Part shown: one piece after another, positions 1 to 64,000 of the stretch
How positions within the stretch are numbered: the first letter of the stretch is position 1
Layout: each line of letters opens with the position of its first letter
NCBI GenBank assembly: GCA_945861705.1
Contig: CAMAVM010000013.1
Coordinates: forward strand, 1 to 64,000
Direction of reading: 5' to 3'
DNA from: Methylomagnum ishizawai
GTDB lineage: Bacteria > Pseudomonadota > Gammaproteobacteria > Methylococcales > Methylomonadaceae
DNA length: 64,000 nucleotides
The notes under the pieces: model-generated
Database searches by the model: none
What the model saw: the letters and a program-made list of their open reading frames with translations, nothing else
What the model was told of the DNA's origin: nothing
Program-made: the position numbers and the translations under genes

Positions 1-481
1 GTTTGCAGGCTTCCAATAAGGCTTGCTCGCCACGGATATTGAGGAAAGTGTCTTGCTGCCCGGCAAAGCTGGCGGTAGGTAAGTCTTCCGCAGTGGCAGA
101 ACTGCGGACGGCAAGGCTCAGATCCTCGCCATACTGGTCTTGAAGCTGGCGATAAGCCGCAAGAATTTGCTGTTCAAGCAAGTGGGGCAAGGGGGCGGCA
201 TAAATGATTTCCCTGGCCTTACGGGCACATTTAGCCAAGTCTTCCATGTTATCTGCATCAAGCTCGTCCAACGCCGAATGCAATTCCTTCCAAGCATCTG
301 CTTCATCCAGCATATAGCGATAAGCTTCGGCGGTAATGGCGAAACCGTTAGGGATATTGATGCCTTGCGGTAGCAACTCACGAACCATTTCGCCCAATGA
401 GGCGTTCTTGCCGCCCACTAAGGGAATATCGTCGATAGTCAACTCGTTAAACCAGCGGATGTAGTTTTTTTGCTGAAGCAT
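1..481 (-). CDS. ppsA: Phosphoenolpyruvate synthase, N-terminal part (runs off the left edge)
   Basis: The first 160 residues of a PEP synthase, which converts pyruvate, ATP and water to PEP, AMP and phosphate in gluconeogenesis. The protein begins MLQQKNYIRWFNEL and continues with the diagnostic VGGKNASLGEM and GFAITAEAYR segments of the N-terminal ATP-grasp (PEP/pyruvate-binding) domain. AVRSSATAEDLP, the nucleotide-binding loop, follows, and then ASFAGQQDTFLN. The phosphohistidine and PEP-utiliser domains lie outside the window. The ATG at 479-481 is chosen because the family's conserved N-terminus starts there. The upstream 239 bp carry no gene, only a 28-bp perfect palindrome. Identification is firm; completeness cannot be judged. 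Confidence 0.93.
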   Translation of the reverse strand, partial: MLQQKNYIRWFNELTIDDIPLVGGKNASLGEMVRELLPQGINIPNGFAITAEAYRYMLDEADAWKELHSALDELDADNMEDLAKCARKAREIIYAAPLPHLLEQQILAAYRQLQDQYGEDLSLAVRSSATAEDLPTASFAGQQDTFLNIRGEQALLEACK

Positions 482-559
482 GCTGTTCTCCTAATGCTCT
501 GGTGGCGCAAACTTATAAACAATCCGTCAGGTCACAAACCATCAATTTTTCGATAGGGC

Positions 560-587
560 GGAGTGACAAACCTAGGTTTGTCACTCC
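560..587. repeat. 28-bp perfect palindrome, member of a dispersed hairpin family
   Basis: Perfect inverted repeat centred on CCTAGG, with GGAGTGACAAACC as the left arm. It lies in the 239-bp gap between the cytochrome c4-like gene and ppsA, both on the minus strand. A close relative with GGAGTGCAAACCTAGG lies at 42844-42870, and looser relatives with GGAGTGCAAAGC lie at 14169 and 51045. No T-tract follows, so it is more likely a dispersed palindrome than a simple intrinsic terminator, although it could end cytochrome-operon transcription. The rest of 482-720 shows nothing else recognisable. Confidence 0.7.
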
Positions 588-720
588 AAAATGCAAGCGA
601 CTCACAGGCACTTGTGACCTTTAGGTTATGAAGCCGACAAGCCCTTCAAAAAATACAGATTTAGCCCACTACCCGATAGGGATATACCACACGATTACAA
701 CTACTGCCACGGAATGATCG

Positions 721-1401
721 TTATCTAAGTTGCTGATAATAATTAGCCAACACCTTAATCTCAGCTTCGCTCAGTTGTTTTGCAACCAAGCGCATCCGGC
801 TATAAATGTCGTTATGGCGTTCACCGCTACGGTATTGCATCAGCGTCCGTTCAAAATAATCCGCTTGCTGCCCTGCCAGGCTGGGGATGTCAAGCTTTTC
901 GCCTTGTCCGTTTGCACCGTGACAGACAAAGCAAGGCGGAAGTATGCGTTTGCCGTCACCTGCTTCCACCAAGGTTTCGGCTTTGGCAATATCCTGGCTC
1001 TTACCAGCTGATTTTGGCAACGACAAGGACGCATACCAAACCGCCAAATCAGCGGCATCCTGTTCCGATAAGCCTTTGGCGATAGCTGTCATGGTATCGT
1101 TGCTGCGGTCATCGTTAAAATAATCGCGCAATTGCTTAAACATATAATTGGCGTTTTGACCTGCCAGTGCCGGAATAGCAGGGAAAGTTTCATCGTCCCT
1201 GGTTTCGGCTGGTGTACCTTCGCCCCGGAGACCATGACAGGCTTTGCAAGATTCGGCCAGATTTTTGCCTTTCGCAGCATTGCCGTTTTTGACCAGTTTC
1301 AAGGTTTCGGTCGTCCAGGCAATCTGTGATCCAGTTTCGGCAGCATTGACTAGGATAGGCGCAGTAAACGCCATTATCAGTACAAGAATTCGAGCCATCA
1401 T
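721..1401 (-). CDS. Diheme cytochrome c4-like protein
   Basis: Predicted periplasmic electron carrier of about 226 residues with a cleavable signal peptide (MMARILVLIMAFTAPILVNA). Two class I heme sites are visible, CKACH followed by GLRGEG in the first half and CFVCHG in the second. Each half carries the cytochrome c4-type PALAGQ segment and a later methionine ligand (MTAIAKGLS; SRMRLVAKQLS). The start at 1401 gives a one-base overlap with the stop of the oxidase subunit I gene and places the signal peptide correctly. A longer reading frame begins upstream inside the oxidase gene but would bury the signal sequence. Its position as last gene of the ba3 oxidase operon suggests that it donates electrons to that oxidase. 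Confidence 0.9.
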   Translation of the reverse strand: MMARILVLIMAFTAPILVNAAETGSQIAWTTETLKLVKNGNAAKGKNLAESCKACHGLRGEGTPAETRDDETFPAIPALAGQNANYMFKQLRDYFNDDRSNDTMTAIAKGLSEQDAADLAVWYASLSLPKSAGKSQDIAKAETLVEAGDGKRILPPCFVCHGANGQGEKLDIPSLAGQQADYFERTLMQYRSGERHNDIYSRMRLVAKQLSEAEIKVLANYYQQLR

Positions 1402-3026
1402 CAATATCCCCAAGCCGGTGAACCAAAGGTGTCCATAAAGAAGAACTGTAAGATCGGCACACCAAAACTGATCGCCATCAATACGGCAATAACGCGATTC
1501 CAAAGTTTAAAGTCATTGAGATATTCGGGTATAGATTCAACTGGATGGATAGGGTCGGCATATTCAATTTGTTGGTTAAATTCTGCTGGGGCTGGGTTTA
1601 ACTGTGTCTTGACCAGGTTATAGATGAATAAGCAAGCTGATCCCAACAGTATCAAGCCACCAAATATCATGGCAAGCTCATAGGGTTTCCAAGCCAAGGT
1701 CAATAAGGTGTTGTAAACCACGGTGGAGATGCGGCGAGGTTGTCCAAGCAAGCCCAACACATGCCATGGCGTGGTCAAGATGCCCATGCCGATAAACCAA
1801 GTCCATAATTGAATTAACGCCATTGAATTTGAAAACAAGGGCTTACGCAGGAGTACAGGCCATAAGTAATAAGCAATGGCAAAGTACATAATGACAGTCG
1901 TGCCAGCAAAAATCAGGTGGAAGTGGCCTGGAACCCAAGCGGTATTGTGGATCATCGCATTCATGGCGTAACTGGCATTGATGATCCCGCCAAAACCGCC
2001 CAGGATGAGCATCAGCAACGACAATATCACTGACAACACCATCGTATTAGTCCAAGGCAATGTGCCAATCCAACCAAACAGCCCTTTACCGCCTCGCAAG
2101 CGTCCGGCAATTTCTAATGATGCGATCACGGTGAAACCTGTCACTAATGTGGGCAGGGATACCACGAAAGTACCGATGCCGTGCAACAGTTTCCAGCCGC
2201 TGGCCTGTTCGGGATCCATGTAAAGATGATGGAAACCAATGGGCAAGCCAAATACGACCAAGACAATGAATGCTGCCCTCGCCACTTCATCACTAAACAA
2301 AAATCCACCCGCTTGTTTAGGGACAAAAACATAAAAGGCGATGTAAGCGGGGATCAACCAGAAATACACGATGGGGTGCAAGGTCCAGGCAAATAAAGTC
2401 CTAGCCAAGCCGGCATCGACGGTATCTATCCAACCCAATGCCAGCGGAATCGCTTGGAATAGCACTTCCAAGGCCACGCCCACGCTAGTCCACAGCCATA
2501 ATAAGGCGTTGGCGGTGGTGGCAAACATGGCTAAGGGTACGGGTTGTTTAGGATGACTTTTTTTCCATTGGCTAAACATCACCAGCATGATGCCGCACCA
2601 AAGCCACGAACCAACAACCAGCAATACGGCCCCAAAGTAAAACGCGACATGCGCTTGAATTGGCAAATAGAAAGTATATAGGACGGAAGCCTTGCCCGTA
2701 AGTAGCGGCACAGCCGCCATCACAGTGCCCAACAAGGAAATCCAGAAGCCGACCCAAGCCAGTTTGAGATTCCAAACTGGCATTTTCAAGCTAGTCGTCG
2801 CAGTGTAATAACCAAATCCCATGATAAAGAAAGTGGTCAGGACAAAGCCCATCAACACGCCGTGCGTACTGACCGAAGCAAAATATACCGTGGGTGAATC
2901 CAGCGCGGAAATAAGGCCGCTGCGCTCCAGAACTTGGTATTCACCCATGAAACAGGCCAGGATAAAGGCACCAAAGGCCACCCATAAATGGCTTAATGTC
3001 AGTTTACGTTCTGTTGCATCATCCAT
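1401..3026 (-). CDS. ba3-type (B-family) cytochrome c oxidase subunit I
   Basis: Catalytic subunit of a heme-copper terminal oxidase, 541 residues with about 13 membrane segments. B-family traits are visible: HGVLMGFVLTTFFIMGFGYY in the early helices, HPIVYFWLIPAYIAFY carrying the CuB histidine and active-site tyrosine, HHLYMDPE, and VPGHFHLIFAGT with the two heme-ligand histidines. An upstream ATG at 3047 is possible, but the ATG at 3026 (MDDATERK) has an AAGGA ribosome-binding site 8 nt ahead and overlaps the subunit II stop by 8 nt, as expected in a coupled operon. No subunit III gene is present, which is normal for the ba3 class. The enzyme would reduce oxygen at the inner membrane with proton pumping. 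Confidence 0.93.
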   Translation of the reverse strand: MDDATERKLTLSHLWVAFGAFILACFMGEYQVLERSGLISALDSPTVYFASVSTHGVLMGFVLTTFFIMGFGYYTATTSLKMPVWNLKLAWVGFWISLLGTVMAAVPLLTGKASVLYTFYLPIQAHVAFYFGAVLLVVGSWLWCGIMLVMFSQWKKSHPKQPVPLAMFATTANALLWLWTSVGVALEVLFQAIPLALGWIDTVDAGLARTLFAWTLHPIVYFWLIPAYIAFYVFVPKQAGGFLFSDEVARAAFIVLVVFGLPIGFHHLYMDPEQASGWKLLHGIGTFVVSLPTLVTGFTVIASLEIAGRLRGGKGLFGWIGTLPWTNTMVLSVILSLLMLILGGFGGIINASYAMNAMIHNTAWVPGHFHLIFAGTTVIMYFAIAYYLWPVLLRKPLFSNSMALIQLWTWFIGMGILTTPWHVLGLLGQPRRISTVVYNTLLTLAWKPYELAMIFGGLILLGSACLFIYNLVKTQLNPAPAEFNQQIEYADPIHPVESIPEYLNDFKLWNRVIAVLMAISFGVPILQFFFMDTFGSPAWGY

Positions 3027-3642
3027 TGTTGGCTTCCTTGTTGGCAATTGTATGTGTGGGCGCTTGCCAATCTTCTTTGGCGATCACGCTTATGTTGCTC
3101 CACATGTGGTTGTGGCCTAAGCCGCAGTACTCATTGCATAACACCGGGTATTCGCCGGGTTTGGGAAAGGACGTTGTTATTTCCGCCACATAGCCTGGGA
3201 CTATCATCGTGCTCATATTGGTCATAGGTATATGCACACCGTGCAACACATCCATGCTCACCCAACGGAAAGTCAGCTTGGTTTCGGCGGGGACCGAGAT
3301 ATGTTTGGGGAAAAAGGAATAACGCCCCGCCACCATCCTGACAACTATTGCGCCCTTGTCATCCAATTGTACGCCCAAGTTGCTTTCCGCAAACTCCTTG
3401 CTCAAATGCAGCCGTGCTGAATCGATGGTCTCAACTTTACTGGGCGGGTTAACGCCATGAAAGAAGGCGTCTATTGTGATAATGCCAACCAATAGGCCAA
3501 TAATCAGCAGCGCGATCTTGATCCATTTCTGTTCCAAAGAGTCAACATGGACTGTCCGCATTTGGGCAATAAAATCCTGGAGAAAATCCACGGTTTTGCC
3601 TGCCAAGTCGTGACATCTTTGGACGATGCTGTCTATCTGCAT
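3019..3642 (-). CDS. ba3-type cytochrome c oxidase subunit II (CuA)
   Basis: CuA-bearing subunit of the ba3-like oxidase, 207 residues. One N-terminal membrane helix (IKIALLIIGLLVGIITIDAF, about residues 41-60) anchors a periplasmic cupredoxin domain. The CuA loop reads CNEYCGLGHNHMW, giving the CxxxCxxxHxxM ligand set. The earlier histidine ligand is in VLHGVHIPMT. It receives electrons from soluble cytochrome c, plausibly the c4-like protein encoded two genes downstream, and passes them to heme in subunit I. It overlaps the subunit I gene by 8 nt and lies 9 nt after the small subunit gene. Length and motifs are normal for the family. Confidence 0.93.
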   Translation of the reverse strand: MQIDSIVQRCHDLAGKTVDFLQDFIAQMRTVHVDSLEQKWIKIALLIIGLLVGIITIDAFFHGVNPPSKVETIDSARLHLSKEFAESNLGVQLDDKGAIVVRMVAGRYSFFPKHISVPAETKLTFRWVSMDVLHGVHIPMTNMSTMIVPGYVAEITTSFPKPGEYPVLCNEYCGLGHNHMWSNISVIAKEDWQAPTHTIANKEANNG

Positions 3643-3651
3643 AAGCTCGCC

Positions 3652-3795
3652 CTAATTGATGATGCCGCGCGGAATAAACACGCCAAAATAAAGAAACAGC
3701 CAAGCAATAACCATGCTACCAATAACAGCAGCCAGTAAAGCAAACGTTCCGACCGGCGTGCTTGCAAGAATACGTAGACGTTCTTCCTCATTCAT
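3652..3795 (-). CDS. Small single-helix subunit at the head of the ba3 oxidase operon
   Basis: A 47-residue open frame beginning MNEEERLRILASTPVG and ending FIPRGIIN. It has one hydrophobic helix (TFALLAAVIGSMVIAWLFLYFGVF). It lies 9 nt upstream of the CuA subunit on the same strand. Thermus-type ba3 oxidases carry a very short one-helix subunit (IIa). Size, topology and position here match that role, but the sequence is too short to prove homology. Its acidic and polar N-terminus followed by a helix and a positively charged PRG would place the N-terminus outside or inside depending on insertion, so orientation is not certain. It would stabilise the subunit I/II complex. Confidence 0.72.
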   Translation of the reverse strand: MNEEERLRILASTPVGTFALLAAVIGSMVIAWLFLYFGVFIPRGIIN

Positions 3796-4128
3796 TTGAC
3801 TGATTGCCTCGTTGAATTTTTAGAAATAAGGCGGCGTACAAAGCTAGGTAAAAATTTTCTGAATACCTAACTGTAATATGCAGCTTGTTGGTTTAAAAGC
3901 CGTTGCAGTTTAACGTAAGCATCGAACGGGAATTTGATTTGGATCAAACAAATGGCTGTAGGTTTTGCATGTTGAGTTGTCAGGAACGGCAATTGCCTTA
4001 GTTTTTAGGGAGGGGCATTTCGCGTTTCATCGAGCTTGGAAAGCCCACTAAGGCAAGCACTGTGGTAAAGTTTTGGTACAATCGATGTCAGCTTCCCGCT
4101 CAAAAAATCAATACCTAAAGGCAAGGCT
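3796..4128. other. Intergenic region between divergent oxidase operon and AI-2E gene
   Basis: About 330 bp with no credible gene. It must contain the promoters of the divergent ba3 oxidase operon (minus) and the permease-like gene (plus). No clear paired -35/-10 or operator could be assigned by eye. Confidence 0.5.
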
Positions 4129-5223
4129 ATGAACGAATTTTTGCGTAATTCCCCCATTAAATATGCCATTCCTGGAGTATTGCTGGCTGGGCTTATCTGG
4201 CTCAGTTATGCCGTATTGCGTGAATTTTTACCCATTATTACCTGGGCATTTATTATTGCTTACATTATGTGGCCGCCTTATCAATGGCTTAAAGAAAAAT
4301 TAAATAATAATGCAACGTTGAGTGCTGTTGTAATGACAGGAATTATTTCTGCAGTTTTCGCCTTGGCGATCTATTGGCTGGTGATTATGTTGCAAGGAGA
4401 GATCAATGTTGTTTATCAGGTCCTACTGACGAATTTTGCCCATCCGCCCAAGCAATTACCCGAAAATATCAGCCAAATTCCCTGGTTAGGTAATTATCTG
4501 CAACAGCATCTCGACCAATTAAATGCCGATCAAGCCGGAATGAAAACACAGGTCATTAACTGGGCAAAACAATGGTTAGGCGAATTTGGCAGATTTCTTG
4601 GCGGTGTGGGGCGCTACATCATGAAGCTTGGCTTCATTTTAGTGACCTTGTTTTTTTGTTTCCGTGATGGTTGCCAAGGTATCGACCAATTACGGCATGG
4701 ACTCAGTTATTTTTTGGGCAAATACCAGAATATCTATCTAAAGGCAGCCGGAGACACAGCCCACGCCGTGGTCTATGGCCTAGTGCTTGCCGCTTTGGGG
4801 CAGGGCTTGATGGCGGGTGTCGGATATGCTGTCGCGGGAGTGAATGCGCCCGTGTTATTGGCTGCAATTACCGCATTACTAGCCATGATCCCTATGGGAG
4901 CCACCTTGATATGGTTGCCTGTTAGTTTCAGCTTGATGCTTTCAGGTCAATTTTGGCAGGGAATAGGCTTGTTGCTTTGGGGGTTTTTTGCCATTAGCAC
5001 GGTGGATAACGTCATCCGGCCTTTGGTTATCAGCGGCGCTGGGCAGATACCATTTTTAGTTGTGCTGTTCGGTGTTTTCGGCGGACTTGTCGCTTTTGGT
5101 GCAGTGGGTCTGTTTTTAGGCCCGATCATCCTGTCGGTTTTACTGGCAGTCTGGCAAGCGTGGTTACGGCAACTTAATACCAATCAGCAAAAATCATCAT
5201 TACATCAAGATAAGCCAGACTGA
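4129..5223 (+). CDS. AI-2E family (PerM/YdiK-like) inner-membrane transporter
   Basis: A 364-residue polytopic membrane protein of the AI-2E exporter superfamily. The N-terminal half has three helices (IPGVLLAGLIWLSYAVL; LPIITWAFIIAYIMWPPYQWL; LSAVVMTGIISAVFALAIYWL), followed by an extended soluble loop at about residues 95-160. The C-terminal half has the family pattern GLMAGVGYAVAGV, LLAAITALLAMIPMGATLIWLP and DNVIRPLVISG. The DNxxRPxxI motif is diagnostic. Substrates of this family are diverse (autoinducer-2, sodium/proton exchange, unknown), so only membrane transport is inferred. It is a single gene with no operon partner. A preceding AAGGC supports the ATG. Confidence 0.88.
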   Translation: MNEFLRNSPIKYAIPGVLLAGLIWLSYAVLREFLPIITWAFIIAYIMWPPYQWLKEKLNNNATLSAVVMTGIISAVFALAIYWLVIMLQGEINVVYQVLLTNFAHPPKQLPENISQIPWLGNYLQQHLDQLNADQAGMKTQVINWAKQWLGEFGRFLGGVGRYIMKLGFILVTLFFCFRDGCQGIDQLRHGLSYFLGKYQNIYLKAAGDTAHAVVYGLVLAALGQGLMAGVGYAVAGVNAPVLLAAITALLAMIPMGATLIWLPVSFSLMLSGQFWQGIGLLLWGFFAISTVDNVIRPLVISGAGQIPFLVVLFGVFGGLVAFGAVGLFLGPIILSVLLAVWQAWLRQLNTNQQKSSLHQDKPD

Positions 5224-5416
5224 AATTCAACAGGTAAATTGACAGACAAACCATTGTGGAAAATTGATTTGAGCTTATTGGTGCAGGTTTATGCTCTTGA
5301 ACATTTGGAACAAGGCTAGTTTCTACGCCTACCTGATATTAGTTTTGCGACTGACAGGTATCGCGGTGGTTCAACTTACCTGTAACGGGCTGTGGATAAG
5401 CTTTTTGCCGAATAAC

Positions 5417-5842
5417 TTAGCTATCTTTGCTCATACGTTGATATACACCATGAGCAAAAAAACCCAGATAGATAGCGCAAACCATTACAACCGCCTCAAT
5501 ATTTACTAATCCCAATCCGGCAACGGATGGCTCTGGGCAGTACCCGCTCATTCCCCATCCGATCCCGAAAATTGCCGCACCTATAATCAGTGGCTTATCA
5601 ATAGCAGACTTGTTTGATAAGTAAAATTGTTTGTCAAATAGAGATCCAGAGCGTTTAAGTATCTTACTGAACGACAGCAAGGTGACGGCAAGCGCACCAA
5701 ACATAACGAAAAGCAAGCTGGAATCCCAGTTTCCGGCAAGATCCAGAAAATTAATCACTTTGTCGGGATTAGTCATTTGGGACAAAGCCAAACCTATGCC
5801 AAATAAAGTACCGCTCAATAAACTCATCAAGATTAATCTCAT
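5417..5842 (-). CDS. DUF6691/YeeE-like half transporter
   Basis: A 141-residue membrane protein beginning MRLILMSLLSGTLFGIGLALSQMTNPDKV. It carries the family signature of the YeeE/YedE-related second half (SGxxFGxGLxxSxMxNPxKV) and a late GWGMSGYCPEPSVAG cysteine motif. Many relatives have CPGP at this point, whereas here it reads CPEP. The longer frame upstream lies inside yeeE. The ATG at 5842 overlaps the preceding stop by 4 nt (ATGA), arguing for translational coupling. The pair is usually thought to move sulfur compounds such as thiosulfate; the direct substrate here is unknown. Confidence 0.85.
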   Translation of the reverse strand: MRLILMSLLSGTLFGIGLALSQMTNPDKVINFLDLAGNWDSSLLFVMFGALAVTLLSFSKILKRSGSLFDKQFYLSNKSAIDKPLIIGAAIFGIGWGMSGYCPEPSVAGLGLVNIEAVVMVCAIYLGFFAHGVYQRMSKDS

Positions 5843-6270
5843 ACCGAAATCCCCAGAACGTGACGTATACAGTAAACCGTCAAAAAACCGCTTACCATAA
5901 AGGTTGATGTCGCCGCAATCGAACGCATGGACAGCCGAGCTATGCCGCAAATCGCGTGTCCGCTAGTGCAACCATTCCCCATACGGGTACCAAAACCAAC
6001 CAGGAATCCGCTCGATGCCAACAACCAGATCGGGAAATGTTCGCGGGGATGATAAAGCTCAGGCTGAAAATGCTTGAGCAAAAAGGCACTGATAACGATG
6101 CCTATCAGAAAAGCGAAACGCCAATAAAACTCTTCTTTGGTCGTGTTAATTAAACCGCCCATGACACCGCTGATCCCAGCAATCCGCCCATTGCACAACA
6201 ATAGCAAGGAGGCTGCCAGCCCAATAAGGATGCCACCGAACAGGGCAGAATAAGGAGTGAAGTTTTCCAT
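5839..6270 (-). CDS. YeeE/YedE family half transporter (thiosulfate/sulfur import)
   Basis: A 143-residue protein with about four helices. It starts MENFTPYSALFGGILIGLAASLLLL, has the NGRIAGISGV loop, and has the conserved cysteine segment GNGCTSGHAICGIARLS. These are the hallmarks of the first half of a YeeE/YedE transporter that in other bacteria is a single longer chain. The downstream DUF6691 gene supplies the second half through an ATGA overlap, so the two probably form one channel. Homologues take up thiosulfate by cysteine relay; here a sulfur role is inference from family. Confidence 0.88.
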   Translation of the reverse strand: MENFTPYSALFGGILIGLAASLLLLCNGRIAGISGVMGGLINTTKEEFYWRFAFLIGIVISAFLLKHFQPELYHPREHFPIWLLASSGFLVGFGTRMGNGCTSGHAICGIARLSMRSIAATSTFMVSGFLTVYCIRHVLGISV

Positions 6271-6483
6271 GAATTACCTCGCGTTAGTTACAGAATTTCA
6301 ATTGTCCGCCGGACTCCCAAGGGCGTATCACCGACAGAATATGTTCTCTACATAAAACCAAATATTTTTACGACACCTATATTTGGTAATCTTTGAACAG
6401 ATTGATTCCATTCATGGTTTACCAAGAACGGGAACAACACTATACCGTTTGTCTTGAGAATCAAAGGACGTGTTCAGTGTCCA

Positions 6484-7104
6484 TTAGTATTCTCGATGTT
6501 TGCCTTTCAACGCATCCGCATTCCGAATGGCTAAATCATCAATGACAGCGGTTAATGAACCCGACTTGTTTATTTTGTCGTTAAAGGTTGAGCGGTAATT
6601 TGTCACCAGGCTCACGCCGTCGATCAAAATATCGTAGGTCTTCCATTCACCATTAACCAGAAACATCCGGTAATTGACTTCAACTGGTTGTAGACTGCGC
6701 TGCAAGACTGTCGTTTTTACCAGTACTTTTGCGGCATCTTTTGCGACCTCATGCGTCAGGTATTGGATTGTCCAATCACTGTACTCAACAAACGCCCTAG
6801 AATACGCCCTGATTAACAGGGTTTGGAATTCTTTTTTAAAGCGTTCTTTTTCCTTTGGGGTGGCGGTTTTCCAGTGCTTGCCCAGCACTAACGGTGCGAT
6901 CTTGTCGAAATCCGTATGCGGTTCAATTACGTCATTTACGAAACATGTCACTCGGACAAAATCCTGAGTAAAAACCTTAGCCTGGAGTTTTTGCTGTAAG
7001 GTTTCTGAGATATGCTTGATGACTTGTTGAGAGGGGTGGAATGCTTCAGAAAATACTTTTTCAATAGGCAACAACGCTAATAATGCCAGAATTAGTCTGA
7101 TCAT
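6484..7104 (-). CDS. MlaC/Ttg2D-like periplasmic phospholipid-binding protein
   Basis: A roughly 206-residue secreted protein starting at MIRLILALLALLPIEKVFSEA (signal peptide). The body matches the MlaC family: HPSQQVIKHISETLQQKL, then DFDKIAPLVLGKHWKTATPKEKERFKKEFQTLL, then YSRAFVEYSDW and YRMFLVNGEWKTYDILIDGVSLVTNYR. The last block is the lipid-pocket strand region and is very characteristic. MlaC ferries phospholipids between outer and inner membrane. No other mla gene is adjacent, so this is a stand-alone copy and its partners must be elsewhere. A slightly upstream ATG (7131) is possible but adds a hydrophilic stretch before the signal peptide. Confidence 0.87.
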   Translation of the reverse strand: MIRLILALLALLPIEKVFSEAFHPSQQVIKHISETLQQKLQAKVFTQDFVRVTCFVNDVIEPHTDFDKIAPLVLGKHWKTATPKEKERFKKEFQTLLIRAYSRAFVEYSDWTIQYLTHEVAKDAAKVLVKTTVLQRSLQPVEVNYRMFLVNGEWKTYDILIDGVSLVTNYRSTFNDKINKSGSLTAVIDDLAIRNADALKGKHREY

Positions 7105-7440
7105 TGCATAAGGCTTTGTTTGATTTGGCACAGTATTTAATCCGAAAAAGATAGCACTTGCATATTAAATGCGATTTTCGTTGCAGGCTTTGATTTCGCT
7201 CAAAATAAAAACAACTTGCCTTTTGAATTTCGATTCCTTATTAAGCTGAAATTTGACTTTCTTTTGATTCGAAAATGCTATTTTATGGGTCGGTTTGAAT
7301 TGATTACGTGACCTTTTACAAGGGTAAACGACCTCATTCAAACACGGCTATCAAGCCCTGCTGCATTTTGAGCGGAATTTTTATAGGAAGGCTGTCTAAA
7401 AATGTGTCTGGTTTTTGTTGACCATTACAGATTTAACTGG
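7105..7440. other. Gene-free stretch between mlaC-like gene and tRNA-Arg
   Basis: About 330 bp, AT-rich, with the promoter of the mlaC-like gene presumably at its left end. No credible reading frame, repeat or hairpin stood out. Confidence 0.4.
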
Positions 7441-7514
7441 TGCCCCGAGGCGGATTCGAACCACCGGCCTGTCCCTTAGGAGGGGACCGCTCTATCCTAC
7501 TGAGCTATCGGGGC
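7441..7514 (-). tRNA. tRNA-Arg (anticodon CCT)
   Basis: On the minus strand the sequence folds as a full cloverleaf. The acceptor stem GCCCCGA pairs with TCGGGGC, with discriminator A. There is a D arm with AGCTCAGTAGG, an anticodon stem GTCCC/GGGAC with loop CTCCTAA (anticodon CCT, reading AGG), and a T arm GCCGG-TTCGAAT-CCGCC. No CCA is encoded directly after the discriminator. Confidence 0.95.
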
Positions 7515-7705
7515 TTAGTGTGCATATTCTAGCATAGGACTATTATGTGGTTTTATTTTGGAAACTCATGTTAATAAATCAGCGTTGCCAAGATACTGCG
7601 CTGCATTATCGAATAGCCCCTCTCTGCTCTCGTAATACCCTCATTAGCATACTGTAAACTTGTGTATAATAAGGGTTTAGAGTTTACAGCCCCTGTTTTT
7701 TTGCT

Positions 7706-8509
7706 ATGTACAAATACGATGGTTTGGTGATTTACCAAAACCATGACGATGAAGGTGTCCTTGAGGTTGTCGAAGAAAAGGCGGTCAGATCACTGCATTT
7801 TGGCTCAAGTTCTCGGCAAAGCAGTATTTCCCTGTATGATCCCGAAAACCTTCAATTGCCTTACACACGGGCGATGACCAGTTGGTTGTTGTTTAAAGAC
7901 ACGGTGGACGATGCGTTAATTATCGGCTTGGGTGGCGGTTCGTTGGCTAGACACTTGCTGTACCATTTCCCAGAATGCCGTGTTAAAGCAGTTGAATACC
8001 GGGCAAGTGTTGTTAAAGTTGCGCGTAGTCACTTCGGTTTGCCACTGAATTCACGTTTGAAGGTTATCGTTGACGATGGCGGCAGTTATGTTTGTCAACA
8101 CGCTCAAACGGAGGCAGGGCAGCACGATTTGATTCTGGTTGATGCGTTTGACAGTGAAGGTATGGCAGATTCTATTGCGTCTATCGCTTTTTTCGATGCC
8201 TGTAAAATCTTGCTGAAACCAGATGGTATTTTGGTCATCAACCTGTGGGGATCGGAAGCGAAGTTGTACGGTTCTTGCTTGCATTGGCTGGAACAGGTTT
8301 TTAACGGGAAAGTGTTGATTTTGCCTGTCCGTAATCGCGGCAATATGATAACCGTGGCGTTCAATCAGGACATTCCCCAGTACGACTTGAAGGCACTCAA
8401 GGTACGGGCGATTGAACTTGAACAGCAATACCAGATCGAATTTTCCAAATTTTTAAAAGATTTTAATAAGCACAATGCTTACTCCATTCATACAGTTATC
8501 TCAAAATGA
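7706..8509 (+). CDS. Spermidine synthase-like methyltransferase-fold protein
   Basis: A 267-residue protein of the SpeE-like Rossmann family. After a beta-rich N-terminus ([35 protein letters not shown]) comes the nucleotide/SAM-binding glycine loop [17 protein letters not shown] and an acidic strand end ([15 protein letters not shown]). [13 protein letters not shown], the equivalent of the catalytic Asp loop, follows. The polyamine-site residues of true spermidine synthases are not all evident, and stand-alone proteins of this type in proteobacteria are often of unknown substrate. It overlaps ygiQ by 4 nt and would be cotranscribed with it. Treat it as polyamine-synthase-like rather than proven SpeE. 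Confidence 0.8.
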
Positions 8510-10668
8510 TGTCTCCAGATTCACAAGCCGCACCTAATCTTTTTAGCTATCGCAAGTACTGGGCGCAGCGATTTGGCGTAGCGCCTGTTTTGCCCATGAG
8601 CCGTGACGAAATGGACGAACTGGGTTGGGATGCTTGCGATGTCATTCTGGTGACTGGCGATGCGTATATTGACCATCCCAGCTTTGGCATGGCGTTGATC
8701 GGGCGGCTGCTGGAAGCGCAAGGCTTTAGGGTGGGCATTATTTCCCAGCCGGATTGGACAAGTGCTAAAGAATTCACCAAGCTGGGTCGCCCCAACCTGT
8801 TTTTTGGCGTGACAGGCGGCAATATGGACTCTATGGTCAACCGTTATACGTCCGATAAAAAAATTCGCTCGAACGATGCTTACACACCTGATGGCGCGGC
8901 GGGTAAGCGACCCGACCGAGCGGTTAATGTGTATTCGCACCGTTGCCGAGAAGCGTTTAAAGATGTGCCGATTATCATTGGTGGTATAGAAGCCAGTTTA
9001 AGGCGCATAGCGCATTATGACTATTGGTCTGATAAGGTTCGCAAATCCGTGTTGCTGGATTCCAAGGCCGACTTGTTGGTTTATGGCAATGCCGAGCGGC
9101 AGATTGTGGAAGTTGCCCATCGTTTGGGAAATGGCGAAACAATTACAGACCTCACCGGAATTCGCGGCACAGTCCATTATGTCAAGCAAATTCCGGAAGG
9201 CTGGGTAATCAAAGACTCCACCCATTTCGATAAGCCGGGAGCGCTTTCGACCATTGTCGATCCTTATCAGGAACAACCTGCTTGTGATAAAAAACCACCT
9301 GACTTGAATGCAGACGAAAATGTAATCCGGTTTGACAGGCATTTGTTAGCAAAGGCGCAAAGGGCAAAAACAGTGATCCGTTTGCCCGCTTATGAAGCGG
9401 TTGCCGACGATGCTATCCTGTATGCCCATGCGTCCCGCGTCATGCACGGTGAAACCAATCCCGGTAATGCCCGTCCGTTAATCCAGCAGCACGGCACACG
9501 GCAGATTTGGGTCAATCCGCCGCCCATTCCATTGACCACGAAAGAAATGGATGGCGTATATGATTTGCCTTATTCGCGCGTTCCGCATAAAGACTATGGC
9601 AATGCCAACGTTCCCGCGTTTGAAATGATCCAACACTCGGTCAACATCATGCGCGGCTGTTTTGGTGGCTGTACTTTTTGTTCGATTACCGAGCATGAAG
9701 GGCGCATTATTCAAAGCCGCTCTGAAGATTCCATTATCAAAGAAATTGAAGCCATCCGCGATACTTCGCCCAACTTTACCGGACATATTTCTGATCTAGG
9801 TGGCCCCACAGCCAACATGTATCGACTGGCTTGCAAAGACCCAAAGATTGAATCCGCTTGCCGCTTGCCATCGTGCGTTTTTCCAGGTATCTGTCCTAAC
9901 CTTAATACCGACCATAGCTCGCTTATCAAGCTTTATCGACGGGCGAGGGCTTTGCCTGGAATCAAAAAAATCTTTATCGCCTCAGGCTTGCGTTACGACT
10001 TGGCGGTTACATCACCTGAGTACGTTAAGGAATTGGTTACCCACCATGTCGGCGGCTATCTTAAAATTGCTCCCGAACATACCGAACAAGAGCCGCTATC
10101 CAAGATGATGAAACCGGGCATGGGGAGTTATGACCGCTTTAAGGAGATGTTCGACAAGTATTCAAAAGAAGCGGGCAAAGAACAATACCTGATTCCCTAT
10201 TTTATCGCCGCGCACCCAGGTACAACAGATAACGACATGCTCAATCTGGCGTTATGGCTAAAGCGCAATGGTTTCAGGGCGGACCAAGTACAAGCCTTTT
10301 TGCCGTCTCCTATGGCAATTGCCACCGCCATGTACCATTCCGGCAAAGATACCTTACGAAAAATCAGCCACAAAGCAGAAGATATTGCTATTCCAAAAGG
10401 CGAAAAGCAACGCCGATTGCACAAGGCATTTTTGCGTTATCACGACCCTAAAAACTGGCCGTTATTGCGTGTAGCTCTAAAGGATATGGGCCGCAGCGAT
10501 CTAATTGGTAACGGTAAGCACCATTTGATACCTACCTTTCAACCAAAAGGTTTTGAAGACGCCCCTAGGAAAGTCCAGTCTTTTAAAACCAAGCACACTG
10601 GATTCGATTACAAAAACGGAAGCGTTAAAAAAGTCCGCACCAGCTATCCTGTCAAAGGTAAAAAATGA
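8506..10668 (+). CDS. ygiQ: YgiQ family radical SAM protein
   Basis: A 720-residue UPF0313/YgiQ protein, normal length. The N-terminal domain has the family's [26 protein letters not shown] opening and an [15 protein letters not shown] block. The radical SAM cysteine cluster is [19 protein letters not shown] (CxxxCxxC, about residue 385). [10 protein letters not shown] and [16 protein letters not shown] follow. A lysine-rich C-terminus ends the protein. The family binds a 4Fe-4S cluster, and its reaction is not established. The start ATG overlaps the stop of the upstream gene; a second ATG follows immediately. Confidence 0.93.
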
Positions 10669-10672
10669 GTGT

Positions 10673-10698
10673 GGTATCAGGGTATTCGCCTTGATACC
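10673..10698 (+). terminator. Hairpin after ygiQ
   Basis: GGTATCAGGG and CCTTGATACC form a 10-bp stem with one G-T pair and a short loop, five bases past the ygiQ stop. Only a weak T-rich tail follows, so it is a possible intrinsic terminator rather than a strong one. Confidence 0.5.
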
Positions 10699-11128
10699 AT
10701 CTTATTAAGCTATCAGTCTTAGTAAATACAATTGGTTAGAGTACTTAACTAGTCATTTCGGCACATCAAAGTGCTATTCTTGCGATGACAATTATGCAGA
10801 TACGCTAAATGCGGTTGTGTATTAACACAATCCATCTGCTGCCACATTTATTTAAATAACCAAAAGTGGGGGGTCAGCAAAGCGACTATTAAAACTCAGT
10901 CCAAATTCCCTATAGTCCTCCTATAGATAAATGCCACGCTAATCCTAAAAATAACCGTATCCCGTTCAGATGACCAACCCAACATAGCAAAATGTTGATT
11001 GGTTCTACCGCATTTCTCGATATTCCCAAATCCCTACCCGCGCAGCAACGCACTTGCGTTTTCATTCTGTAGTTACATTTCATCACTTCCACACCAAAAA
11101 AATTAAATCGTACCTGAAACGACGAGGG

Positions 11129-11150
11129 ACTAGGTATTCGTACGGATATT
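11129..11150 (+). promoter_or_regulatory. Conserved motif A, copy 1
   Basis: ACTAGGTATTCGTACGGATA followed by TTAAAC. It is one of four matches to ACTAGGTRKTNGTACGGATA-type sequence in the window; the others are at 11347, 14373 and 14612, all upstream of two plus-strand secreted-protein genes. Probably a regulator-binding site; the regulator is unknown. Confidence 0.6.
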
Positions 11151-11346
11151 AAACACATCTTTTTAGTAATAAATTACTGCACAAGACATCAGTTCTTACT
11201 GAAGCGAGCTTTTAGAGAATCCTTTTAGCTCGAATTACTCAGCAATACCGCTTACTAAAAAGTATTGGAAAGTAAAAATTTGTAATTGGCAAAAAAAGTC
11301 GGTGGATTCACGGAAAACAGCCCAAAAAGGTAGTTTTCCACACCGG

Positions 11347-11367
11347 ACTAGGTAGTTGTACGGATAT
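11347..11367 (+). promoter_or_regulatory. Conserved motif B, copy 1
   Basis: ACTAGGTAGTTGTACGGATA followed by TACGAAAAATTTATA, 218 bp downstream of motif A. It resembles motif B of the second copy at 14612, including the downstream flank. It lies about 110 bp before the MCO start. Confidence 0.6.
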
Positions 11368-11479
11368 ACGAAAAATTTATACGGCGTATTGTATTAAGTA
11401 ACGAATAAATCCAAATATTTAGCAGTAAAAACAGGTTTTAGTGGTTTTGACGCAACAGTTAATTTGAAGGGAAAATGTC

Positions 11480-13423
11480 ATGTTAAAGAAAATTATCAAA
11501 GCAACAAGCTTTAGTCGTCAAGAAAAAGCTGTTGCGCGTTATATGAAAGAAGTCAGAGACATCCAGGATGCAAAAATATCGCGCCGGGAATTGTTCAAAA
11601 TGGGCTTGACTGCTGGTGTGGGCGGTTTGACTGCTATCGGCGGAGGCGTTTTTCTGCCTAATTTAGCGGAAGCCAAAGATGGTGACTCTTCTGGAAATAT
11701 TATCAGCCCTCCCTGCACTATGCCCTGGTCTGAACCTTTGCCTATACCCAAAACCCCAGTTTCCGTCGGTGCTTTTTCTGGACCAGAAGGAGATGAAGGC
11801 CAGTGCGAATCAAAGCACACGCGTTTAAATCCAGGTAAAGGTGAATTCGGGGAAGATGAAGAATTCTCTGAAGCGCGTACTGAAAAACACCAACGCTGGG
11901 AAGAATTAGGCGGCTTCGCTGCCTGCACTAAATACGAAATGATGGCTAAGGAACTCGACTGGAATTTTTATTCCGACAGCGATGGACGCGGTTTGAATTC
12001 CAAAGTGTGGGCTTACACAGACCTGAATTCTGATGCTGCCGGTGTTTTGCGTTTCAAAGCACACTACGGCAAGCCCGTTTTGATGCGTATGTACAACGGT
12101 TTACCTAAAGATGGCAGGGATAACCAAGGTTTTGGCATCAACCAAATTTCGCCACATTTGCATAACGCTCACAACCCACCTGAATCCGATGGTGGGCCAC
12201 TGCGTTTTTGGGATTCCGGTAAATGGTACGATTTTTGGTATCCCAATATTCGTGCCGGATTCGCCAGCACCCACAAGAATGGCACTTTCCGTGGTGATAA
12301 GTGGTGTCCAGGTGATTGGCAAGAAACCCAAAGCTCACTTTGGTTTCATGACCATCGCTTCGATTTTACGGCGGCGAATGTTTACAAAGGTATGGCCTCT
12401 TTTTACACCTTGTTTAGCGATGATATTGATCTCGATACCGGTGATGAAAGTACTGGCTTAAGACTACCTAGCGGTGAATACGATATTCCTTTAATGTTTG
12501 CCGACAAGGTGTTCGATCAAAGTGGACAATTGTTTTTTGACACATTTAATCTTGAAGGCATAGTCGGTGACCATCAAACCGTCAACCTTAAGATTAAGCC
12601 TTATCTGGACGTTAAGCGCCGTAAATACCGTTTCCGCTTTTTGGATGCAGGCCCTTCACGGTTTATTGAGCTGTCATTAAGCAATGGTTCCAAAATGACC
12701 CGCATCGCAAACTGTGGGAATTTGCTTCCTAGAGCACAAGTTGTTTCTAGTATCCGTTTAGGTGTGGCAGAACGTGCCGACGTTATTATTGACTTTAGCC
12801 AATATGCGCCAGGTACCGTGATATATCTGGAAAATCGCCTAGAACAAACCGACGGTAAAGGCCCTACTGGAAAGATCTTACCTTCAAGCACTAAAACACA
12901 ATTGCTCAAATTTATTGTGGGTGATGTCGCTGATGATTTCAGCGCACCGTTGGCTACGTTGCAAACACAAGTGATGGTACCGATGCCAAATCGTTCTGCC
13001 AATCCAGTCGTAAAAAAACGCACATTCAGTTTCGATACTAAAAATGGCGCTTGGACAGTTAATGGGGAGTTATTTAACCCGTCAAAAATCAGTGCTTATC
13101 CAGTGGAGGGGACTGCGGAAGAATGGACGTTTACTTCCGGTGGTGGCTGGGCACATCCCATCCATACGCATCATGAAGAATTTCAGGTAATAAGCCGTGA
13201 TGGTGGTAACCCTGCACTCGACGATAAGTCCAGAAAAGATGTGGTCAGGATTGGTAAGGCTGCACAAGGTACATCGAATACAGGCAAGTTGACAGTTTAC
13301 ATGCAGTTTCGTGATTGGTATGGCGATTACCCCTTGCACTGCCACAACGTTGTTCATGAAGACCACGGCATGATGGTTCGCTGGAAGCTGGTGTCTCCAA
13401 CCGACCCAAATGCCGGCAAGTAA
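11480..13423 (+). CDS. Tat-exported multicopper oxidase
   Basis: A 647-residue three-domain multicopper oxidase with a twin-arginine signal (SRRELFKMGL, residues 34-43, then a hydrophobic stretch ending NLAEA). All four copper-binding motifs are present in the usual order: HLHNAH (226-231), WFHDHRFD (289-296), HPIHTHHEEF (559-568) and HCHNVVHEDHGM (620-631), which supplies type 1, 2 and 3 ligands including the axial methionine. An unusually long acidic insertion (about 100-135) precedes the first cupredoxin domain. The SCO gene lies 30 nt downstream, suggesting copper delivery to this enzyme. A GAAGGGAAAATGTC leader gives a good ribosome-binding site. The substrate could be a metal ion, phenolic or nitrogen compound; the sequence does not decide. 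Confidence 0.92.
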   Translation: MLKKIIKATSFSRQEKAVARYMKEVRDIQDAKISRRELFKMGLTAGVGGLTAIGGGVFLPNLAEAKDGDSSGNIISPPCTMPWSEPLPIPKTPVSVGAFSGPEGDEGQCESKHTRLNPGKGEFGEDEEFSEARTEKHQRWEELGGFAACTKYEMMAKELDWNFYSDSDGRGLNSKVWAYTDLNSDAAGVLRFKAHYGKPVLMRMYNGLPKDGRDNQGFGINQISPHLHNAHNPPESDGGPLRFWDSGKWYDFWYPNIRAGFASTHKNGTFRGDKWCPGDWQETQSSLWFHDHRFDFTAANVYKGMASFYTLFSDDIDLDTGDESTGLRLPSGEYDIPLMFADKVFDQSGQLFFDTFNLEGIVGDHQTVNLKIKPYLDVKRRKYRFRFLDAGPSRFIELSLSNGSKMTRIANCGNLLPRAQVVSSIRLGVAERADVIIDFSQYAPGTVIYLENRLEQTDGKGPTGKILPSSTKTQLLKFIVGDVADDFSAPLATLQTQVMVPMPNRSANPVVKKRTFSFDTKNGAWTVNGELFNPSKISAYPVEGTAEEWTFTSGGGWAHPIHTHHEEFQVISRDGGNPALDDKSRKDVVRIGKAAQGTSNTGKLTVYMQFRDWYGDYPLHCHNVVHEDHGMMVRWKLVSPTDPNAGK

Positions 13424-13452
13424 CTAGGACAGAAATTTAAGAGGATATAGCC

Positions 13453-14109
13453 ATGAACAAAAGAGATTTTATTAAAAGTATGGGTGGGGCAACCCTGGGG
13501 GTTGCGGCATTAGCTACATTGCCAGCGAGTTCAGCCAAATTCGGTGTTGATAGCTTAAGTAAAGCTGATCCTGTACTGCGTAGAAAGCAGGCATTTGCCA
13601 ATATTCCATTGGTAACTCACGAAGGCAAGGTTGTTAAGTTCTATGACGATTTAATCAAAAACAAAACGGTAATGATTAACTTTATGTACGCACGTTGCGG
13701 TGATATTTGCCCAGGCATGACGGCTAACTTGAGACAAGTCCAAAAAGAATTGGGCGATAGGGTGGGTAAGGACGTTTTTATGTATTCCATCTCCCTAGAG
13801 CCAGAACACGATACGCCTGAAGTGCTAAAAGCTTATGCGGAACTGTTTCATGTCCAACCGGGCTGGACATTTCTGACTGGCAAAAAAGATGACGTAGAAA
13901 TGCTTAGAAGGCAGCTTGGCTTTAGTTTTACCGATCCTGCCATCGATAAGGACAGAAGTCAGCACATCGGTGTCGTCAAGTTTGGCATTGAATCTCTGGA
14001 AAGATGGGGCATGAGTCCGGCAATGGGTGATCCTAAATACATTGCCGAATACCTGCGCTGGATGGAGCCAAATGGCAGCCGCCCCGTGTTAACTGAAATG
14101 ATGGGTTAA
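13453..14109 (+). CDS. SCO1/SenC family copper chaperone
   Basis: A 218-residue thioredoxin-fold protein of the SCO family. The CGDICP motif gives CxxxC (C82, C86), and the third copper ligand is the histidine in SQHIGVVKF (H171). The N-terminus MNKRDFIKSMGGATLGVAALATLPASSA resembles a Tat-like or Sec signal. SCO proteins insert copper into oxidase centres or act as thiol-disulfide reductases. Located directly after the multicopper oxidase (30-nt gap, AGAGGA ribosome-binding site), it most likely serves that enzyme. The segment YDDLIKNKTVMINF is almost identical to HNDLIKNKTVAINF in the second SCO at 18.7-19.3 kb, showing that the two are close paralogues. Confidence 0.93.
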   Translation: MNKRDFIKSMGGATLGVAALATLPASSAKFGVDSLSKADPVLRRKQAFANIPLVTHEGKVVKFYDDLIKNKTVMINFMYARCGDICPGMTANLRQVQKELGDRVGKDVFMYSISLEPEHDTPEVLKAYAELFHVQPGWTFLTGKKDDVEMLRRQLGFSFTDPAIDKDRSQHIGVVKFGIESLERWGMSPAMGDPKYIAEYLRWMEPNGSRPVLTEMMG

Positions 14110-14131
14110 GGCAGCAGGGGATTTCTAATAC

Positions 14132-14250
14132 TATGCCGTTAAGTTAAGGGCTAATAATAGCAACAATGGAGTGCAAAGCTTGCTTTGCCTGTGGCGGACA
14201 AGTGCAAAGCAAGCTTTGCACTTCAAAACATGTTTTAACTTAACGGTATA
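14132..14250. repeat. MITE-like nested inverted repeat
   Basis: Terminal inverted repeats TATGCCGTTAAGTTAA (14132-14147) and TTAACTTAACGGTATA (14235-14250) match at 15 of 16 positions. Between them lie inner palindromes built on GTGCAAAGCAAGCTTTGCAC-like sequence. No coding capacity. The arrangement suggests a non-autonomous mobile element or a large transcription-terminating hairpin after the SCO gene. Confidence 0.6.
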
Positions 14251-14372
14251 AGCAACATGCCCCATTTGGTTCTAAGGTTGTCCATCAACGCAATTTACGT
14301 TTTCAACTTATAGCCTTCATTTCGCCACTTCCATAGCACACAAAAAATAAATATCTCCAAATACCGGTCGAG

Positions 14373-14394
14373 ACTAGGTATTAGTACGGATATT
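14373..14394 (+). promoter_or_regulatory. Conserved motif A, copy 2
   Basis: ACTAGGTATTAGTACGGATA followed by TTAAAC. One base differs from copy 1 at 11129 across the first 20 bases. Confidence 0.6.
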
Positions 14395-14611
14395 AAACAT
14401 CGCTTTTTAAGGATAAATTAGTACACAAGATAGCAATACTTACCGAGTGGTAGTGGCAGACATTATTCCAAATAGTCGCCGTTCAAATGGGCAGTATTGC
14501 TGCTTATTCAGTGTTAACAGCGTAGCGGAAATTTACAAAGCTGAGAGCTTGTGATTCAAGAGATCTAGGCGAATTCGAAGGCAAAACCTAAAAGGTAATT
14601 TTTCACTACGA

Positions 14612-14632
14612 ACTAGGTGTTTGTACGGATAT
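14612..14632 (+). promoter_or_regulatory. Conserved motif B, copy 2
   Basis: ACTAGGTGTTTGTACGGATA followed by TACGTAGGATTTATA. It matches motif B copy 1 at 11347 in both core and downstream flank. Confidence 0.6.
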
Positions 14633-14839
14633 ACGTAGGATTTATAAAGAGTATTCTATTAATCAACTGAAAAATATACGTCACATATGGCGAGTTGAAG
14701 CAGTTTTGGAGTTAGAGATTTTTAGGATAAAAATCGAGCATTTGCTCAAATGGTGTAGCGATATTTATGGCTCCCAAATTTTACCTGAGTCGACAGGGAT
14801 TGACGATTCAGCATTATTTTTTTAATTTGAGGAAAACTG

Positions 14840-16954
14840 ATGAAAACGAAATTTAAGCTAATAACTGCTGCGCTAGCGATGACAAGCTTGGCAGTGCAAG
14901 CGGAATTGAACTTGACTGGGCCGGTTTCTGCGGCAACAGGAAGTTTCCCAACTTATTACCAAGACACAAACGGCTTGGCACTAGATCTTTGCCTTCCTGC
15001 TGTAGGTCCAGAGCGGGCTTCAGGTATGTGTATTTTGGCAGACCTGCCTAGTCCGAATGCGGCCATAACATTCCCCACTAACTTCCCAGACGAATCGTTT
15101 TGGTGGATGGGCGACGGTTCACTTATCTTACCCGACGGCAGCGAAGCCCTCCTGGTCATGGCGATGGAAGCGGCATTTGCCAATGAAGTGCCTATCGCTG
15201 GAGACCAAGTGGTTTTTGCTCGTATTCGTGTCCGTTTTGTGGCTCCCACCACCGGCCACTACACCGTTACTCACCCCTACGGTGTTGAAGAATTTGACGC
15301 AGTGGCTGGGGAACGGGTATTTTTTACCGATGACCACGGTGTCTTATGCGGGTCAGATTTTTCATGCGCCGCCAACGGACGGATAGGGCCATTCCTGAGG
15401 CCATCAGGTCAATTGGGCGGCGGCGGCGAACCTCTGCCGCCTGTTACTGTTGATGGTAAGACTTACATCGCCGATCCAGGCGTTGAAACGACCGTCACTG
15501 GAAGTCCGCACGACACTAACTTCTTCAGAATTGAAGGGCCGGATGGTGTCAGCGAAAACGACTTGTTCACCGTAATGGGCAGGGTACACACTGATCCATT
15601 ACCCAGCAATACCAACGTCGAAAGTGCCACTTACTCAAGGTCGGCAAACGGTGATTCCGTTCAAATAGATGTCCATGCTAAATCGGTAAAAGCACTGGGA
15701 GAACCTGTGCAAAAATTGAAATTATTTGGTGAAGGTATACCCGGTACATCGCTGGTAAAAAACTCAAATAATTCAACGCAATTCTATGGTCAATTAGCAC
15801 TTGATACGAGCAATATACCTGCAGAAATCTATCTTAGCGATCTTAACGAAACGCCGAACAGGATTTTTACGGCAAACTTGGTTGACCACATAACCGTCAA
15901 ACAAGCTGTTTACGATGGTGTTTCACAAACGCTCCATATCGAAGCAGAATCTAGTGATAAGAAATCTGACGACTTACCAATTTTGTCAGCTCAAGGATCA
16001 GATGGCGCTTCTTATGGTCAACTGGTGAATGGAGTCAAAGATGTACCGAGCGTCTCGTTGCCGCCAGCTAAAGTGATTGTCAGGTCTAATAAAGGCGGAA
16101 GAGCTGAACTGATTATTACAACGACAGCAAGCACTCCTGCATTGCCAGGCCTAGTGACTGTTGAAGATCATTTTGATGATGCGAGTTCTCCATTTGCTGT
16201 GATTGACAATGACTCAGATCACGGGAATCAGTGTCATCCAAGTAATGATAAAGTTAAGATTGTTAAACAGCCTGTTCATGGCACTGTCACGGTCAATGAG
16301 GCTGACCAAACCGTGTCTTACACCCAAAATGACAGTGTAAATGGATGGGATACATTCAGTTATTACCTAACCGATGCGGATGGCACAAATGTATCCAACG
16401 TTTCAAAAGTTAATTTTGCAATCACCAATGGAAACCTTCCGCCGGTAGCGAATCCAGACTTTGCTTCAGCAGCCGTTGGTGCCACTATCACTATTGATCC
16501 ATTAACTAATGATACTGATCCAGAAAACGCCGGTCTGACCTTGGTTTCTGTAACGGGTGTAGGTGCGACTAAAGTGGGCAATACGATTAGCTATACCGCA
16601 GCATTGCCTGTTGGGGCTAAAACCATTGAATACACTGTTAGCGACGGTGACAAAACGGCAACTAGCAGCATTACGGTTACCGTTGATGCGGCAGAAGTTG
16701 TGACTGTAGCCGTAGCTGAGTTTAGGACAGGCAAAACGCAATGGCGGATTTCTGGTACTGATACACCAGCAAGGATCGGAGTCGTGATGAGCGTCTACAG
16801 CAACGGTGGCAACTTCCTCTTAGGAACTGCAACGACAGACGTAACTGGTGCTTGGAGCTTTAGAGCTACAGCACCTCAACGCCCCGGCCCTATCGTAGTC
16901 AAAAGCAGTCGTGGTGCCCAATCGTTGCCCTTTAACCTTACTGTCAGGAACTAA
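14840..16954 (+). CDS. Secreted Ig-like/cadherin-like repeat protein
   Basis: A 704-residue exported protein with a Sec signal peptide (MKTKFKLITAALAMTSLAVQA). The N-terminal region (about 25-200) is an unidentified domain with several cysteines. The C-terminal half has bacterial Ig-like modules: DNDSDHGNQCHPSND...KQPVHGTVTV...YTQNDSVNGWDTFSYYLTDADG (about 455-530), then PVANPDFASAAVGATITIDPLTNDTDPENAGLTL (about 535-600). An acidic, Ca-type asparagine/aspartate pattern is typical of such adhesion modules. No sortase, PEP-CTERM or lipobox anchor is visible. It shares its promoter region type with the MCO operon, implying coordinated expression. It may be a cell-surface or matrix protein linked to MCO function; this is inference. 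Confidence 0.75.
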   Translation: MKTKFKLITAALAMTSLAVQAELNLTGPVSAATGSFPTYYQDTNGLALDLCLPAVGPERASGMCILADLPSPNAAITFPTNFPDESFWWMGDGSLILPDGSEALLVMAMEAAFANEVPIAGDQVVFARIRVRFVAPTTGHYTVTHPYGVEEFDAVAGERVFFTDDHGVLCGSDFSCAANGRIGPFLRPSGQLGGGGEPLPPVTVDGKTYIADPGVETTVTGSPHDTNFFRIEGPDGVSENDLFTVMGRVHTDPLPSNTNVESATYSRSANGDSVQIDVHAKSVKALGEPVQKLKLFGEGIPGTSLVKNSNNSTQFYGQLALDTSNIPAEIYLSDLNETPNRIFTANLVDHITVKQAVYDGVSQTLHIEAESSDKKSDDLPILSAQGSDGASYGQLVNGVKDVPSVSLPPAKVIVRSNKGGRAELIITTTASTPALPGLVTVEDHFDDASSPFAVIDNDSDHGNQCHPSNDKVKIVKQPVHGTVTVNEADQTVSYTQNDSVNGWDTFSYYLTDADGTNVSNVSKVNFAITNGNLPPVANPDFASAAVGATITIDPLTNDTDPENAGLTLVSVTGVGATKVGNTISYTAALPVGAKTIEYTVSDGDKTATSSITVTVDAAEVVTVAVAEFRTGKTQWRISGTDTPARIGVVMSVYSNGGNFLLGTATTDVTGAWSFRATAPQRPGPIVVKSSRGAQSLPFNLTVRN

Positions 16955-17040
16955 AGGAATCAACGCTGGGAGAAATCATGAGGTTGTATGATTTCTCCCT
17001 GGCAGGTAAATACCTATAGGAACAGATAACAAGGAAGACC

Positions 17041-17077
17041 AACGCCGACTCTCGCAAGGGAGTCGGCGTTTTTTTGT
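17041..17077. terminator. Strong shared terminator between convergent operons
   Basis: AACGCCGACTC and GAGTCGGCGTT form an 11-bp GC-rich stem with a short loop, followed by TTTTT on the plus strand. The A-run before the stem makes it usable from the minus strand as well. It separates the Ig-like protein gene from the convergent cytochrome-fusion gene. Confidence 0.9.
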
Positions 17078-17083
17078 GCAGCT

Positions 17084-18715
17084 TTAGAAATCTCTGAGCA
17101 AGCTATCATCGGAAGGAATAACCCATGCACTAGGCGGTGATAAGTTGTGGGTCTTCATGTCTACAGTTAAGATGTAAGCACCTTTTGCGCCTTTCCTGTT
17201 ATTAGGTTCGAACTGGAACGGCGGCACAATGTCCACTGAATAATTTTTGATTTCTCCTAACGCGTGGATAAACTTGTCGCGGCTTAAACGTTTGCCGGAG
17301 CGTTTTAATCCTTCAGTCACAAAATTTACCGCCGAACAGGCAATGCGTTGTAAGCCTGGGCTTTGCAAGCTAACTGAATGCTGATTTAGCAGGGCTGCGA
17401 ATTGGCGCATTGCTGGAGCATACAGGTTAAAGGGGGTCGCTAACAGCATCTTGGATGCTGCCAAATCGGGAGTAGCGATAACATTTGCACCTAACATTGC
17501 CAGTAATCCCAATAGTATCGGTTGATGATCGGATTTTGGCATTAATAAATTGAAGTCTTTTAGCTCTTGGGTATTTCCTAAAAAGAAAACAGCATCGGGT
17601 TTTGCTGTTTTCAGTTTTATTAGCTGATTAACATCTTGTTTTGAGTTAGCTTGGGATAAGACGATTTCGGTTGGCGCATTTAAATTATTGCGTTGCACTT
17701 GTTCACGAATCGCCGCGACCACGTTTAAGTTTGTCAACCCATCACTATAAACGATAGTCAGTTTTGGTTTTGCTGTGCTGTTGTCCTTTGGCATCTGGGC
17801 TAGCCAATAATCGACCAAGGCGCGCGATTGATCGGCGTAACTGGGCAGAAAATAGAAAAACGAAGGCGAGGGCGGCGAACTTTCATTAGGTATGAAAGAC
17901 AGCGGGGCGATTACTGGAATTTTTTCGTTCTGCAAGAGTTGATAAATATCCGTAGTGACTTCTGGAAAATATCCTGAGATCAAAGCAAAGGGTTTGGTTT
18001 CAATGATTAATCTCTTGGTGGATGCAAGGATTTCCTCTTTAGTGCCGCCTGAATCCAATGTTGTCAACGTAACTTTGCGTCCATAGATTAGCCCATGTCT
18101 GTTCGATTCGGCAATGCAGGCATCCAGGGTGGCCTTCAGTAGTTTTCCGGTAGCAGCTTGAGTGCTGGTTAGTGGCAATACGGTGCCCAATTGCACTTCA
18201 GATGCAGTTATACCTGCATCGCCATCGCTTGATGACCCTAAAATTTTTATGTATGCAACTAACGCTTGCGCTTGATAGTCCGTGAATCCATATCTAGGCA
18301 TGGCGGCGCTTAAGGGTTTGTCTTGGGCATTAATACCTTTGGTAATTGCGCGGATTAATGTGCTTTCGTCATAAGCCTTTTTGGCAGGTGTGTTGGTAAA
18401 CAAATGCTGCGGACTAATTGTCGGAACATTCAAGCCGCCTTCTTGCTTGCCTTCACCTTTCAGCCCGTGACAATTGGCGCAAGTAAACGTAGTGGCGGAA
18501 ACGGAATCATCAGTAACACCTAAGGTTGTAGTAATTTCATTTTGGCTACCATCGCTACCTTCCCGATAGATTTTGCGTCCTAATAGTTCTATGGCGGTTA
18601 ACGACTCATCGGCATTAGCAACGTCAATAATGCCGCTTGATAATGACATCAACACGATGAGTACTTTAATGCTTAAAGTACACTGTTGATAAGGTCTATT
18701 TATGCTTGCTTTCAC
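17084..18715 (-). CDS. Cytochrome c domain fused to a branched-chain-type ABC substrate-binding protein
   Basis: A 543-residue exported protein with an unusual architecture. A signal segment (about 15-35) is followed by a class I cytochrome c domain with heme motif CANCHG (C79, C82, H83) and a likely axial Met in AAMPRYGF (M139). From about residue 170 a Leu/Ile/Val-type periplasmic binding fold begins: VQLGTVLPLTSTQAATGKLLK, YGRKVTLTTLDSGG, FALISGYFPEVTT, PDAVFFLGNTQELKDF. This fold resembles receptors such as LivJ and related sensor domains. No ABC permease is nearby, so uptake is unlikely. A redox protein with a ligand-binding domain, or an electron acceptor for the MCO system, is more plausible. 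It overlaps the upstream SCO gene by 20 nt and is last in the operon. Confidence 0.88.
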   Translation of the reverse strand: MKASINRPYQQCTLSIKVLIVLMSLSSGIIDVANADESLTAIELLGRKIYREGSDGSQNEITTTLGVTDDSVSATTFTCANCHGLKGEGKQEGGLNVPTISPQHLFTNTPAKKAYDESTLIRAITKGINAQDKPLSAAMPRYGFTDYQAQALVAYIKILGSSSDGDAGITASEVQLGTVLPLTSTQAATGKLLKATLDACIAESNRHGLIYGRKVTLTTLDSGGTKEEILASTKRLIIETKPFALISGYFPEVTTDIYQLLQNEKIPVIAPLSFIPNESSPPSPSFFYFLPSYADQSRALVDYWLAQMPKDNSTAKPKLTIVYSDGLTNLNVVAAIREQVQRNNLNAPTEIVLSQANSKQDVNQLIKLKTAKPDAVFFLGNTQELKDFNLLMPKSDHQPILLGLLAMLGANVIATPDLAASKMLLATPFNLYAPAMRQFAALLNQHSVSLQSPGLQRIACSAVNFVTEGLKRSGKRLSRDKFIHALGEIKNYSVDIVPPFQFEPNNRKGAKGAYILTVDMKTHNLSPPSAWVIPSDDSLLRDF

Positions 18716-19253
18716 CCGTGATATTTTTCAGTGCTGAGATGATTTCATCGGCTTGGGGGAAGCCATAGAGACGCGTCCATTGGTGGTTGCCATCATTGCC
18801 GACAATAATGATATTACTGTGGTCGTTTTTATTAGCGGTGTACACACCAAGATTTTTTAATAATTCGGAAATGATTGTTTTCTCTCCAGTTATAAAACTC
18901 CAATCAGGCTCGGCTTTAAATTTTTTGCTGAATTCCAGCAATCTTTCTGGAGTATCATTAACAGGATCGACACTGATGGTGATTAATTGCACCTTTTGTT
19001 TGCCCAGTTTCTTCTGGACTTGCCTGAAAACAGCGACAGAAAGCGGACAGCTACTGGTGCAAGCGGTGAAAATAAAATTGATTGCGACGGTTTTGTTTTT
19101 GATTAAATCGTTGTGGAACCGATGCCTTTTTCCGGTTTGATCGACTATTGATGCATTAAATTTTGTTTCACTTAAAACAAGTGCTCCTGATGCTATCGCC
19201 ATTATTGGCGATAGCATCAGGAGCATAATAATGATGCTTTTACAGGGTTTCAC
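18696..19253 (-). CDS. SCO1/SenC family copper chaperone (second copy)
   Basis: A 185-residue SCO protein with a Sec signal peptide (MKPCKSIIIMLLMLSPIMAIASG). The copper motif is CTSSCP (C65, C69), and the distal histidine is in NDHSNIIIVG (H145). A thioredoxin fold is evident from TISVDPVNDTPERLLEF. It lies 18 nt after the 521-aa protein gene and overlaps the cytochrome fusion gene, so it is embedded in the giant-MCO operon and probably loads copper into that oxidase. It is a paralogue of the SCO at 13.4-14.1 kb. Confidence 0.93.
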   Translation of the reverse strand: MKPCKSIIIMLLMLSPIMAIASGALVLSETKFNASIVDQTGKRHRFHNDLIKNKTVAINFIFTACTSSCPLSVAVFRQVQKKLGKQKVQLITISVDPVNDTPERLLEFSKKFKAEPDWSFITGEKTIISELLKNLGVYTANKNDHSNIIIVGNDGNHQWTRLYGFPQADEIISALKNITGESKHK

Positions 19254-19271
19254 CTGGATATTTATTGTTTT

Positions 19272-20837
19272 TTAATTACAAAAAACACCGCCTAGTCTGC
19301 CGTGACCAGATTCAGGCCAAGGGTCTAATGGTTCCAGTGCGGCATCTTCATCATCAGGCCACCAGCCACGGGATAGGAAACATAAGTCCTCAAAATTAGC
19401 AGGAATCCAACCTGGCACTGGTTTATTTTTATTGCCGAACACTCTACCTTCAGGGAATATATACTCGCTTACGGGAGCGGTATATTCGCCATAAACTAAA
19501 CCATTAGCTGCCGTTGATGGTGACGAATCGCTTGAGCCATCAATACCGTTAATGCGTGCACGAATTTCTCGGGGTGGCGGCATAAAAACCTGCTGATCGA
19601 CAGTGATCTCAAAACGACCTAAGGGTGGCTTTATTGAAGGTGCTGGGCTTGATAAAAGTCTTTCAGTAAATTTGCCTTCTGCTAATGGTCTTACTGGATC
19701 TAAGGCAAAAACATCTACGTTTCTGCTGGGGTCGGTGGTAAAACCGACAATACGGAAGCGGGTAACTAATGTTTGACCGGGTATTACCGCACCAAACGCG
19801 CCTGCTTTCCCTGGACCCGTTTCTTGATCCAATCCCGGAAACACAGTGCCGCCAGCACCCAGAATTGCCACTTCAATAAACAAGTAGGCAGGATCTTCTC
19901 CTTTATCGGTGTAAATACCTAAATCTGCTTCAAGAGCAGAAGCAGAAATATAAGTGCTATTGGGATCAGCCAGTGTCGGGTCTTTAACCAGGATTCCTGT
20001 ATAAGTCACATAGTCGCCAATTTCAAGGGGAGCCATTTTTTCAGGGTCACAAGCGCCACCACAGGGAGGTGCATCGCTTAAGGCAAATGTCGTACCCATA
20101 GTAAAGCGGCGTAAAGGCTTGCCATCCGTTCCTTTAGGTCTATTTGATGATGGACATTCAGCATCAACCGCAGGCGGTGTGTTTCTAGGCACACACAAAG
20201 GATAACCTGTCGCAGCATGGACGGTAGGGTTGCCCTGATCTGCTTGAAAACGCGGGTCGGCTGATTGTGCTATGCCATAACGACCTGTACCCGTCCCAAT
20301 ATCGGGATCATTCAATCTTACCCGTGCCGACACGGTTGGGTTGGACAATTCGGGGCCGATGAGCAATTCACCAGTGCTGCTGATTTCTTTAATAAATCCG
20401 GAACTGATTTGCAGCGGTATTTGCATGATGTTTGCCAATCCGGCTATGTATTCACCATTGACTATATTGCCAATTAAATCGGCAACATAAGGGAACGGTG
20501 GGGGAGGGGTGTCTTCTAGCGCCAATCCACTTCCCACCGTTGTTGTGGGTAGCTTCATGTCAAAAATAGCTTTCGGTCTTAGGTAAGAACCGGGCATGAC
20601 GATATAACTGTTTTTGGGGATAATGACTTTAGTGCCGTTGACCTTCATGATGGCACCAGCGCGGGCATCACTAGGATTGACGCACCACGAACCATCGCTA
20701 GGCTGGCACATCCTGAATTCTTGTATATAGCCAATAAGCCCAAAGGATGTCGTTGGTACGGGATCGGCGGCGTATGCAAATCCTGAATTGCTTAATAATG
20801 CCATTGCGATCAGCTTTGGCAATGTGAATCTTTTCAT
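19272..20837 (-). CDS. Secreted protein of unknown function in the giant-MCO operon
   Basis: A 521-residue exported protein (signal MKRFTLPKLIAMALLSNSGFAYA). The GGAGG ribosome-binding site sits 7 nt ahead of the ATG at 20837 and decides the start over an earlier TTG. There are no metal or heme motifs. Conserved-looking blocks are VSARVRLNDPDIGTGTGRYG, a central cysteine set (GYPLCVPRN, ECPSSNRPKG, PPCGGACDPEKMAPLEIGDYVTYTG), ALEADLGIYTDKGEDPAYLFIEVA, and a C-terminal GWIPANFEDLCFLSRGWWP. From memory, the ARVRLNDP / CPSSNRP / MAPLEVGDY / EANLGIYT pattern resembles uncharacterised secreted proteins that are common in filamentous fungi; I cannot verify this. Its position between the propeller and SCO genes ties it to MCO function. 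Confidence 0.7.
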   Translation of the reverse strand: MKRFTLPKLIAMALLSNSGFAYAADPVPTTSFGLIGYIQEFRMCQPSDGSWCVNPSDARAGAIMKVNGTKVIIPKNSYIVMPGSYLRPKAIFDMKLPTTTVGSGLALEDTPPPPFPYVADLIGNIVNGEYIAGLANIMQIPLQISSGFIKEISSTGELLIGPELSNPTVSARVRLNDPDIGTGTGRYGIAQSADPRFQADQGNPTVHAATGYPLCVPRNTPPAVDAECPSSNRPKGTDGKPLRRFTMGTTFALSDAPPCGGACDPEKMAPLEIGDYVTYTGILVKDPTLADPNSTYISASALEADLGIYTDKGEDPAYLFIEVAILGAGGTVFPGLDQETGPGKAGAFGAVIPGQTLVTRFRIVGFTTDPSRNVDVFALDPVRPLAEGKFTERLLSSPAPSIKPPLGRFEITVDQQVFMPPPREIRARINGIDGSSDSSPSTAANGLVYGEYTAPVSEYIFPEGRVFGNKNKPVPGWIPANFEDLCFLSRGWWPDDEDAALEPLDPWPESGHGRLGGVFCN

Positions 20838-20874
20838 AACATCCTCCAACCTTGAATTAATTAGTGTTAAAAAT

Positions 20875-22836
20875 TTACTTCTGTCCTACGTTTTGGCTCT
20901 TGGATAAAGGCTCTTGAACCTTAACAATTAACAGTGCTTGCTTGGTAAATTCCAAACCACTGGATTGCGCTTCCACCAGCAGATTAAAACTCCCCGCATG
21001 TGGAAAAGTGACGGCAGCCTGATAAACCCCTGCATCTACTTCTTGTAGCCACGCACGTTTTTGCCAAAGCCCAGGTGGCTCAAACGCCAACAAACGTGCG
21101 TCTTGAATACCTGAGATCGGCTTGCCGGAGGCGGCATCTTGTAACTTAAAACTTAATAAGGTTTCTGTGTTTGCAAACGGCTGTGCTGTTAAAGGCAACA
21201 GTTCCAGTTTAACTTTTGCCTGTTCTTGTTGTTTAGGTCCGGTGGCCTTGCCTTCAAGTTTTGTTGTGAAGCAATGAATAATGCGCGGCTGGTCTAGCAT
21301 CACCGCTACGTCGTAATTGCCTGGTTTTTCTACAGTTACTGGGGCTTCGAATACGCCCTGCGCGGTTTCTTTTAAGCTGCGGTCTAATATCATCAAGGCT
21401 CTTGGAATTCGGCGGTAATTATCCAGCGTCCCCATAGCCACCATCATGCCTTCGACGTAGTAATAAATGGTCTTGCCAGGCGCATTGGCAACCATTACGC
21501 CATTTTGTTCTGGTATCGGCGCGATCATGGCGGCAACACCGACTGAATCGGGCAGGGCAGAAGGCGGTTTTTCGCCAGCTTGAATTTGGGTGACAGACAA
21601 TTCGGCTAATACCCTATTTTGCTTTTCGCTAGATTGGGCAGGCAATTTTTCCAGTTGTTTCCTGTTCACCAGCGCGAACTTTTCCGAGCCTAGCCCCCGA
21701 ACATAGGCATAGTCAGCGGTAAACGTAATCTGGTCGGGTTCTGCGGTCACATTGGCAAAAGCAATTTTCGTATTCGTGGCTGAATCAATCACATACGCTT
21801 TCGCATCGAGTTGATTGACTACCCATACATAACGACCCTGGGGATCAGCGGCGACATCGACCGCGCCACGACCGACTTCAATTTGGGCTTCGTTCGTAAG
21901 TTTAACCGGATCAATAACGCTAAGGGTGTTGTCATTTACGGATGCGACATAAAACCGTTCTGCTTTGTCTACCCAAACCGCTTTTAAGGGCGTATTGCCA
22001 ACCTTTACGTCACCCAGTCTCTTCAAGCTGGCATTTTCGATGATGGATACTGTATTGGCTTGAGTATTCGTTACAACAGCAAACTTACTGTCCGGCGTAA
22101 AACTGATTTGATGTAATCCTTCGTCTACGGTTACAACATTAACTTTAGGTTTTTCGCTCCGATCAATAACGGCAACTTTCGGTGAACCGTCCAAACCCAC
22201 CCATACCGATTGTTCATCAGGGGATAAGGCAATGCGGGTCGGTTTGCTGCTTGCCCCAGTGGAAATTGTTGTCGCTAGACTATGTGTAGTCGTATCAATC
22301 AATGCAACCGCAGCAGCATTCGGCATCGTCACATAAAGCCATTTGCCATCCTTGGTCAACACCCAATCCAAGCCTTGTTCCGGCAATTGCACGATGCCTT
22401 CCAGTTTACTGCTTGATGAGACTTGAGGGTTAATAAACGCAACCGTCTTATCCTGGTTAAGCGTCAACAAAAAATAACTGTTCAGGTCAACATCGGCACG
22501 AGTCGCCAACTGGCCGCTGGAAAAACTCCGTACCTTGGCTTCACAACTGGTTTCGGTGGCGACTTGTTCGGAGCGGCGCAGGGAGAACCAAGCTTTTGGG
22601 CGTAATTGAGTTATCGGTTTTCCGGTTTGTTTTTCATTGAATTTAAGGATTGCTTTTAGCTGTTGACTATCGACAGGATCAGCTTGTTTCCCAACAGGGA
22701 CATTAACCACTTGCATAGCCAAGTCAATCCCCTGGATTTCAACATGTTGACTCACATTTTGCGTGGCTTGTGCCACCAATGGACAAAATGCGGCAAGCAA
22801 CAATAGCTTGGCGGTAGCCCTTATCATAGGAATCAT
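20875..22836 (-). CDS. YVTN-type beta-propeller periplasmic protein
   Basis: A 653-residue exported protein. The signal peptide starts at MIPMIRATAKLLLLAAFCPLVAQA, and an AGGA ribosome-binding site precedes the ATG at 22836. Residues about 120-420 hold repeated beta-propeller blades of the YVTN/cytochrome-D1 type: GKWLYVTMPNAAAVALIDTTT, DEQSVWVGLDGSPKVAVID, DSKFAVVTNTQANTVSIIE, ERFYVASVNDNTLSVIDP, GRYVWVVNQLDAKAYVID. The C-terminal 200 residues form a beta-sandwich-like region. There is no heme motif. Such propellers often act as scaffolds or redox partners. It lies 34 nt after the giant MCO stop and 37 nt before the 521-aa gene, within one operon. Confidence 0.85.
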   Translation of the reverse strand: MIPMIRATAKLLLLAAFCPLVAQATQNVSQHVEIQGIDLAMQVVNVPVGKQADPVDSQQLKAILKFNEKQTGKPITQLRPKAWFSLRRSEQVATETSCEAKVRSFSSGQLATRADVDLNSYFLLTLNQDKTVAFINPQVSSSSKLEGIVQLPEQGLDWVLTKDGKWLYVTMPNAAAVALIDTTTHSLATTISTGASSKPTRIALSPDEQSVWVGLDGSPKVAVIDRSEKPKVNVVTVDEGLHQISFTPDSKFAVVTNTQANTVSIIENASLKRLGDVKVGNTPLKAVWVDKAERFYVASVNDNTLSVIDPVKLTNEAQIEVGRGAVDVAADPQGRYVWVVNQLDAKAYVIDSATNTKIAFANVTAEPDQITFTADYAYVRGLGSEKFALVNRKQLEKLPAQSSEKQNRVLAELSVTQIQAGEKPPSALPDSVGVAAMIAPIPEQNGVMVANAPGKTIYYYVEGMMVAMGTLDNYRRIPRALMILDRSLKETAQGVFEAPVTVEKPGNYDVAVMLDQPRIIHCFTTKLEGKATGPKQQEQAKVKLELLPLTAQPFANTETLLSFKLQDAASGKPISGIQDARLLAFEPPGLWQKRAWLQEVDAGVYQAAVTFPHAGSFNLLVEAQSSGLEFTKQALLIVKVQEPLSKSQNVGQK

Positions 22837-22870
22837 ATCGTCCTCGTTAATATCCGCCGTTAATTTGAGC

Positions 22871-25800
22871 TTAATCAACCCGCAAAATCCCCCACATTCC
22901 ACCTTGGAACTGGAAGTTTTCTTGCACCCTGAATAGGTAATCGCCTGGCACTTCGTTTTTTCCGCCTGCTTTAGTGACTATATTGAAATGTCGGCCAGGC
23001 CCAATGCCACCGATAGCACCCAACAGGGCGGTTTTAATTTTCTTTTCCTCATGTGTTGCTATTGAGGTTGAGTCATTCTTCCACGGCTGATAATCCCAAT
23101 TATGTCCAGATAGTGCAAAAGCATGTTGACGGGAATGCCCATTGGGATGAACCAGCCTAAACCGAATGTCTTCGCCAGCATTGGCTCTAAATACAGGCGT
23201 TTCTGGATCGCCGCAAGCCTTACTGTCGCAGCCAGGATTGGGTGCAGTTGAGCTCAGGGTGTTTCTATAATCCAACTCGTTAAGTGCGTTAAAGTCAGCA
23301 CCGGAAGTTCCTACGCCGTTTCTTGCCCAAAGCGGTTCGGAACGGTAGTTAAACCCTTTTTGCCCGGTGTCTTCGGCATCATCAGCCATCCGGTGATTTG
23401 GCATCGGTTGTTTATTTTGTTGTAAGCTAAGGTCATCCTGGAAGACCACGACGAATTCTCGGAAGGAACGGTCTTTACCCAGCTCATCTAGTGTTTTCAC
23501 GTTAGCGGTGATTTTGGATAATTTATCTGGAAAACTTATCTCCGCATTTTTAGGTTCGATAACTAATGCACCTACCGCACCATGCGAAGATTGTTTGATG
23601 ACATCGCCAAAACTACGTAACGATGCTACCCCAAATTCAATGGGCTTATGACATAAATAAGCTTCATTCGAGCGAAATTTGGTCTTGATAGGACACTCTG
23701 TTTTTTGCTGCTCAGGATTAAAACTGCCAAAGGTTGTTTTATCATATTCTTGACGAGTACCTGCATACCAAATGTATTCGGCAATGTTGTCATCACACGT
23801 ATTAAAATCAGGTGTGCCGACGGATGATACTTTGCGACAGCCAGGTAAGCCGCTCGACGTGCGCTTATCATCTTTTTTTTGTTTTTCATCACTGGCTGAA
23901 CCCACTTTGCCAGGTGCTTCATCTCCACTGATAAAATCCGCTTTGTCAAGATCATCATCTCTACTGTTTAAGCCCACATTGCCACCGCCCATGAATTTGA
24001 CATCATAAGCGACGAGTTGCGGTATTAAATTAATCATGGAAGACATTTGTACTTGGTTAAAATTAAAGCCATTTACTATTGGCGGCATTAAATTGTAACT
24101 ACTGGAATTTGCTAAAACTGCAGGATTTGTGCTTTCCAGAAAATTTTCTGGCAACAGGTTGTGTAAGGTAACTTGGATACAATCACCTGCTGATGCACGG
24201 AGTACCAGCGGTTCGACAGCTTTACCCTCTTCGTAAGCAGTTCTTAACATGCTGACAATTTCATTCGCGCTAAGATGGAAATTGTTGTGAGGATCAATTT
24301 GTTTCTTATTTAATTTAGTTATAACCTTTTTGATGTGATTTTCCTGATGTTCTTCAATCCACTTTTCATCAAGTTCAACAAAAACAATGCCATTCGGATC
24401 AGTAATGTTAAAGCGTTTGTTGTATACCAAGCCGTTATGGCTAGGCAAAATATCTTTCGCTAAAATGGCGACGACATGCTTCTTATGGCTACTGGATTTA
24501 ACAAACTCCTGAAATGGACAAACATTTTTTTTCCAGATGTAATTATTGAAGTACTCTTTATACAAGTCTTTAATTGTATTGATTTTTTTATTAGCGTTAC
24601 GCCCTGTCAAGTCAGGAGCATTAAGCGATAATTCCTCATGTAAATAACTTAATAAATGAGGTATCTTGCTGGGGTCTTTTGCAGATTTTTCCAGTAAGTG
24701 ATTGATAAAAGCTTCCGATTTATAGACAACATCAAATTTGTCGTCAGGGTCTTCTTCGCTCACATCCCATAAGTTTGGAACATCTTCAGTTTGGTTGTTT
24801 TTCTTTGTGGGTAAAACAGCGAGAAATTCATCGATTTTATCGGCTTTAGCCATGACAGCTAATTTGCGTTCCTGGACTTTTTCATTTTGATCATATTTGT
24901 ATTTATTGATTGTTAAATCTGCAAAAGTTTCATTTTTTCCTGGAACACATTTTTTTCCACCATACGCTCTCACTAAACCCCACATACCATCCCAGAAATT
25001 TTCAACACTGGGTGAGCCATACCAATAGTCCGTTACACCAGGGTCGTTTGGCAACTTTACATCCATTTCAAAGTGTTCGGAAATGCCGATTTGTTGTCCG
25101 TTCATGTATCCAGAGTTAAGTGACTTAGGTTCGGCCAGCCATTTAACGCCGTTCATTGAAAAGACATGCTGCTCTTCCTGTGAGCCTTGGATCAGTTGAA
25201 TGCTCAAAGGATCGCACGCAAACGCAGGTAGAACAGGGGTTGAGGGGTCGTCATCCAAGCGCCAAGGCTCGTTCTCACGTAATAGACCAGTGAATTTTTT
25301 TGTCTTGCTTATTTGTTGATCCAATAAGCGGGTTAATTCTTTTCGATCAATGATTTCATTAGGTACATTGTTTTGCAGTTTCCTCATTCTGTCCGAAGCT
25401 GAATCTAGCTGTGAACTATGATGAACTAATGAGCTAAACACATTCGCCATATCGCCTTCAGGAGTTAGCTCTCCTTTGCCATTGCCTAGCGTTGTTTTTT
25501 GATGATACTCAAGGCTGTTCCTGTCTTCCTTGGCAATACGCAACGGAATCGGTTCATTACGGTAGTTAAGTAAACGTGTGCCTGGATCTTCGGTAGAAAT
25601 GCCTTCCGGTTTTGGTTTCAAGCCGTCACGCACATTATGTGGCAGTAGCAGTTCATCCTGCCTGCTCGGCGGGTTGACGGGGCGTAAATCAGCGTTATAC
25701 AGGATCGCAAAATCGGCAAATGCTAGATTATATTCTCGCCGTATCTCATGTTGATGTTCTTCAATTTTTTCATGTGGATGGTCTTTAGGGAAACCAATAT

Positions 25801-26227
25801 TTGCCGCGTAACTGGTTGGACCACCGTCTGGTCTACAAGGATTATCAATAAAACCGCTCAAAGTGGTGTCGCTGCATTTATTCTGTTTGGTATTGACATC
25901 AGCGGGCGAAGCGACCAGTTCGGTCCAAACAGTATTTTTCGGCTCCACAATCAACGCACCATAAAAACCGTGCTGCTGGTGTGAACTGGGGCCGTAGTGG
26001 TCATGGGTGAAGACAGTTCTCATGGTTCTGTCTTCCCACTTATCGTTGAGTACGGGATCGGCCCACCAGCGTTGCACGGTGGTTTGTGCGCCACACCAAG
26101 GGTGATTTTTATCGTTTTCCTCTGCATTGCCTGAGCATTGACCACGGACATCTCTATTAGTGGTTTTGGGTAAGCTATAGGATTTTGCAATTAATGGCTT
26201 ATGCGGTTTGTTATTCCAATCTACCAC
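22871..26227 (-). CDS. Giant multicopper oxidase, segment 3 (C-terminal, after in-frame TAG)
   Basis: A 1,118-residue open frame that continues the same reading frame as segments 1 and 2. Near its N-terminus is the second trinuclear copper motif FTHDHYGPSSHQQHGFYGAL (about residues 73-92), followed by IVEPKNTVWTE. Later cupredoxin-like repeats include QHVFSMNGVKWLAEP, a long charged linker (about 430-690), VLRASAGDCIQVTLHNLLPENF, ASLRSFGDVIKQSSHGAVGALVIEPK, HAFALSGHNWDYQPW and a terminal GGMWGILRVD. There is no signal peptide and no convincing ribosome-binding site before the GTG at 26227. If expressed alone it would stay cytoplasmic and lack most copper ligands. Upstream of the GTG, 14 further codons are open back to the TAG. 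Confidence 0.85.
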   Translation of the reverse strand: MVDWNNKPHKPLIAKSYSLPKTTNRDVRGQCSGNAEENDKNHPWCGAQTTVQRWWADPVLNDKWEDRTMRTVFTHDHYGPSSHQQHGFYGALIVEPKNTVWTELVASPADVNTKQNKCSDTTLSGFIDNPCRPDGGPTSYAANIGFPKDHPHEKIEEHQHEIRREYNLAFADFAILYNADLRPVNPPSRQDELLLPHNVRDGLKPKPEGISTEDPGTRLLNYRNEPIPLRIAKEDRNSLEYHQKTTLGNGKGELTPEGDMANVFSSLVHHSSQLDSASDRMRKLQNNVPNEIIDRKELTRLLDQQISKTKKFTGLLRENEPWRLDDDPSTPVLPAFACDPLSIQLIQGSQEEQHVFSMNGVKWLAEPKSLNSGYMNGQQIGISEHFEMDVKLPNDPGVTDYWYGSPSVENFWDGMWGLVRAYGGKKCVPGKNETFADLTINKYKYDQNEKVQERKLAVMAKADKIDEFLAVLPTKKNNQTEDVPNLWDVSEEDPDDKFDVVYKSEAFINHLLEKSAKDPSKIPHLLSYLHEELSLNAPDLTGRNANKKINTIKDLYKEYFNNYIWKKNVCPFQEFVKSSSHKKHVVAILAKDILPSHNGLVYNKRFNITDPNGIVFVELDEKWIEEHQENHIKKVITKLNKKQIDPHNNFHLSANEIVSMLRTAYEEGKAVEPLVLRASAGDCIQVTLHNLLPENFLESTNPAVLANSSSYNLMPPIVNGFNFNQVQMSSMINLIPQLVAYDVKFMGGGNVGLNSRDDDLDKADFISGDEAPGKVGSASDEKQKKDDKRTSSGLPGCRKVSSVGTPDFNTCDDNIAEYIWYAGTRQEYDKTTFGSFNPEQQKTECPIKTKFRSNEAYLCHKPIEFGVASLRSFGDVIKQSSHGAVGALVIEPKNAEISFPDKLSKITANVKTLDELGKDRSFREFVVVFQDDLSLQQNKQPMPNHRMADDAEDTGQKGFNYRSEPLWARNGVGTSGADFNALNELDYRNTLSSTAPNPGCDSKACGDPETPVFRANAGEDIRFRLVHPNGHSRQHAFALSGHNWDYQPWKNDSTSIATHEEKKIKTALLGAIGGIGPGRHFNIVTKAGGKNEVPGDYLFRVQENFQFQGGMWGILRVD

Positions 26228-26269
26228 CTTACCACCTAGGTGTTTACTGGCTGTTATGCGCTCCCGAAC

Positions 26270-27229
26270 CTAGTCAGGTGAGAATGTACCGTCTTCATAA
26301 TTCCAGCCATTGGCCGAACCGTCAGACGAGGTAACATCAAATTTCACCAAATGAATATGCTGACCGATAGTATCGGTAGGGGTGTAAACTTGAAAATCAT
26401 CCAGATTTAAGACGCTTGGAATTAAATTAGTCGCTTGAAATTGAATGCAATCCCCTGAATTAGCGCGAAAAAACAAGGGTTCTGCAAGCCGTTCGCCAGT
26501 TAGCGTTTTAGCGGCATCTTCTTCAAGAACCGGCATCCGTGCTTGCGGATCATGCCAGCCATATTTATTGACGGTCATATCGAATTCGATATATGCGGCT
26601 TTGTAAAGACGCGGATTAGTACGGTTAACAAGTGTTTGTTTGTTTGCTTCCTCAAGATAATCCGTTGGGCAAGGGTCGGCAAATGGTGCTCCTTGTGCGG
26701 GGGCAAAGCCGTTGACGCGGAAATGTTTGCCAAGATCGAACGCTTTATTAGCGGAATGACCATGAGGATAAGCGGCATTAGCGGTTTCAAAACCCTTACC
26801 TGTCCAGAGGGGCTTCGTGGTAGCCCAATGGCTTTGAGGATTTGCTGGGTCAGTATGCTTAGGCCATTGGGTTTCTTCAGATTTAAAGTTCCATGCAAAC
26901 GATTCCGGTGAATTGGCAGCTTGTAAGACTTTCTTAAATTCATCTTTACACAATGTCCATACTCCTGGGAGCATATTGTCAGGTACGGTGTCGCGCCCTT
27001 GCTTCAAGCTTTCAATAGTGGCTTTATCCCAACCGGCATGGTAAGCCATTGCCAGAATTTCATCTTTCGTGCCACATTGCGGCAATATTTTTACAGTAGC
27101 GGATTCAATTTTCTTCGCTAAAATGAGGTTATTCGGGTCACTGTTCAATGCCCAGGTGCGTTTGGCGACATAACGCGAAGCTTTGTTGCTTTCTCGATCT
27201 CCGTAACCTTCGAGCAGATCTTTTGTCAC
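26270..27229 (-). CDS. Giant multicopper oxidase, segment 2 (between in-frame TAA and TAG)
   Basis: A 319-residue frame starting at a GTG with no visible ribosome-binding site; 8 further codons are open back to the TAA. It carries no signal peptide. The cupredoxin motif GDCIQFQATNLIPSVLNLDDF and the HxH motif QHIHLVKFDVTSSDG (near residue 290) provide the first trinuclear copper histidines. ANGWNYEDGTFSPD then stops at TAG. In-frame codons after the TAG (VRERITASKHLGGKVVDWNN) read as natural continuation. As a separate protein it would be unstable and unexported, so it is best seen as the middle of one interrupted gene. Confidence 0.8.
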   Translation of the reverse strand: MTKDLLEGYGDRESNKASRYVAKRTWALNSDPNNLILAKKIESATVKILPQCGTKDEILAMAYHAGWDKATIESLKQGRDTVPDNMLPGVWTLCKDEFKKVLQAANSPESFAWNFKSEETQWPKHTDPANPQSHWATTKPLWTGKGFETANAAYPHGHSANKAFDLGKHFRVNGFAPAQGAPFADPCPTDYLEEANKQTLVNRTNPRLYKAAYIEFDMTVNKYGWHDPQARMPVLEEDAAKTLTGERLAEPLFFRANSGDCIQFQATNLIPSVLNLDDFQVYTPTDTIGQHIHLVKFDVTSSDGSANGWNYEDGTFSPD

Positions 27230-27253
27230 CGCAGGATTTTTAAGATCAATGTC

Positions 27254-29320
27254 TTAGATAGTGCCCTCGGTAATAATGTGGCGAGATAAGCCGCCGTCTA
27301 GCCATTTGTCGTTTGTACCCGTTGGATGTTTGTTTTCCGCCATATCTAAAGGGGGTTGTGGAGGTCGATGTCCAGGTTCTGCTGCCATAAAGAAAGGATA
27401 GCCACGAAATTCAGCACTGGGTAAAGGGGCTAATGGGTGACCTGGAATAGGAACGATTGCTGGATTGGGTGTGCCACCCGTTATTTCTTTATCGGGCAGA
27501 TTTCTTCCTTTTGGATTGGCTTTTTCGTCAAATAATCCCGGTCTGCCATCCTCAAATACATCATGATTCCGCCACAGCTCCCACATCCCCGCCGCAAAAT
27601 GTGGATACAAGTGGCAATGGAAAATAGCATCGCCTACGGTTAAATTGTGGTTGCCACCGCCACCGTATTGAATATCGTAAGTGTAGGACGAACCTGGGGA
27701 AATAGTTTGCGAATCCAGGTAATTAGCATTGGGATCGTTTTTATCCTGCAACCATTGGTGCGCGTGTAAATGGAAAACATGGGTTTCCTTTGGTCCCGCG
27801 TGGATATTACGGAAACGCACTGGATCACCAAGATAAGCATGATGCACGTTTGATGGATCATCGGGGTATAAGGCTTCTACTTCTTTGCCATCCTGGTCGC
27901 GGCGTACAATCATCGCTGGATCGCCATTAACCCAAGAGCTTAAAAAGAACTCTTCCAGTTTGCAATCAGGGCAATCTTTTCCTGGCCCTATTTTTTTCTT
28001 GTTAGCAAGTACCACGGAACCTGCACCAGATGAGCCGTAGTTGATTGCCATGCCATCCGCAATCGCGCTGATCGGATTGCCCTCATCGGACAATTCTGCA
28101 AATGCTTGGAATACTTTATTCTCATCATGAAAAATGGTGGTGAATTCACGGAATGACATGCCGCAACTAGAGCCGGGCGATTGTTTTGAGCAGTCCATAC
28201 CCGATTCACTCAAATTACCGGATGAATTCGTAGGATTATCCTGATAGATAATAGCGTTAAGGTCGGAGTGTATAATCTGATTGTGAGCATCCAAAATAGC
28301 CAGTTTTTCATATTGTAAATCATCATATAGTTGATTAGTGCTTGATTTTGCAGCAACTAATACATCATGCGTTACTTGTGAACGATACCAGATGGAATCT
28401 TTGGGTTCGACATTGACTGAACCAAACAACCCCAAACCTAGTTGGCCGCCATCACCTTCGCCACCCGCCAATGCACCGGTGGAATAGAAAAAATACCCAC
28501 CTTCTTGCTGGGCATACCAGGTATACGTTTTGCTCGCCCCAGGTTCAGCTAGTGACGATGGATTATTGCCCACATTAGCACCGTCTGACTCCATGTTTGC
28601 ATAATCCAAACCATTAACGTGTATGGATGCCGCCCGTGTGGTGGGGTAATCAGGTTCTTCTTGGCGTGGAAATGGGAACGCTGGATGTTGGGTGCTTATA
28701 CTATTACGTGGCGGCGTAGAGAGATCAGTTGCAGTGGGGTCACCTGGTTTGGTCGCTTGAATGGAATGTCTTTGTACGCCGCCATCAGGAAAATCAGCGC
28801 GTTGAAATGTAGTATGTACGGTTGGTAGTGGCGATAATAAATTCCAAAATTTTACTTGTAGATAATTGCATTCGTTAACTCGAAGCACTAAGGGGCGAGG
28901 TCTTTTGTCGTCTTTAAGCCTAACCCTGCCTTTCAATGCTGCCATTTCTGCATCTGATCGAGAAGAAATAGTCTTTCCATGTTCATCGACAACATCTTTT
29001 CGTAGTGCATACACCATCCCCGCTGGATTAAATGCGCCAAAGCGATTGAAAGTTATGATTTGTTCTAATGCAATGACTTCGGCAGTAATGGTATTGGAGC
29101 TGTTTTGTGAGCTATTTTGGTCGCACTGCTTAGACTGCTGGGAGGAGCTTGCTTGCTCTCCACTCGGCGGGTGGTCTGTTTTTCCATCCGTCAAACATCC
29201 CGCTATGAGTGCGGCTGTCACATAACAGATAAGCAGAAGGCACTTATAAGGCGATTTTGTTTTAGACTGAACTTTTGTTGAAAACAGTCCATTGTGATTA
29301 TGGTGATGTCGTGCTGTCAT
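27254..29320 (-). CDS. Giant multicopper oxidase, segment 1 (N-terminal lipoprotein part)
   Basis: A 688-residue segment. The ATG at 29320 has a strong GAGGGG ribosome-binding site; a further ATG 18 codons upstream lacks one. A lipoprotein signal ends in LIAGC (Cys42, next residue Leu), suggesting outer-membrane anchoring after a serine/glutamine-rich linker. Cupredoxin features follow: AASIHVNGLDYANMESDGANVG, GGYFFYSTGALAGGEGDGGQ, HVFHLHAHQW (motif C) and FHCHLYPHFAAGM (motif D, type 1 copper with axial Met). The segment ends HIITEGTI at TAA. It is the first gene of a roughly 12-kb operon running to 17.1 kb. Expressed alone it would be an exported protein with a type 1 site but an incomplete trinuclear site. 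Confidence 0.85.
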   Translation of the reverse strand: MTARHHHNHNGLFSTKVQSKTKSPYKCLLLICYVTAALIAGCLTDGKTDHPPSGEQASSSQQSKQCDQNSSQNSSNTITAEVIALEQIITFNRFGAFNPAGMVYALRKDVVDEHGKTISSRSDAEMAALKGRVRLKDDKRPRPLVLRVNECNYLQVKFWNLLSPLPTVHTTFQRADFPDGGVQRHSIQATKPGDPTATDLSTPPRNSISTQHPAFPFPRQEEPDYPTTRAASIHVNGLDYANMESDGANVGNNPSSLAEPGASKTYTWYAQQEGGYFFYSTGALAGGEGDGGQLGLGLFGSVNVEPKDSIWYRSQVTHDVLVAAKSSTNQLYDDLQYEKLAILDAHNQIIHSDLNAIIYQDNPTNSSGNLSESGMDCSKQSPGSSCGMSFREFTTIFHDENKVFQAFAELSDEGNPISAIADGMAINYGSSGAGSVVLANKKKIGPGKDCPDCKLEEFFLSSWVNGDPAMIVRRDQDGKEVEALYPDDPSNVHHAYLGDPVRFRNIHAGPKETHVFHLHAHQWLQDKNDPNANYLDSQTISPGSSYTYDIQYGGGGNHNLTVGDAIFHCHLYPHFAAGMWELWRNHDVFEDGRPGLFDEKANPKGRNLPDKEITGGTPNPAIVPIPGHPLAPLPSAEFRGYPFFMAAEPGHRPPQPPLDMAENKHPTGTNDKWLDGGLSRHIITEGTI

Positions 29321-29809
29321 GGCCGCCCCTCTATTGCTGTTGATTAAATCAACATTTGTTGTTTTTATGTACAACTTGATGGCTAGAGGCCAAGTTCCAT
29401 TTGAGTTTTGTTGTCGATGCCCGTTTTTCTAACCCATTCCAAGCCTGTTTGGTTCTAAATTTTGCCAATCCCTAATGGCTAAACAGCTAACTTTTATACT
29501 GTATTGTGTGAGAAGTAGATTAGCAGTAATGTATCGGATAACAAGGTAATTTCTCACATATTTTTTCATCCATAAGGTGTGGTTTACATCAGCAATTGAA
29601 ATAACTTTGCGGTCTGATGATTGATGCAAAATTAGGTTTTTAGAATCTGCTGGTGATTATTCAACAGGTAGACAATATTCAAGGCTAAAGCTTTCCAAGG
29701 CAAATAAAAAGGAATATAATATTGGGTTTTTCATTGGTGTGTACTGCACCGCCCTTGCTTCACCATCTTCTCTCATAGACGGTGGGAGGCTTTAACCGTA
29801 AGGAAAATT
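29321..29809. promoter_or_regulatory. Divergent promoter region between giant-MCO operon and rpsF operon
   Basis: About 490 bp with no credible gene. It must hold both promoters. The CTAGGT...GTACGGATA motif found upstream of the plus-strand MCO operon is absent here. Near rpsF a possible S6:S18 autoregulatory leader is seen: CACCG then CACCATC and GACGGTG arms forming a hairpin (about 29746-29788), resembling the widespread r-protein S6 mRNA motif. This assignment is tentative. Confidence 0.4.
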
Positions 29810-30289
29810 ATGCGACATTATGAAATTGTTTTTTTAGTGCACCCAGACCAGAGTGCACAAGTACCGGCGATGATTGATCGCTATAAGTCGATTATCGAAA
29901 CCGCGTCCGGCAAAATTCACCGTCTGGAAGATTGGGGTCGTCGGCATTTGGCTTACCCTATCAAGAAAATCCACAAAGCCCATTACGTGTTGATGAACAT
30001 TGAATGCGATCAGCCAACTCTCGTTGAATTAGAGAGCGGTTTTCGTTTTAATGATGCGATTTTACGTAGCATGATACTCGTGCAAAAGACGGCGATTACC
30101 GAAGTCTCCGCCATCGCGATTGCCACTGCAGAAGAGAGTAAAGCCGCTGAAGCACGGGCTAAAGGCTTATTGGCAAAAGAAGTGGCAGTCGCGGCAGAAG
30201 CCGTTGTCCTTGATGACGATATTGATCTGGATGATCTGATAGATGAAGATCTTGATGCAGATGAAATCGATCCAGAAGCTGTTATTTAA
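29810..30289 (+). CDS. rpsF: 30S ribosomal protein S6
   Basis: Starts [29 protein letters not shown], the canonical S6 opening, and continues with [27 protein letters not shown]. The protein is 159 residues, longer than the usual 95-135, because of a C-terminal tail rich in Ala and Glu and then in Asp ([21 protein letters not shown]). S6 binds with S18 to 16S rRNA on the small-subunit platform. An acidic tail occurs in other gammaproteobacterial S6 proteins, where RimK can extend it with glutamate. First gene of rpsF-rpsR-DUF2232-rplI; a TAAGGA ribosome-binding site precedes it. Confidence 0.98.
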
Positions 30290-30313
30290 TTAAGAACATT
30301 ACAAGGAATATTT

Positions 30314-30538
30314 ATGGCACGTAATATTAGACGCAAAAAATTAAGCCGTTTCGGTGAAGGTGGAACGGAAATTGACTATAAAGATATTGATTTATTGAAA
30401 GATTACATCACAGAAACGGGTAAGATTATTCCTAGCCGTATTACTGGCACTAGCGCAAAGCATCAAAGAGCGTTATGCGTCGCTATCAAGCGTGCGCGTA
30501 TGGTTGCCTTGATGCCTTACTGCGACGCACACAAGTAA
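30314..30538 (+). CDS. rpsR: 30S ribosomal protein S18
   Basis: A 74-residue S18 with the invariant core [35 protein letters not shown] and the basic C-terminus [18 protein letters not shown]. It partners S6 on the 30S platform. It lies 24 nt after rpsF with an AAGGA site. Normal length. Confidence 0.98.
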
Positions 30539-30555
30539 AACAGGTAATAAATCGG

Positions 30556-31437
30556 ATGAAATGGCTAGCGGCATATATCATGCGCGGCAGGTTAGAAGCC
30601 ATGCTTTTGGCTGCTACGCTGGCGATGTTGTCGCTAATCTTGGCTCCATTGAGTGTGTTTAGCTCAGGTGCTGTTGCCTTAGTCACACTCAGGAAAGGTG
30701 CTTATGAAGGTCTGATTATTCTTGCGTGCTCAAGTCTGGCAGCGGGAATACTGGCTACATTAATCCAGGTCAGTTATCAGTTCATCCTGATCTATGTGCT
30801 TTTTTTGTGGCTACCAATCTGGTTAATCGCGATTGTACTCAGGGAAGGGCGGCATATTTCACTGGCTGTTGAGATAGCGGTTCTAATAGGTATTGTGGGT
30901 GTTGTTGCGTACTACCTAGTTAATACCGACCCTGCTTCAATGTGGGCGCAAGTCATGCCTAAAATGGTGCCTGCCAATGCACCCGCAGAAGATGTCAAGC
31001 GGACGATAGCTTTTATAGCACCGTATATGACCGGAATAGCCGCCGCTGGAGCCGTGTTCAGCATGATGTTGGGCTTATTCCTGGGGCGTTGGTGGCAGTC
31101 CATACTTTACAATCCCGGTGGCTTTAGGCAAGAGTTTCTATCATTAAAGACTGAACCCAGATTGGCTATCATTAGTCTTGCGATCATTGGTATTGCTATG
31201 CTTAGTTCTGGAGCTGTGTCTCAAATAGCCTGGAATAGTGCCATTATACTGTTTGTGCTGTATACATTTACTGGCATTGCCGTGTTACATACGGTGTTTT
31301 CTAGGATGAAGATAGCGCAATATGCCGTAGCCATGCTTTACATTACCCTGTTTTTGATACCCTACAGCCTATTCCCCGTTGCTATAGTAGGTTTCAGTGA
31401 TACCTGGCTGGATATACGCAAAAGAAAATTGAATTAA
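30556..31437 (+). CDS. DUF2232 membrane protein between rpsR and rplI
   Basis: A 293-residue protein from the ATG at 30556 (MKWLAAYIMRGRLEAML), with about eight hydrophobic helices. Members of this family commonly sit between rpsR and rplI in gammaproteobacteria such as pseudomonads and methanotrophs, and function is unknown. A longer frame starting inside rpsR is an artefact. The helices at MLLAATLAMLSLILAPLSVF, YQFILIYVLFLWLPIWLIAIVL and AIVLILFVLYTFTGIAVL-like regions are evident. It is probably cotranscribed with its neighbours. Confidence 0.85.
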   Translation: MKWLAAYIMRGRLEAMLLAATLAMLSLILAPLSVFSSGAVALVTLRKGAYEGLIILACSSLAAGILATLIQVSYQFILIYVLFLWLPIWLIAIVLREGRHISLAVEIAVLIGIVGVVAYYLVNTDPASMWAQVMPKMVPANAPAEDVKRTIAFIAPYMTGIAAAGAVFSMMLGLFLGRWWQSILYNPGGFRQEFLSLKTEPRLAIISLAIIGIAMLSSGAVSQIAWNSAIILFVLYTFTGIAVLHTVFSRMKIAQYAVAMLYITLFLIPYSLFPVAIVGFSDTWLDIRKRKLN

Positions 31438-31488
31438 ACTTAAATGCCTGATGGCAATGATCGGTTAACAGCCGAGAGGTGATTAAAA

Positions 31489-31938
31489 ATGGAAGTCATA
31501 CTTCTTGAAAAAATAGTAAACCTGGGTAATCTGGGTGACAAAGTAAGCATTAAGAACGGTTACGGCAGAAATTACCTGGTTCCCCAAGGTAAAGCCGTGC
31601 CTGCAACGGTCAAAAAAATAGCTGAATTTGAAGCACGTCGCGCTGATCTTGAAAAAGCAGCGGCTGATAAGTTGGGTGCTGCCCAAGCCCATGCGGACAA
31701 GCTGAGTAAGTTGGAAATCGTTATCACGCATAAAGCGGGTGATGAAGGACGTTTGTTCGGTTCTGTAGGCACTCTCAATATAGCCGAAGCCATTAATCAA
31801 GCGGGCGGCGCGGTTGAAAAGCAACAAATACGCTTGCCACATGGCACAATCAGACAAGTCGGCGATTACGATATTGATATTAATCTGCATTCCGATGTGA
31901 TTGTAACGATGTCAATCAAGGTTGCGGCGGAAGCTTAA
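31489..31938 (+). CDS. rplI: 50S ribosomal protein L9
   Basis: A 149-residue L9, beginning MEVILLEKIVNLGNLGDKVSIKNGYGRNYLVPQGKAVPAT, the diagnostic N-terminal globular domain. A long charged connecting helix and the C-terminal domain follow (GRLFGSVGTLNIAEAI, PHGTIRQVGDYDIDINLHSDV). Normal length; an AGAGGTG ribosome-binding site precedes the ATG. Last gene of the rpsF operon. Confidence 0.98.
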   Translation: MEVILLEKIVNLGNLGDKVSIKNGYGRNYLVPQGKAVPATVKKIAEFEARRADLEKAAADKLGAAQAHADKLSKLEIVITHKAGDEGRLFGSVGTLNIAEAINQAGGAVEKQQIRLPHGTIRQVGDYDIDINLHSDVIVTMSIKVAAEA

Positions 31939-31967
31939 GTTTTTTTAGACTCGATTGCGATCTGTGT

Positions 31968-32000
31968 TCAGGCTACACGTTCAATAGAACGTTAGCCTGA
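31968..32000 (+). terminator. Hairpin after rplI
   Basis: TCAGGCTA and TAGCCTGA enclose ACGTTC and GAACGT, making a stem of about 14 bp with one bulge and a 4-base loop, 30 bp past rplI. A moderate T content follows. It probably ends the rpsF operon before waaA. Confidence 0.6.
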
Positions 32001-32067
32001 GTTCTTCGTGATAAGTGTGGGGCTAAATACCTATCTTTTACGCCAGAAAAGCTAAGACAATCGTCTA

Positions 32068-33336
32068 ATGAGAACTTTTTATTCGGCTGTTTTTTACCTT
32101 ATCATTCCATTCATCCTGCTCCGCTTGTTTTGGCGAGGTATCAAAGCACCAGATTACCGCCTACGATGGCGTGAACGCTTTGCTTTCTACGATAGAAAAT
32201 TTCCTCAAAATGTCATCTGGTTTCATGCCGTTTCTGTGGGTGAGGCTGAAGCCTTATTTCCCCTGATTAGACGGTTACAGCAGCAGTTTCCTCAAGCAAA
32301 GCTATTAATTACCACAACCACACCGACGGGATCAGCTAGAGTCCGTGCTGTGTTGGGGCAAACAGTTGAACATGTTTATCTGCCTTATGACACGCCCAAT
32401 GCGGTCAGGCGGTTTATGTGGTGTTTCAAGCCCATACTTGCGGTCATTATGGAAACCGAAATCTGGCCCAACTTGTTTACCTACTGTGGTGATAGCAACA
32501 TTCCGTTATACGTTGTTAATGCCCGATTATCGGAAAAGTCGTCGCGTGGCTATCAAAAAATTCCCTCATTAATTCATCCGGTTATTGCTAATGTAAAGCA
32601 GATCGCCACCCAAACCCAAGACGATGCTGAACGGTTTATCGCCATTGGTGCAAAACCGGAGCAAGTCGTTACGTTAGGTAATATCAAATTCGATCTTGAA
32701 ATACCTGAACACATTATTGATAAAGGAAAACGACTGAAAACCACTGTTTTTAAAGATCGTTTTGTTTGGATTGCCGCCAGCACGCACAAGGGCGAAGAGC
32801 AGATTTTCTTGGATGTCTACAAGCAACTCAAACCGAAAATATCTGAATTATTATTGGTAATTGTTCCCAGACATCCCGAACGTTTTGCCGAAGTCAGTGC
32901 ATTATGCAGCCAAAACACAATGGTGGTTGTCACCCGCACATCGAAACAACCCTGCGAGCTGGACACCGATATTTTCCTCGCAGATACCATGGGGGAGCTG
33001 AAAATGCTGTATGCAGCAGCAGACGTGGCATTTGTGGGTGGCAGCATGGTATCTGTCGGCGGACATAACCTGCTGGAAGCCTCAGTCGTTGGTATACCTG
33101 TGTTATTCGGTCCTTACATGGCTAATTTTAAAGAAATAGCTAATAAGGTGTTGGTACACCATGCGGCGATACAATGCCAAGATAATGCGGCACTTGTTAA
33201 GGCAATTCAAACTGTGTATTCAGATATGGGCTACCGAAACTTGCTTATTGATAACGGCAAAGCGTTTGTACATAACAACCGTGGAGCGGTTGAGAAGCTT
33301 TGTAACATGTTAGCTGCGGAAATCCGCCATCGGTAG
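32068..33336 (+). CDS. waaA: 3-deoxy-D-manno-octulosonic acid (Kdo) transferase
   Basis: A 422-residue GT-B glycosyltransferase that adds Kdo from CMP-Kdo to lipid IVA in LPS core synthesis, anchored in the inner membrane by an N-terminal helix (AVFYLIIPFILLRLFW). Family signatures are WFHAVSVGEAEALFPLIRRL (catalytic Glu region), TPTGSARV, METEIWPNL, VNARLSEKSSRGYQK, IAASTHKGEEQ, and the donor-site block FVGGSMVSVGGHNLLEASVVGIPVLFGP. Normal length. It stands alone, with a convergent HIT gene downstream. Confidence 0.96.
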   Translation: MRTFYSAVFYLIIPFILLRLFWRGIKAPDYRLRWRERFAFYDRKFPQNVIWFHAVSVGEAEALFPLIRRLQQQFPQAKLLITTTTPTGSARVRAVLGQTVEHVYLPYDTPNAVRRFMWCFKPILAVIMETEIWPNLFTYCGDSNIPLYVVNARLSEKSSRGYQKIPSLIHPVIANVKQIATQTQDDAERFIAIGAKPEQVVTLGNIKFDLEIPEHIIDKGKRLKTTVFKDRFVWIAASTHKGEEQIFLDVYKQLKPKISELLLVIVPRHPERFAEVSALCSQNTMVVVTRTSKQPCELDTDIFLADTMGELKMLYAAADVAFVGGSMVSVGGHNLLEASVVGIPVLFGPYMANFKEIANKVLVHHAAIQCQDNAALVKAIQTVYSDMGYRNLLIDNGKAFVHNNRGAVEKLCNMLAAEIRHR

Positions 33337-33345
33337 TATTGACTG

Positions 33346-33756
33346 CTACGGTTCTTCGAGCGCATTTTTTACTAAACGGGTTATATCCGTAATCTCTTGT
33401 TCAGAATATGCAACCGCAGGAAACTTTCCCCATACTGGCGCCGGCCAGGCCTTATCCGTGCGATAACGCACAACATGATGGATATGTAGCTGCGGGACTA
33501 GATTGCCAATTGCTGCAATATTGAGCTTATCTGGTCTGTAAAGCTCGCTCAATCGTTCGGCAAGAAAGCTTGATTCTTCAATCAACAACCTCTGTTGTTG
33601 CTTATTTAGTTGATAAATCTCCGTAATTCCTGCTATTTCAGGAGCCAGGACAAACCAAGGAAATTGGCTGTCGTTCATAAGTAACAACCGACATAACACC
33701 AGCTTGCCGATATAAATGCAGTCTTTTTGCAGTTGTGGATGTAGGTGAAATGGCAT
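33346..33756 (-). CDS. HIT family hydrolase
   Basis: A 136-residue protein of the histidine-triad superfamily. PWFVLAPEIAGITEIYQL is the N-terminal strand region, and NLVPQLHIHHVVRYRTDKAWP contains the HxHH catalytic motif in a form typical of the gammaproteobacterial Ap4A-hydrolase-like subgroup, where the triad is degenerate compared with classic HxHxH. It presumably cleaves nucleotide phosphoramidates or dinucleotides. It converges with waaA with a 9-bp gap. Confidence 0.85.
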   Translation of the reverse strand: MPFHLHPQLQKDCIYIGKLVLCRLLLMNDSQFPWFVLAPEIAGITEIYQLNKQQQRLLIEESSFLAERLSELYRPDKLNIAAIGNLVPQLHIHHVVRYRTDKAWPAPVWGKFPAVAYSEQEITDITRLVKNALEEP

Positions 33757-33881
33757 AATTAGGTTGTCGTGAAAAAATCTTGAAAACTCAAAATTTGCTT
33801 GAAATTTTCTGTATTTTTGGTTTAATTTGCAACTTTATCTTAACCCTAATAATAACTAAACTAGATAAAGAGTAAAGCACT

Positions 33882-34928
33882 ATGTCAGCGTCGTCCGTTT
33901 CCATTCACGATTCTTTATGTGATCAAAAACAGGCGGTATCGTTTTGCCTTTTGTTAGGGCTTTACGGCATTATCCCACTGTGTTTGCTGCTGCAATTTCT
34001 CGATCACGGGTTTTGGCAAGATTATTTACGGAGCAATCTACCTAGCAGCCCTTACCATTTTGTGCTGTTCCAAATCTTATTTGGAACGCCACATATTATC
34101 GCCAGCAATATTTTACTGGTGAGCAATCCAGATTACCTAAAGCATTATAAACGTCAAATAACCTTGATGACGGTAGCCATTGCGGTTGCCTATATTGTGG
34201 GCAATATGTTGTTGCCGTATCGCTTGCTGTATGTCGTTGTAGCGACTTGGACGGTTTACCATGTGCTTAAGCAGCAATATGGAATTGCGCGGGGCGTGTG
34301 CCAATTGCCGGAGTCGGTGTTTAAGTTGTTGTTAACGCTTAGTGTGGCGGCTGGCGTTGCCATTTATATCAGCATTTTTTTGAGGAACAGCCTGACGGCA
34401 GACCAGGTTGTTTGGATTAAACATGTTGCCGCTTTGGGCTGTTTGCTGCTGGTGATAGCGGCATTTGTTTATCAGCATTTGGTCACTACTTCGTTTGGAT
34501 TGTGGTTTTATTGGTCGAATGTGTTTTTGGTGCTGACCAGTTTTTACTTGTTTCTTCAGCAACACTATTTTATGGCGATTTTAGTGCCGCGTTTTGTGCA
34601 TGATGCGACGGCGTATCTGTTTTACGTAACGCATGACTACAATAAACATAATCGACAGCCGCAGAATTTTCTTTATCGTTTTACTGCACGATATGAGTTG
34701 CACATCTTTATCGTATTACCGGTAATTTCGTTTTTACTGGCTTTCCTACTGCAAGCTTATGGTGATGATCTCGTCAATCTGATAACCCGCCACCTATTAG
34801 GCAAAGAGTTTTATAAAGTAATTACGTTGGGATTCCTAGGTTATCTGGCGTTGATGCACTATTACATGGAAGGTTTGACGTGGCAGAAAGATTCCCCGTA
34901 CCGGAAATTTATTGCGTTTAGTAAGTAA
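33882..34928 (+). CDS. Uncharacterised polytopic membrane protein
   Basis: A 348-residue protein with roughly eight membrane helices. I do not recognise the family with confidence. Striking conserved-looking histidine motifs lie at membrane edges: LFGTPHIIASNILL (about 65-78), WTVYHVLKQQYGIARG, PRFVHDATAYLFYVTHDYNKHN and a C-terminal MHYYMEGLTWQKDSPYRK. Such paired histidines in helices are seen in membrane di-iron or heme enzymes such as Brp/Blh-type proteins, which makes a metalloenzyme possible. It is a single gene, with the convergent murU next to it. Confidence 0.6.
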   Translation: MSASSVSIHDSLCDQKQAVSFCLLLGLYGIIPLCLLLQFLDHGFWQDYLRSNLPSSPYHFVLFQILFGTPHIIASNILLVSNPDYLKHYKRQITLMTVAIAVAYIVGNMLLPYRLLYVVVATWTVYHVLKQQYGIARGVCQLPESVFKLLLTLSVAAGVAIYISIFLRNSLTADQVVWIKHVAALGCLLLVIAAFVYQHLVTTSFGLWFYWSNVFLVLTSFYLFLQQHYFMAILVPRFVHDATAYLFYVTHDYNKHNRQPQNFLYRFTARYELHIFIVLPVISFLLAFLLQAYGDDLVNLITRHLLGKEFYKVITLGFLGYLALMHYYMEGLTWQKDSPYRKFIAFSK

Positions 34929-34941
34929 GCGGTGGGTATCT

Positions 34942-36602
<1,661 letters not shown>

Positions 36603-36710
36603 GTCTGGATGCGGTCAGATTAGTTATAACGCTGGGTCAAATTGAGGTAGAATTCGCGCTGGCATTCTATTCGATTTTTGACCCGTTAAGCTACTAAACT
36701 TCCATTACTC

Positions 36711-39638
36711 ATGTTCGCCCGATTGTATCTGGTTTATTTTTTATCGCTTTTTGCGTCAATCAGCTTTGCTAGTGAAGCCAATTGGAACTGCCAACAAGAC
36801 AAAAACACCAAAGAATGGGTTTGTGTGGGGTCAGCAGCTGCTGCTAGCCCATCTTCTAGCACCACACCTAAAAGCATTGCACCCAAAATAGCCGAGACTG
36901 CGGAAAAAGCTCAGACATTCGATACAAAACCTCTTCAAGCTATTAAGCCTGTCGAAATTAAAACCCAGGAAAAATTGGTAGAACAACGACCTGCACCGAT
37001 TAGCAATCCTATTTCGGCTAAACCTAAGCCATCTCCAATCATTTCAGAAGCACCACCTCGAGCTCTACCGGCCACTCAAAAACCCGTGGCAGCAAGCAGT
37101 AAACCAGCAGCAGGCGATAATACCAAGCCGCGCGGCTGGAATTGTGACACCAAAGGTGAAGAAGGTAAGTGGAATTGCCAGTTGGAAGGTGCGGATCCTA
37201 AAGGCGAAGCGCGTGTTGTTGATGCTGAAGAACACAGTCGATTAAGCTTGCTCAACCCCGCATTTGATTATAAAGAAGAACGTATTTTCAATACCTTAAG
37301 GGATCGCTTTAAAAATAATCCTTGGGGTAATTGCTCTATTCAACTCGGCACACAGAAATATTATGTGCCTGATAAAAAGCAGCGCGACAAAGCCGATTTG
37401 GATATGGATTCCAATGCTGCCGAAATCTACGATAATGAAGTCGGTAACTATCAGGGCAATGTCGAGATGAAACGTGCCGACCAGCAAGCTTCTTCCAATT
37501 CGGCAAATTATGATTCGGTTTCAGAGAATTTAGATTTACACGGCAATGTCTTCTACAGCGAGGATGAGTTGTCTTTATTTGCCGACACCGCAACGTTAAA
37601 GCTAGCCAGTGATGAGGCACGTTTGCGAGATACCCTATTTATTTCACCGACGACACCTATCAGAGGCAAGGCCAGTGCGGTGTATCGTGATAGTGCCACC
37701 TTATCCAGATACAAGGGTGCATCCTATACATCCTGCGAACCTGGTAATCAGGATTGGATTGTCCATGCCACCGATTTAAAAATGAACAAAAAAACCGGAG
37801 ATGGCTCGGCAAAAAATGCTTGGATTGAGTTTAAAGGCGTGCCGGTGTTTTATTCGCCTTATCTATCTTTTCCGATTGACGATAGAAGAAAGACCGGTTT
37901 CCTTGCGCCATCTTTCGGACGAATTCAAAAAGGTGGCTTTAACTTTTCAGCACCTTTTTACTGGAATATAGCACCTAACTATGATGCAACGATAAGGCCG
38001 CGATATTACACTAATCGAGGGCCATTACTGGCAGGTGATTTCCGTTATCTGACCAAAAAATCAAAAGGTTTGGTGAGTGCTGAGTTCATGCCCGATGACA
38101 GCATCGATAATAAATCAAGATATTTAGCAACGATTAAGAATACCACGCGGTATACGCCTAATATTAGTTCCAACCTTGACTTAAATATCGTTTCTGACAG
38201 AGCTTATTTCTCAGAACTTGGAAATGCACTGAGTTTTCCAAACTTCAGTCACGTTAGAAGTTATGCAGATGCGTCTTATGTCGATAAAGGCATCTCCTTT
38301 ACGGGGATCGTAGAAAACTTTCAAACTATAGACCCTACGTTATTACTCTTAGGAGGTAGGCTAAAACCGTATCGTCGCTTACCGCAACTTAATTTAAACC
38401 TCGACCACGCATTTGAATCCGTTGTTCCTGCCAACACGGGGATGGAAAGTGAATATGTATATTTCCAGCATGACGACAGCAGATTACCCGACGGACACCG
38501 ATTTAATGTCAAACCGTATGTTAGCTTTCCGCTAAAGACTGCAAGTGCCTACGTAACACCAAAACTGTCCTTGCAGCATACGGAATTTTTAATCAGTAAA
38601 GAAAATTCTGGTTTCAAAGATGCCAATGTGAGCCGAACTGTGCCGATTGCCTCAATAGACAGCGGTTTATTTATAGAAAAAGATGTTAATTTGTTCGGAA
38701 GCAAATACTTACATACCTTAGAGCCCAGACTTTTTTACCTATACATTCCTAAAGTTGATCAAAGCAATATCCCTATTTTCGATACCTCTTTGTATGATTT
38801 CCAATATGACAGCTTGTTTAGAGAAAACCGTTACAGTGGTGGCGACAGAATTCAGGATGGCAACCAAGTTTCTGCTGCGTTAACGACACGTTTGGTTGAT
38901 TCAGAAACGGGATTGGAAAAATTAAAATTAAATCTCGGTGAGATTTTTTATTTCCAAAACCGCGATGTGACGGGGCCACTCATACGCGTTGGTACAGATT
39001 TTTTGAATAATGCCGTACAAACCAGCACTTATTCGCCAGTCGTGGCGGAGTTAAGCAGCCAACTTAATAATCATTTTTCTGTTCAAACCGGAATTCAATG
39101 GGACCCTGATGTTAATGAGATAGTCAGAGCTAATGCGGCATTACATATCGTTAACAATCCCGGTGAGCTAATAAATATTGGCTACACGTACAGAAAAAGT
39201 AACTTGATTAAGGATGCCCTCGATGATGCGTTGGCTGATAACACATTAAGTTCCGGTGATAGAGCTCGCTTCCAATTGTTCAGGGACGACAATCCTACAA
39301 TACGCAGTAATGATATTATCCAGAGTGATGTTTCCATCCGTTGGCCCATTTATGACGATTGGTTTGCGGTTGGACGTTGGCAATATTCCTTGTTATATAA
39401 CCAAACGCAAGAAGCTTTTGTTGGGCTAGAAAAGGAAAATTGTTGTTGGCGGTTTAGGGTAATTGGTAGGCGTTATATCAATAACTTAACCACCGCTAAT
39501 TCTATTACTGGACAAACCAGTAATACCCAAACCGGTCTGTTTTTTCAACTCGAACTTAAAGGCTTGACGGGTATTGGGGAAAAACTGGATGATTTCTTCA
39601 CACAAAGTATTTTTGGTTATCGGAAATCCGAACAATGA
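36711..39638 (+). CDS. lptD: LPS-assembly outer-membrane protein LptD
   Basis: A 975-residue LptD, with signal peptide MFARLYLVYFLSLFASISFA. Residues about 45-140 are a low-complexity Pro/Ala/Lys/Ser linker, flanked by two similar cysteine motifs: ANWNCQQDKNTKEWVC near 24 and GWNCDTKGEEGKWNC near 143. The jellyroll OstA domain follows (ADLDMDSNAAEIYDNEVGNYQGNVEM), then the beta-barrel (FSAPFYWNIAPNYDATIRPRYYTNRG, YRRLPQLNLNL). A paired cysteine late in the barrel (ENCCWRFRVIGRRY) fits the disulfide pattern. With LptE it inserts LPS into the outer membrane. It overlaps surA by 4 nt. Confidence 0.96.
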   Translation: MFARLYLVYFLSLFASISFASEANWNCQQDKNTKEWVCVGSAAAASPSSSTTPKSIAPKIAETAEKAQTFDTKPLQAIKPVEIKTQEKLVEQRPAPISNPISAKPKPSPIISEAPPRALPATQKPVAASSKPAAGDNTKPRGWNCDTKGEEGKWNCQLEGADPKGEARVVDAEEHSRLSLLNPAFDYKEERIFNTLRDRFKNNPWGNCSIQLGTQKYYVPDKKQRDKADLDMDSNAAEIYDNEVGNYQGNVEMKRADQQASSNSANYDSVSENLDLHGNVFYSEDELSLFADTATLKLASDEARLRDTLFISPTTPIRGKASAVYRDSATLSRYKGASYTSCEPGNQDWIVHATDLKMNKKTGDGSAKNAWIEFKGVPVFYSPYLSFPIDDRRKTGFLAPSFGRIQKGGFNFSAPFYWNIAPNYDATIRPRYYTNRGPLLAGDFRYLTKKSKGLVSAEFMPDDSIDNKSRYLATIKNTTRYTPNISSNLDLNIVSDRAYFSELGNALSFPNFSHVRSYADASYVDKGISFTGIVENFQTIDPTLLLLGGRLKPYRRLPQLNLNLDHAFESVVPANTGMESEYVYFQHDDSRLPDGHRFNVKPYVSFPLKTASAYVTPKLSLQHTEFLISKENSGFKDANVSRTVPIASIDSGLFIEKDVNLFGSKYLHTLEPRLFYLYIPKVDQSNIPIFDTSLYDFQYDSLFRENRYSGGDRIQDGNQVSAALTTRLVDSETGLEKLKLNLGEIFYFQNRDVTGPLIRVGTDFLNNAVQTSTYSPVVAELSSQLNNHFSVQTGIQWDPDVNEIVRANAALHIVNNPGELINIGYTYRKSNLIKDALDDALADNTLSSGDRARFQLFRDDNPTIRSNDIIQSDVSIRWPIYDDWFAVGRWQYSLLYNQTQEAFVGLEKENCCWRFRVIGRRYINNLTTANSITGQTSNTQTGLFFQLELKGLTGIGEKLDDFFTQSIFGYRKSEQ

Positions 39639-40942
39639 TGTATTTGAATGACTTAAAAAAACTATTTACCACGCTATTGGTACTGTGCGGCTTATTCTTG
39701 GTTAGTCAAAACCTCTATGCAGAGGTTTTGGATAGAATGATTGCCAATGTCGAAGGCGAGGCGATTCTTGAAAGCGAGCTGCAACGTGAAATTATGACGA
39801 TTGTGCAACGGATTCAAGCCAGCAACACCGCCATGCCGCCTGATTACGTGTTAAAAAAACAGGTGCTGGAGAAAATAATTATTGAAAAGCTCCAGCGCCA
39901 GTTAGCTGAAAAAGCGGGCATTAATCTAAGCGAAGAGATGCTAAATAATTCAGCGACTGACATCGCCCAAAGAAACAATATGTCGCTTGAGCAATTCAAA
40001 CAAGAGCTGCAAAAGCAGGGCATGTCTTACCAAAGCTTTCAAGACAATATGCGTAATGAAATCGTCATCAATCAACTTAGAGGCAAGGAAATTGGTGAGC
40101 GTATTAAAGTTACCGACCGAGAAATCGAACACTTTATAGAAACGGAAGACAAAGGCGGTACAGGAATGGGGCAATACCATCTGGGGCATATCCTGATAGC
40201 TGTTAAAGAAGGCGCGTCATCCGCAGTCATTCAAAAAGCCAAAATAAAGGCAGATGAATTAGTTAAGGAGCTGCGTTCCGGTCAGGATTTTACCAAGACG
40301 GCAATGAGCAATTCCGACGATGACAACGCGTTAAAAGGTGGCGACTTAGGCTGGCGCGGTAAGGCCGATGTGCCAACATTATTTGCTGATGCAGTCAGCG
40401 CAATGAAAGCAGGTGATGTGTCTGATCCCATACGCAGCCCAAGTGGTTTTCATATTGTTAAAATGCTAGAGATGAAAGGCGTAGGCGCACACACGATAAC
40501 CAAGTCAAAAGTTAGGCATATCCTGATTAAAACCAATGAGTTGATAGATGATGCCGAAGCCCAAAAACGACTACTTGCACTAAAGCAACGCATGGTTGAT
40601 GGTGATGATTTCGCCACACTTGCACGCGCGCACTCCGACGACAAAGGGTCAGCACTAAAAGGTGGCTCGCTAGATTGGGTAGGGCCAGATGATTTGGTCA
40701 AACCGTTTCAGGAGGCCATGGAAAAGTTGGCGATCAATGACATCAGCGAACCTGTTCAAACCCAGTTCGGTTGGCATTTAATCCAGGTTTTGGAACGTGA
40801 AAACAAAGACGACACCAGCGACTTCAAAAAAAATGAGATCAGGGATGTCATCCGCAAACGAAAAATCGAGGAAGAAACCGAGCTGTGGTTGCGCCGCTTA
40901 CGTGACGAATCATCGGTAGAAATCTATCAGGATAGACTTTGA
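39635..40942 (+). CDS. surA: Periplasmic chaperone/peptidyl-prolyl isomerase SurA
   Basis: A 435-residue SurA with signal peptide (LKKLFTTLLVLCGLFLVSQNLYA). The N-terminal chaperone region (LDRMIANVEGEAILESELQREI) precedes two parvulin domains: YHLGHILIAV...GGDLGWRGKADVPTLFADAV, and KVRHILIKTNEL...GGSLDWVGPDDLVKPFQEAM. A C-terminal helix returns to the chaperone module. It assists outer-membrane barrel folding, LptD among them, which explains the overlapping gene order. Normal length and domain order. Confidence 0.96.
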   Translation: MMYLNDLKKLFTTLLVLCGLFLVSQNLYAEVLDRMIANVEGEAILESELQREIMTIVQRIQASNTAMPPDYVLKKQVLEKIIIEKLQRQLAEKAGINLSEEMLNNSATDIAQRNNMSLEQFKQELQKQGMSYQSFQDNMRNEIVINQLRGKEIGERIKVTDREIEHFIETEDKGGTGMGQYHLGHILIAVKEGASSAVIQKAKIKADELVKELRSGQDFTKTAMSNSDDDNALKGGDLGWRGKADVPTLFADAVSAMKAGDVSDPIRSPSGFHIVKMLEMKGVGAHTITKSKVRHILIKTNELIDDAEAQKRLLALKQRMVDGDDFATLARAHSDDKGSALKGGSLDWVGPDDLVKPFQEAMEKLAINDISEPVQTQFGWHLIQVLERENKDDTSDFKKNEIRDVIRKRKIEEETELWLRRLRDESSVEIYQDRL

Positions 40943-40981
40943 TTTGCGTTACGGCAATTCGCCTTGTATAACAGCAATAGG

Positions 40982-41581
40982 ATGAATAAAAACGACTCAA
41001 CATTGCCATTAAATTTGCAGAACGAGCAGCTAAAAATGCTGAAGGATAAGGTGCAAGATATTTTTGCCACCCAAAGCTTTGAGCATCAGCGGCGACTGGT
41101 TGAATCCATTGCAGCAGAATTAAACATCACTGTTCTCGATTGTGCGGCAGCGCTAGTGATGATACTGAATGACGAAAACCCCAGCAACATAGTTCCGAGC
41201 AAAATCAGCCAGCCACAAATCGTAGCCGAAAAGCCCTTACCTCATAATTTAGCTACGAGCATCAGGTTGGTTCGCTATCGTCTTGATGTCGGTTATCAGC
41301 ATAAAGTGACGCTGGATGAAATTAAAATAGTGTTGGTTGAAGAATCCGGCGTTGACATCAAAAATATTGCCAATTTGCGTATGCAGGATTGTTACACCCT
41401 GATAGATCTACCTGATGAAATGCCGCAGGAAATATTTCATCACCTGAAAACGGTCGAGATAAACCAGCAAAAGCTCGACATCAGGCGCGTTAAGCCGCGT
41501 AACAAAAAGCGTGGCAACCGTATGCACCGTCGTCCCCGCCCCGTCAATTCATCACCTACCAAAGAAGTGAGCCAAGATTGA
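40982..41581 (+). CDS. Free-standing DbpA-type RNA-binding domain protein
   Basis: A 199-residue protein from the ATG at 40982; a TTG 6 codons earlier is possible. Residues about 90-170 (RLVRYRLDVGYQHKVTLDEIKIVLVEESG, then NLRMQDCYTLIDLPDEM) match the RRM-like domain that ends DbpA/DeaD RNA helicases. No helicase domain is present. The N-terminal 70 residues are helical (LKMLKDKVQDIFATQSFEHQRRLVESIAAEL). The C-terminus is highly basic (RRVKPRNKKRGNRMHRRPRP), consistent with rRNA or mRNA binding. It sits between surA and the RNase D gene, suggesting a link to RNA processing. Function is unknown. Confidence 0.78.
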   Translation: MNKNDSTLPLNLQNEQLKMLKDKVQDIFATQSFEHQRRLVESIAAELNITVLDCAAALVMILNDENPSNIVPSKISQPQIVAEKPLPHNLATSIRLVRYRLDVGYQHKVTLDEIKIVLVEESGVDIKNIANLRMQDCYTLIDLPDEMPQEIFHHLKTVEINQQKLDIRRVKPRNKKRGNRMHRRPRPVNSSPTKEVSQD

Positions 41582-41657
41582 AACACTGCTATCGGAAAGC
41601 TAGTGCGTTAACGGCTTAATACCGATACGGTATGTTTTCTGCTTGATAAAGGATTAA

Positions 41658-42815
41658 ATGACAAATATTCAATACATTAACACCCCTGAACAATTGGCTG
41701 CGCTGTGTGAACACATAAAAAAAGCGCCCTGGCTGGCTTTGGACACCGAATTTTTAAGGGAAAAAACCTATTATTCCAAGTTTTGCCTATTACAAATAGC
41801 AACGCCGGAATGGGTGTCCTGCGTAGATCCCATTGCGTTGCCTGAGTTAGACACGCTTTTTGATGCCATCTATAACCCCGCTATCGTCAAAGTATTTCAT
41901 TCCTGCCATCAGGATTTAGAAATCTTTTATCAGATGACCGGAAAAGTGCCAAGTCCGATATTCGATACCCAAGTTGCTGCGCCATTACTGGGTTATCAGG
42001 ACAATCCCGGTTATGCCATGCTGGTTTCCAGCCTATTGAACATCAACCTCAACAAAGCCCACACCCGCGCCGATTGGAGCAAACGGCCATTGTCTAAAGA
42101 AGAAATCCAATATGCCGCAGATGATGTCATTTATTTGTGCCAAATCTACCAGATTATGCTAAAAAAATTGGCAGAACTCGGTCGGGCAGACTGGCTAAAA
42201 CATGACTTCAAAGAACTGGAAAACCCCAATAATTACCAAGTCGTGCCGGAAAAGGCGTGGCTTAAGATTAGGGGCAAAAACAAACTCACGGGTAAGCAAT
42301 TATCCATCGTGCAAACCTTAGCGGAATGGCGGGAAATAACAGCCCAAGCTGAAAATCGCCCCAAAACCTGGTTGCTGCGTGATGAACTGCTATTTGACAT
42401 GGCAAAGCTGCAACCGGAAACAGTCGCTGACTTGGAAAACATTCGTAGCATTAACGAACGGACTGTTCACCGTTACGGCAAAAAATTGTGCGAATTAATC
42501 ACCAAAGCAAAAAATACCGAACCCCAGCCGCAGCAGGACAAAGACAAAACCACCAAGAAAAATCAACAGCACGAAGCTATTTTGGACATATTAACGGCAT
42601 TGGTACGTATCCGCGCCGAAGAAAATTCACTTAATCCAACCATATTAGCGACTCGAAAAGATCTGGAAATGCTAATGTTAAATGAAGAGGAAGGCTGTCC
42701 CTTACTGCACGGTTGGCGCTATTCCATGGCAGGTAAAGAACTGGTTGGCTTATTGAAAGGCGAGCTACTATTCGGCATTCAAGCAGACCGACTAAGCGTT
42801 ATCGAAAAACAATAA
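41658..42815 (+). CDS. rnd: Ribonuclease D
   Basis: A 385-residue DEDDy 3'-5' exoribonuclease that trims tRNA and other small RNA 3' ends. Exo I is LALDTEFLREKTYYSKFCLLQIA; Exo II is VKVFHSCHQDLEIFYQM; Exo III is SKEEIQYAADDVIYLCQIY, with the catalytic Asp and Tyr. A HRDC domain (KLTGKQLSIVQTLAEWREITAQ) and a second C-terminal HRDC-like region follow. Normal length. An AAAGGA site precedes the ATG. Confidence 0.96.
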   Translation: MTNIQYINTPEQLAALCEHIKKAPWLALDTEFLREKTYYSKFCLLQIATPEWVSCVDPIALPELDTLFDAIYNPAIVKVFHSCHQDLEIFYQMTGKVPSPIFDTQVAAPLLGYQDNPGYAMLVSSLLNINLNKAHTRADWSKRPLSKEEIQYAADDVIYLCQIYQIMLKKLAELGRADWLKHDFKELENPNNYQVVPEKAWLKIRGKNKLTGKQLSIVQTLAEWREITAQAENRPKTWLLRDELLFDMAKLQPETVADLENIRSINERTVHRYGKKLCELITKAKNTEPQPQQDKDKTTKKNQQHEAILDILTALVRIRAEENSLNPTILATRKDLEMLMLNEEEGCPLLHGWRYSMAGKELVGLLKGELLFGIQADRLSVIEKQ

Positions 42816-42843
42816 AGTGGGTTGTAATTTTCGAGATAGCCAA

Positions 42844-42870
42844 GGAGTGCAAACCTAGGTTTGCAACGCC
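42844..42870. repeat. Palindrome of the CCTAGG-centred family, before the CRISPR array
   Basis: GGAGTGCAAACCTAGG... is near-identical in arms to the palindrome at 560-587. It lies 30 bp before the first CRISPR repeat, within the short rnd-array gap (42816-42900) that would contain any array leader. It could terminate rnd transcription. Confidence 0.6.
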
Positions 42871-42900
42871 ATAATTATTAGCGACACGGCAATTAAGCCT

Positions 42901-43727
42901 GTTGTGATTTGCGGGTAGGCTATAGTTGGTTACACTCCACAGGGGCATTAGTAGGTCAAGGCTCAGGTTGTGATTTGCGGGTAGGCTATAGTTGGTTACA
43001 CTGTTATTGGCTTTATACCACATATATATACTGTTGTGATTTGCGGGTAGGCTATAGTTGGTTACACTAATTTAAAAGATGCACCGAGCCAAAGACAGGT
43101 TGTGATTTGCGGGTAGGCTATAGTTGGTTACACTTGAAAAATAAACATTAGTAGTCGCCCTTCTGTTGTGATTTGCGGGTAGGCTATAGTTGGTTACACT
43201 ACTTGTCGCCGCCCCACACCGCCTCGTTGGTTGTGATTTGCGGGTAGGCTATAGTTGGTTACACTGGATTTGGCTATTCGCGAACTTATTAAGCGGTTGT
43301 GATTTGCGGGTAGGCTATAGTTGGTTACACTTTGCCACTATAACGGGACGTATTGGCACGGGGTTGTGATTTGCGGGTAGGCTATAGTTGGTTACACTTA
43401 CAAAAAAGCGCTGAACCCTTTGACGTGGTTGTGATTTGCGGGTAGGCTATAGTTGGTTACACTACTTGTTAAATGTGGTCAACCAGCTCACAGGTTGTGA
43501 TTTGCGGGTAGGCTATAGTTGGTTACACTATACCGTATGTTGCTCGCGCTAACCCTATCGTTGTGATTTGCGGGTAGGCTATAGTTGGTTACACTTATCG
43601 GTATTTCGTTTAGATAGCACATGTCGTTGTGATTTGCGGGTAGGCTATAGTTGGTTACACTTTGAGATTTTTATCCAAAATTATGAGTTACGTTGTGATT
43701 TGCGGGTAGGCTATAGTTGGTTACACT
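42901..43727 (+). CRISPR. Type II-C CRISPR array, 13 repeats and 12 spacers
   Basis: Thirteen identical 36-bp repeats (starting GTTGTGATTTGC, ending TTGGTTACACT) begin at 42901, 42967, 43033, 43099, 43165, 43230, 43296, 43363, 43428, 43494, 43560, 43626 and 43692. Spacers are 29-31 bp, all different. Repeat sequence is invariant even at both ends, so the degenerate end is not visible. Plus-strand transcription is inferred from pairing with the tracrRNA candidate (see 48223). Each repeat contains TTGCGG, then 16 bp, then TACACT at its very end, a possible weak promoter like those built into Neisseria type II-C repeats. The array lies 51 bp from the cas2 stop. Confidence 0.98.
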
Positions 43728-43778
43728 TAGCCCTTTCGTAATAGCTTGTTTACAAAGGAGTAGTTGTCGTTTTTGCAG

Positions 43779-44108
43779 TCAGAAAAGCGACAATTGCTCC
43801 GGCGGTTCTTCGATTTTCCTGCGTTTTTTGCCATAAAAAACTTCAATCCTGCCAAATTGTTTATCGGTTATTTTAATAATACGTACCTCGCCATCAGGCG
43901 GTAGCCGTAATTTTACCCGTTTTGCGTGGACTTGGGCGTTTTCTTCGCTGGCGCTGTGCCTCATATAGACGGAATATTGCATCATGGTGAAGCCGTCGGT
44001 CAGCAGATGTTTCCTGAAGTCCGTATATTGCTTTCTCGCTTCCGGCGTATCGGTAGGCAAATCGAATAAAACAATCACCCACATTGAGTTGAGTCCGCCA
44101 AAACTCAT
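43779..44108 (-). CDS. cas2: CRISPR-associated endonuclease Cas2
   Basis: A 109-residue Cas2 with MWVIVLFDLPTDTPEARKQYTDFRKHLL, where the Asp of FDLP is the conserved active-site residue, then GFTMMQYSVYMRH. Cas2 bridges Cas1 dimers in spacer acquisition. The ATG at 44108 adds a short N-terminus (MSFGGLNS) seen in other II-C Cas2 proteins; the alternative ATG at 44084 is possible. It is separated from cas1 by a 78-bp gap filled with a palindromic repeat. Last cas gene before the array. Confidence 0.95.
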   Translation of the reverse strand: MSFGGLNSMWVIVLFDLPTDTPEARKQYTDFRKHLLTDGFTMMQYSVYMRHSASEENAQVHAKRVKLRLPPDGEVRIIKITDKQFGRIEVFYGKKRRKIEEPPEQLSLF

Positions 44109-44125
44109 GGTTGCCGCAGGGTTTC

Positions 44126-44216
44126 TAATAACCCCTTCTCCCTTTGGGAGAAGGTTGGGATGAGGGTTATATAATACCCCCTCACCCTAGCCCTCTCCCT
44201 GAGGGAGAGGGGATTT
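44126..44216. repeat. REP-like palindromic repeat between cas2 and cas1
   Basis: Two hairpins in tandem: CCTTCTCCC...GGGAGAAGG, then CCCTCTCCCT...AGGGAGAGGG, with the typical CCCCCTCACCCTAGCCC spacer. This is a common dispersed repeat of proteobacterial genomes. Its right part (44187-44216) overlaps the cas1 3' end and supplies the last codons (SPLPQGEG) and the TAG. Confidence 0.8.
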
Positions 44217-45101
44217 TATGTGTTGGGGGTAGTTGAGTATAACCGTGCTGTCTTCATAAGCCCGTTTAAGATTTGTCAGCAAGTAATGGCAAGCAACCAT
44301 CAACGGCAAGGTTTGCTGTTCCCATAAAACGGGTTCAGCCAATAAATTAAGCAAGGGGATTTTGGTTTCCTTGTTCACAATCAGCTCCGGGTTTTCAATT
44401 GCCATTAAGTACACTTTGTAATCCACCCACGGCCTAAACGGTTCCATCAGGTCGTCCGCCAAACACAAGCCGTTGTACTGGTTGCTGTGGAATAAACCTA
44501 ATGCGGGATGTAGGCCGCTGCCGACGATGGCGCGGGCAATTAGGGCGCGGATAATGGCATAGCCATAATTCAGCAAGCTATTGATGCCTTCCAATTCAGT
44601 ATCGCGGCGGAATTGCTCGCCAAATAACAGCCGCCAGTATTTTTGTGCGGCCTGGGCTTCCAGGTTTTCAGGATCGCCCGTTTTGACTTTAGTGGCTAGA
44701 CGTTCCAGTGGCAGGTAGGTTTTGTCCAAACTTTTCAAGGTTTCCGTCTGGTTAATGATTTTTTGCTTGACGATTTGGCTCCACAGGCGTTTTTTCGTTG
44801 GCAGTGTTAAGGCGATTTGTTGTTTCAGGATTTTGGCGTGTAAGTTGTTGCCATCACTGATGGGCAATAACAGCGAATACGGCAGATAGCGTTCGTCACA
44901 AAACACCAGGGCAACGTTATGTTTCTGGCAAGCAATAATCGCTGCTTGCGTAATCACAATCGCCGGATTTTGCAAAATCAACGCGCCGATGTCTTCAATC
45001 GGTATTTGGGCGACGGTTTCGCCTTTTTTGTCGATCAGCAATTGCTGGTGTTTGAGGTGCAAATATGCCTGTTCGCTGATGTCAATGGTGCGTTTTATCA
45101 T
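44187..45101 (-). CDS. cas1: CRISPR-associated endonuclease Cas1 (type II-C)
   Basis: A 304-residue Cas1 from the ATG at 45101, which overlaps the cas9 stop (ATGA). The beta-sheet N-terminal domain has MIKRTIDISEQAYLHLKHQQLLI and IPIEDIGALILQNPAIVIT. The catalytic C-terminal domain has ELEGINSLLNYGYAIIRALI, LHPALGLFHSNQYNGLCLADDLMEPFRP, holding the metal-binding Glu, His and Asp. It integrates new spacers with Cas2. The last 8-9 residues (SPLPQGEG) are encoded by an invading palindromic repeat and are probably not functional. A longer upstream frame lies inside cas9. Confidence 0.96.
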   Translation of the reverse strand: MIKRTIDISEQAYLHLKHQQLLIDKKGETVAQIPIEDIGALILQNPAIVITQAAIIACQKHNVALVFCDERYLPYSLLLPISDGNNLHAKILKQQIALTLPTKKRLWSQIVKQKIINQTETLKSLDKTYLPLERLATKVKTGDPENLEAQAAQKYWRLLFGEQFRRDTELEGINSLLNYGYAIIRALIARAIVGSGLHPALGLFHSNQYNGLCLADDLMEPFRPWVDYKVYLMAIENPELIVNKETKIPLLNLLAEPVLWEQQTLPLMVACHYLLTNLKRAYEDSTVILNYPQHIKSPLPQGEG

Positions 45102-48100
45102 TCGATTAATTTCCCAATTGCGTTTATCGAATGCTTTTTCAGCTTCCAAATATTTATTAATTTTTCATTGATAGTAAGATGTAGTTCTTCATTTTTGTTA
45201 GTCAAAATGGTTGTTGAATGCAAGCGAAACATTACCATATTGATACCTGAGTCCAATTTTTGTACTCTATAAAACAATTGCTTACCTTCTTTCTCAATAC
45301 TCACCAAGTCATTGATATGCAATGCCAGCACAAATTCATAATCCGCACCATGATCGGTCTTGATAATCGGCTGGCGTTGCATGGTGATGCCTTTGGCGCG
45401 TTTTGAGGCTTCCATCATCGTCACAAATTGCCCTGAATAACTGCCGTTTTCCTTGTGCTTGATGATTTCCACATGGTGCATATTGCCGTAAGCCAGCCAT
45501 TTGAATACTTTGCCTTGTTTGTCCCGTGCGCCAAATTTGGATTTCTCCAACTTTGCCAGTGTGGTTTTAGATTGCAGGACACGAACCCGTTTGATCGGGG
45601 TCTTGCCATCTTGATGCAAGACCTTAACGCCTTCGGCAAACGCCAGGTTAGGGTTGTTGCTGTAATCTTGAAGATGCTGGGCGATGATTTCCTTAACAAC
45701 CGGATCAATGATTTTCTCGACTTGGGTAAAACTGCCGTCCAGGTCTTTACGGTTGACATTGCCTACGCCTTCGATAAAACCTGCGCCAGTTACTTCGTGC
45801 AACTCGCCGCTGAGTTTGAGTTGCGGGGTATGGGCAATAATGATGCCGTCTAGCCGCTGTTCTAAGTCATCGCGCAAATTCAGCCAAGGCGGGTCAATAT
45901 GGATGTCTTTCATATTGAGTTCCGACTGCCTGCGTTCCAGGTCTTGGGCGGTTTTTACCAAGGTTTGATACAAACGCCTGTCCACACAGGCAATCACGAC
46001 AGCGTCAATGGCATGATGGCGGTGGTCGGTGCGTTCTTTTTTGTTGGTTTCCCCGATCAAGTCATTCAACCCCCACTGATGCCTAAGCCATGCGGTGGTA
46101 ATGCCTTTGCTGACGGAAATATCCGCGCCCAGTTGCGCCAGATAAGTTTGGGCTTCACGGCTGATATAGCGGGTATCGTTAAGTTGGCTGTTGATAAAGT
46201 CCCGCTTTTGCAGTTCCGCTGCCGTGGTAAAAAAGCGGGTTTTTTTGGCTTTCAGCGACCTGTCCCAACGGTTGATGGCCTGGGTAATCTGATTCCATTT
46301 GTCGCTATTGCCACTAAACGCATCAACTGGGGTTTTCTGGCCTTTGTTCCGGTTTTCAGCAGCATAGCAAACCACTTTATTCATGTAAGAATCATCAAGG
46401 GATTCGCTGTACGGCAGGATGTGGTCTACCTCAATAGCTGCACTGAACAATTCGGATAAATTAATCGTCTTGCCACTGTAGGCACAAAGTTGTTTCTGGT
46501 CTTGCCACAGCCGATATTTGAGCTTGTCGGTTTTGCTGGGATACTTGGATAGCTTTAAATGTGGGCTAAGTTGCGATTGTTGCTTATATTTTTCCTCTGC
46601 TTCATCGTTGGCTTTGGTATTTTTGCCTTGTTGCTTGATAAAGTCCTGGTAGCGTTTGGTGTTCATTTCCAAGTCACGCGCCATTTCTACCCGTATGGCA
46701 TCGGGTTTACCGTATTCAGCAATAATGGCGTTGATAAGTCGCCTTAGCTCGTGCAGGGCTTTTTGTACGATGGGGTTGGGTAATTCGGGCGGTATGCCTA
46801 GTTTATCGGTTGCTATGATGTCTTTAACTTCATAACCGTAACCCGCGCTCACGCGAGCATCAGAATAAATCTGCCCTTGTTGCAAAAACGGTAGCAATTT
46901 GTTGATAGCTTTCAGGGATAGGTTGCCGTGTCCTGGTTCAAACTCTAACAGGCAAAGTTGCACAGCGGTATTAGGGTTAAATCCCCAATGTTTAACCAAG
47001 CGGTTTTTCAGCACTGATTTTTTGGTGATGGTGAGCAGGTCTTCAACTAGGGCGTGTTGTTTTTCGTCAGTAAATTGATCCCATTCCGGTAGTTGTTTAC
47101 GGATTTCACAGGCGGTAATGTTGCCTTTGAGTTTTTTATTGCCGATTTCCAAATTAAATTCGTAAGATTTATCCAGACCTAAAGCTTTTCTTACGGCAGC
47201 AAAACTTATGCTTTGGGTGGTTTCGAACAGCTTCACCAGTTTCTGTTTGTCTTGTTCGTTAAGCGATAGCGACTTTTCCGTATATGGATCAAAGTATTGC
47301 ACATTATTAATATCTTGCAGATACCGAAAGCGTTGGCTTTCGAGCCAAGCGAGTTTTGCTCGGTTTTTGGTGGGTTCCAACGAGCATTTGCCAATCCTGT
47401 CTGCGCGGAGCTTTAACGGGCGTTGGTAAAAAATGATTTGCTCTATTTCCTCTTTAACAGCATCGGTCAAAACGCTGTGGTGTTGTTTTTGTTGTTGCCA
47501 GATTAAATCCAGTTCATCGCGGTACATTTGGCGGTCGGTACGGAGATGACCACCGTCGGTTTTCCGGTTGCGTTTGCAGTCATGATGATCTAACGAGGCA
47601 AGATATTCGCCCAAGGTACGCTTACCCGATTCAGCAATGGTGTTTTTTAATTTGCTGATGTCAGCCTTGAAGGCGGTTTCTTCCTTGGCGCGTTCGGAAC
47701 TGGTGTCATCTTCACCTTCCAATTCAGCCAAAACATCCAGCACATCAGGGTCGTCTGCCATATCGCCCAACAGTGTTTTGCGGTTACTTAAAAAGCCGCG
47801 TCGTTGCACTAAATGCAGGAAAACGCGGCCTAACTCAAAAGGCTGTACAGGATAATCTAATGCTTTCGCCCTTAATTGGTAAGGGTTGCCTAGATCGTTC
47901 AGGATAATTTCCGGTGTAAGGTTGCCAGTCAGTTCAGGTGGCAATAACTTTAGTGTTATCAGATAATTGAGCATCCGCAACTTGCGTCTGCCACGACGTT
48001 GCAATACTCGCCGAGTCAAACGAGCATTCCGGCGTTTTACATTTTTGGGCGTGGGTGTTTTTTCTTCCACTGCTTTGGTAAAAATTCGACTACCCAAGTC

Positions 48101-48193
48101 GATAATTATCTGGGGTTTACCTTCGGTTTCTTCAAGTAATGCCCAGCCAATTGAATTAGTGCCTAAATCCAAACCTAGAATTTTCTTGCCCAT
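45098..48193 (-). CDS. cas9: CRISPR-associated endonuclease Cas9, type II-C
   Basis: A 1,031-residue Cas9 of the short II-C class. RuvC-I is MGKKILGLDLGTNSIGWALL (Asp9). The arginine-rich bridge helix is RRNARLTRRVLQRRGRRKLR. RuvC-II is IRVEMARDLE (about residue 500). HNH is IEVDHILPYSESLDDSY with His near 590 and KVVCYAAENRNKGQ. RuvC-III is DHRHHAIDAVVIACVD (about 727). All catalytic residues are present, so it appears active. The ATG at 48193 has AAGG 6 nt ahead; a longer frame reaching 48304 runs through the tracrRNA and is rejected. No csn2 or cas4 gene is present, which makes it II-C. The PAM specificity cannot be read from sequence. Confidence 0.97.
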   Translation of the reverse strand: MGKKILGLDLGTNSIGWALLEETEGKPQIIIDLGSRIFTKAVEEKTPTPKNVKRRNARLTRRVLQRRGRRKLRMLNYLITLKLLPPELTGNLTPEIILNDLGNPYQLRAKALDYPVQPFELGRVFLHLVQRRGFLSNRKTLLGDMADDPDVLDVLAELEGEDDTSSERAKEETAFKADISKLKNTIAESGKRTLGEYLASLDHHDCKRNRKTDGGHLRTDRQMYRDELDLIWQQQKQHHSVLTDAVKEEIEQIIFYQRPLKLRADRIGKCSLEPTKNRAKLAWLESQRFRYLQDINNVQYFDPYTEKSLSLNEQDKQKLVKLFETTQSISFAAVRKALGLDKSYEFNLEIGNKKLKGNITACEIRKQLPEWDQFTDEKQHALVEDLLTITKKSVLKNRLVKHWGFNPNTAVQLCLLEFEPGHGNLSLKAINKLLPFLQQGQIYSDARVSAGYGYEVKDIIATDKLGIPPELPNPIVQKALHELRRLINAIIAEYGKPDAIRVEMARDLEMNTKRYQDFIKQQGKNTKANDEAEEKYKQQSQLSPHLKLSKYPSKTDKLKYRLWQDQKQLCAYSGKTINLSELFSAAIEVDHILPYSESLDDSYMNKVVCYAAENRNKGQKTPVDAFSGNSDKWNQITQAINRWDRSLKAKKTRFFTTAAELQKRDFINSQLNDTRYISREAQTYLAQLGADISVSKGITTAWLRHQWGLNDLIGETNKKERTDHRHHAIDAVVIACVDRRLYQTLVKTAQDLERRQSELNMKDIHIDPPWLNLRDDLEQRLDGIIIAHTPQLKLSGELHEVTGAGFIEGVGNVNRKDLDGSFTQVEKIIDPVVKEIIAQHLQDYSNNPNLAFAEGVKVLHQDGKTPIKRVRVLQSKTTLAKLEKSKFGARDKQGKVFKWLAYGNMHHVEIIKHKENGSYSGQFVTMMEASKRAKGITMQRQPIIKTDHGADYEFVLALHINDLVSIEKEGKQLFYRVQKLDSGINMVMFRLHSTTILTNKNEELHLTINEKLINIWKLKKHSINAIGKLIE

Positions 48194-48213
48194 TTTTAAC
48201 CTTCGTCTATAAT
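48186..48213 (+). promoter_or_regulatory. Predicted sigma-70 promoter of the tracrRNA, overlapping cas9 start
   Basis: TTGCCC (48186-48191), a 16-bp spacer and TATAAT (48208-48213), pointing right. Expected transcript start near 48220, just before the anti-repeat. It overlaps the cas9 start codon and its ribosome-binding site on the opposite strand. Confidence 0.65.
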
Positions 48214-48222
48214 CAGTTGCGT

Positions 48223-48340
48223 AGTGTAACCAACTATAGCCTATTGCTTTGCTTTTCATACCAATGGAATGTTTTTCCGTAGGCTCCGCCTTCAAGCGAC
48301 CCAAGCCCTCACGAGGTTGAAAAACCGACGGGGGCTTTTT
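48223..48340 (+). ncRNA. Candidate tracrRNA
   Basis: AGTGTAACCAACTATAGCCT (48223-48242, plus the A at 48243) is the perfect reverse complement of the last 21 bases of the CRISPR repeat. Downstream, TCATACC (48257-48263) pairs with the repeat's first seven bases GTTGTGA (one mismatch, one G-U). This gives the usual lower stem, internal loop and long upper stem. A GGAA...TTCC hairpin, an AGGC...GCCT hairpin and a terminal AGCCCTC...GGGGGCT stem with inner GGTTGAAAAACC hairpin and TTTTT follow. The promoter at 48186-48213 is correctly placed. It is divergent from cas9. Ends are approximate. Confidence 0.82.
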
Positions 48341-48493
48341 ATTGCCTGGATTTTGTCAGTCCAGAGCATAGGCGGGAAAATTTACCGGAATAGTCTTTTT
48401 GGGTTCTATGCTCGAAGGATTAGTAGCGAATTATTGGCTTAAGGTTATGCCAGCGTGAGTGAAAATACGAGTACTGGAGCGTTTCAGAGCTGC

Positions 48494-49297
48494 CTATTTA
48501 GGCAATCCCGGATGAAATAACACATTGCCGTCTTTTTTGAAGTTGCCAATGATAGTTTGGCCTTCCGCGCCAACCACATAATCTATGTATTTTTTGGCAA
48601 GCCCGTATTTGATATGGGCATGACGTTTTGGGTTGACGGCAATGACATGATAAGGATTCAGCAGTCCCGCGCCGCCCTCAAATAAGATGACCAGTTGGGT
48701 CTTATCTTGATAAGCAAGGAAAGTGCCTCGATCTGTCAAGGTATAAGCCAGTTTGTCATCAGCCATTCTTAACACGGCGCTCATGCCTTGACCTGCCGAA
48801 ATATACCAATTCCCCGCTGGTTTGATGCTGATTTTCTCCCATAATTCTAGCTCTTTTTTATGGGTGCCGGAATCATCGCCCCTAGAAATAAAAGGCGTTT
48901 TGCCCAGGCTGATTTTCTTCAAGGCTTCCTCGGCGCTCGATGCTGATTTAATCGCTTCGGGATCAGATTTTGGCCCGACTAGGATGAAATCATTGTACAT
49001 AACAGCCGTGCGGTCTAAGCCAAAACCATCCGCAACGAATTTTTCCTCGGCTTTGGGGGCATGCACCAATAGCACATCGACATCACCGTTCTCGCCCAGT
49101 TTCAGGGCCTTACCGCTGCCAACGGCGATAACATCAAGTCGGACGTTATTTTTTGCGGCAAAAGGCGCATTCAAAACTGGCAACAAGCCGGTGTTTTCAG
49201 TGCTGGTTGTGGTCGCCATTCGTAATATTTCTTCGGCATGGATAGAAGAAAAACTAAAAAAAGCACTTAATACTGCAATTATTTTTAACAATTTCAT
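48494..49297 (-). CDS. tupA: Tungstate/molybdate-type ABC transporter substrate-binding protein
   Basis: A 267-residue periplasmic protein with signal peptide MKLLKIIAVLSAFFSFSSIHA. LRMATTTSTENTGLLPVLNAPFA carries the TTTS oxyanion-binding motif characteristic of the TupA family. GDVDVLLVHAPKAEEKF, ISRGDDSGTHKKELELW and VNPKRHAHIKYGLAKKYIDYV follow. TupA binds tungstate very tightly; molybdate is also possible. No permease (tupB) is adjacent. The ATPase candidate is 3.6 kb away at 52.9 kb. Next to it lies an outer-membrane porin gene in the same direction. Confidence 0.9.
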   Translation of the reverse strand: MKLLKIIAVLSAFFSFSSIHAEEILRMATTTSTENTGLLPVLNAPFAAKNNVRLDVIAVGSGKALKLGENGDVDVLLVHAPKAEEKFVADGFGLDRTAVMYNDFILVGPKSDPEAIKSASSAEEALKKISLGKTPFISRGDDSGTHKKELELWEKISIKPAGNWYISAGQGMSAVLRMADDKLAYTLTDRGTFLAYQDKTQLVILFEGGAGLLNPYHVIAVNPKRHAHIKYGLAKKYIDYVVGAEGQTIIGNFKKDGNVLFHPGLPK

Positions 49298-49329
49298 AAC
49301 ACCAAATCCTATTTATTTTATCGGGCAAG

Positions 49330-50820
49330 TTAAAACCGAAACTCTGTGTTGACAAAGAAATAATCGGAATCTTTCTGTCCACCAGCGGGTAATCCGGCTG
49401 AGGCAGGGAGACGGTCGAAATAATCACCCTTAAACCAGTGTTCGTAGCCAGCCTCAACAACGATGTTGCTTTTTAATTTCCATGACCCAACCAGTTCGAT
49501 GTCATGCCCTAAAAAACGGCCTGCATTGCCGGATTTGTCCCTTAGCGCTTTAAAGTCATTATTAAGGTTCGATCCGGCGAACGCATCTTTGGCTTCGGCT
49601 AGATACCAAACATGATGTTTGACAAATAGCTTGAGGTCATCCCGTGGCTGTAGCGTGAACCGTGACCCAACTGACTCGATGTTGGAGCGGAAAAACGGCC
49701 CGAAAATACCCGTTTGCATCATATCACCGCGACGTACGCCAAATAGCCTGTCGAAAGTGTGGTTGTTGTTGCCGTTGGGATTATTTGTTCCGCTGGCGTA
49801 ATCATATTCGGCATTGAACCTGGGAAACCATGGGGCATTGAAGGTATAGCCAATTTCGGCATGACCCATGTAATCGAGCAAGTCTTTACCATTGGACTTA
49901 CCAGTTTGCACATCGCCTTCAAATTCATAATCCACTTTACCGAAGTCCTGTTTTTGGAATCTGGCAGTTTTTGCCGGGCTTTGGTAGCCCCTTATGCCAA
50001 AAGTCGAGAATGTCCTGGCGTTAGTGGCAATTTTTTTGTCGTTGATGCCATAGTAATAAGCCTCGCCATTTAGCCAAGACACTTGGCTTGTTTCAAAAAC
50101 GGCTCCCCAAAACAAACGACTGCTACTGCCTTCGTCCAAATGGGTGGGATCAATTTGCACGGGCGATGTCAAAAATGCCCGCACCCGCCAATCCTTGTCG
50201 TTGCCTATGGCAAAGTGTGCGCCGTCAAAGCTGTTAGTCGTGTTGCGGTAACCGTTTCGTCCTACCAAACGACCCGAGCCAATATGCAAGGTCATTCGCC
50301 CGACATGAAAATCAGTCCTCAGTCCAGTATCGTTGATATTACGGAACGTTGCCGACCCGAATAACTGTAAAACGTCAAAATTATTGGTGATCGTAAAGTT
50401 ATTGAAATCATTGGGGCCAGCAAAATGCGTACGGGAATCCTGACCTTCAAACATCAACCAGAACGGGCCATGATTTACGCCTAAATGCACCCGCGATTGC
50501 AGCGGCAATTGCACATCGGTGTTGCTGGACTGGCCGTTACGCCAAGGGTGCGAGACCGATTCATAACGGGTGCGTTGGCTTAAGCTGAATTCCATCCATT
50601 CGGGTAGGTTTAACGCCGCTTTAGCCAAGCGATTCCATTTGATTTTGGATGATGGGATCAAGGCTTCGTCAGGCAGTTCTTGCCATTTTTTGGAGTGGTA
50701 TTCCTTCGCTACGCGATCACCTGCGTCATCCCAGAATCCTTGAGAAGCCAGTACATTCTCTGGGCTGATTAACAGAATATTAACCGTACTTACGATTAAT
50801 GCTTGTTTAAAGATATTCAT
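49330..50820 (-). CDS. Alginate-export-family outer-membrane porin
   Basis: A 496-residue beta-barrel protein with signal peptide (KQALIVSTVNILLISPENVLA). It matches the AlgE-like alginate export domain family: EWMEFSLSQRTRYESVSHPWR, DFHVGRMTLHIGSGRLVGRNGYRNTTNSFDGAHFAIG, a periodic barrel strand pattern, and a terminal FFVNTEFRF with aromatic end residue. Family members form anionic-solute or polysaccharide pores. There is no alginate biosynthesis cluster here. Being 32 nt upstream of tupA in the same direction, it may supply outer-membrane passage for oxyanions; this is inference. Confidence 0.85.
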   Translation of the reverse strand: MNIFKQALIVSTVNILLISPENVLASQGFWDDAGDRVAKEYHSKKWQELPDEALIPSSKIKWNRLAKAALNLPEWMEFSLSQRTRYESVSHPWRNGQSSNTDVQLPLQSRVHLGVNHGPFWLMFEGQDSRTHFAGPNDFNNFTITNNFDVLQLFGSATFRNINDTGLRTDFHVGRMTLHIGSGRLVGRNGYRNTTNSFDGAHFAIGNDKDWRVRAFLTSPVQIDPTHLDEGSSSRLFWGAVFETSQVSWLNGEAYYYGINDKKIATNARTFSTFGIRGYQSPAKTARFQKQDFGKVDYEFEGDVQTGKSNGKDLLDYMGHAEIGYTFNAPWFPRFNAEYDYASGTNNPNGNNNHTFDRLFGVRRGDMMQTGIFGPFFRSNIESVGSRFTLQPRDDLKLFVKHHVWYLAEAKDAFAGSNLNNDFKALRDKSGNAGRFLGHDIELVGSWKLKSNIVVEAGYEHWFKGDYFDRLPASAGLPAGGQKDSDYFFVNTEFRF

Positions 50821-50943
50821 TGTAGATCTAAGAAAGGGTTAAAAATCGCAGTTTTCCAATAGATAAATGCGGATTGGCGATAAGTATAATGTAAAAAAAA
50901 CAGGAATAAACGTTTAAAAACAAAAATAATTGTTTATGAACGC

Positions 50944-51068
50944 GGGACGAGGTTTGAAACCCCGTTCCAACCGTTTTGTTTGTGTTGTCATTTGTGAACC
51001 ACGCGGAAACGCTACGGACGGGGCAAAATGCCCCGTCCAGCTGGGGAGTGCAAAGCTCGTTTCACTCC
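50944..51068. repeat. Cluster of three palindromes
   Basis: In the 260-bp gap between the porin and TauE genes: GGGACGAGGTTTGAAACC...GTTCC (50944-50968), GGACGGGGCA/TGCCCCGTCC (51016-51038) and GGAGTGCAAAGC...TTTCACTCC (51045-51068). The second is a near-perfect 23-bp hairpin, the third is related to the palindromes at 560 and 42844. They look like accumulated dispersed repeats and may terminate the TauE gene. Confidence 0.6.
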
Positions 51069-51080
51069 ATTGATATTTAC

Positions 51081-51893
51081 TTATTGCGTAACAAACTTAA
51101 GTCCAATCAGCAGTAATACCGAAGCCAGCACTGGTCGCAAATAATATTCGGGAATTTTTGCACTTAAATGACTACCTATCCAGATGCCAGGTAAGGAGCC
51201 GACCAACAAGCTGCCCAGTAACGTCAGGTCAACATTGCCCAGCATAAGATGTCCCCAGCCAGCCACGGCAGTAAGAGGGATAGCATGGGCGAGATCAGTG
51301 CCGACAATTTTTAGCGTACTCTCTCGTGGAAAAAGAAACAGCAAAGCGACAGTACCTAGCGCACCAGCACCCACAGATGACAAAGTCACTAGCACACCTA
51401 AAATCGCGCCGGTAAGTATCGTTATGGGTATTTGCCAACGAGGTGAGAAACGTCCAGCATTCATCATATTGCTGTAATCGTCATCAAGTTGCCCCAAGGC
51501 TTTGGATTTACGCAATATGACGGCACGAATTAACAAGGCGCAGGCAGTCAGTATGAGGGCAATTCCCAGGGCGTAAGTAATCAACCCGCTAGTTTCCTTG
51601 CCAATCTCCATATAATGTTTAATGGCAAACAGGGTCAAGACAGCAAAAGGTAAGCTGCCCAACGCAAGCCAAGCGACAATCGGCCAGTCCACAGAACGGT
51701 GCTTGCCATGATGTACGAAAACCCCAGCCGTTTTGGTGATGGCGGCATATAAGAGATCGGTCCCCACAGCTACTGATGCCTTAAAACCGAATAAAAACAC
51801 CAGCAACGGTGTCATCAGTGAGCCGCCGCCGACACCGGTAATACCGACCAATAAGCCCACTGCAAAACCCGAAGCCGAGTACATCAAATTCAT
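51081..51893 (-). CDS. TauE/SafE family sulfite exporter-like permease
   Basis: A 270-residue membrane protein with about eight helices. The family signatures are SGFAVGLLVGITGVGGGSLMTPLLVFLFGFKASVAVGTDLLYAAITKT at the N-terminus and the repeated second half GAILGVLVTLSSVGAGALGTVALLFLFP...KIVGTDLAHAIPLT. The GVGGGS and SVGAGA motifs mark the two inverted repeats. Family members export sulfite, sulfoacetate or related anions. It is divergent from the CysB-like regulator (120-bp gap), suggesting regulation by it and sulfur metabolism. Confidence 0.9.
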   Translation of the reverse strand: MNLMYSASGFAVGLLVGITGVGGGSLMTPLLVFLFGFKASVAVGTDLLYAAITKTAGVFVHHGKHRSVDWPIVAWLALGSLPFAVLTLFAIKHYMEIGKETSGLITYALGIALILTACALLIRAVILRKSKALGQLDDDYSNMMNAGRFSPRWQIPITILTGAILGVLVTLSSVGAGALGTVALLFLFPRESTLKIVGTDLAHAIPLTAVAGWGHLMLGNVDLTLLGSLLVGSLPGIWIGSHLSAKIPEYYLRPVLASVLLLIGLKFVTQ

Positions 51894-52013
51894 GAAAAGT
51901 AATCCCTGTTGAATGTTTGATTGAGATGAAGGTGCATTATACCTGCCACATACCCCGTCTTTTAATAATATGTTATGCTAACTTTATGCAATTTTGTCAT
52001 AAAGAAAGATCTA

Positions 52014-52931
52014 ATGAACCTAATTCAATTACGTTACATTCGTGAGATAGTCCATCAAAACCTCAGCATTTCAAATGCTTCCGAAGCCTTGCATACCTCG
52101 CAATCAGGGGTTAGCAGGCAGGTTCAATTGCTGGAAGAAGAGCTTAAGCTGCTGATATTCCAGCGCAATGGCAAACGGCTGATTAGCGTTACTGAGCCAG
52201 GTAAAATTATTGTCAATCTTGCCGAACGGGTGTTGCGTGAACTGGATAACATCAAGCGGGTTGGTGAAGAATTCACCCAAAAGGATCGTGGAACATTAAC
52301 CATAGCCACAACCCACACCCAAGCGCGTTATTTCTTACCGCCAGCCGTCAAGCAATTCATGCAGGAATATCCCAACGTTACTTTGACGATACATCAAGGT
52401 AATCCAACGCAAGTGGCGGAACAAGTCGTGAGTGGCGGGGCGGATATAGGCATTGCAACGGAGTCTATCAGTACTTACGAAAACCTTTTGTGTTTGCCTT
52501 GCTATCAGTGGAATCGCTGTGTTGTCGCACCTTTTGAGCATCCCTTATGGAATGATCTCCCGCTTACCTTGGAAAAAATTGTCCGTTATCCTCTGATTAC
52601 TTATGATTTTTCTTTTACTGGCGGGTCAGTTGTCAAACGTGTGTTCAATCAAGCTGGTCTTGAGCCAAATGTGGTGCTGACCGCCATTGATGCGGATGTT
52701 ATTAAGACTTATGTGAACCTGGGCTTGGGTGTCGGTCTGCTGGCTACGATGGCATACGACCCAGAGCGTGATGGGAACTTGCGGATGTTGGATGTCGGTC
52801 ATTTATTTCCCGCCAGTACCACCTATCTTGGCTTGCGCCGCGATGCTTTTTTACGTGATTATATTTATGATTTTATTCATATATTAGTGCCGGAATTAAA
52901 CCGAAACACCGTTTTGGCAGCACTTAAATGA
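52014..52931 (+). CDS. CysB-like LysR-family transcriptional regulator
   Basis: A 305-residue LysR regulator. The N-terminal helix-turn-helix is MNLIQLRYIREIVHQNLSISNASEALHTSQSGVSRQVQLLEEEL, where TSQSGVSRQ is typical of CysB/Cbl, and the effector domain starts at about residue 90 with GTLTIATTHTQARYFLPPAV (CysB-type TTHTQARY). CysB senses O-acetylserine or sulfate and activates sulfur assimilation genes; CysB-like proteins also control TauE-type exporters. It overlaps the ATPase gene by 4 nt and faces the TauE gene. An earlier frame start at 51975 lacks a ribosome-binding site. Confidence 0.93.
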   Translation: MNLIQLRYIREIVHQNLSISNASEALHTSQSGVSRQVQLLEEELKLLIFQRNGKRLISVTEPGKIIVNLAERVLRELDNIKRVGEEFTQKDRGTLTIATTHTQARYFLPPAVKQFMQEYPNVTLTIHQGNPTQVAEQVVSGGADIGIATESISTYENLLCLPCYQWNRCVVAPFEHPLWNDLPLTLEKIVRYPLITYDFSFTGGSVVKRVFNQAGLEPNVVLTAIDADVIKTYVNLGLGVGLLATMAYDPERDGNLRMLDVGHLFPASTTYLGLRRDAFLRDYIYDFIHILVPELNRNTVLAALK

Positions 52932-53917
52932 GTGCTGCTTATCAGCTAAATTCCATCCGATTCGACTATGGCAACAAGATAGTTTTGTCATTACCGGAGT
53001 TAAAGATTGCTTCAAAGAAGGTCACTGCCTTAATTGGCCCAAACGGTTGTGGAAAAAGCACCTTATTGAATTTGCTGGCTTTTGTCGAACAGCCGAACAA
53101 TGGGGACATCCTGTTTTTTGATGAGCAAGTGAAAGCGGAAAAATTGTTCGGATACCGACAACGTATCGGTTATTTGCCACAAAAGCCTTACATGCTGCGT
53201 GGCACTGTGGAGAATAACCTCAAGCTGGCGTTAAAATTAAGGGGCGTACCGAAAGACTGTTGGCAAAACCGGACTAGTAAGGTTTTAAGCAGCCTAAACA
53301 TTAGTCATCTCAAAACGCACAAAGCGGCGAGCTTATCGGGTGGCGAACTGCAAAAAGCCGCTTTGGCACGGATACTGGTCATTGAACCAAACGTGTTGTT
53401 GCTTGACGAGCCATTCAGTTATCTCGATCAAGCCAGCAATCAGTTACTACAACAAGTCATTAGCGAATACCTACACGAAATGCAAGCAACGCTGGTGTTC
53501 AGTACCCATGATAGATTGCAGGCTTTGGCACTTGCCGATGATGTTATTTCGCTGGTAGATGGCGAGCAGGTCAAATCACCTCTAGTCAACCTCTATCATG
53601 GCACATGTAAACAGCATGTGTTCAGCACCGGTAAAATAGACATCGTTCTGACTTCCGATATAACCGAGTGCCAGCATGTTTCAGTTGATCCGCATGAAAT
53701 TGTATTGTCCAGGCAAGCCTTGGTGTCCAGTATCCGTAACCAGTTTCAGGGAAAAGTATCGGCAATCTCGGATGAAATGGGCAAAGTCAGGGTTGCGGTT
53801 GACGCAGGTGAGCTATTTCAGGTATTAATTACTTATGAAGCGCTGAATGACTTAAAAATGCAGCTTGGCGATCAGGTTTGGGTAAGTTTTAAATCGAATT
53901 CAGTTGTTGCTTTCTGA
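52928..53917 (+). CDS. ABC transporter ATPase with TOBE domain, tungstate/molybdate type
   Basis: A 329-residue ABC ATPase. Walker A is GPNGCGKST, Q-loop YLPQKPYMLRGTVE, signature LSGGELQKAALAR, Walker B VLLLDEPFSYLD, and switch FSTHDR. After about residue 225 an extra region ends in an oxyanion-binding TOBE/Mop domain (VSSIRNQFQGKVSAISDEMGKVRVAVDAG). This architecture suits TupC/ModC. The partner binding protein is probably the tupA gene at 48.5 kb, but no permease gene is in the window. It is translationally coupled to the CysB-like regulator. Confidence 0.87.
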   Translation: MSAAYQLNSIRFDYGNKIVLSLPELKIASKKVTALIGPNGCGKSTLLNLLAFVEQPNNGDILFFDEQVKAEKLFGYRQRIGYLPQKPYMLRGTVENNLKLALKLRGVPKDCWQNRTSKVLSSLNISHLKTHKAASLSGGELQKAALARILVIEPNVLLLDEPFSYLDQASNQLLQQVISEYLHEMQATLVFSTHDRLQALALADDVISLVDGEQVKSPLVNLYHGTCKQHVFSTGKIDIVLTSDITECQHVSVDPHEIVLSRQALVSSIRNQFQGKVSAISDEMGKVRVAVDAGELFQVLITYEALNDLKMQLGDQVWVSFKSNSVVAF

Positions 53918-53977
53918 TGCCTTTTGTTGCATTTCAGCTTATCATGCCACTGTTATGACTAAATGTTAATCAATGCC

Positions 53978-54187
53978 ATGAAAAACACAGGATTTGCGTT
54001 GTATTTTGTACTGTCACTTCTATCGGGTTGTGGGCAACCAGGGCCTTTGTATTTGCCGACCAATAAGCCGCCCATGTACGTGGAACCAGAGGCAGAGCCA
54101 GAAACTAAGGATGCTGCGCCTAAACAGGAAACAAAACCACAACCGCCGCCGCAACCCGAAATAAAACCACCAGCAACAGAGCAATAA
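53978..54187 (+). CDS. Small LptM/YifL-type lipoprotein
   Basis: A 69-residue protein from the ATG at 53978 (MKNTGFALYFVLSLLSGCGQPGPLYLPTNKPP). Lipobox LLSGC with GQPGPLYLP following is the exact LptM (YifL) signature, a short lipoprotein that helps LptD assembly and disulfide formation. The C-terminal half is Pro/Glu/Lys-rich, of low complexity. It lies 2 nt before lysA, in the gene order lptM-lysA-dapF familiar from gammaproteobacteria. Confidence 0.85.
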   Translation: MKNTGFALYFVLSLLSGCGQPGPLYLPTNKPPMYVEPEAEPETKDAAPKQETKPQPPPQPEIKPPATEQ

Positions 54188-54189
54188 CA

Positions 54190-55440
54190 ATGGATTATTT
54201 TAATTACCGCAACGACGAACTCTATGTCGAAGACATATCGGTGCAGGACATTGTCTATCAACACGGCAGCCCTTGCTATATATACTCTAGGGCGACCTTG
54301 GAACGGCACTGGAAGGCTTTCGACAATGCTTTTGGCGAACAGCCGCACCTTATCTGCTATGCGGTAAAAGCCAATTCCAATCTTGCCATCTTAAACTTGC
54401 TGGCGCGCTTGGGTTCAGGTTTCGATATTGTCTCCCTGGGCGAATTGGAGCGGGTCATTGCGGCGGGCGGCGACCCGAAAAAAATCGTTTTTTCGGGTGT
54501 CGGTAAGCGCGAAGACGAAATACTGGCGGCATTGAAAATGGGCATACGCTGTTTCAATGTCGAAGTCAGCGGTGAACTTGACCGGATTGACATTCTAGCC
54601 GAGCAGTTAGGCGTGATTGCCCCCGTGTCTTTCCGCGTGAACCCAGATGTGGACGCAAAAACCCATCCTTATATTTCGACGGGCTTGAAGGAAAACAAGT
54701 TCGGGATTGATTTCGAGCTAGCCTTGTCCGAATACCGCCGTGCGGCGGCAATGCCCAATATAAAAGTGGTGGGTATCGATTGCCACATCGGCTCGCAACT
54801 GACCGAATCCAAACCGTTCCTGGATGCCTTAGATAAGGTGCTGGAGTTGGTCAACGCCCTTGAAGCGGAAGGCATCCACCTCCATCATATCGACTTAGGC
54901 GGTGGCCTGGGGATTTGTTATAAGGACGAACAGCCACCAGAACCCGCCGACTATATCCAGGCGGTTTTGGCTCGGTTAGGCAGCCATACTTATGAAATCC
55001 TGCTCGAGCCCGGTCGCGCCATCGTTGGCAATGCCGGAATTTTAGTGACGCAAGTGGAATACCTTAAAACCACGCCGCACAAAAACTTCGCCATCGTCGA
55101 TGCAGCAATGAACGACCTCGTGCGCCCCGCTCTTTACGATGCCTGGCAGGAAATCATCCCCGTCACCCAACCAAGCGACGCACCCGAACTGCATTGGGAC
55201 ATCGTCGGCCCCGTCTGCGAAACCGGCGATTTCCTCGGCAAAGACCGCGTTTTAGCCATCAAACAAGGCGATTTGTTGGCAATCCGTTCATCCGGTGCGT
55301 ACGGTTTCAGCATGAGTTCCAACTACAACACCAGGCCGCGAGTGCCTGAGATCATGGTTGATGGCAGTAAAGTTCGGGTGATTCGTGATAGGGAGCGCAT
55401 ATCGCATTTGTGGGCTGGGGAGCATTTGTTGGCGTTATGA
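54190..55440 (+). CDS. lysA: Diaminopimelate decarboxylase
   Basis: A 416-residue PLP-dependent fold III enzyme that decarboxylates meso-diaminopimelate to L-lysine. The PLP lysine is in ICYAVKANSNLAIL (K60). SRFDIVS-like SGFDIVSLGELERVIAAGGDP, the glycine-rich HHIDLGGGLGICY, LEPGRAIVGNAGIL, and the substrate-site VGPVCETGDFLGKDR with the catalytic cysteine are all present. Normal length. It normally runs with dapF directly after it; here 2.7 kb separates them. Confidence 0.96.
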   Translation: MDYFNYRNDELYVEDISVQDIVYQHGSPCYIYSRATLERHWKAFDNAFGEQPHLICYAVKANSNLAILNLLARLGSGFDIVSLGELERVIAAGGDPKKIVFSGVGKREDEILAALKMGIRCFNVEVSGELDRIDILAEQLGVIAPVSFRVNPDVDAKTHPYISTGLKENKFGIDFELALSEYRRAAAMPNIKVVGIDCHIGSQLTESKPFLDALDKVLELVNALEAEGIHLHHIDLGGGLGICYKDEQPPEPADYIQAVLARLGSHTYEILLEPGRAIVGNAGILVTQVEYLKTTPHKNFAIVDAAMNDLVRPALYDAWQEIIPVTQPSDAPELHWDIVGPVCETGDFLGKDRVLAIKQGDLLAIRSSGAYGFSMSSNYNTRPRVPEIMVDGSKVRVIRDRERISHLWAGEHLLAL

Positions 55441-55460
55441 AAATTAATATCCAACTGTTT

Positions 55461-55485
55461 GGTGGGCAACTTGATGTCGCCCACC
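55461..55485. repeat. Palindrome after lysA
   Basis: GGTGGGC and GCCCACC arms around an 11-base loop, followed by CTAC, 20 bp after the lysA stop. The flanks carry a short direct repeat (GAAAATTAATAT / GAAATTAATAT, at 55439 and 55499). A dispersed repeat that can double as a terminator. Confidence 0.6.
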
Positions 55486-55507
55486 CTACTTAGATATTGA
55501 AATTAAT

Positions 55508-56563
55508 ATGAGTTCAGTAAGCAATGTTATTGTTTGTTCAGAATGCTTTGCTGATCAAGGGTTGAAACTTGATGCTGAACAAATCGGTATTGAAGAAATT
55601 GGCGTTTGCCCGAACTGCAGTAATGCTAAAGGGCGGAAATTATCAATCTCAGAGCTTTTTGAACTAGCTCATCGTTTTTTTGTATGGGGATCAATTCTGA
55701 GATGTAAATACGGGGCAGTGCCATTAATTCAATTCAACGAGCATCAAAAGACAAGCATTGATTTTTCACCGTGGCTTAAACCTGATGTAGAGATATTTGA
55801 ACGCCTACTGGGCATTGGATTCTTCGACTATGGCCCTAGATTATGGATGATTGGTGAAGTTGAGCCACTTAAGGCACTACAGGCCACAAAGAAGCGTTTA
55901 TCAATTGTCGAGCGGATAATCAGCGAGTACCCAAAACGAGTTATTGAGCCTCATGAGGCTTTTTACAGAATTAGAAAAAATCCAAAAAAACCTTCAAACC
56001 CTCTTGAATATGACAGTCCTCCATCTGATCATTCTTGTAAGGGGCGGTTAGAAACTAAGACAAATCCTGTCCTATATGCTTCTCAAGATTTGCAGGTTTG
56101 TGTACACGAATGCAGAGTTACAGCAGAGGACGAACTTTATGTCGCAACCCTAAAGCCTAAGCGGTCTCTGAAGTTTCTGGATTTATCGATTCTGCTTGAG
56201 GAAGAAAACGTTACCGAATTTGAAAGCCTTGATATGACAGTACACATGTTATTTTTTGCAACCAAGCATTCTTACAAAATAACAAGAAACATAGCAATCA
56301 TGGCGCAAGATGCTGGTTTTGATGGGATAGTTTTCCCATCATACTTTAGTCTATTGCGTATTGGTGTTATGCCGTTTCAAACGGTATATGGAATATCTCA
56401 TCGCATAATACCTGAGCTTCAGGAGTCTGAAAGTAACAAAGCAATTCCAAATTTAGCTATTTTTGGTCGCCCTATCGAACGGGGTGATATTACAATAGAA
56501 TGTATTAACAAGCTCATCCTTAACCGTGTTTCATATGACATTCATTTTGGACCGATTAGGTAA
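55508..56563 (+). CDS. RES-domain protein with N-terminal zinc ribbon
   Basis: A 351-residue protein. Residues 9-37 hold a zinc-ribbon-like pair (CSEC, CPNC). A helical region follows (ISELFELAHRFFVWGSIL; FSPWLKPDVEIFERLLGIGFFDY). From about 165 the RES fold appears: HEAFYRIRKNP, the conserved NPVLYASQDLQVCVHECRVTAEDELYVATL and DGIVFPSYFS, the region with Arg, Tyr and Glu of NAD-degrading RES toxins. No antitoxin gene is next to it, so it may act alone (for example as a defence or stress effector) or be a remnant of a pair. It lies in the lysA-dapF insertion. Codon use is more AT-rich than its neighbours, suggesting acquisition. Confidence 0.8.
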   Translation: MSSVSNVIVCSECFADQGLKLDAEQIGIEEIGVCPNCSNAKGRKLSISELFELAHRFFVWGSILRCKYGAVPLIQFNEHQKTSIDFSPWLKPDVEIFERLLGIGFFDYGPRLWMIGEVEPLKALQATKKRLSIVERIISEYPKRVIEPHEAFYRIRKNPKKPSNPLEYDSPPSDHSCKGRLETKTNPVLYASQDLQVCVHECRVTAEDELYVATLKPKRSLKFLDLSILLEEENVTEFESLDMTVHMLFFATKHSYKITRNIAIMAQDAGFDGIVFPSYFSLLRIGVMPFQTVYGISHRIIPELQESESNKAIPNLAIFGRPIERGDITIECINKLILNRVSYDIHFGPIR

Positions 56564-56576
56564 GATTTACAGCCGA

Positions 56577-56652
56577 GTAGGGTACGCACCGCGTACCTTT
56601 TAGGTGCTTGATAACTATTCGACTTGGGATATGGTATGCGGTGCATACCCTA
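56577..56652. repeat. Inverted-repeat element (GTAGGGTACGCACCGCGTACC type)
   Basis: The left hairpin GGTACGC-ACC-GCGTACC (56581-56597) and the right hairpin GGTATGC-GGT-GCATACC (56633-56649) are inverted copies of each other (19 of 21 bases), making a nested inverted repeat of about 76 bp. It is noncoding. The rest of 56653-56827 has no clear feature. Confidence 0.65.
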
Positions 56653-56827
56653 CATGATTTTTAATCTTCGCGATTACGGCAGCGTACCCAACACCTTCGG
56701 TATCGAAGTCTTGAACCCTTCGGAAGCTCTCAAGAGGATAAAACAATGAGCAATACGACTAGCAACACTTACTCATTACGGTTGCCGCGTTAGATAAAAG
56801 CGGCGGTTGAATAACTCGCCAAAGTTG

Positions 56828-56904
56828 GTAGGGTGGATAAGAGTAGCGCATCCACCTTATGTTTATCGAATAACTATTGATGGATGCGCTATGCTTATCC
56901 ATCC
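56828..56904. repeat. Inverted-repeat element (GTAGGGTGGATAAG type)
   Basis: GTAGGGTGGATAAGAGTAGC and its inverted, slightly diverged copy GATGGATGCGCTATGCTTAT enclose a 21-base centre. I recall similar GGGTGGATAAGCGTAGCGCATCC elements as common intergenic repeats in methylotrophic gammaproteobacteria; this is memory, not verified. It sits just before the IS110 element. Confidence 0.65.
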
Positions 56905-56934
56905 TTGTATCTCTCCAAGACCTGATATAGTTGC

Positions 56935-58135
56935 CTAGCTAGCATTATATCATGGTGGTGCATGATCAGAGTTTGGGTCCATCCTTAGGCGAAAAGCCTG
57001 TGACGTAGATAAAACCCATGCACCTATTTTTCTTAACACTGAATGGTATCCGAGTCCTTCCTATTGGGGAATGAGGCTGAATGAACAAGGGGAGTCGCAA
57101 AGAAATGAATGTTATTGGTATTGATGTCAGCAAGGCCAAGCTGGATTGTGCTTGGCTTGGCGAACACAACAAATTGAAAGTAAAAGTGTTTCCCAACGCC
57201 TTGGCAGGTTGGGCGGGTTTGGTCGAATGGTCACTAAAAAACACCGGCTTGTCGATCAGCGACCTGCATTTTGTCATGGAGGCGACGGGGGTTTACCACG
57301 GGCAACTGGCGGCTTACCTCTATGACCAAGGGGCTGACGTATCCGTTGTCAATCCGGCACAGGTCAAGTTTTACGCCCAAAGCCTGGGTGTGCGGAGTAA
57401 GAACGACAAAAAGGACAGCGTGGTGCTGGCACGGTACGGGGTGAATGAACAACCGAGGCGTTGGCAGCCGGAAGCGGCTGAAATCCGCACCTTGAAAGCC
57501 CTGTTGGCGCGGTTGGACAGCCTTGAAAAGGACGTGCAACGGGAGCGCAATCGGCAAGAAAAGGCTGAAATCAGTCAAGCCCCGCAAGCCGTCTTAAGCT
57601 CATTGGTGCAAATCATCGGGACGCTTGACACCGAGCGGCAGCAATTGGAAAAACTGATTGAAGAACACATTAACAATCATAAACAACTCAAACAAAACAA
57701 AGCCTTGCTAGAAAGCATCCCCGGCGTAGGCAAAGTGATTGCCACCCGGATGTTGATGGTGATCGGCAGCCGCCCATTCGACAGTGCCAGCCAGTGCGCC
57801 GCCTATTTGGGGTTGATCCCCGTACAGCACGAATCCGGCAGCAGCGTCAGGGGGCGCCCCAAACTGTCCAAGGCCGGGAATCCGACCATCCGCGCCAAAC
57901 TGTACATGGCGGCGGTCGTGGCGACCACTTACAATCCCGACATCAAAGCCCACTACCTGCGCCTGACCAAGGGCGGCAAAAGCAAGATGTCCGCGTTGGG
58001 CGCGGCGATGAGAAAACTGGTACAGATTTGTTTTGGTGTCTTGAAACACCAACAACCCTATCAACCTCAAGTGGCAATTTGACCACTTGCGATTGGTATG
58101 GAGAGATGGTATCTACAGATCACTAATCTAAACAA
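56935..58135 (+). mobile_element. IS110-family insertion element (ends approximate)
   Basis: Contains an intact IS110 transposase gene plus about 170 bp of noncoding DNA before it and 50-60 bp after. IS110 members lack obvious terminal inverted repeats, so the ends cannot be fixed by eye. The longer 5' noncoding part is where the non-IS1111 group encodes its bridge RNA. It lies directly before dapF, splitting the lysA-dapF cluster. Confidence 0.75.
57105..58082 (+). CDS. IS110-family transposase (DEDD recombinase)
   Basis: A 325-residue transposase from the ATG at 57105 (MNVIGIDVSKAKLDCAWL), chosen because GGGGAG lies 10 nt ahead; an ATG at 57081 is also open. The N-terminal RuvC-like DEDD domain has GIDVSKAKLD, HFVMEATGVYHGQLA, and VRSKNDKKDSVVLARYG. 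A coiled-coil region (about 135-205) precedes the transposase-20 domain with LESIPGVGKVIATRML, CAAYLGLIPVQHESGSS, KAGNPTIRAKLYMAAVVA and the conserved serine near SGSSVRG. Full length with no frameshift, so probably active. Confidence 0.94.
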   Translation: MNVIGIDVSKAKLDCAWLGEHNKLKVKVFPNALAGWAGLVEWSLKNTGLSISDLHFVMEATGVYHGQLAAYLYDQGADVSVVNPAQVKFYAQSLGVRSKNDKKDSVVLARYGVNEQPRRWQPEAAEIRTLKALLARLDSLEKDVQRERNRQEKAEISQAPQAVLSSLVQIIGTLDTERQQLEKLIEEHINNHKQLKQNKALLESIPGVGKVIATRMLMVIGSRPFDSASQCAAYLGLIPVQHESGSSVRGRPKLSKAGNPTIRAKLYMAAVVATTYNPDIKAHYLRLTKGGKSKMSALGAAMRKLVQICFGVLKHQQPYQPQVAI

Positions 58136-58143
58136 CGGGAATA

Positions 58144-58980
58144 ATGCTTAACTTTACCAAAATGCACGGTCTAGGCAATGATTTCGTCGCTATCGACGCG
58201 ATTAACCAAACCGTCAACTTATCGCCGGAACAAATCCGTTTCATGGCTGACCGCCACTTTGGCATCGGTTTCGATCAATTGTTGCTGGTTGAAAAACCAG
58301 AAAGCGTAAATGCAAATTTCAAGTACCGCATCTTCAATGCCGACGGTGGTGAGGTGTCGCAATGCGGTAATGGCGCACGGTGTTTTGCACAGTTTGTGCG
58401 GGACAAAGGCTTGTTTAGCGACGATGAAATTACAGTAGATACGGATTCAGGTCAGCTCATACTTACCTTTACCAATAATGATTTGGTTACGGTCAACATG
58501 GGCATACCCAGACATGCGCCTTCTGAGATTCCTATGGCTACAGCCCAAGAGTCACAAACGTATGCTGTCGAAATTAACGGTAAGTCAATAGTGTTCGGCG
58601 CGGTATCTATGGGTAATCCTCACGCCGTTATTCAAGTTGAAAATATAACATCAGCACCTGTGGCTGATTTAGGTCGGATTTTGGAAAGCCATACACTCTT
58701 TCCTGAACGCGCTAATATCGGTTTTATACAAGTGGTCAATCGCAAGCATATTAAACTGCGGGTTTACGAACGTGGTGCGGCAGAAACTTTGGCTTGCGGC
58801 AGCGGTGCTTGCGCCGCTGTGGTTGTAGGAATTGAACAAAACCTACTGGATAATGAAGTTACTGTCGATTTGCCGGGCGGACAGCTTGCGATAAGTTGGG
58901 CAGGCCGAGGTCAACCGGTTTATATGACAGGTCCTGCGGCGACAGTATATGATGGAAAAATCAGTTTGATGGAAACATAA
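58144..58980 (+). CDS. dapF: Diaminopimelate epimerase
   Basis: A 278-residue enzyme that interconverts LL- and meso-diaminopimelate. Two catalytic cysteines are in [14 protein letters not shown] and in [13 protein letters not shown]. The opening [18 protein letters not shown] and the repeated fold halves are normal. It leads the dapF-DUF484-xerC group (4-nt gap to the next gene). Its own promoter, if any, must lie in the IS-derived sequence upstream because the ancestral link to lysA is broken. Confidence 0.97.
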
Positions 58981-58984
58981 CGCT

Positions 58985-59671
58985 ATGAACGGACAAGAAA
59001 AACCGAACCTGACCCCAGCACAGGTCGAGCAATACCTGCGCGATCATCCTGAGTTCTTCAACGAACACCTGCATCTTCTTGAACAAATGCGAATTCCGCA
59101 CCCCAGCGGCAATGCGGTGTCGTTGATTTCCAAGCAATTGGAGATATTCAGGAGCAGACATCAAGAGTTGGAAAGTCAACTCACTGAGCTGATCGAGATT
59201 GCCAGAGAAAACGACACGTCTTATGTGCGTATGCACAAGCTGACCTTGGCAATGTTGGATTCCAAGACCGTTGAAGAAGTTATTGAGAATCTGGAAATAG
59301 TGCTTTCCGAGTATTTCCTAACCGATTTCGTGGCTATCCGCATCATCAAAAACAATCCTGATGCGACGCTTTCCAAGCTTTTCATAGCACCGGACAGTGA
59401 CGATCTCAAACCATTCAGCAAAGAGCTTTCCAGCAGTGAGCCGACCTGCGGGAAACCTACCTTGACCCAAGCAAAAATCCTGTTTGGCGATTTCTCACTT
59501 GAGGTGCAATCGTACGCCGTTATGCCGATGATGTTTACTCAGATGGAAGGCTTTTTGGCGGTTGGTAGCCGTGAAGACGGGCGATTTCATTACAGCATGG
59601 GCAGCCTGTTTTTAACTCAAATGAGCGAGATTGTCGGCACTCGCTTGATTGCGTTGTTACAAGGGCAATAA
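58985..59671 (+). CDS. DUF484 family protein
   Basis: A 228-residue protein of the DUF484/YigA family. The opening LTPAQVEQYLRDHPEFFNEHLHLLEQMRIPHPSGNAVSLISKQ is diagnostic. A short coiled coil (about 50-80) leads into a GAF-like domain. Found between dapF and xerC in most gammaproteobacteria, with unknown function. Its stop overlaps the xerC start by one base. Confidence 0.93.
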   Translation: MNGQEKPNLTPAQVEQYLRDHPEFFNEHLHLLEQMRIPHPSGNAVSLISKQLEIFRSRHQELESQLTELIEIARENDTSYVRMHKLTLAMLDSKTVEEVIENLEIVLSEYFLTDFVAIRIIKNNPDATLSKLFIAPDSDDLKPFSKELSSSEPTCGKPTLTQAKILFGDFSLEVQSYAVMPMMFTQMEGFLAVGSREDGRFHYSMGSLFLTQMSEIVGTRLIALLQGQ

Positions 59672-60579
59672 TGTCTCCTGTCGCCGAGGAAATGCTGGCT
59701 AACTTCTTAAATCAATTGAAATACGAGAAGCGTGCGTCCATTCACACGGTAAAAAGTTACCAACGTGATATTGAACGCTTATCAGGCTATTGCAAAGAAA
59801 AGCTCATCCTCAACTGGGCTGAGATTAAACAAGCTGATGTTCGCGCCCACATTGCAGGCAGGCATCGCAAGGGCATGGGCAGTAAAAGCTTGCAACGTGA
59901 GCTATCTGCCATTCGCAGCTTCTACACCTTTTTGTTGAAAAATGGCTTGGCTGAAAGTAACCCCGCACAGCACATCAAAGCCCCCAAACAGGCACGCACA
60001 TTACCGAAAACTTTGGATGTCGATCAGATTAATGGGCTATTGGATGCAGGGGCGAGTTCGCCGCTGGAAATACGTGATCTTGCCATGTTTGAATTGTTTT
60101 ATTCGTCAGGACTAAGGTTAAGTGAGTTGAGTTCGTTAGATTTAGTTGATCTTGATTTGTCTGATCGTTCACTGCTAGTCCGCTCAGGGAAGGGCGGTAA
60201 ATCCAGAATTCTGCCTATAGGCGGCAAAGCGGTCACAGCAATCAATAATTGGTTGCAGGAACGCGCAAAAATGACGGCTATTGATAATGTGGCATTGTTC
60301 GTGACCACCAAAGGGCCACGTTTAGGTCAACGCAGCATTGAGCTAAGGTTGTCGCAATGGTGCAAAAAAAAGGGCATAGATCAACACATCCACCCGCACA
60401 TGCTCAGGCATTCCTTTGCCAGTCATTTGCTGGAATCCAGTCAGGATTTACGAGCAGTGCAGGAATTGCTAGGGCATAGCAATATCAGCACCACGCAAAT
60501 TTATACGCATCTCGACTTTCAGCATCTCGCAGAAATCTACGATAAGGCGCATCCACGCGCTAGAAAAAAGCCCGAATGA
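59671..60579 (+). CDS. xerC: Site-specific tyrosine recombinase XerC
   Basis: A 302-residue tyrosine recombinase that with XerD resolves chromosome dimers at dif. The N-terminal SAM-like domain has NQLKYEKRASIHTVKSYQRDIERL; the catalytic domain shows SGLRLSEL (Arg), GKGGKSRILPIG (Lys), HPHMLRHSFASHLL (His-x-x-Arg), GHSNISTTQIYTHL (His/Tyr). All catalytic residues are present. Genomic order dapF-DUF484-xerC supports XerC over XerD. No haloacid-dehalogenase gene follows, unlike in E. coli. Confidence 0.95.
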   Translation: MSPVAEEMLANFLNQLKYEKRASIHTVKSYQRDIERLSGYCKEKLILNWAEIKQADVRAHIAGRHRKGMGSKSLQRELSAIRSFYTFLLKNGLAESNPAQHIKAPKQARTLPKTLDVDQINGLLDAGASSPLEIRDLAMFELFYSSGLRLSELSSLDLVDLDLSDRSLLVRSGKGGKSRILPIGGKAVTAINNWLQERAKMTAIDNVALFVTTKGPRLGQRSIELRLSQWCKKKGIDQHIHPHMLRHSFASHLLESSQDLRAVQELLGHSNISTTQIYTHLDFQHLAEIYDKAHPRARKKPE

Positions 60580-60685
60580 CGATGCGGATTGAGCAAAAGC
60601 CTTAAAAATCTGATAATATACCCCTAGTATTTAAGCAACATTCTAACTGCCTTTCTCCTCAATTAACCCGTTCTCAGGAAACCAA

Positions 60686-61714
60686 ATGGCATCAAGCGAC
60701 TCGCTAGACGATGAAAAATCTAGGGGCATACTCTGGGGTTTTGGTGTGCTTGTGATTATTTCTTTGTTGGTACTACTCTTTCTCGGTGCATGGTGGGGTG
60801 CTGAACCTCAACAGTTCAGCATTCAAGATGAAGCCATGGAGCGTGCTAAGATTACCAAAACCACTGAAATTCCACTTGGCTATACCTATACCAATACTTT
60901 GGCGCATATTGCCGAGGTTTTATTGCATAAATCGGGTGGTTACATTACCAATGATGTCGCCCCACCTGGGGTGTTTCTGGATAATATATCCGCCTTTGAA
61001 TACGGTGCTTTGGTTATGTTGCGCGACGCGACAACTGCTTTGCGGAATCACTTTACTCGAGATCAGTCGCAGTCTGATGAAGATCCTGATTTAAAAGTCG
61101 CTGAACCGTATTTTTATTACGAAAATGATTCCTGGGCGTTGCCTTCGACTGAGGCGGAATATCAAAAAGGTATTGATGCACTTCATAAATATATGGTTCG
61201 ACTGCAAAAATATGAAGGCAATGTTAAACGCGCACAATTTTATTCGCGTGCTGACAATCTTTGGCAATACACCGAGGTCGTTATCAAGCGATTGGGTAAT
61301 CTATCTACTCGCTTAAGTGCAAGTACAGCAGGCGCGGCATTAATTCCCGGTCTAGCGGTCATAGAACCCAATATTGAGGTTAGAAATGCCAAAGTTGCGC
61401 CTATGGGGGAAACACCTTGGCTTTTGATTGACGATGTATTCTACGAAGCCCGTGGTGCTAGTTGGGCATTGCTGCACATCCTTAAAGCGGTTAAATATGA
61501 TTTCCATGACATTTTGCTGGATAAACGAGCAATGAATACTGTGGATATTATGATTAAAGCCTTGGAAAATGCCTTATCACCGGTGTTAAGTCCAATGATT
61601 TTGAATGGCAGTGGTTACGGGGTAACAGCCAATTACTCATTAACAATGGCAACTTATATCGCCCGCGCAAATGCCGCTGCGTTGGATTTACGTGACATCA
61701 TGAATAGAGGGTAA
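60686..61714 (+). CDS. DUF2333 family membrane-anchored protein
   Basis: A 342-residue protein with one N-terminal helix (GILWGFGVLVIISLLVLLFLGAWWG). The family pattern continues: YTYTNTLAHIAEVLLHKSGGYITNDVAPPGVFLDNISAFEYGALVMLRDATTALRNHFTRDQSQS, and APMGETPWLLIDDVFYEARGASWALLHIL. Function is unknown. It lies 6 nt before a DUF4389 gene, probably an operon with it and dinB. Confidence 0.9.
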   Translation: MASSDSLDDEKSRGILWGFGVLVIISLLVLLFLGAWWGAEPQQFSIQDEAMERAKITKTTEIPLGYTYTNTLAHIAEVLLHKSGGYITNDVAPPGVFLDNISAFEYGALVMLRDATTALRNHFTRDQSQSDEDPDLKVAEPYFYYENDSWALPSTEAEYQKGIDALHKYMVRLQKYEGNVKRAQFYSRADNLWQYTEVVIKRLGNLSTRLSASTAGAALIPGLAVIEPNIEVRNAKVAPMGETPWLLIDDVFYEARGASWALLHILKAVKYDFHDILLDKRAMNTVDIMIKALENALSPVLSPMILNGSGYGVTANYSLTMATYIARANAAALDLRDIMNRG

Positions 61715-61720
61715 TAATGT

Positions 61721-62038
61721 ATGGACGAACAAATCGAAGAAAACCTGAAAAAAATCAGTACCTGGAAACGCATATTTTTCATGTTGATCTTTGCTGCTAT
61801 TGGTGGCTTGGTCAGGATGCTAGTTTGGGCAGTTATCTTATTGCAGATAGCATCTGTGCTGTTTACCGGCAGTCCAAATGAGAATGTCCTGAAATTTGGA
61901 CGCAATCTGTCTTTGTATACCTACCATATCTTGATGTTTCTGACCTTCAATACTGATGCTTTGCCCTATCCATTTGCAGAATGGGAAGCAACAGAAGAAT
62001 TGAAATTGCCAGAACCGAAGAAACGCCAGAAAAAATAA
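61721..62038 (+). CDS. DUF4389 family small membrane protein
   Basis: A 105-residue protein with two helices (IFFMLIFAAIGGLVRMLVWAVILLQIASVLF; LYTYHILMFLTFNTDALPYPF). Typical DUF4389 features are the LYTYHI...F.T...PYPF segment and a basic C-terminus. Unknown function. It is 6 nt after DUF2333 and 6 nt before dinB. Confidence 0.85.
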   Translation: MDEQIEENLKKISTWKRIFFMLIFAAIGGLVRMLVWAVILLQIASVLFTGSPNENVLKFGRNLSLYTYHILMFLTFNTDALPYPFAEWEATEELKLPEPKKRQKK

Positions 62039-62044
62039 GCTGTT

Positions 62045-63139
62045 ATGTCCACTGTCCGCAAAATCATTCATATTGATATGGATGCTTTTTTTGCGGCGGT
62101 GGAGCAGCGTGACTTCCCTGAATACCGCAATAAGCCACTGATTGTAGGTGGCAATCCGTTCTCGCGTGGCGTTGTTGCTACGTGCAGCTATGAAGCAAGA
62201 CCATTCGGTATTTATTCTGCTATGCCCACCAGCCGCGCATACCGGTTATGTCCGCAAGCTATTTTCGTCAAGCCGCGCTTTGAAGCCTACCGTGAAGCTT
62301 CCCAAGCTATTCGACAAATATTTTTCGATTATACCGATCTGGTTGAACCGCTTTCGTTGGATGAAGCATATTTGGATGTCACCGATTCTGAGCAGAATGC
62401 GGGTTCAGCAACACTGATTGCCAAAGCGATCAAAACAAGGATAAAACAAGCAACCCAACTGACCGCCTCGGCTGGTATTTCCTATAACAAATTCCTGGCT
62501 AAAATCGCTTCTGATTTGGATAAACCGGATGGTCTTTACCTGATTAAACCCAAACAAGGCATTGAATTTATTGAGCAACTACCCATCCATAAATTTCACG
62601 GTGTAGGCAAAGCCACCGCACTTAAAATGCACAAGTTAGGCATTCAAACAGGTAAGGATTTGCAGCGGTTTTCGTTGGAATTCTTGCAGCAACATTTTGG
62701 TAAATCGGCGTTGTATTACCACAATATTGCGCGGGGCATAGATAATAGACCGGTCGTCAGCTACCGAAAAAGCCAGTCAGTCGGTGTGGAAACAACTTTT
62801 CAGCAGGACATTAGCAGTACCGAAGCGGTATCCGAACACCTGCAACAATTGTTTTTTAAGGCATTGACCAAGGTGACGGAAAAACAGCTTTCGGCGCATA
62901 CCGTGACTATCAAAATTAAATATCATGATTTTGTGCAGATTACCCGTAGCCGCACTGTGCCGCGTGAGCTTGCTACTTCAAGCAATATAAAAGATTTGCT
63001 GGAGATGTTACTTAAGAATACCGACATAGGTCGGCGTGATGTACGTTTGCTGGGTGTTACCTTATCGTCGCTGGATGAGCAACCCCTAGGATCGCCTATT
63101 CAGCAAACCGACTTATTTGAAAATATCTGCAATAGCTGA
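62045..63139 (+). CDS. dinB: DNA polymerase IV (Y family)
   Basis: A 364-residue translesion polymerase. The palm motif IIHIDMDAFFAAVEQRDFPEYRNKPLIVGG holds the first catalytic Asp; EPLSLDEAYLDVT the second pair. A helix-hairpin-helix thumb (FHGVGKATALKMHKLG) and a little finger domain (SVGVETTFQQDISS) follow, and the end QTDLF resembles a beta-clamp-binding motif. Normal length and all catalytic residues present. Confidence 0.96.
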   Translation: MSTVRKIIHIDMDAFFAAVEQRDFPEYRNKPLIVGGNPFSRGVVATCSYEARPFGIYSAMPTSRAYRLCPQAIFVKPRFEAYREASQAIRQIFFDYTDLVEPLSLDEAYLDVTDSEQNAGSATLIAKAIKTRIKQATQLTASAGISYNKFLAKIASDLDKPDGLYLIKPKQGIEFIEQLPIHKFHGVGKATALKMHKLGIQTGKDLQRFSLEFLQQHFGKSALYYHNIARGIDNRPVVSYRKSQSVGVETTFQQDISSTEAVSEHLQQLFFKALTKVTEKQLSAHTVTIKIKYHDFVQITRSRTVPRELATSSNIKDLLEMLLKNTDIGRRDVRLLGVTLSSLDEQPLGSPIQQTDLFENICNS

Positions 63140-63165
63140 ATTTTTATTAGCTTTATTGTTCAGAA

Positions 63166-63426
63166 TCAATCAGTTGTTGGTTCTTCAGGTTTTTTAATGA
63201 CAGACCTGGAATTTTCGGTGATGACTTTCTGCGCTATTTCTTGAACTTGCTCTTGCAAAGCGGGGTCTGCAAGTTTGCTGCCCAGGTCGTGTAAAATCAG
63301 CCCTAGGGCGACTTGGTTAACCGGCAGATTTCCCCAGTTCGGATCTTCCCATCCGTGTTTGAAGAGCCAGAGTAGGATAGGGTTTGTTACGGCTGAAAAT
63401 GCTATTTTGGCGGTTAAATCAGTCAC
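63166..63426 (-). CDS. Small conserved protein of unknown function
   Basis: An 86-residue protein beginning MTDLTAKIAFSAVTNPILLWLFKHGWEDPNWGNLPVNQVALGLILHDLGSKLADP. Nearly amphipathic, no clear membrane helix or metal motif, and a charged Ser/Pro/Glu-rich tail. I do not recognise a family. It is preceded on its strand by an AAGGAAGTTAC ribosome-binding site, which supports expression. It converges with dinB. Confidence 0.6.
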   Translation of the reverse strand: MTDLTAKIAFSAVTNPILLWLFKHGWEDPNWGNLPVNQVALGLILHDLGSKLADPALQEQVQEIAQKVITENSRSVIKKPEEPTTD

Positions 63427-63844
63427 TTGTAACTTCCTTAGAATGTGGCGTAAGTCATCTATAATCCTTCGCTATAGCAATCAATCCGGCGGCAACAGAG
63501 TTAGACGTAAAGAACCCGATGTTATAGCTGGGGTTAAAAAATCCCCGATGTACTATACCTGACTGGGTTTGCTGGATGTTAGTTCATCTGAAAGCAGGGC
63601 TAATGTAGAAACATTCAAACTGCGTCCATTTTATGACCATTTGAGACGGATGTTAGTGAAGTAGTTCACTAGAAAAATGTGAAATATTTCACAGCTAAGT
63701 TGCTTGAAATATGTTGATGCCATTTGGTTAGAATTAAATCCCCTCTATCTCTGGTTTAGGTTGAGGGGATTTATTTAAACAGATATTGACTACTCACTAC
63801 GAAGGAAATTCTTAGCTTTCGTGTAGAGTGCCAAAAACCAAAAC
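63427..63844. other. Gene-free stretch before the right edge
   Basis: About 420 bp with no credible gene. It holds the promoter of the small minus-strand gene at its left end and a hairpin at 63735-63773. Otherwise nothing recognised. Confidence 0.4.
63735..63773. terminator. Hairpin near the right edge
   Basis: TAAATCCCCTC and GAGGGGATTTA form a perfect 11-bp stem with a 17-base loop. The arms end in TTA/TAA runs in both directions, so it could end transcription from the minus-strand gene beginning beyond the edge. Confidence 0.65.
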
Positions 63845-64000
63845 TTAATCCGGGGAATCACCTTCCTGCTCATCTTCTAACTCGGTGTTAGAGTCAAATT
63901 GGAATAAGGTCTTTAAGTAACGGTATAACAACCGCGTTGATTTGGGCGGTTTAGCGGTTTCAGTTTCTTTTTTGATATTACGTAACAATTGCCTAATGTG
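63845..64000 (-). CDS. C-terminal end of an unidentified protein (runs off the right edge)
   Basis: On the minus strand a frame open from the right edge encodes the last 51 residues: basic and helical (HIRQLLRNIKKETETAKPP, then RLLYRYLKTLFQFD) followed by an acidic tail (ELEDEQEGDSPD) and TAA at 63845-63847. Codon use looks coding and a terminator-like hairpin follows at 63735-63773. I do not recognise the family. Confidence 0.5.
   Translation of the reverse strand, partial: HIRQLLRNIKKETETAKPPKSTRLLYRYLKTLFQFDSNTELEDEQEGDSPD

Follow-up and report, generated by a model that had tools for sequence, protein, structure and literature searches.

An MnxG-like giant multicopper oxidase gene with two in-frame internal stop codons in a Methylomagnum ishizawai draft genome

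The window analyzed here, a stretch of 64,000 nucleotides from the genome of Methylomagnum ishizawai (G000 below), carries on its minus strand an oxidase gene (29320-22871) of 2,149 codons in one frame, which heads a conserved operon coding for a beta-propeller protein, an SCO1 protein, and a cytochrome c/periplasmic binding protein. Its similarity to relatives far exceeds chance, marking it by sequence as a homologous gene and not an accidental open frame; homology to MnxG over its length, traced in part via the relative L009, places its predicted product, a putative lipoprotein, among the giant multicopper oxidases of the MnxG-like superfamily. The two internal stops divide it into segments 1 to 3, and the features of the locus are as follows.

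22871-29320, minus strand: MnxG-like giant multicopper oxidase gene with two internal stops in one frame (by translation and homology)
29195-29209, minus strand: lipobox-like LIAGC of the predicted lipoprotein signal, codons 38-42, segment 1 (read by eye)
27752-27781, minus strand: copper motif HVFHLHAHQW, segment 1
27581-27625, minus strand: copper motif IFHCHLYPHFAAGMW (HCH..H...M, with the type 1 Cys), segment 1
27254-27256, minus strand: internal TAA stop at codon 689, where L009 has Glu and the 74 relatives show 15 residue types
26333-26362, minus strand: copper motif QHIHLVKFDV, segment 2
26270-26272, minus strand: internal TAG stop at codon 1017, where L009-L012 and 23 of 74 relatives have Glu
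25967-26011, minus strand: copper motif FTHDHYGPSSHQQHG (HDH), segment 3
20875-22902, minus strand: beta-propeller (YVTN-type) protein, open, with a YtkA-like end below cut-off; matched in 67 of 80 related loci
19272-20849, minus strand: operon protein without a name, 525 aa long, with matches at 4 of 80 loci, of which three are methanotroph
18696-19253, minus strand: SCO1/SenC protein, an operon partner with matches at 63 of 80 loci
17084-18715, minus strand: fusion of cytochrome c and a periplasmic binding protein, an operon partner with matches at 57 of 80 loci

Translation of 22871-29320 gives 2,150 positions with stops solely at codons 689, 1017, and 2150, the last being terminal. The preliminary description of the locus had joined three consecutive open frames into a single frame of 2,149 codons broken by one TAA and one TAG, and both translation and tblastn bear this out: the uninterrupted copy of a second genome, G001, yields a single alignment (29236-26237, 77% identity) that passes through both stops without a change of frame, which excludes a frameshift in that region, and segment 3 aligned to L009 lies in that frame too. 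Gene calling on this genome would give three separate fragments. All four His-X-His copper motifs and the type 1 Cys are found in the read-through frame, and their distribution over the segments, as first described, is confirmed by the positions above. Across 35 aligned relatives neither the His-X-His pairs nor the Cys varies, the last His of HLHAH is nearly invariant, and lipobox-like ends are seen by eye in L009-L012 as well. The downstream segments had been described as having neither a signal peptide nor a clear ribosome-binding site; by eye, no export signal is apparent in either, and the second point holds for segment 2, where no ribosome site was seen, whereas segment 3 has a weak Shine-Dalgarno-like string, AGGTGG, 4 nt before the GTG at 26227. 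Scans for promoters and terminators returned roughly as many hits as chance would produce. The operon partners have open frames and are conserved, an observation that speaks against loss of the oxidase.

In the order, 28 of 301 genomes match the oxidase, G000 included, in a patchy distribution, and among the matches listed for these 28, stops well inside the gene occur in G000 alone. Alignment of the stop sites over 80 loci, six of which were dropped, shows sense codons at both sites in all 74 relatives kept. The rest of the gene is unchanged: apart from the stops, none of 249 invariant columns is altered, and over 992 columns 30 replacements are specific to the window gene and 34 to L009. (dN/dS by NG86 was unusable, as dS is saturated.) Uninterrupted orthologues and disrupting stops ahead of essential motifs are what a nonsense pseudogene presents, whereas the excess of replacements that marks relaxed selection is not seen; if the gene is a pseudogene, only a very recent event would fit, and the unaltered invariant columns would show how recent the change is. 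The retention of frame over 6 kb, earlier singled out as noteworthy, is not special, given that any very recent nonsense change shows the same.

The 1.148 Mb of G000 examined for broken genes contains further cases. A LysM protein gene has a single mid-gene stop, a TAA at L120 9848 on G000:C2; it is matched in 58 of 61 genomes (two weakly), and among the matches listed only G000 has a stop within a long match. This gene is nearly universal and hence an unlikely one to lose, an observation that weighs against loss. A beta-carbonic anhydrase gene has a stop, at L122 8302 on G000:C3, and a frameshift, a TPR protein gene a stop and two frameshifts, and a DUF6851 gene a stop between two parts of one Pfam match; the two with frameshifts are beyond rescue by any reading of the stops. 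A forward comparison with G001 flagged 11 of 225 matched ORFs, of which four (oxidase, LysM, carbonic anhydrase, and TPR) were counted as broken. The other seven (WIN 18850, L101 4701, L205, L102, L115, L117, and L194) were dropped: most have stops near the alignment start and are start extensions, L102 has eight stops and is in the wrong frame, L117 has poor identity, and L194, whose single stop is at column 18 of 447, is probably another start extension. The reverse comparison flagged 5 of 238 matched ORFs in G001, four of which were discounted for stops at gene ends, start extensions, or a doubtful frame (L101/L138, L128/L162, and L117/L177 near the start; L104/L156 near the end); L196/L091, a short 160-aa frame with two TGA codons, is perhaps not a gene. 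A reference-free scan of coding scores for split genes gave four candidates in G000 and none in G001; with other thresholds it gave 29 rows in G000 (28 distinct sites, one lying in an overlap) and four in G001, a version that is not sensitive since the oxidase TAG and the stop in the carbonic anhydrase gene both escaped it. Most scan candidates were judged by eye to be ordinary gene boundaries. Stops and frameshifts together are clustered, with eight lesions in four genes (simulated P about 1e-4), the clustering being weak if stops alone are counted (P 0.07). Aligned to G001 proteins, four of five stops fall at Glu (the two in the oxidase and those in the LysM and carbonic anhydrase genes), and the fifth, in the TPR gene, at a Lys of a more distant protein. 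A mutator arising by loss of mutM or mutY is unsupported: a Fapy-glycosylase gene, with a frame of 272 aa, is open, and so are two HhH-GPD genes with frames of 217 and 352 aa, the longer of which is taken as mutY by length alone.

We propose that the oxidase gene has probably lost its function very recently, through a change that is perhaps still polymorphic. The ancestral gene would have coded for a functional, single-polypeptide MnxG-like giant multicopper oxidase lipoprotein, whose role we take to have been the oxidation of a metal, probably Mn(II), with O2. Two point changes, very recent in the lineage, would then have created the nonsense codons, whether these are fixed or a polymorphism. 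Translation would be expected to stop after codon 688, and the product, an exported lipoprotein, would keep the type 1 Cys together with two of the four His-X-His motifs; as HIH and HDH would be absent, no trinuclear copper site could form. Segments 2 and 3 have neither apparent export signals nor good start sites of their own. We infer both the loss and its recency, and the clustering of lesions in few genes of G000 favors real inactivation. A point against this reading is the unaltered state of the invariant columns: had both nonsense changes come after function was lost, these columns should hold about 3.8 changes, against the 0 seen (Poisson P 0.02); had only the second done so, P is 0.15, and a relative-rate count gives P values of 0.015 and 0.096 for the same two cases.

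A tentative alternative, with a real but minor share of our confidence, is that both stops are miscalled bases in an otherwise whole gene, the genome being a draft that was probably assembled from a metagenome. G000 is in 52 contigs and 92% complete, the remainder of the oxidase gene is pristine, and the near-universal LysM gene has a single TAA of the same kind. The Glu in G001 at four of five stops also fits an error of the G-to-T type: Glu accounts for 15% of nonsense targets in the oxidase gene under uniform change versus 52% under G>T/C>A. Against this, lesions are concentrated in few genes, no stop occurs in any of the genome's 68 matches to ABC and response-regulator domains, and only four of the 225 matched ORFs were judged truly broken. 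The case is a warning that stops in draft genomes require read support.

Of the three options first raised, inactivation and assembly error remain, and neither the single-gene relatives, the divided copper site, nor the stop positions, which none of the 74 relatives shares, lend support to readthrough; positive evidence for it is confined to the Glu of the relative at four of five stops. That UAA and UAG are read through or locally recoded as an amino acid, Glu by position, giving a low level of full-length oxidase, we regard as unlikely. Conservation in the downstream segments equals that in uninterrupted relatives, Glu stands in G001 at four of the five comparable sites, and in a relative from a Jannaschia MAG (L040) a single in-frame TAG occupies a site that is Glu in two relatives; the argument of Belinky et al. 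2021 (PMC7918605) that in-frame stops of bacterial genes often do not denote pseudogenes also counts in its favor. However, none of the 26 tRNA loci has a stop-reading anticodon (the set lacks some isoacceptors), RNA folds around the stops do not exceed shuffles (z of -0.59 and -0.46), no Rfam match lies at the stops up to an E value of 0.1, and two other stopped genes carry frameshifts as well. A global code change was rejected because nearly all of the 225 matched ORFs are open under table 11, and this openness tells against readthrough too. It is very unlikely that in this methanotroph lineage a putative suppressor decodes UAA and UAG, as Glu by position, inside some genes, making both the oxidase and the LysM protein full length at a low level.

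Most improbable is a real split into three separately translated, assembling subunits. The TAA does coincide with a domain boundary: L009 residue 694, which is residue 620 of the model, follows the strand 612-619 and precedes a helical stretch that most of the non-methanotroph relatives shown lack or have in shorter form. The TAG, however, corresponds to model residue 948, where the helix 946-962 starts, close behind the HIH motif, none of the 74 aligned relatives is divided at the TAA, and segments 2 and 3 have the deficient export and ribosome signals noted above. The homologues, which might have been naturally separate genes, are single genes, and together with the divided copper site and the unshared stops this argues against a natural three-gene split.

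On the favored reading of recent loss, a methanotroph branch of giant oxidases with a conserved operon would here be caught at or near the moment of loss. MnxG-like giant oxidases are linked to manganese oxidation; a literature search found, within the library covered, no paper combining "multicopper oxidase" and "Methyloglobulus." Against the MnxG equivalog model NF041487, window segments 1 and 3 fall short of the curated cut-off of 3,100 bits, at 387 and 302 bits, and the uninterrupted methanotroph proteins L009 and L010 reach 833 and 847 bits, in contrast to 3,867 and 3,873 for Pseudomonas MnxG (L042 and L065). The Pseudomonas proteins are nonetheless homologous along the length and have the conserved His-X-His copper motifs in common, and their loci likewise include propeller, SCO1, and cytochrome/binding protein matches; the window copy differs from them in its two stops. 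The best solved relative of L009 by sequence is Bacillus MnxG (PDB 9bxa; E 3.7e-107), which is also best by fold for its N-terminal half (Foldseek E 3.3e-35, TM 0.46/0.42). It presents the copper motifs in the same order at about 21% identity in the fold alignment, is shorter (1,227 aa), and is part of the Mnx complex according to the entry title. The nearest copy found, L009 of Methyloglobulus MAG P-RSF-IL-05, is one open frame of 2,283 aa with no internal stops, shares 77% identity with the window gene in segments 1 and 2 and 54-66% in segment 3, and belongs to the same operon.

The MnxG-like giant multicopper oxidase gene occupies one minus-strand frame (29320-22871) with 2,149 codons ahead of the terminal stop, and its sole breaks are a TAA at codon 689 and a TAG at codon 1017. 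Translation of the window thus bears out the preliminary description, which had pictured a single frame with two point-like interruptions and copper motifs split over the three segments that result. Segment 1, which starts with a lipoprotein-type signal as judged by eye, carries HLHAH and HCH..H...M, segment 2 HIH, and segment 3 HDH; the Cys and His-X-His pairs are invariant across 35 aligned relatives. Downstream lie genes for a beta-propeller protein, a 525-aa protein without a match in Pfam or NCBIfam, SCO1, and a cytochrome c/periplasmic binding fusion, all four open in the window. Among 80 loci of relatives, matches to these partners were found in at least 67, 4, 63, and 57, respectively, figures that are lower bounds because the loci vary in length. 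Where the SCO1 gene encodes its signal peptide, it contains a perfect inverted repeat of 20 bp with a loop of 4 nt (19182-19225).

Genome contigs scanned with segment 2 yielded 260 relatives, of which the best 80 were kept. The open frame through segment 2 reaches the 3′ end of the available DNA in L013, L019, and L029 and the 5′ end in L037. When checked against ten reference copies, four of the 80 gave irregular rows: L030, from a MAG or uncultured record, is broken by a frameshift in its second half (about 11100-11260); L040, from a Jannaschia MAG, has an in-frame TAG at 7861 where two relatives have Glu; L014 shows a stop within a poorly matching stretch ahead of its start; and L043 is irregular solely by a longer alignment. 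With L013, L014, L019, L029, L030, and L040 left out, 74 relatives were aligned in full, and the comparison of homologues proposed in the preliminary description finds a sense codon at both stop sites in every one. The first site varies among 15 residue types, with Glu in 10 relatives, and the second is Ala in 31, Glu in 23, Ser in 9, and another residue in 11; the nearest copy found (L009, uninterrupted and from a Methyloglobulus MAG) has Glu at both. The oxidase is matched in 28 of the order's 301 genomes, that of the window (G000) included, and among the matches listed G000 alone shows stops well inside the gene. Single stops in the C-terminal matches of G503, G472, and G676 are taken as terminal, since the C-terminal match of G000 likewise counts its own terminal codon. 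In a phylum sample, four of 398 genomes, again with G000, match the MnxG model, none above its cut-off.

With the observation as a whole confirmed, we consider the most likely explanation to be that nonsense changes, perhaps still polymorphic, have very recently inactivated an oxidase of patchy distribution, in a genome with other broken genes. G000 (2.45 Mb, 52 contigs, 92% complete) was compared with G001, of the same genus, by setting 747 G001 open frames (0.98 Mb) against 1.148 Mb of G000. This gave 225 matches (77,633 codons), 11 of them flagged, and inspection of stop placement leaves four genes as truly broken. Besides the oxidase, these are a LysM gene (L120 9302-10435), with a mid-gene in-frame TAA at 9848 at a G001 Glu and about 80% identity on either side; a beta-carbonic anhydrase gene (L122 about 8170-8800), with a TAA where G001 has Glu and a paralogue has Asp, followed by a frameshift; and a TPR protein gene at a contig start (L101 1-2520), with two frameshifts and a TAA whose counterpart is Lys in a G001 protein that is 43-65% identical. 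The other seven flags were discounted by judgement, L194 among them being unproved either way. One more broken gene, for a DUF6851 protein (L110 about 15621-16526), came from a scan that used no reference; its Pfam match carries on across a TAA. In the opposite direction (238 matches, 80,325 codons), five open frames were flagged in G001; four seem to be explained by effects at starts or ends or by doubtful frames, and L196/L091 is undecided.

The serious rival is that errors of the draft assembly created the oxidase stops. The LysM gene is near-universal, with matches in 58 of 61 genomes (weak ones in G027 and G044), and G000 is the only genome whose long match has a stop; a TGA is listed in G044, in a match both short and weak. 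A single stop in so widespread a gene would look like a base-calling error and counts against gene decay. However, the eight lesions, stops and frameshifts together, fall in four genes, and random placement would leave at least three genes hit more than once with a probability of about 1e-4, in a test whose length list kept one oxidase piece too many (915 extra codons on about 79,000); for stops alone, the oxidase pair has a probability of 0.07. Gene decay is favoured, because such clustering is not what scattered base errors would produce and stop reading cannot rescue frameshifted genes.

The window copy has changed none of 249 otherwise invariant columns in an alignment with 19 relatives (14 other copies: 0 to 9 changes), and where L010-L012 agree (992 columns) it has 30 replacements of its own versus 34 in L009. 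Neutrality predicts about 1.9 invariant-column changes per nonsense change (1,629 versus 848 targets), so that zero changes has a Poisson probability of 0.15 if the second stop alone came after the loss of function, and of 0.02 in the case that both stops came after it (0.096 and 0.015 by replacement counts). Hence, either the stops arose very recently, or they are not real, or they are tolerated.

Of the five stops alignable to a G001 protein, four coincide with Glu, a residue that makes up 15% of nonsense targets in the oxidase gene under uniform change versus 52% under G-to-T/C-to-A. This is most simply read as change of the G:C-to-T:A type, by mutation or artefact; the Fapy-glycosylase (MutM-type) and HhH-GPD genes are open. 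As for stop readthrough, none of 26 tRNA loci has a stop-reading anticodon, Rfam gives no match at E values up to 0.1, and the RNA around the oxidase TAA and TAG does not fold unusually. The case fits the ordinary background of in-frame stops in bacterial genes described by Belinky et al. 2021 (PMC7918605).

Two further loci in the window are a second, smaller multicopper oxidase (11480-13423), open and matching Cu-oxidase_2, and a CRISPR-Cas9 locus (42901-48304), adjoined by an array of 13 repeats spaced at about 66 nt, with the following genes:

Within 42901-48304, minus strand, Cas9 (1,068 aa, HNH, RuvC)
Within 42901-48304, minus strand, Cas1
Within 42901-48304, minus strand, 109-aa frame, putative Cas2 by place

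In Pseudomonas putida GB-1, Mn(II) oxidation proceeds via MnxG and McoA (PMC11930936). The methanotroph copies L009 and L010 fall outside the MnxG equivalog by score, and manganese is therefore an inferred substrate of the methanotroph oxidase. For the N-terminal half of L009, the predicted fold (mean pLDDT 72.7) finds its best match in Bacillus MnxG (PDB 9bxa; Foldseek E 3.3e-35), in which the copper motifs follow the same order as in the interrupted oxidase.
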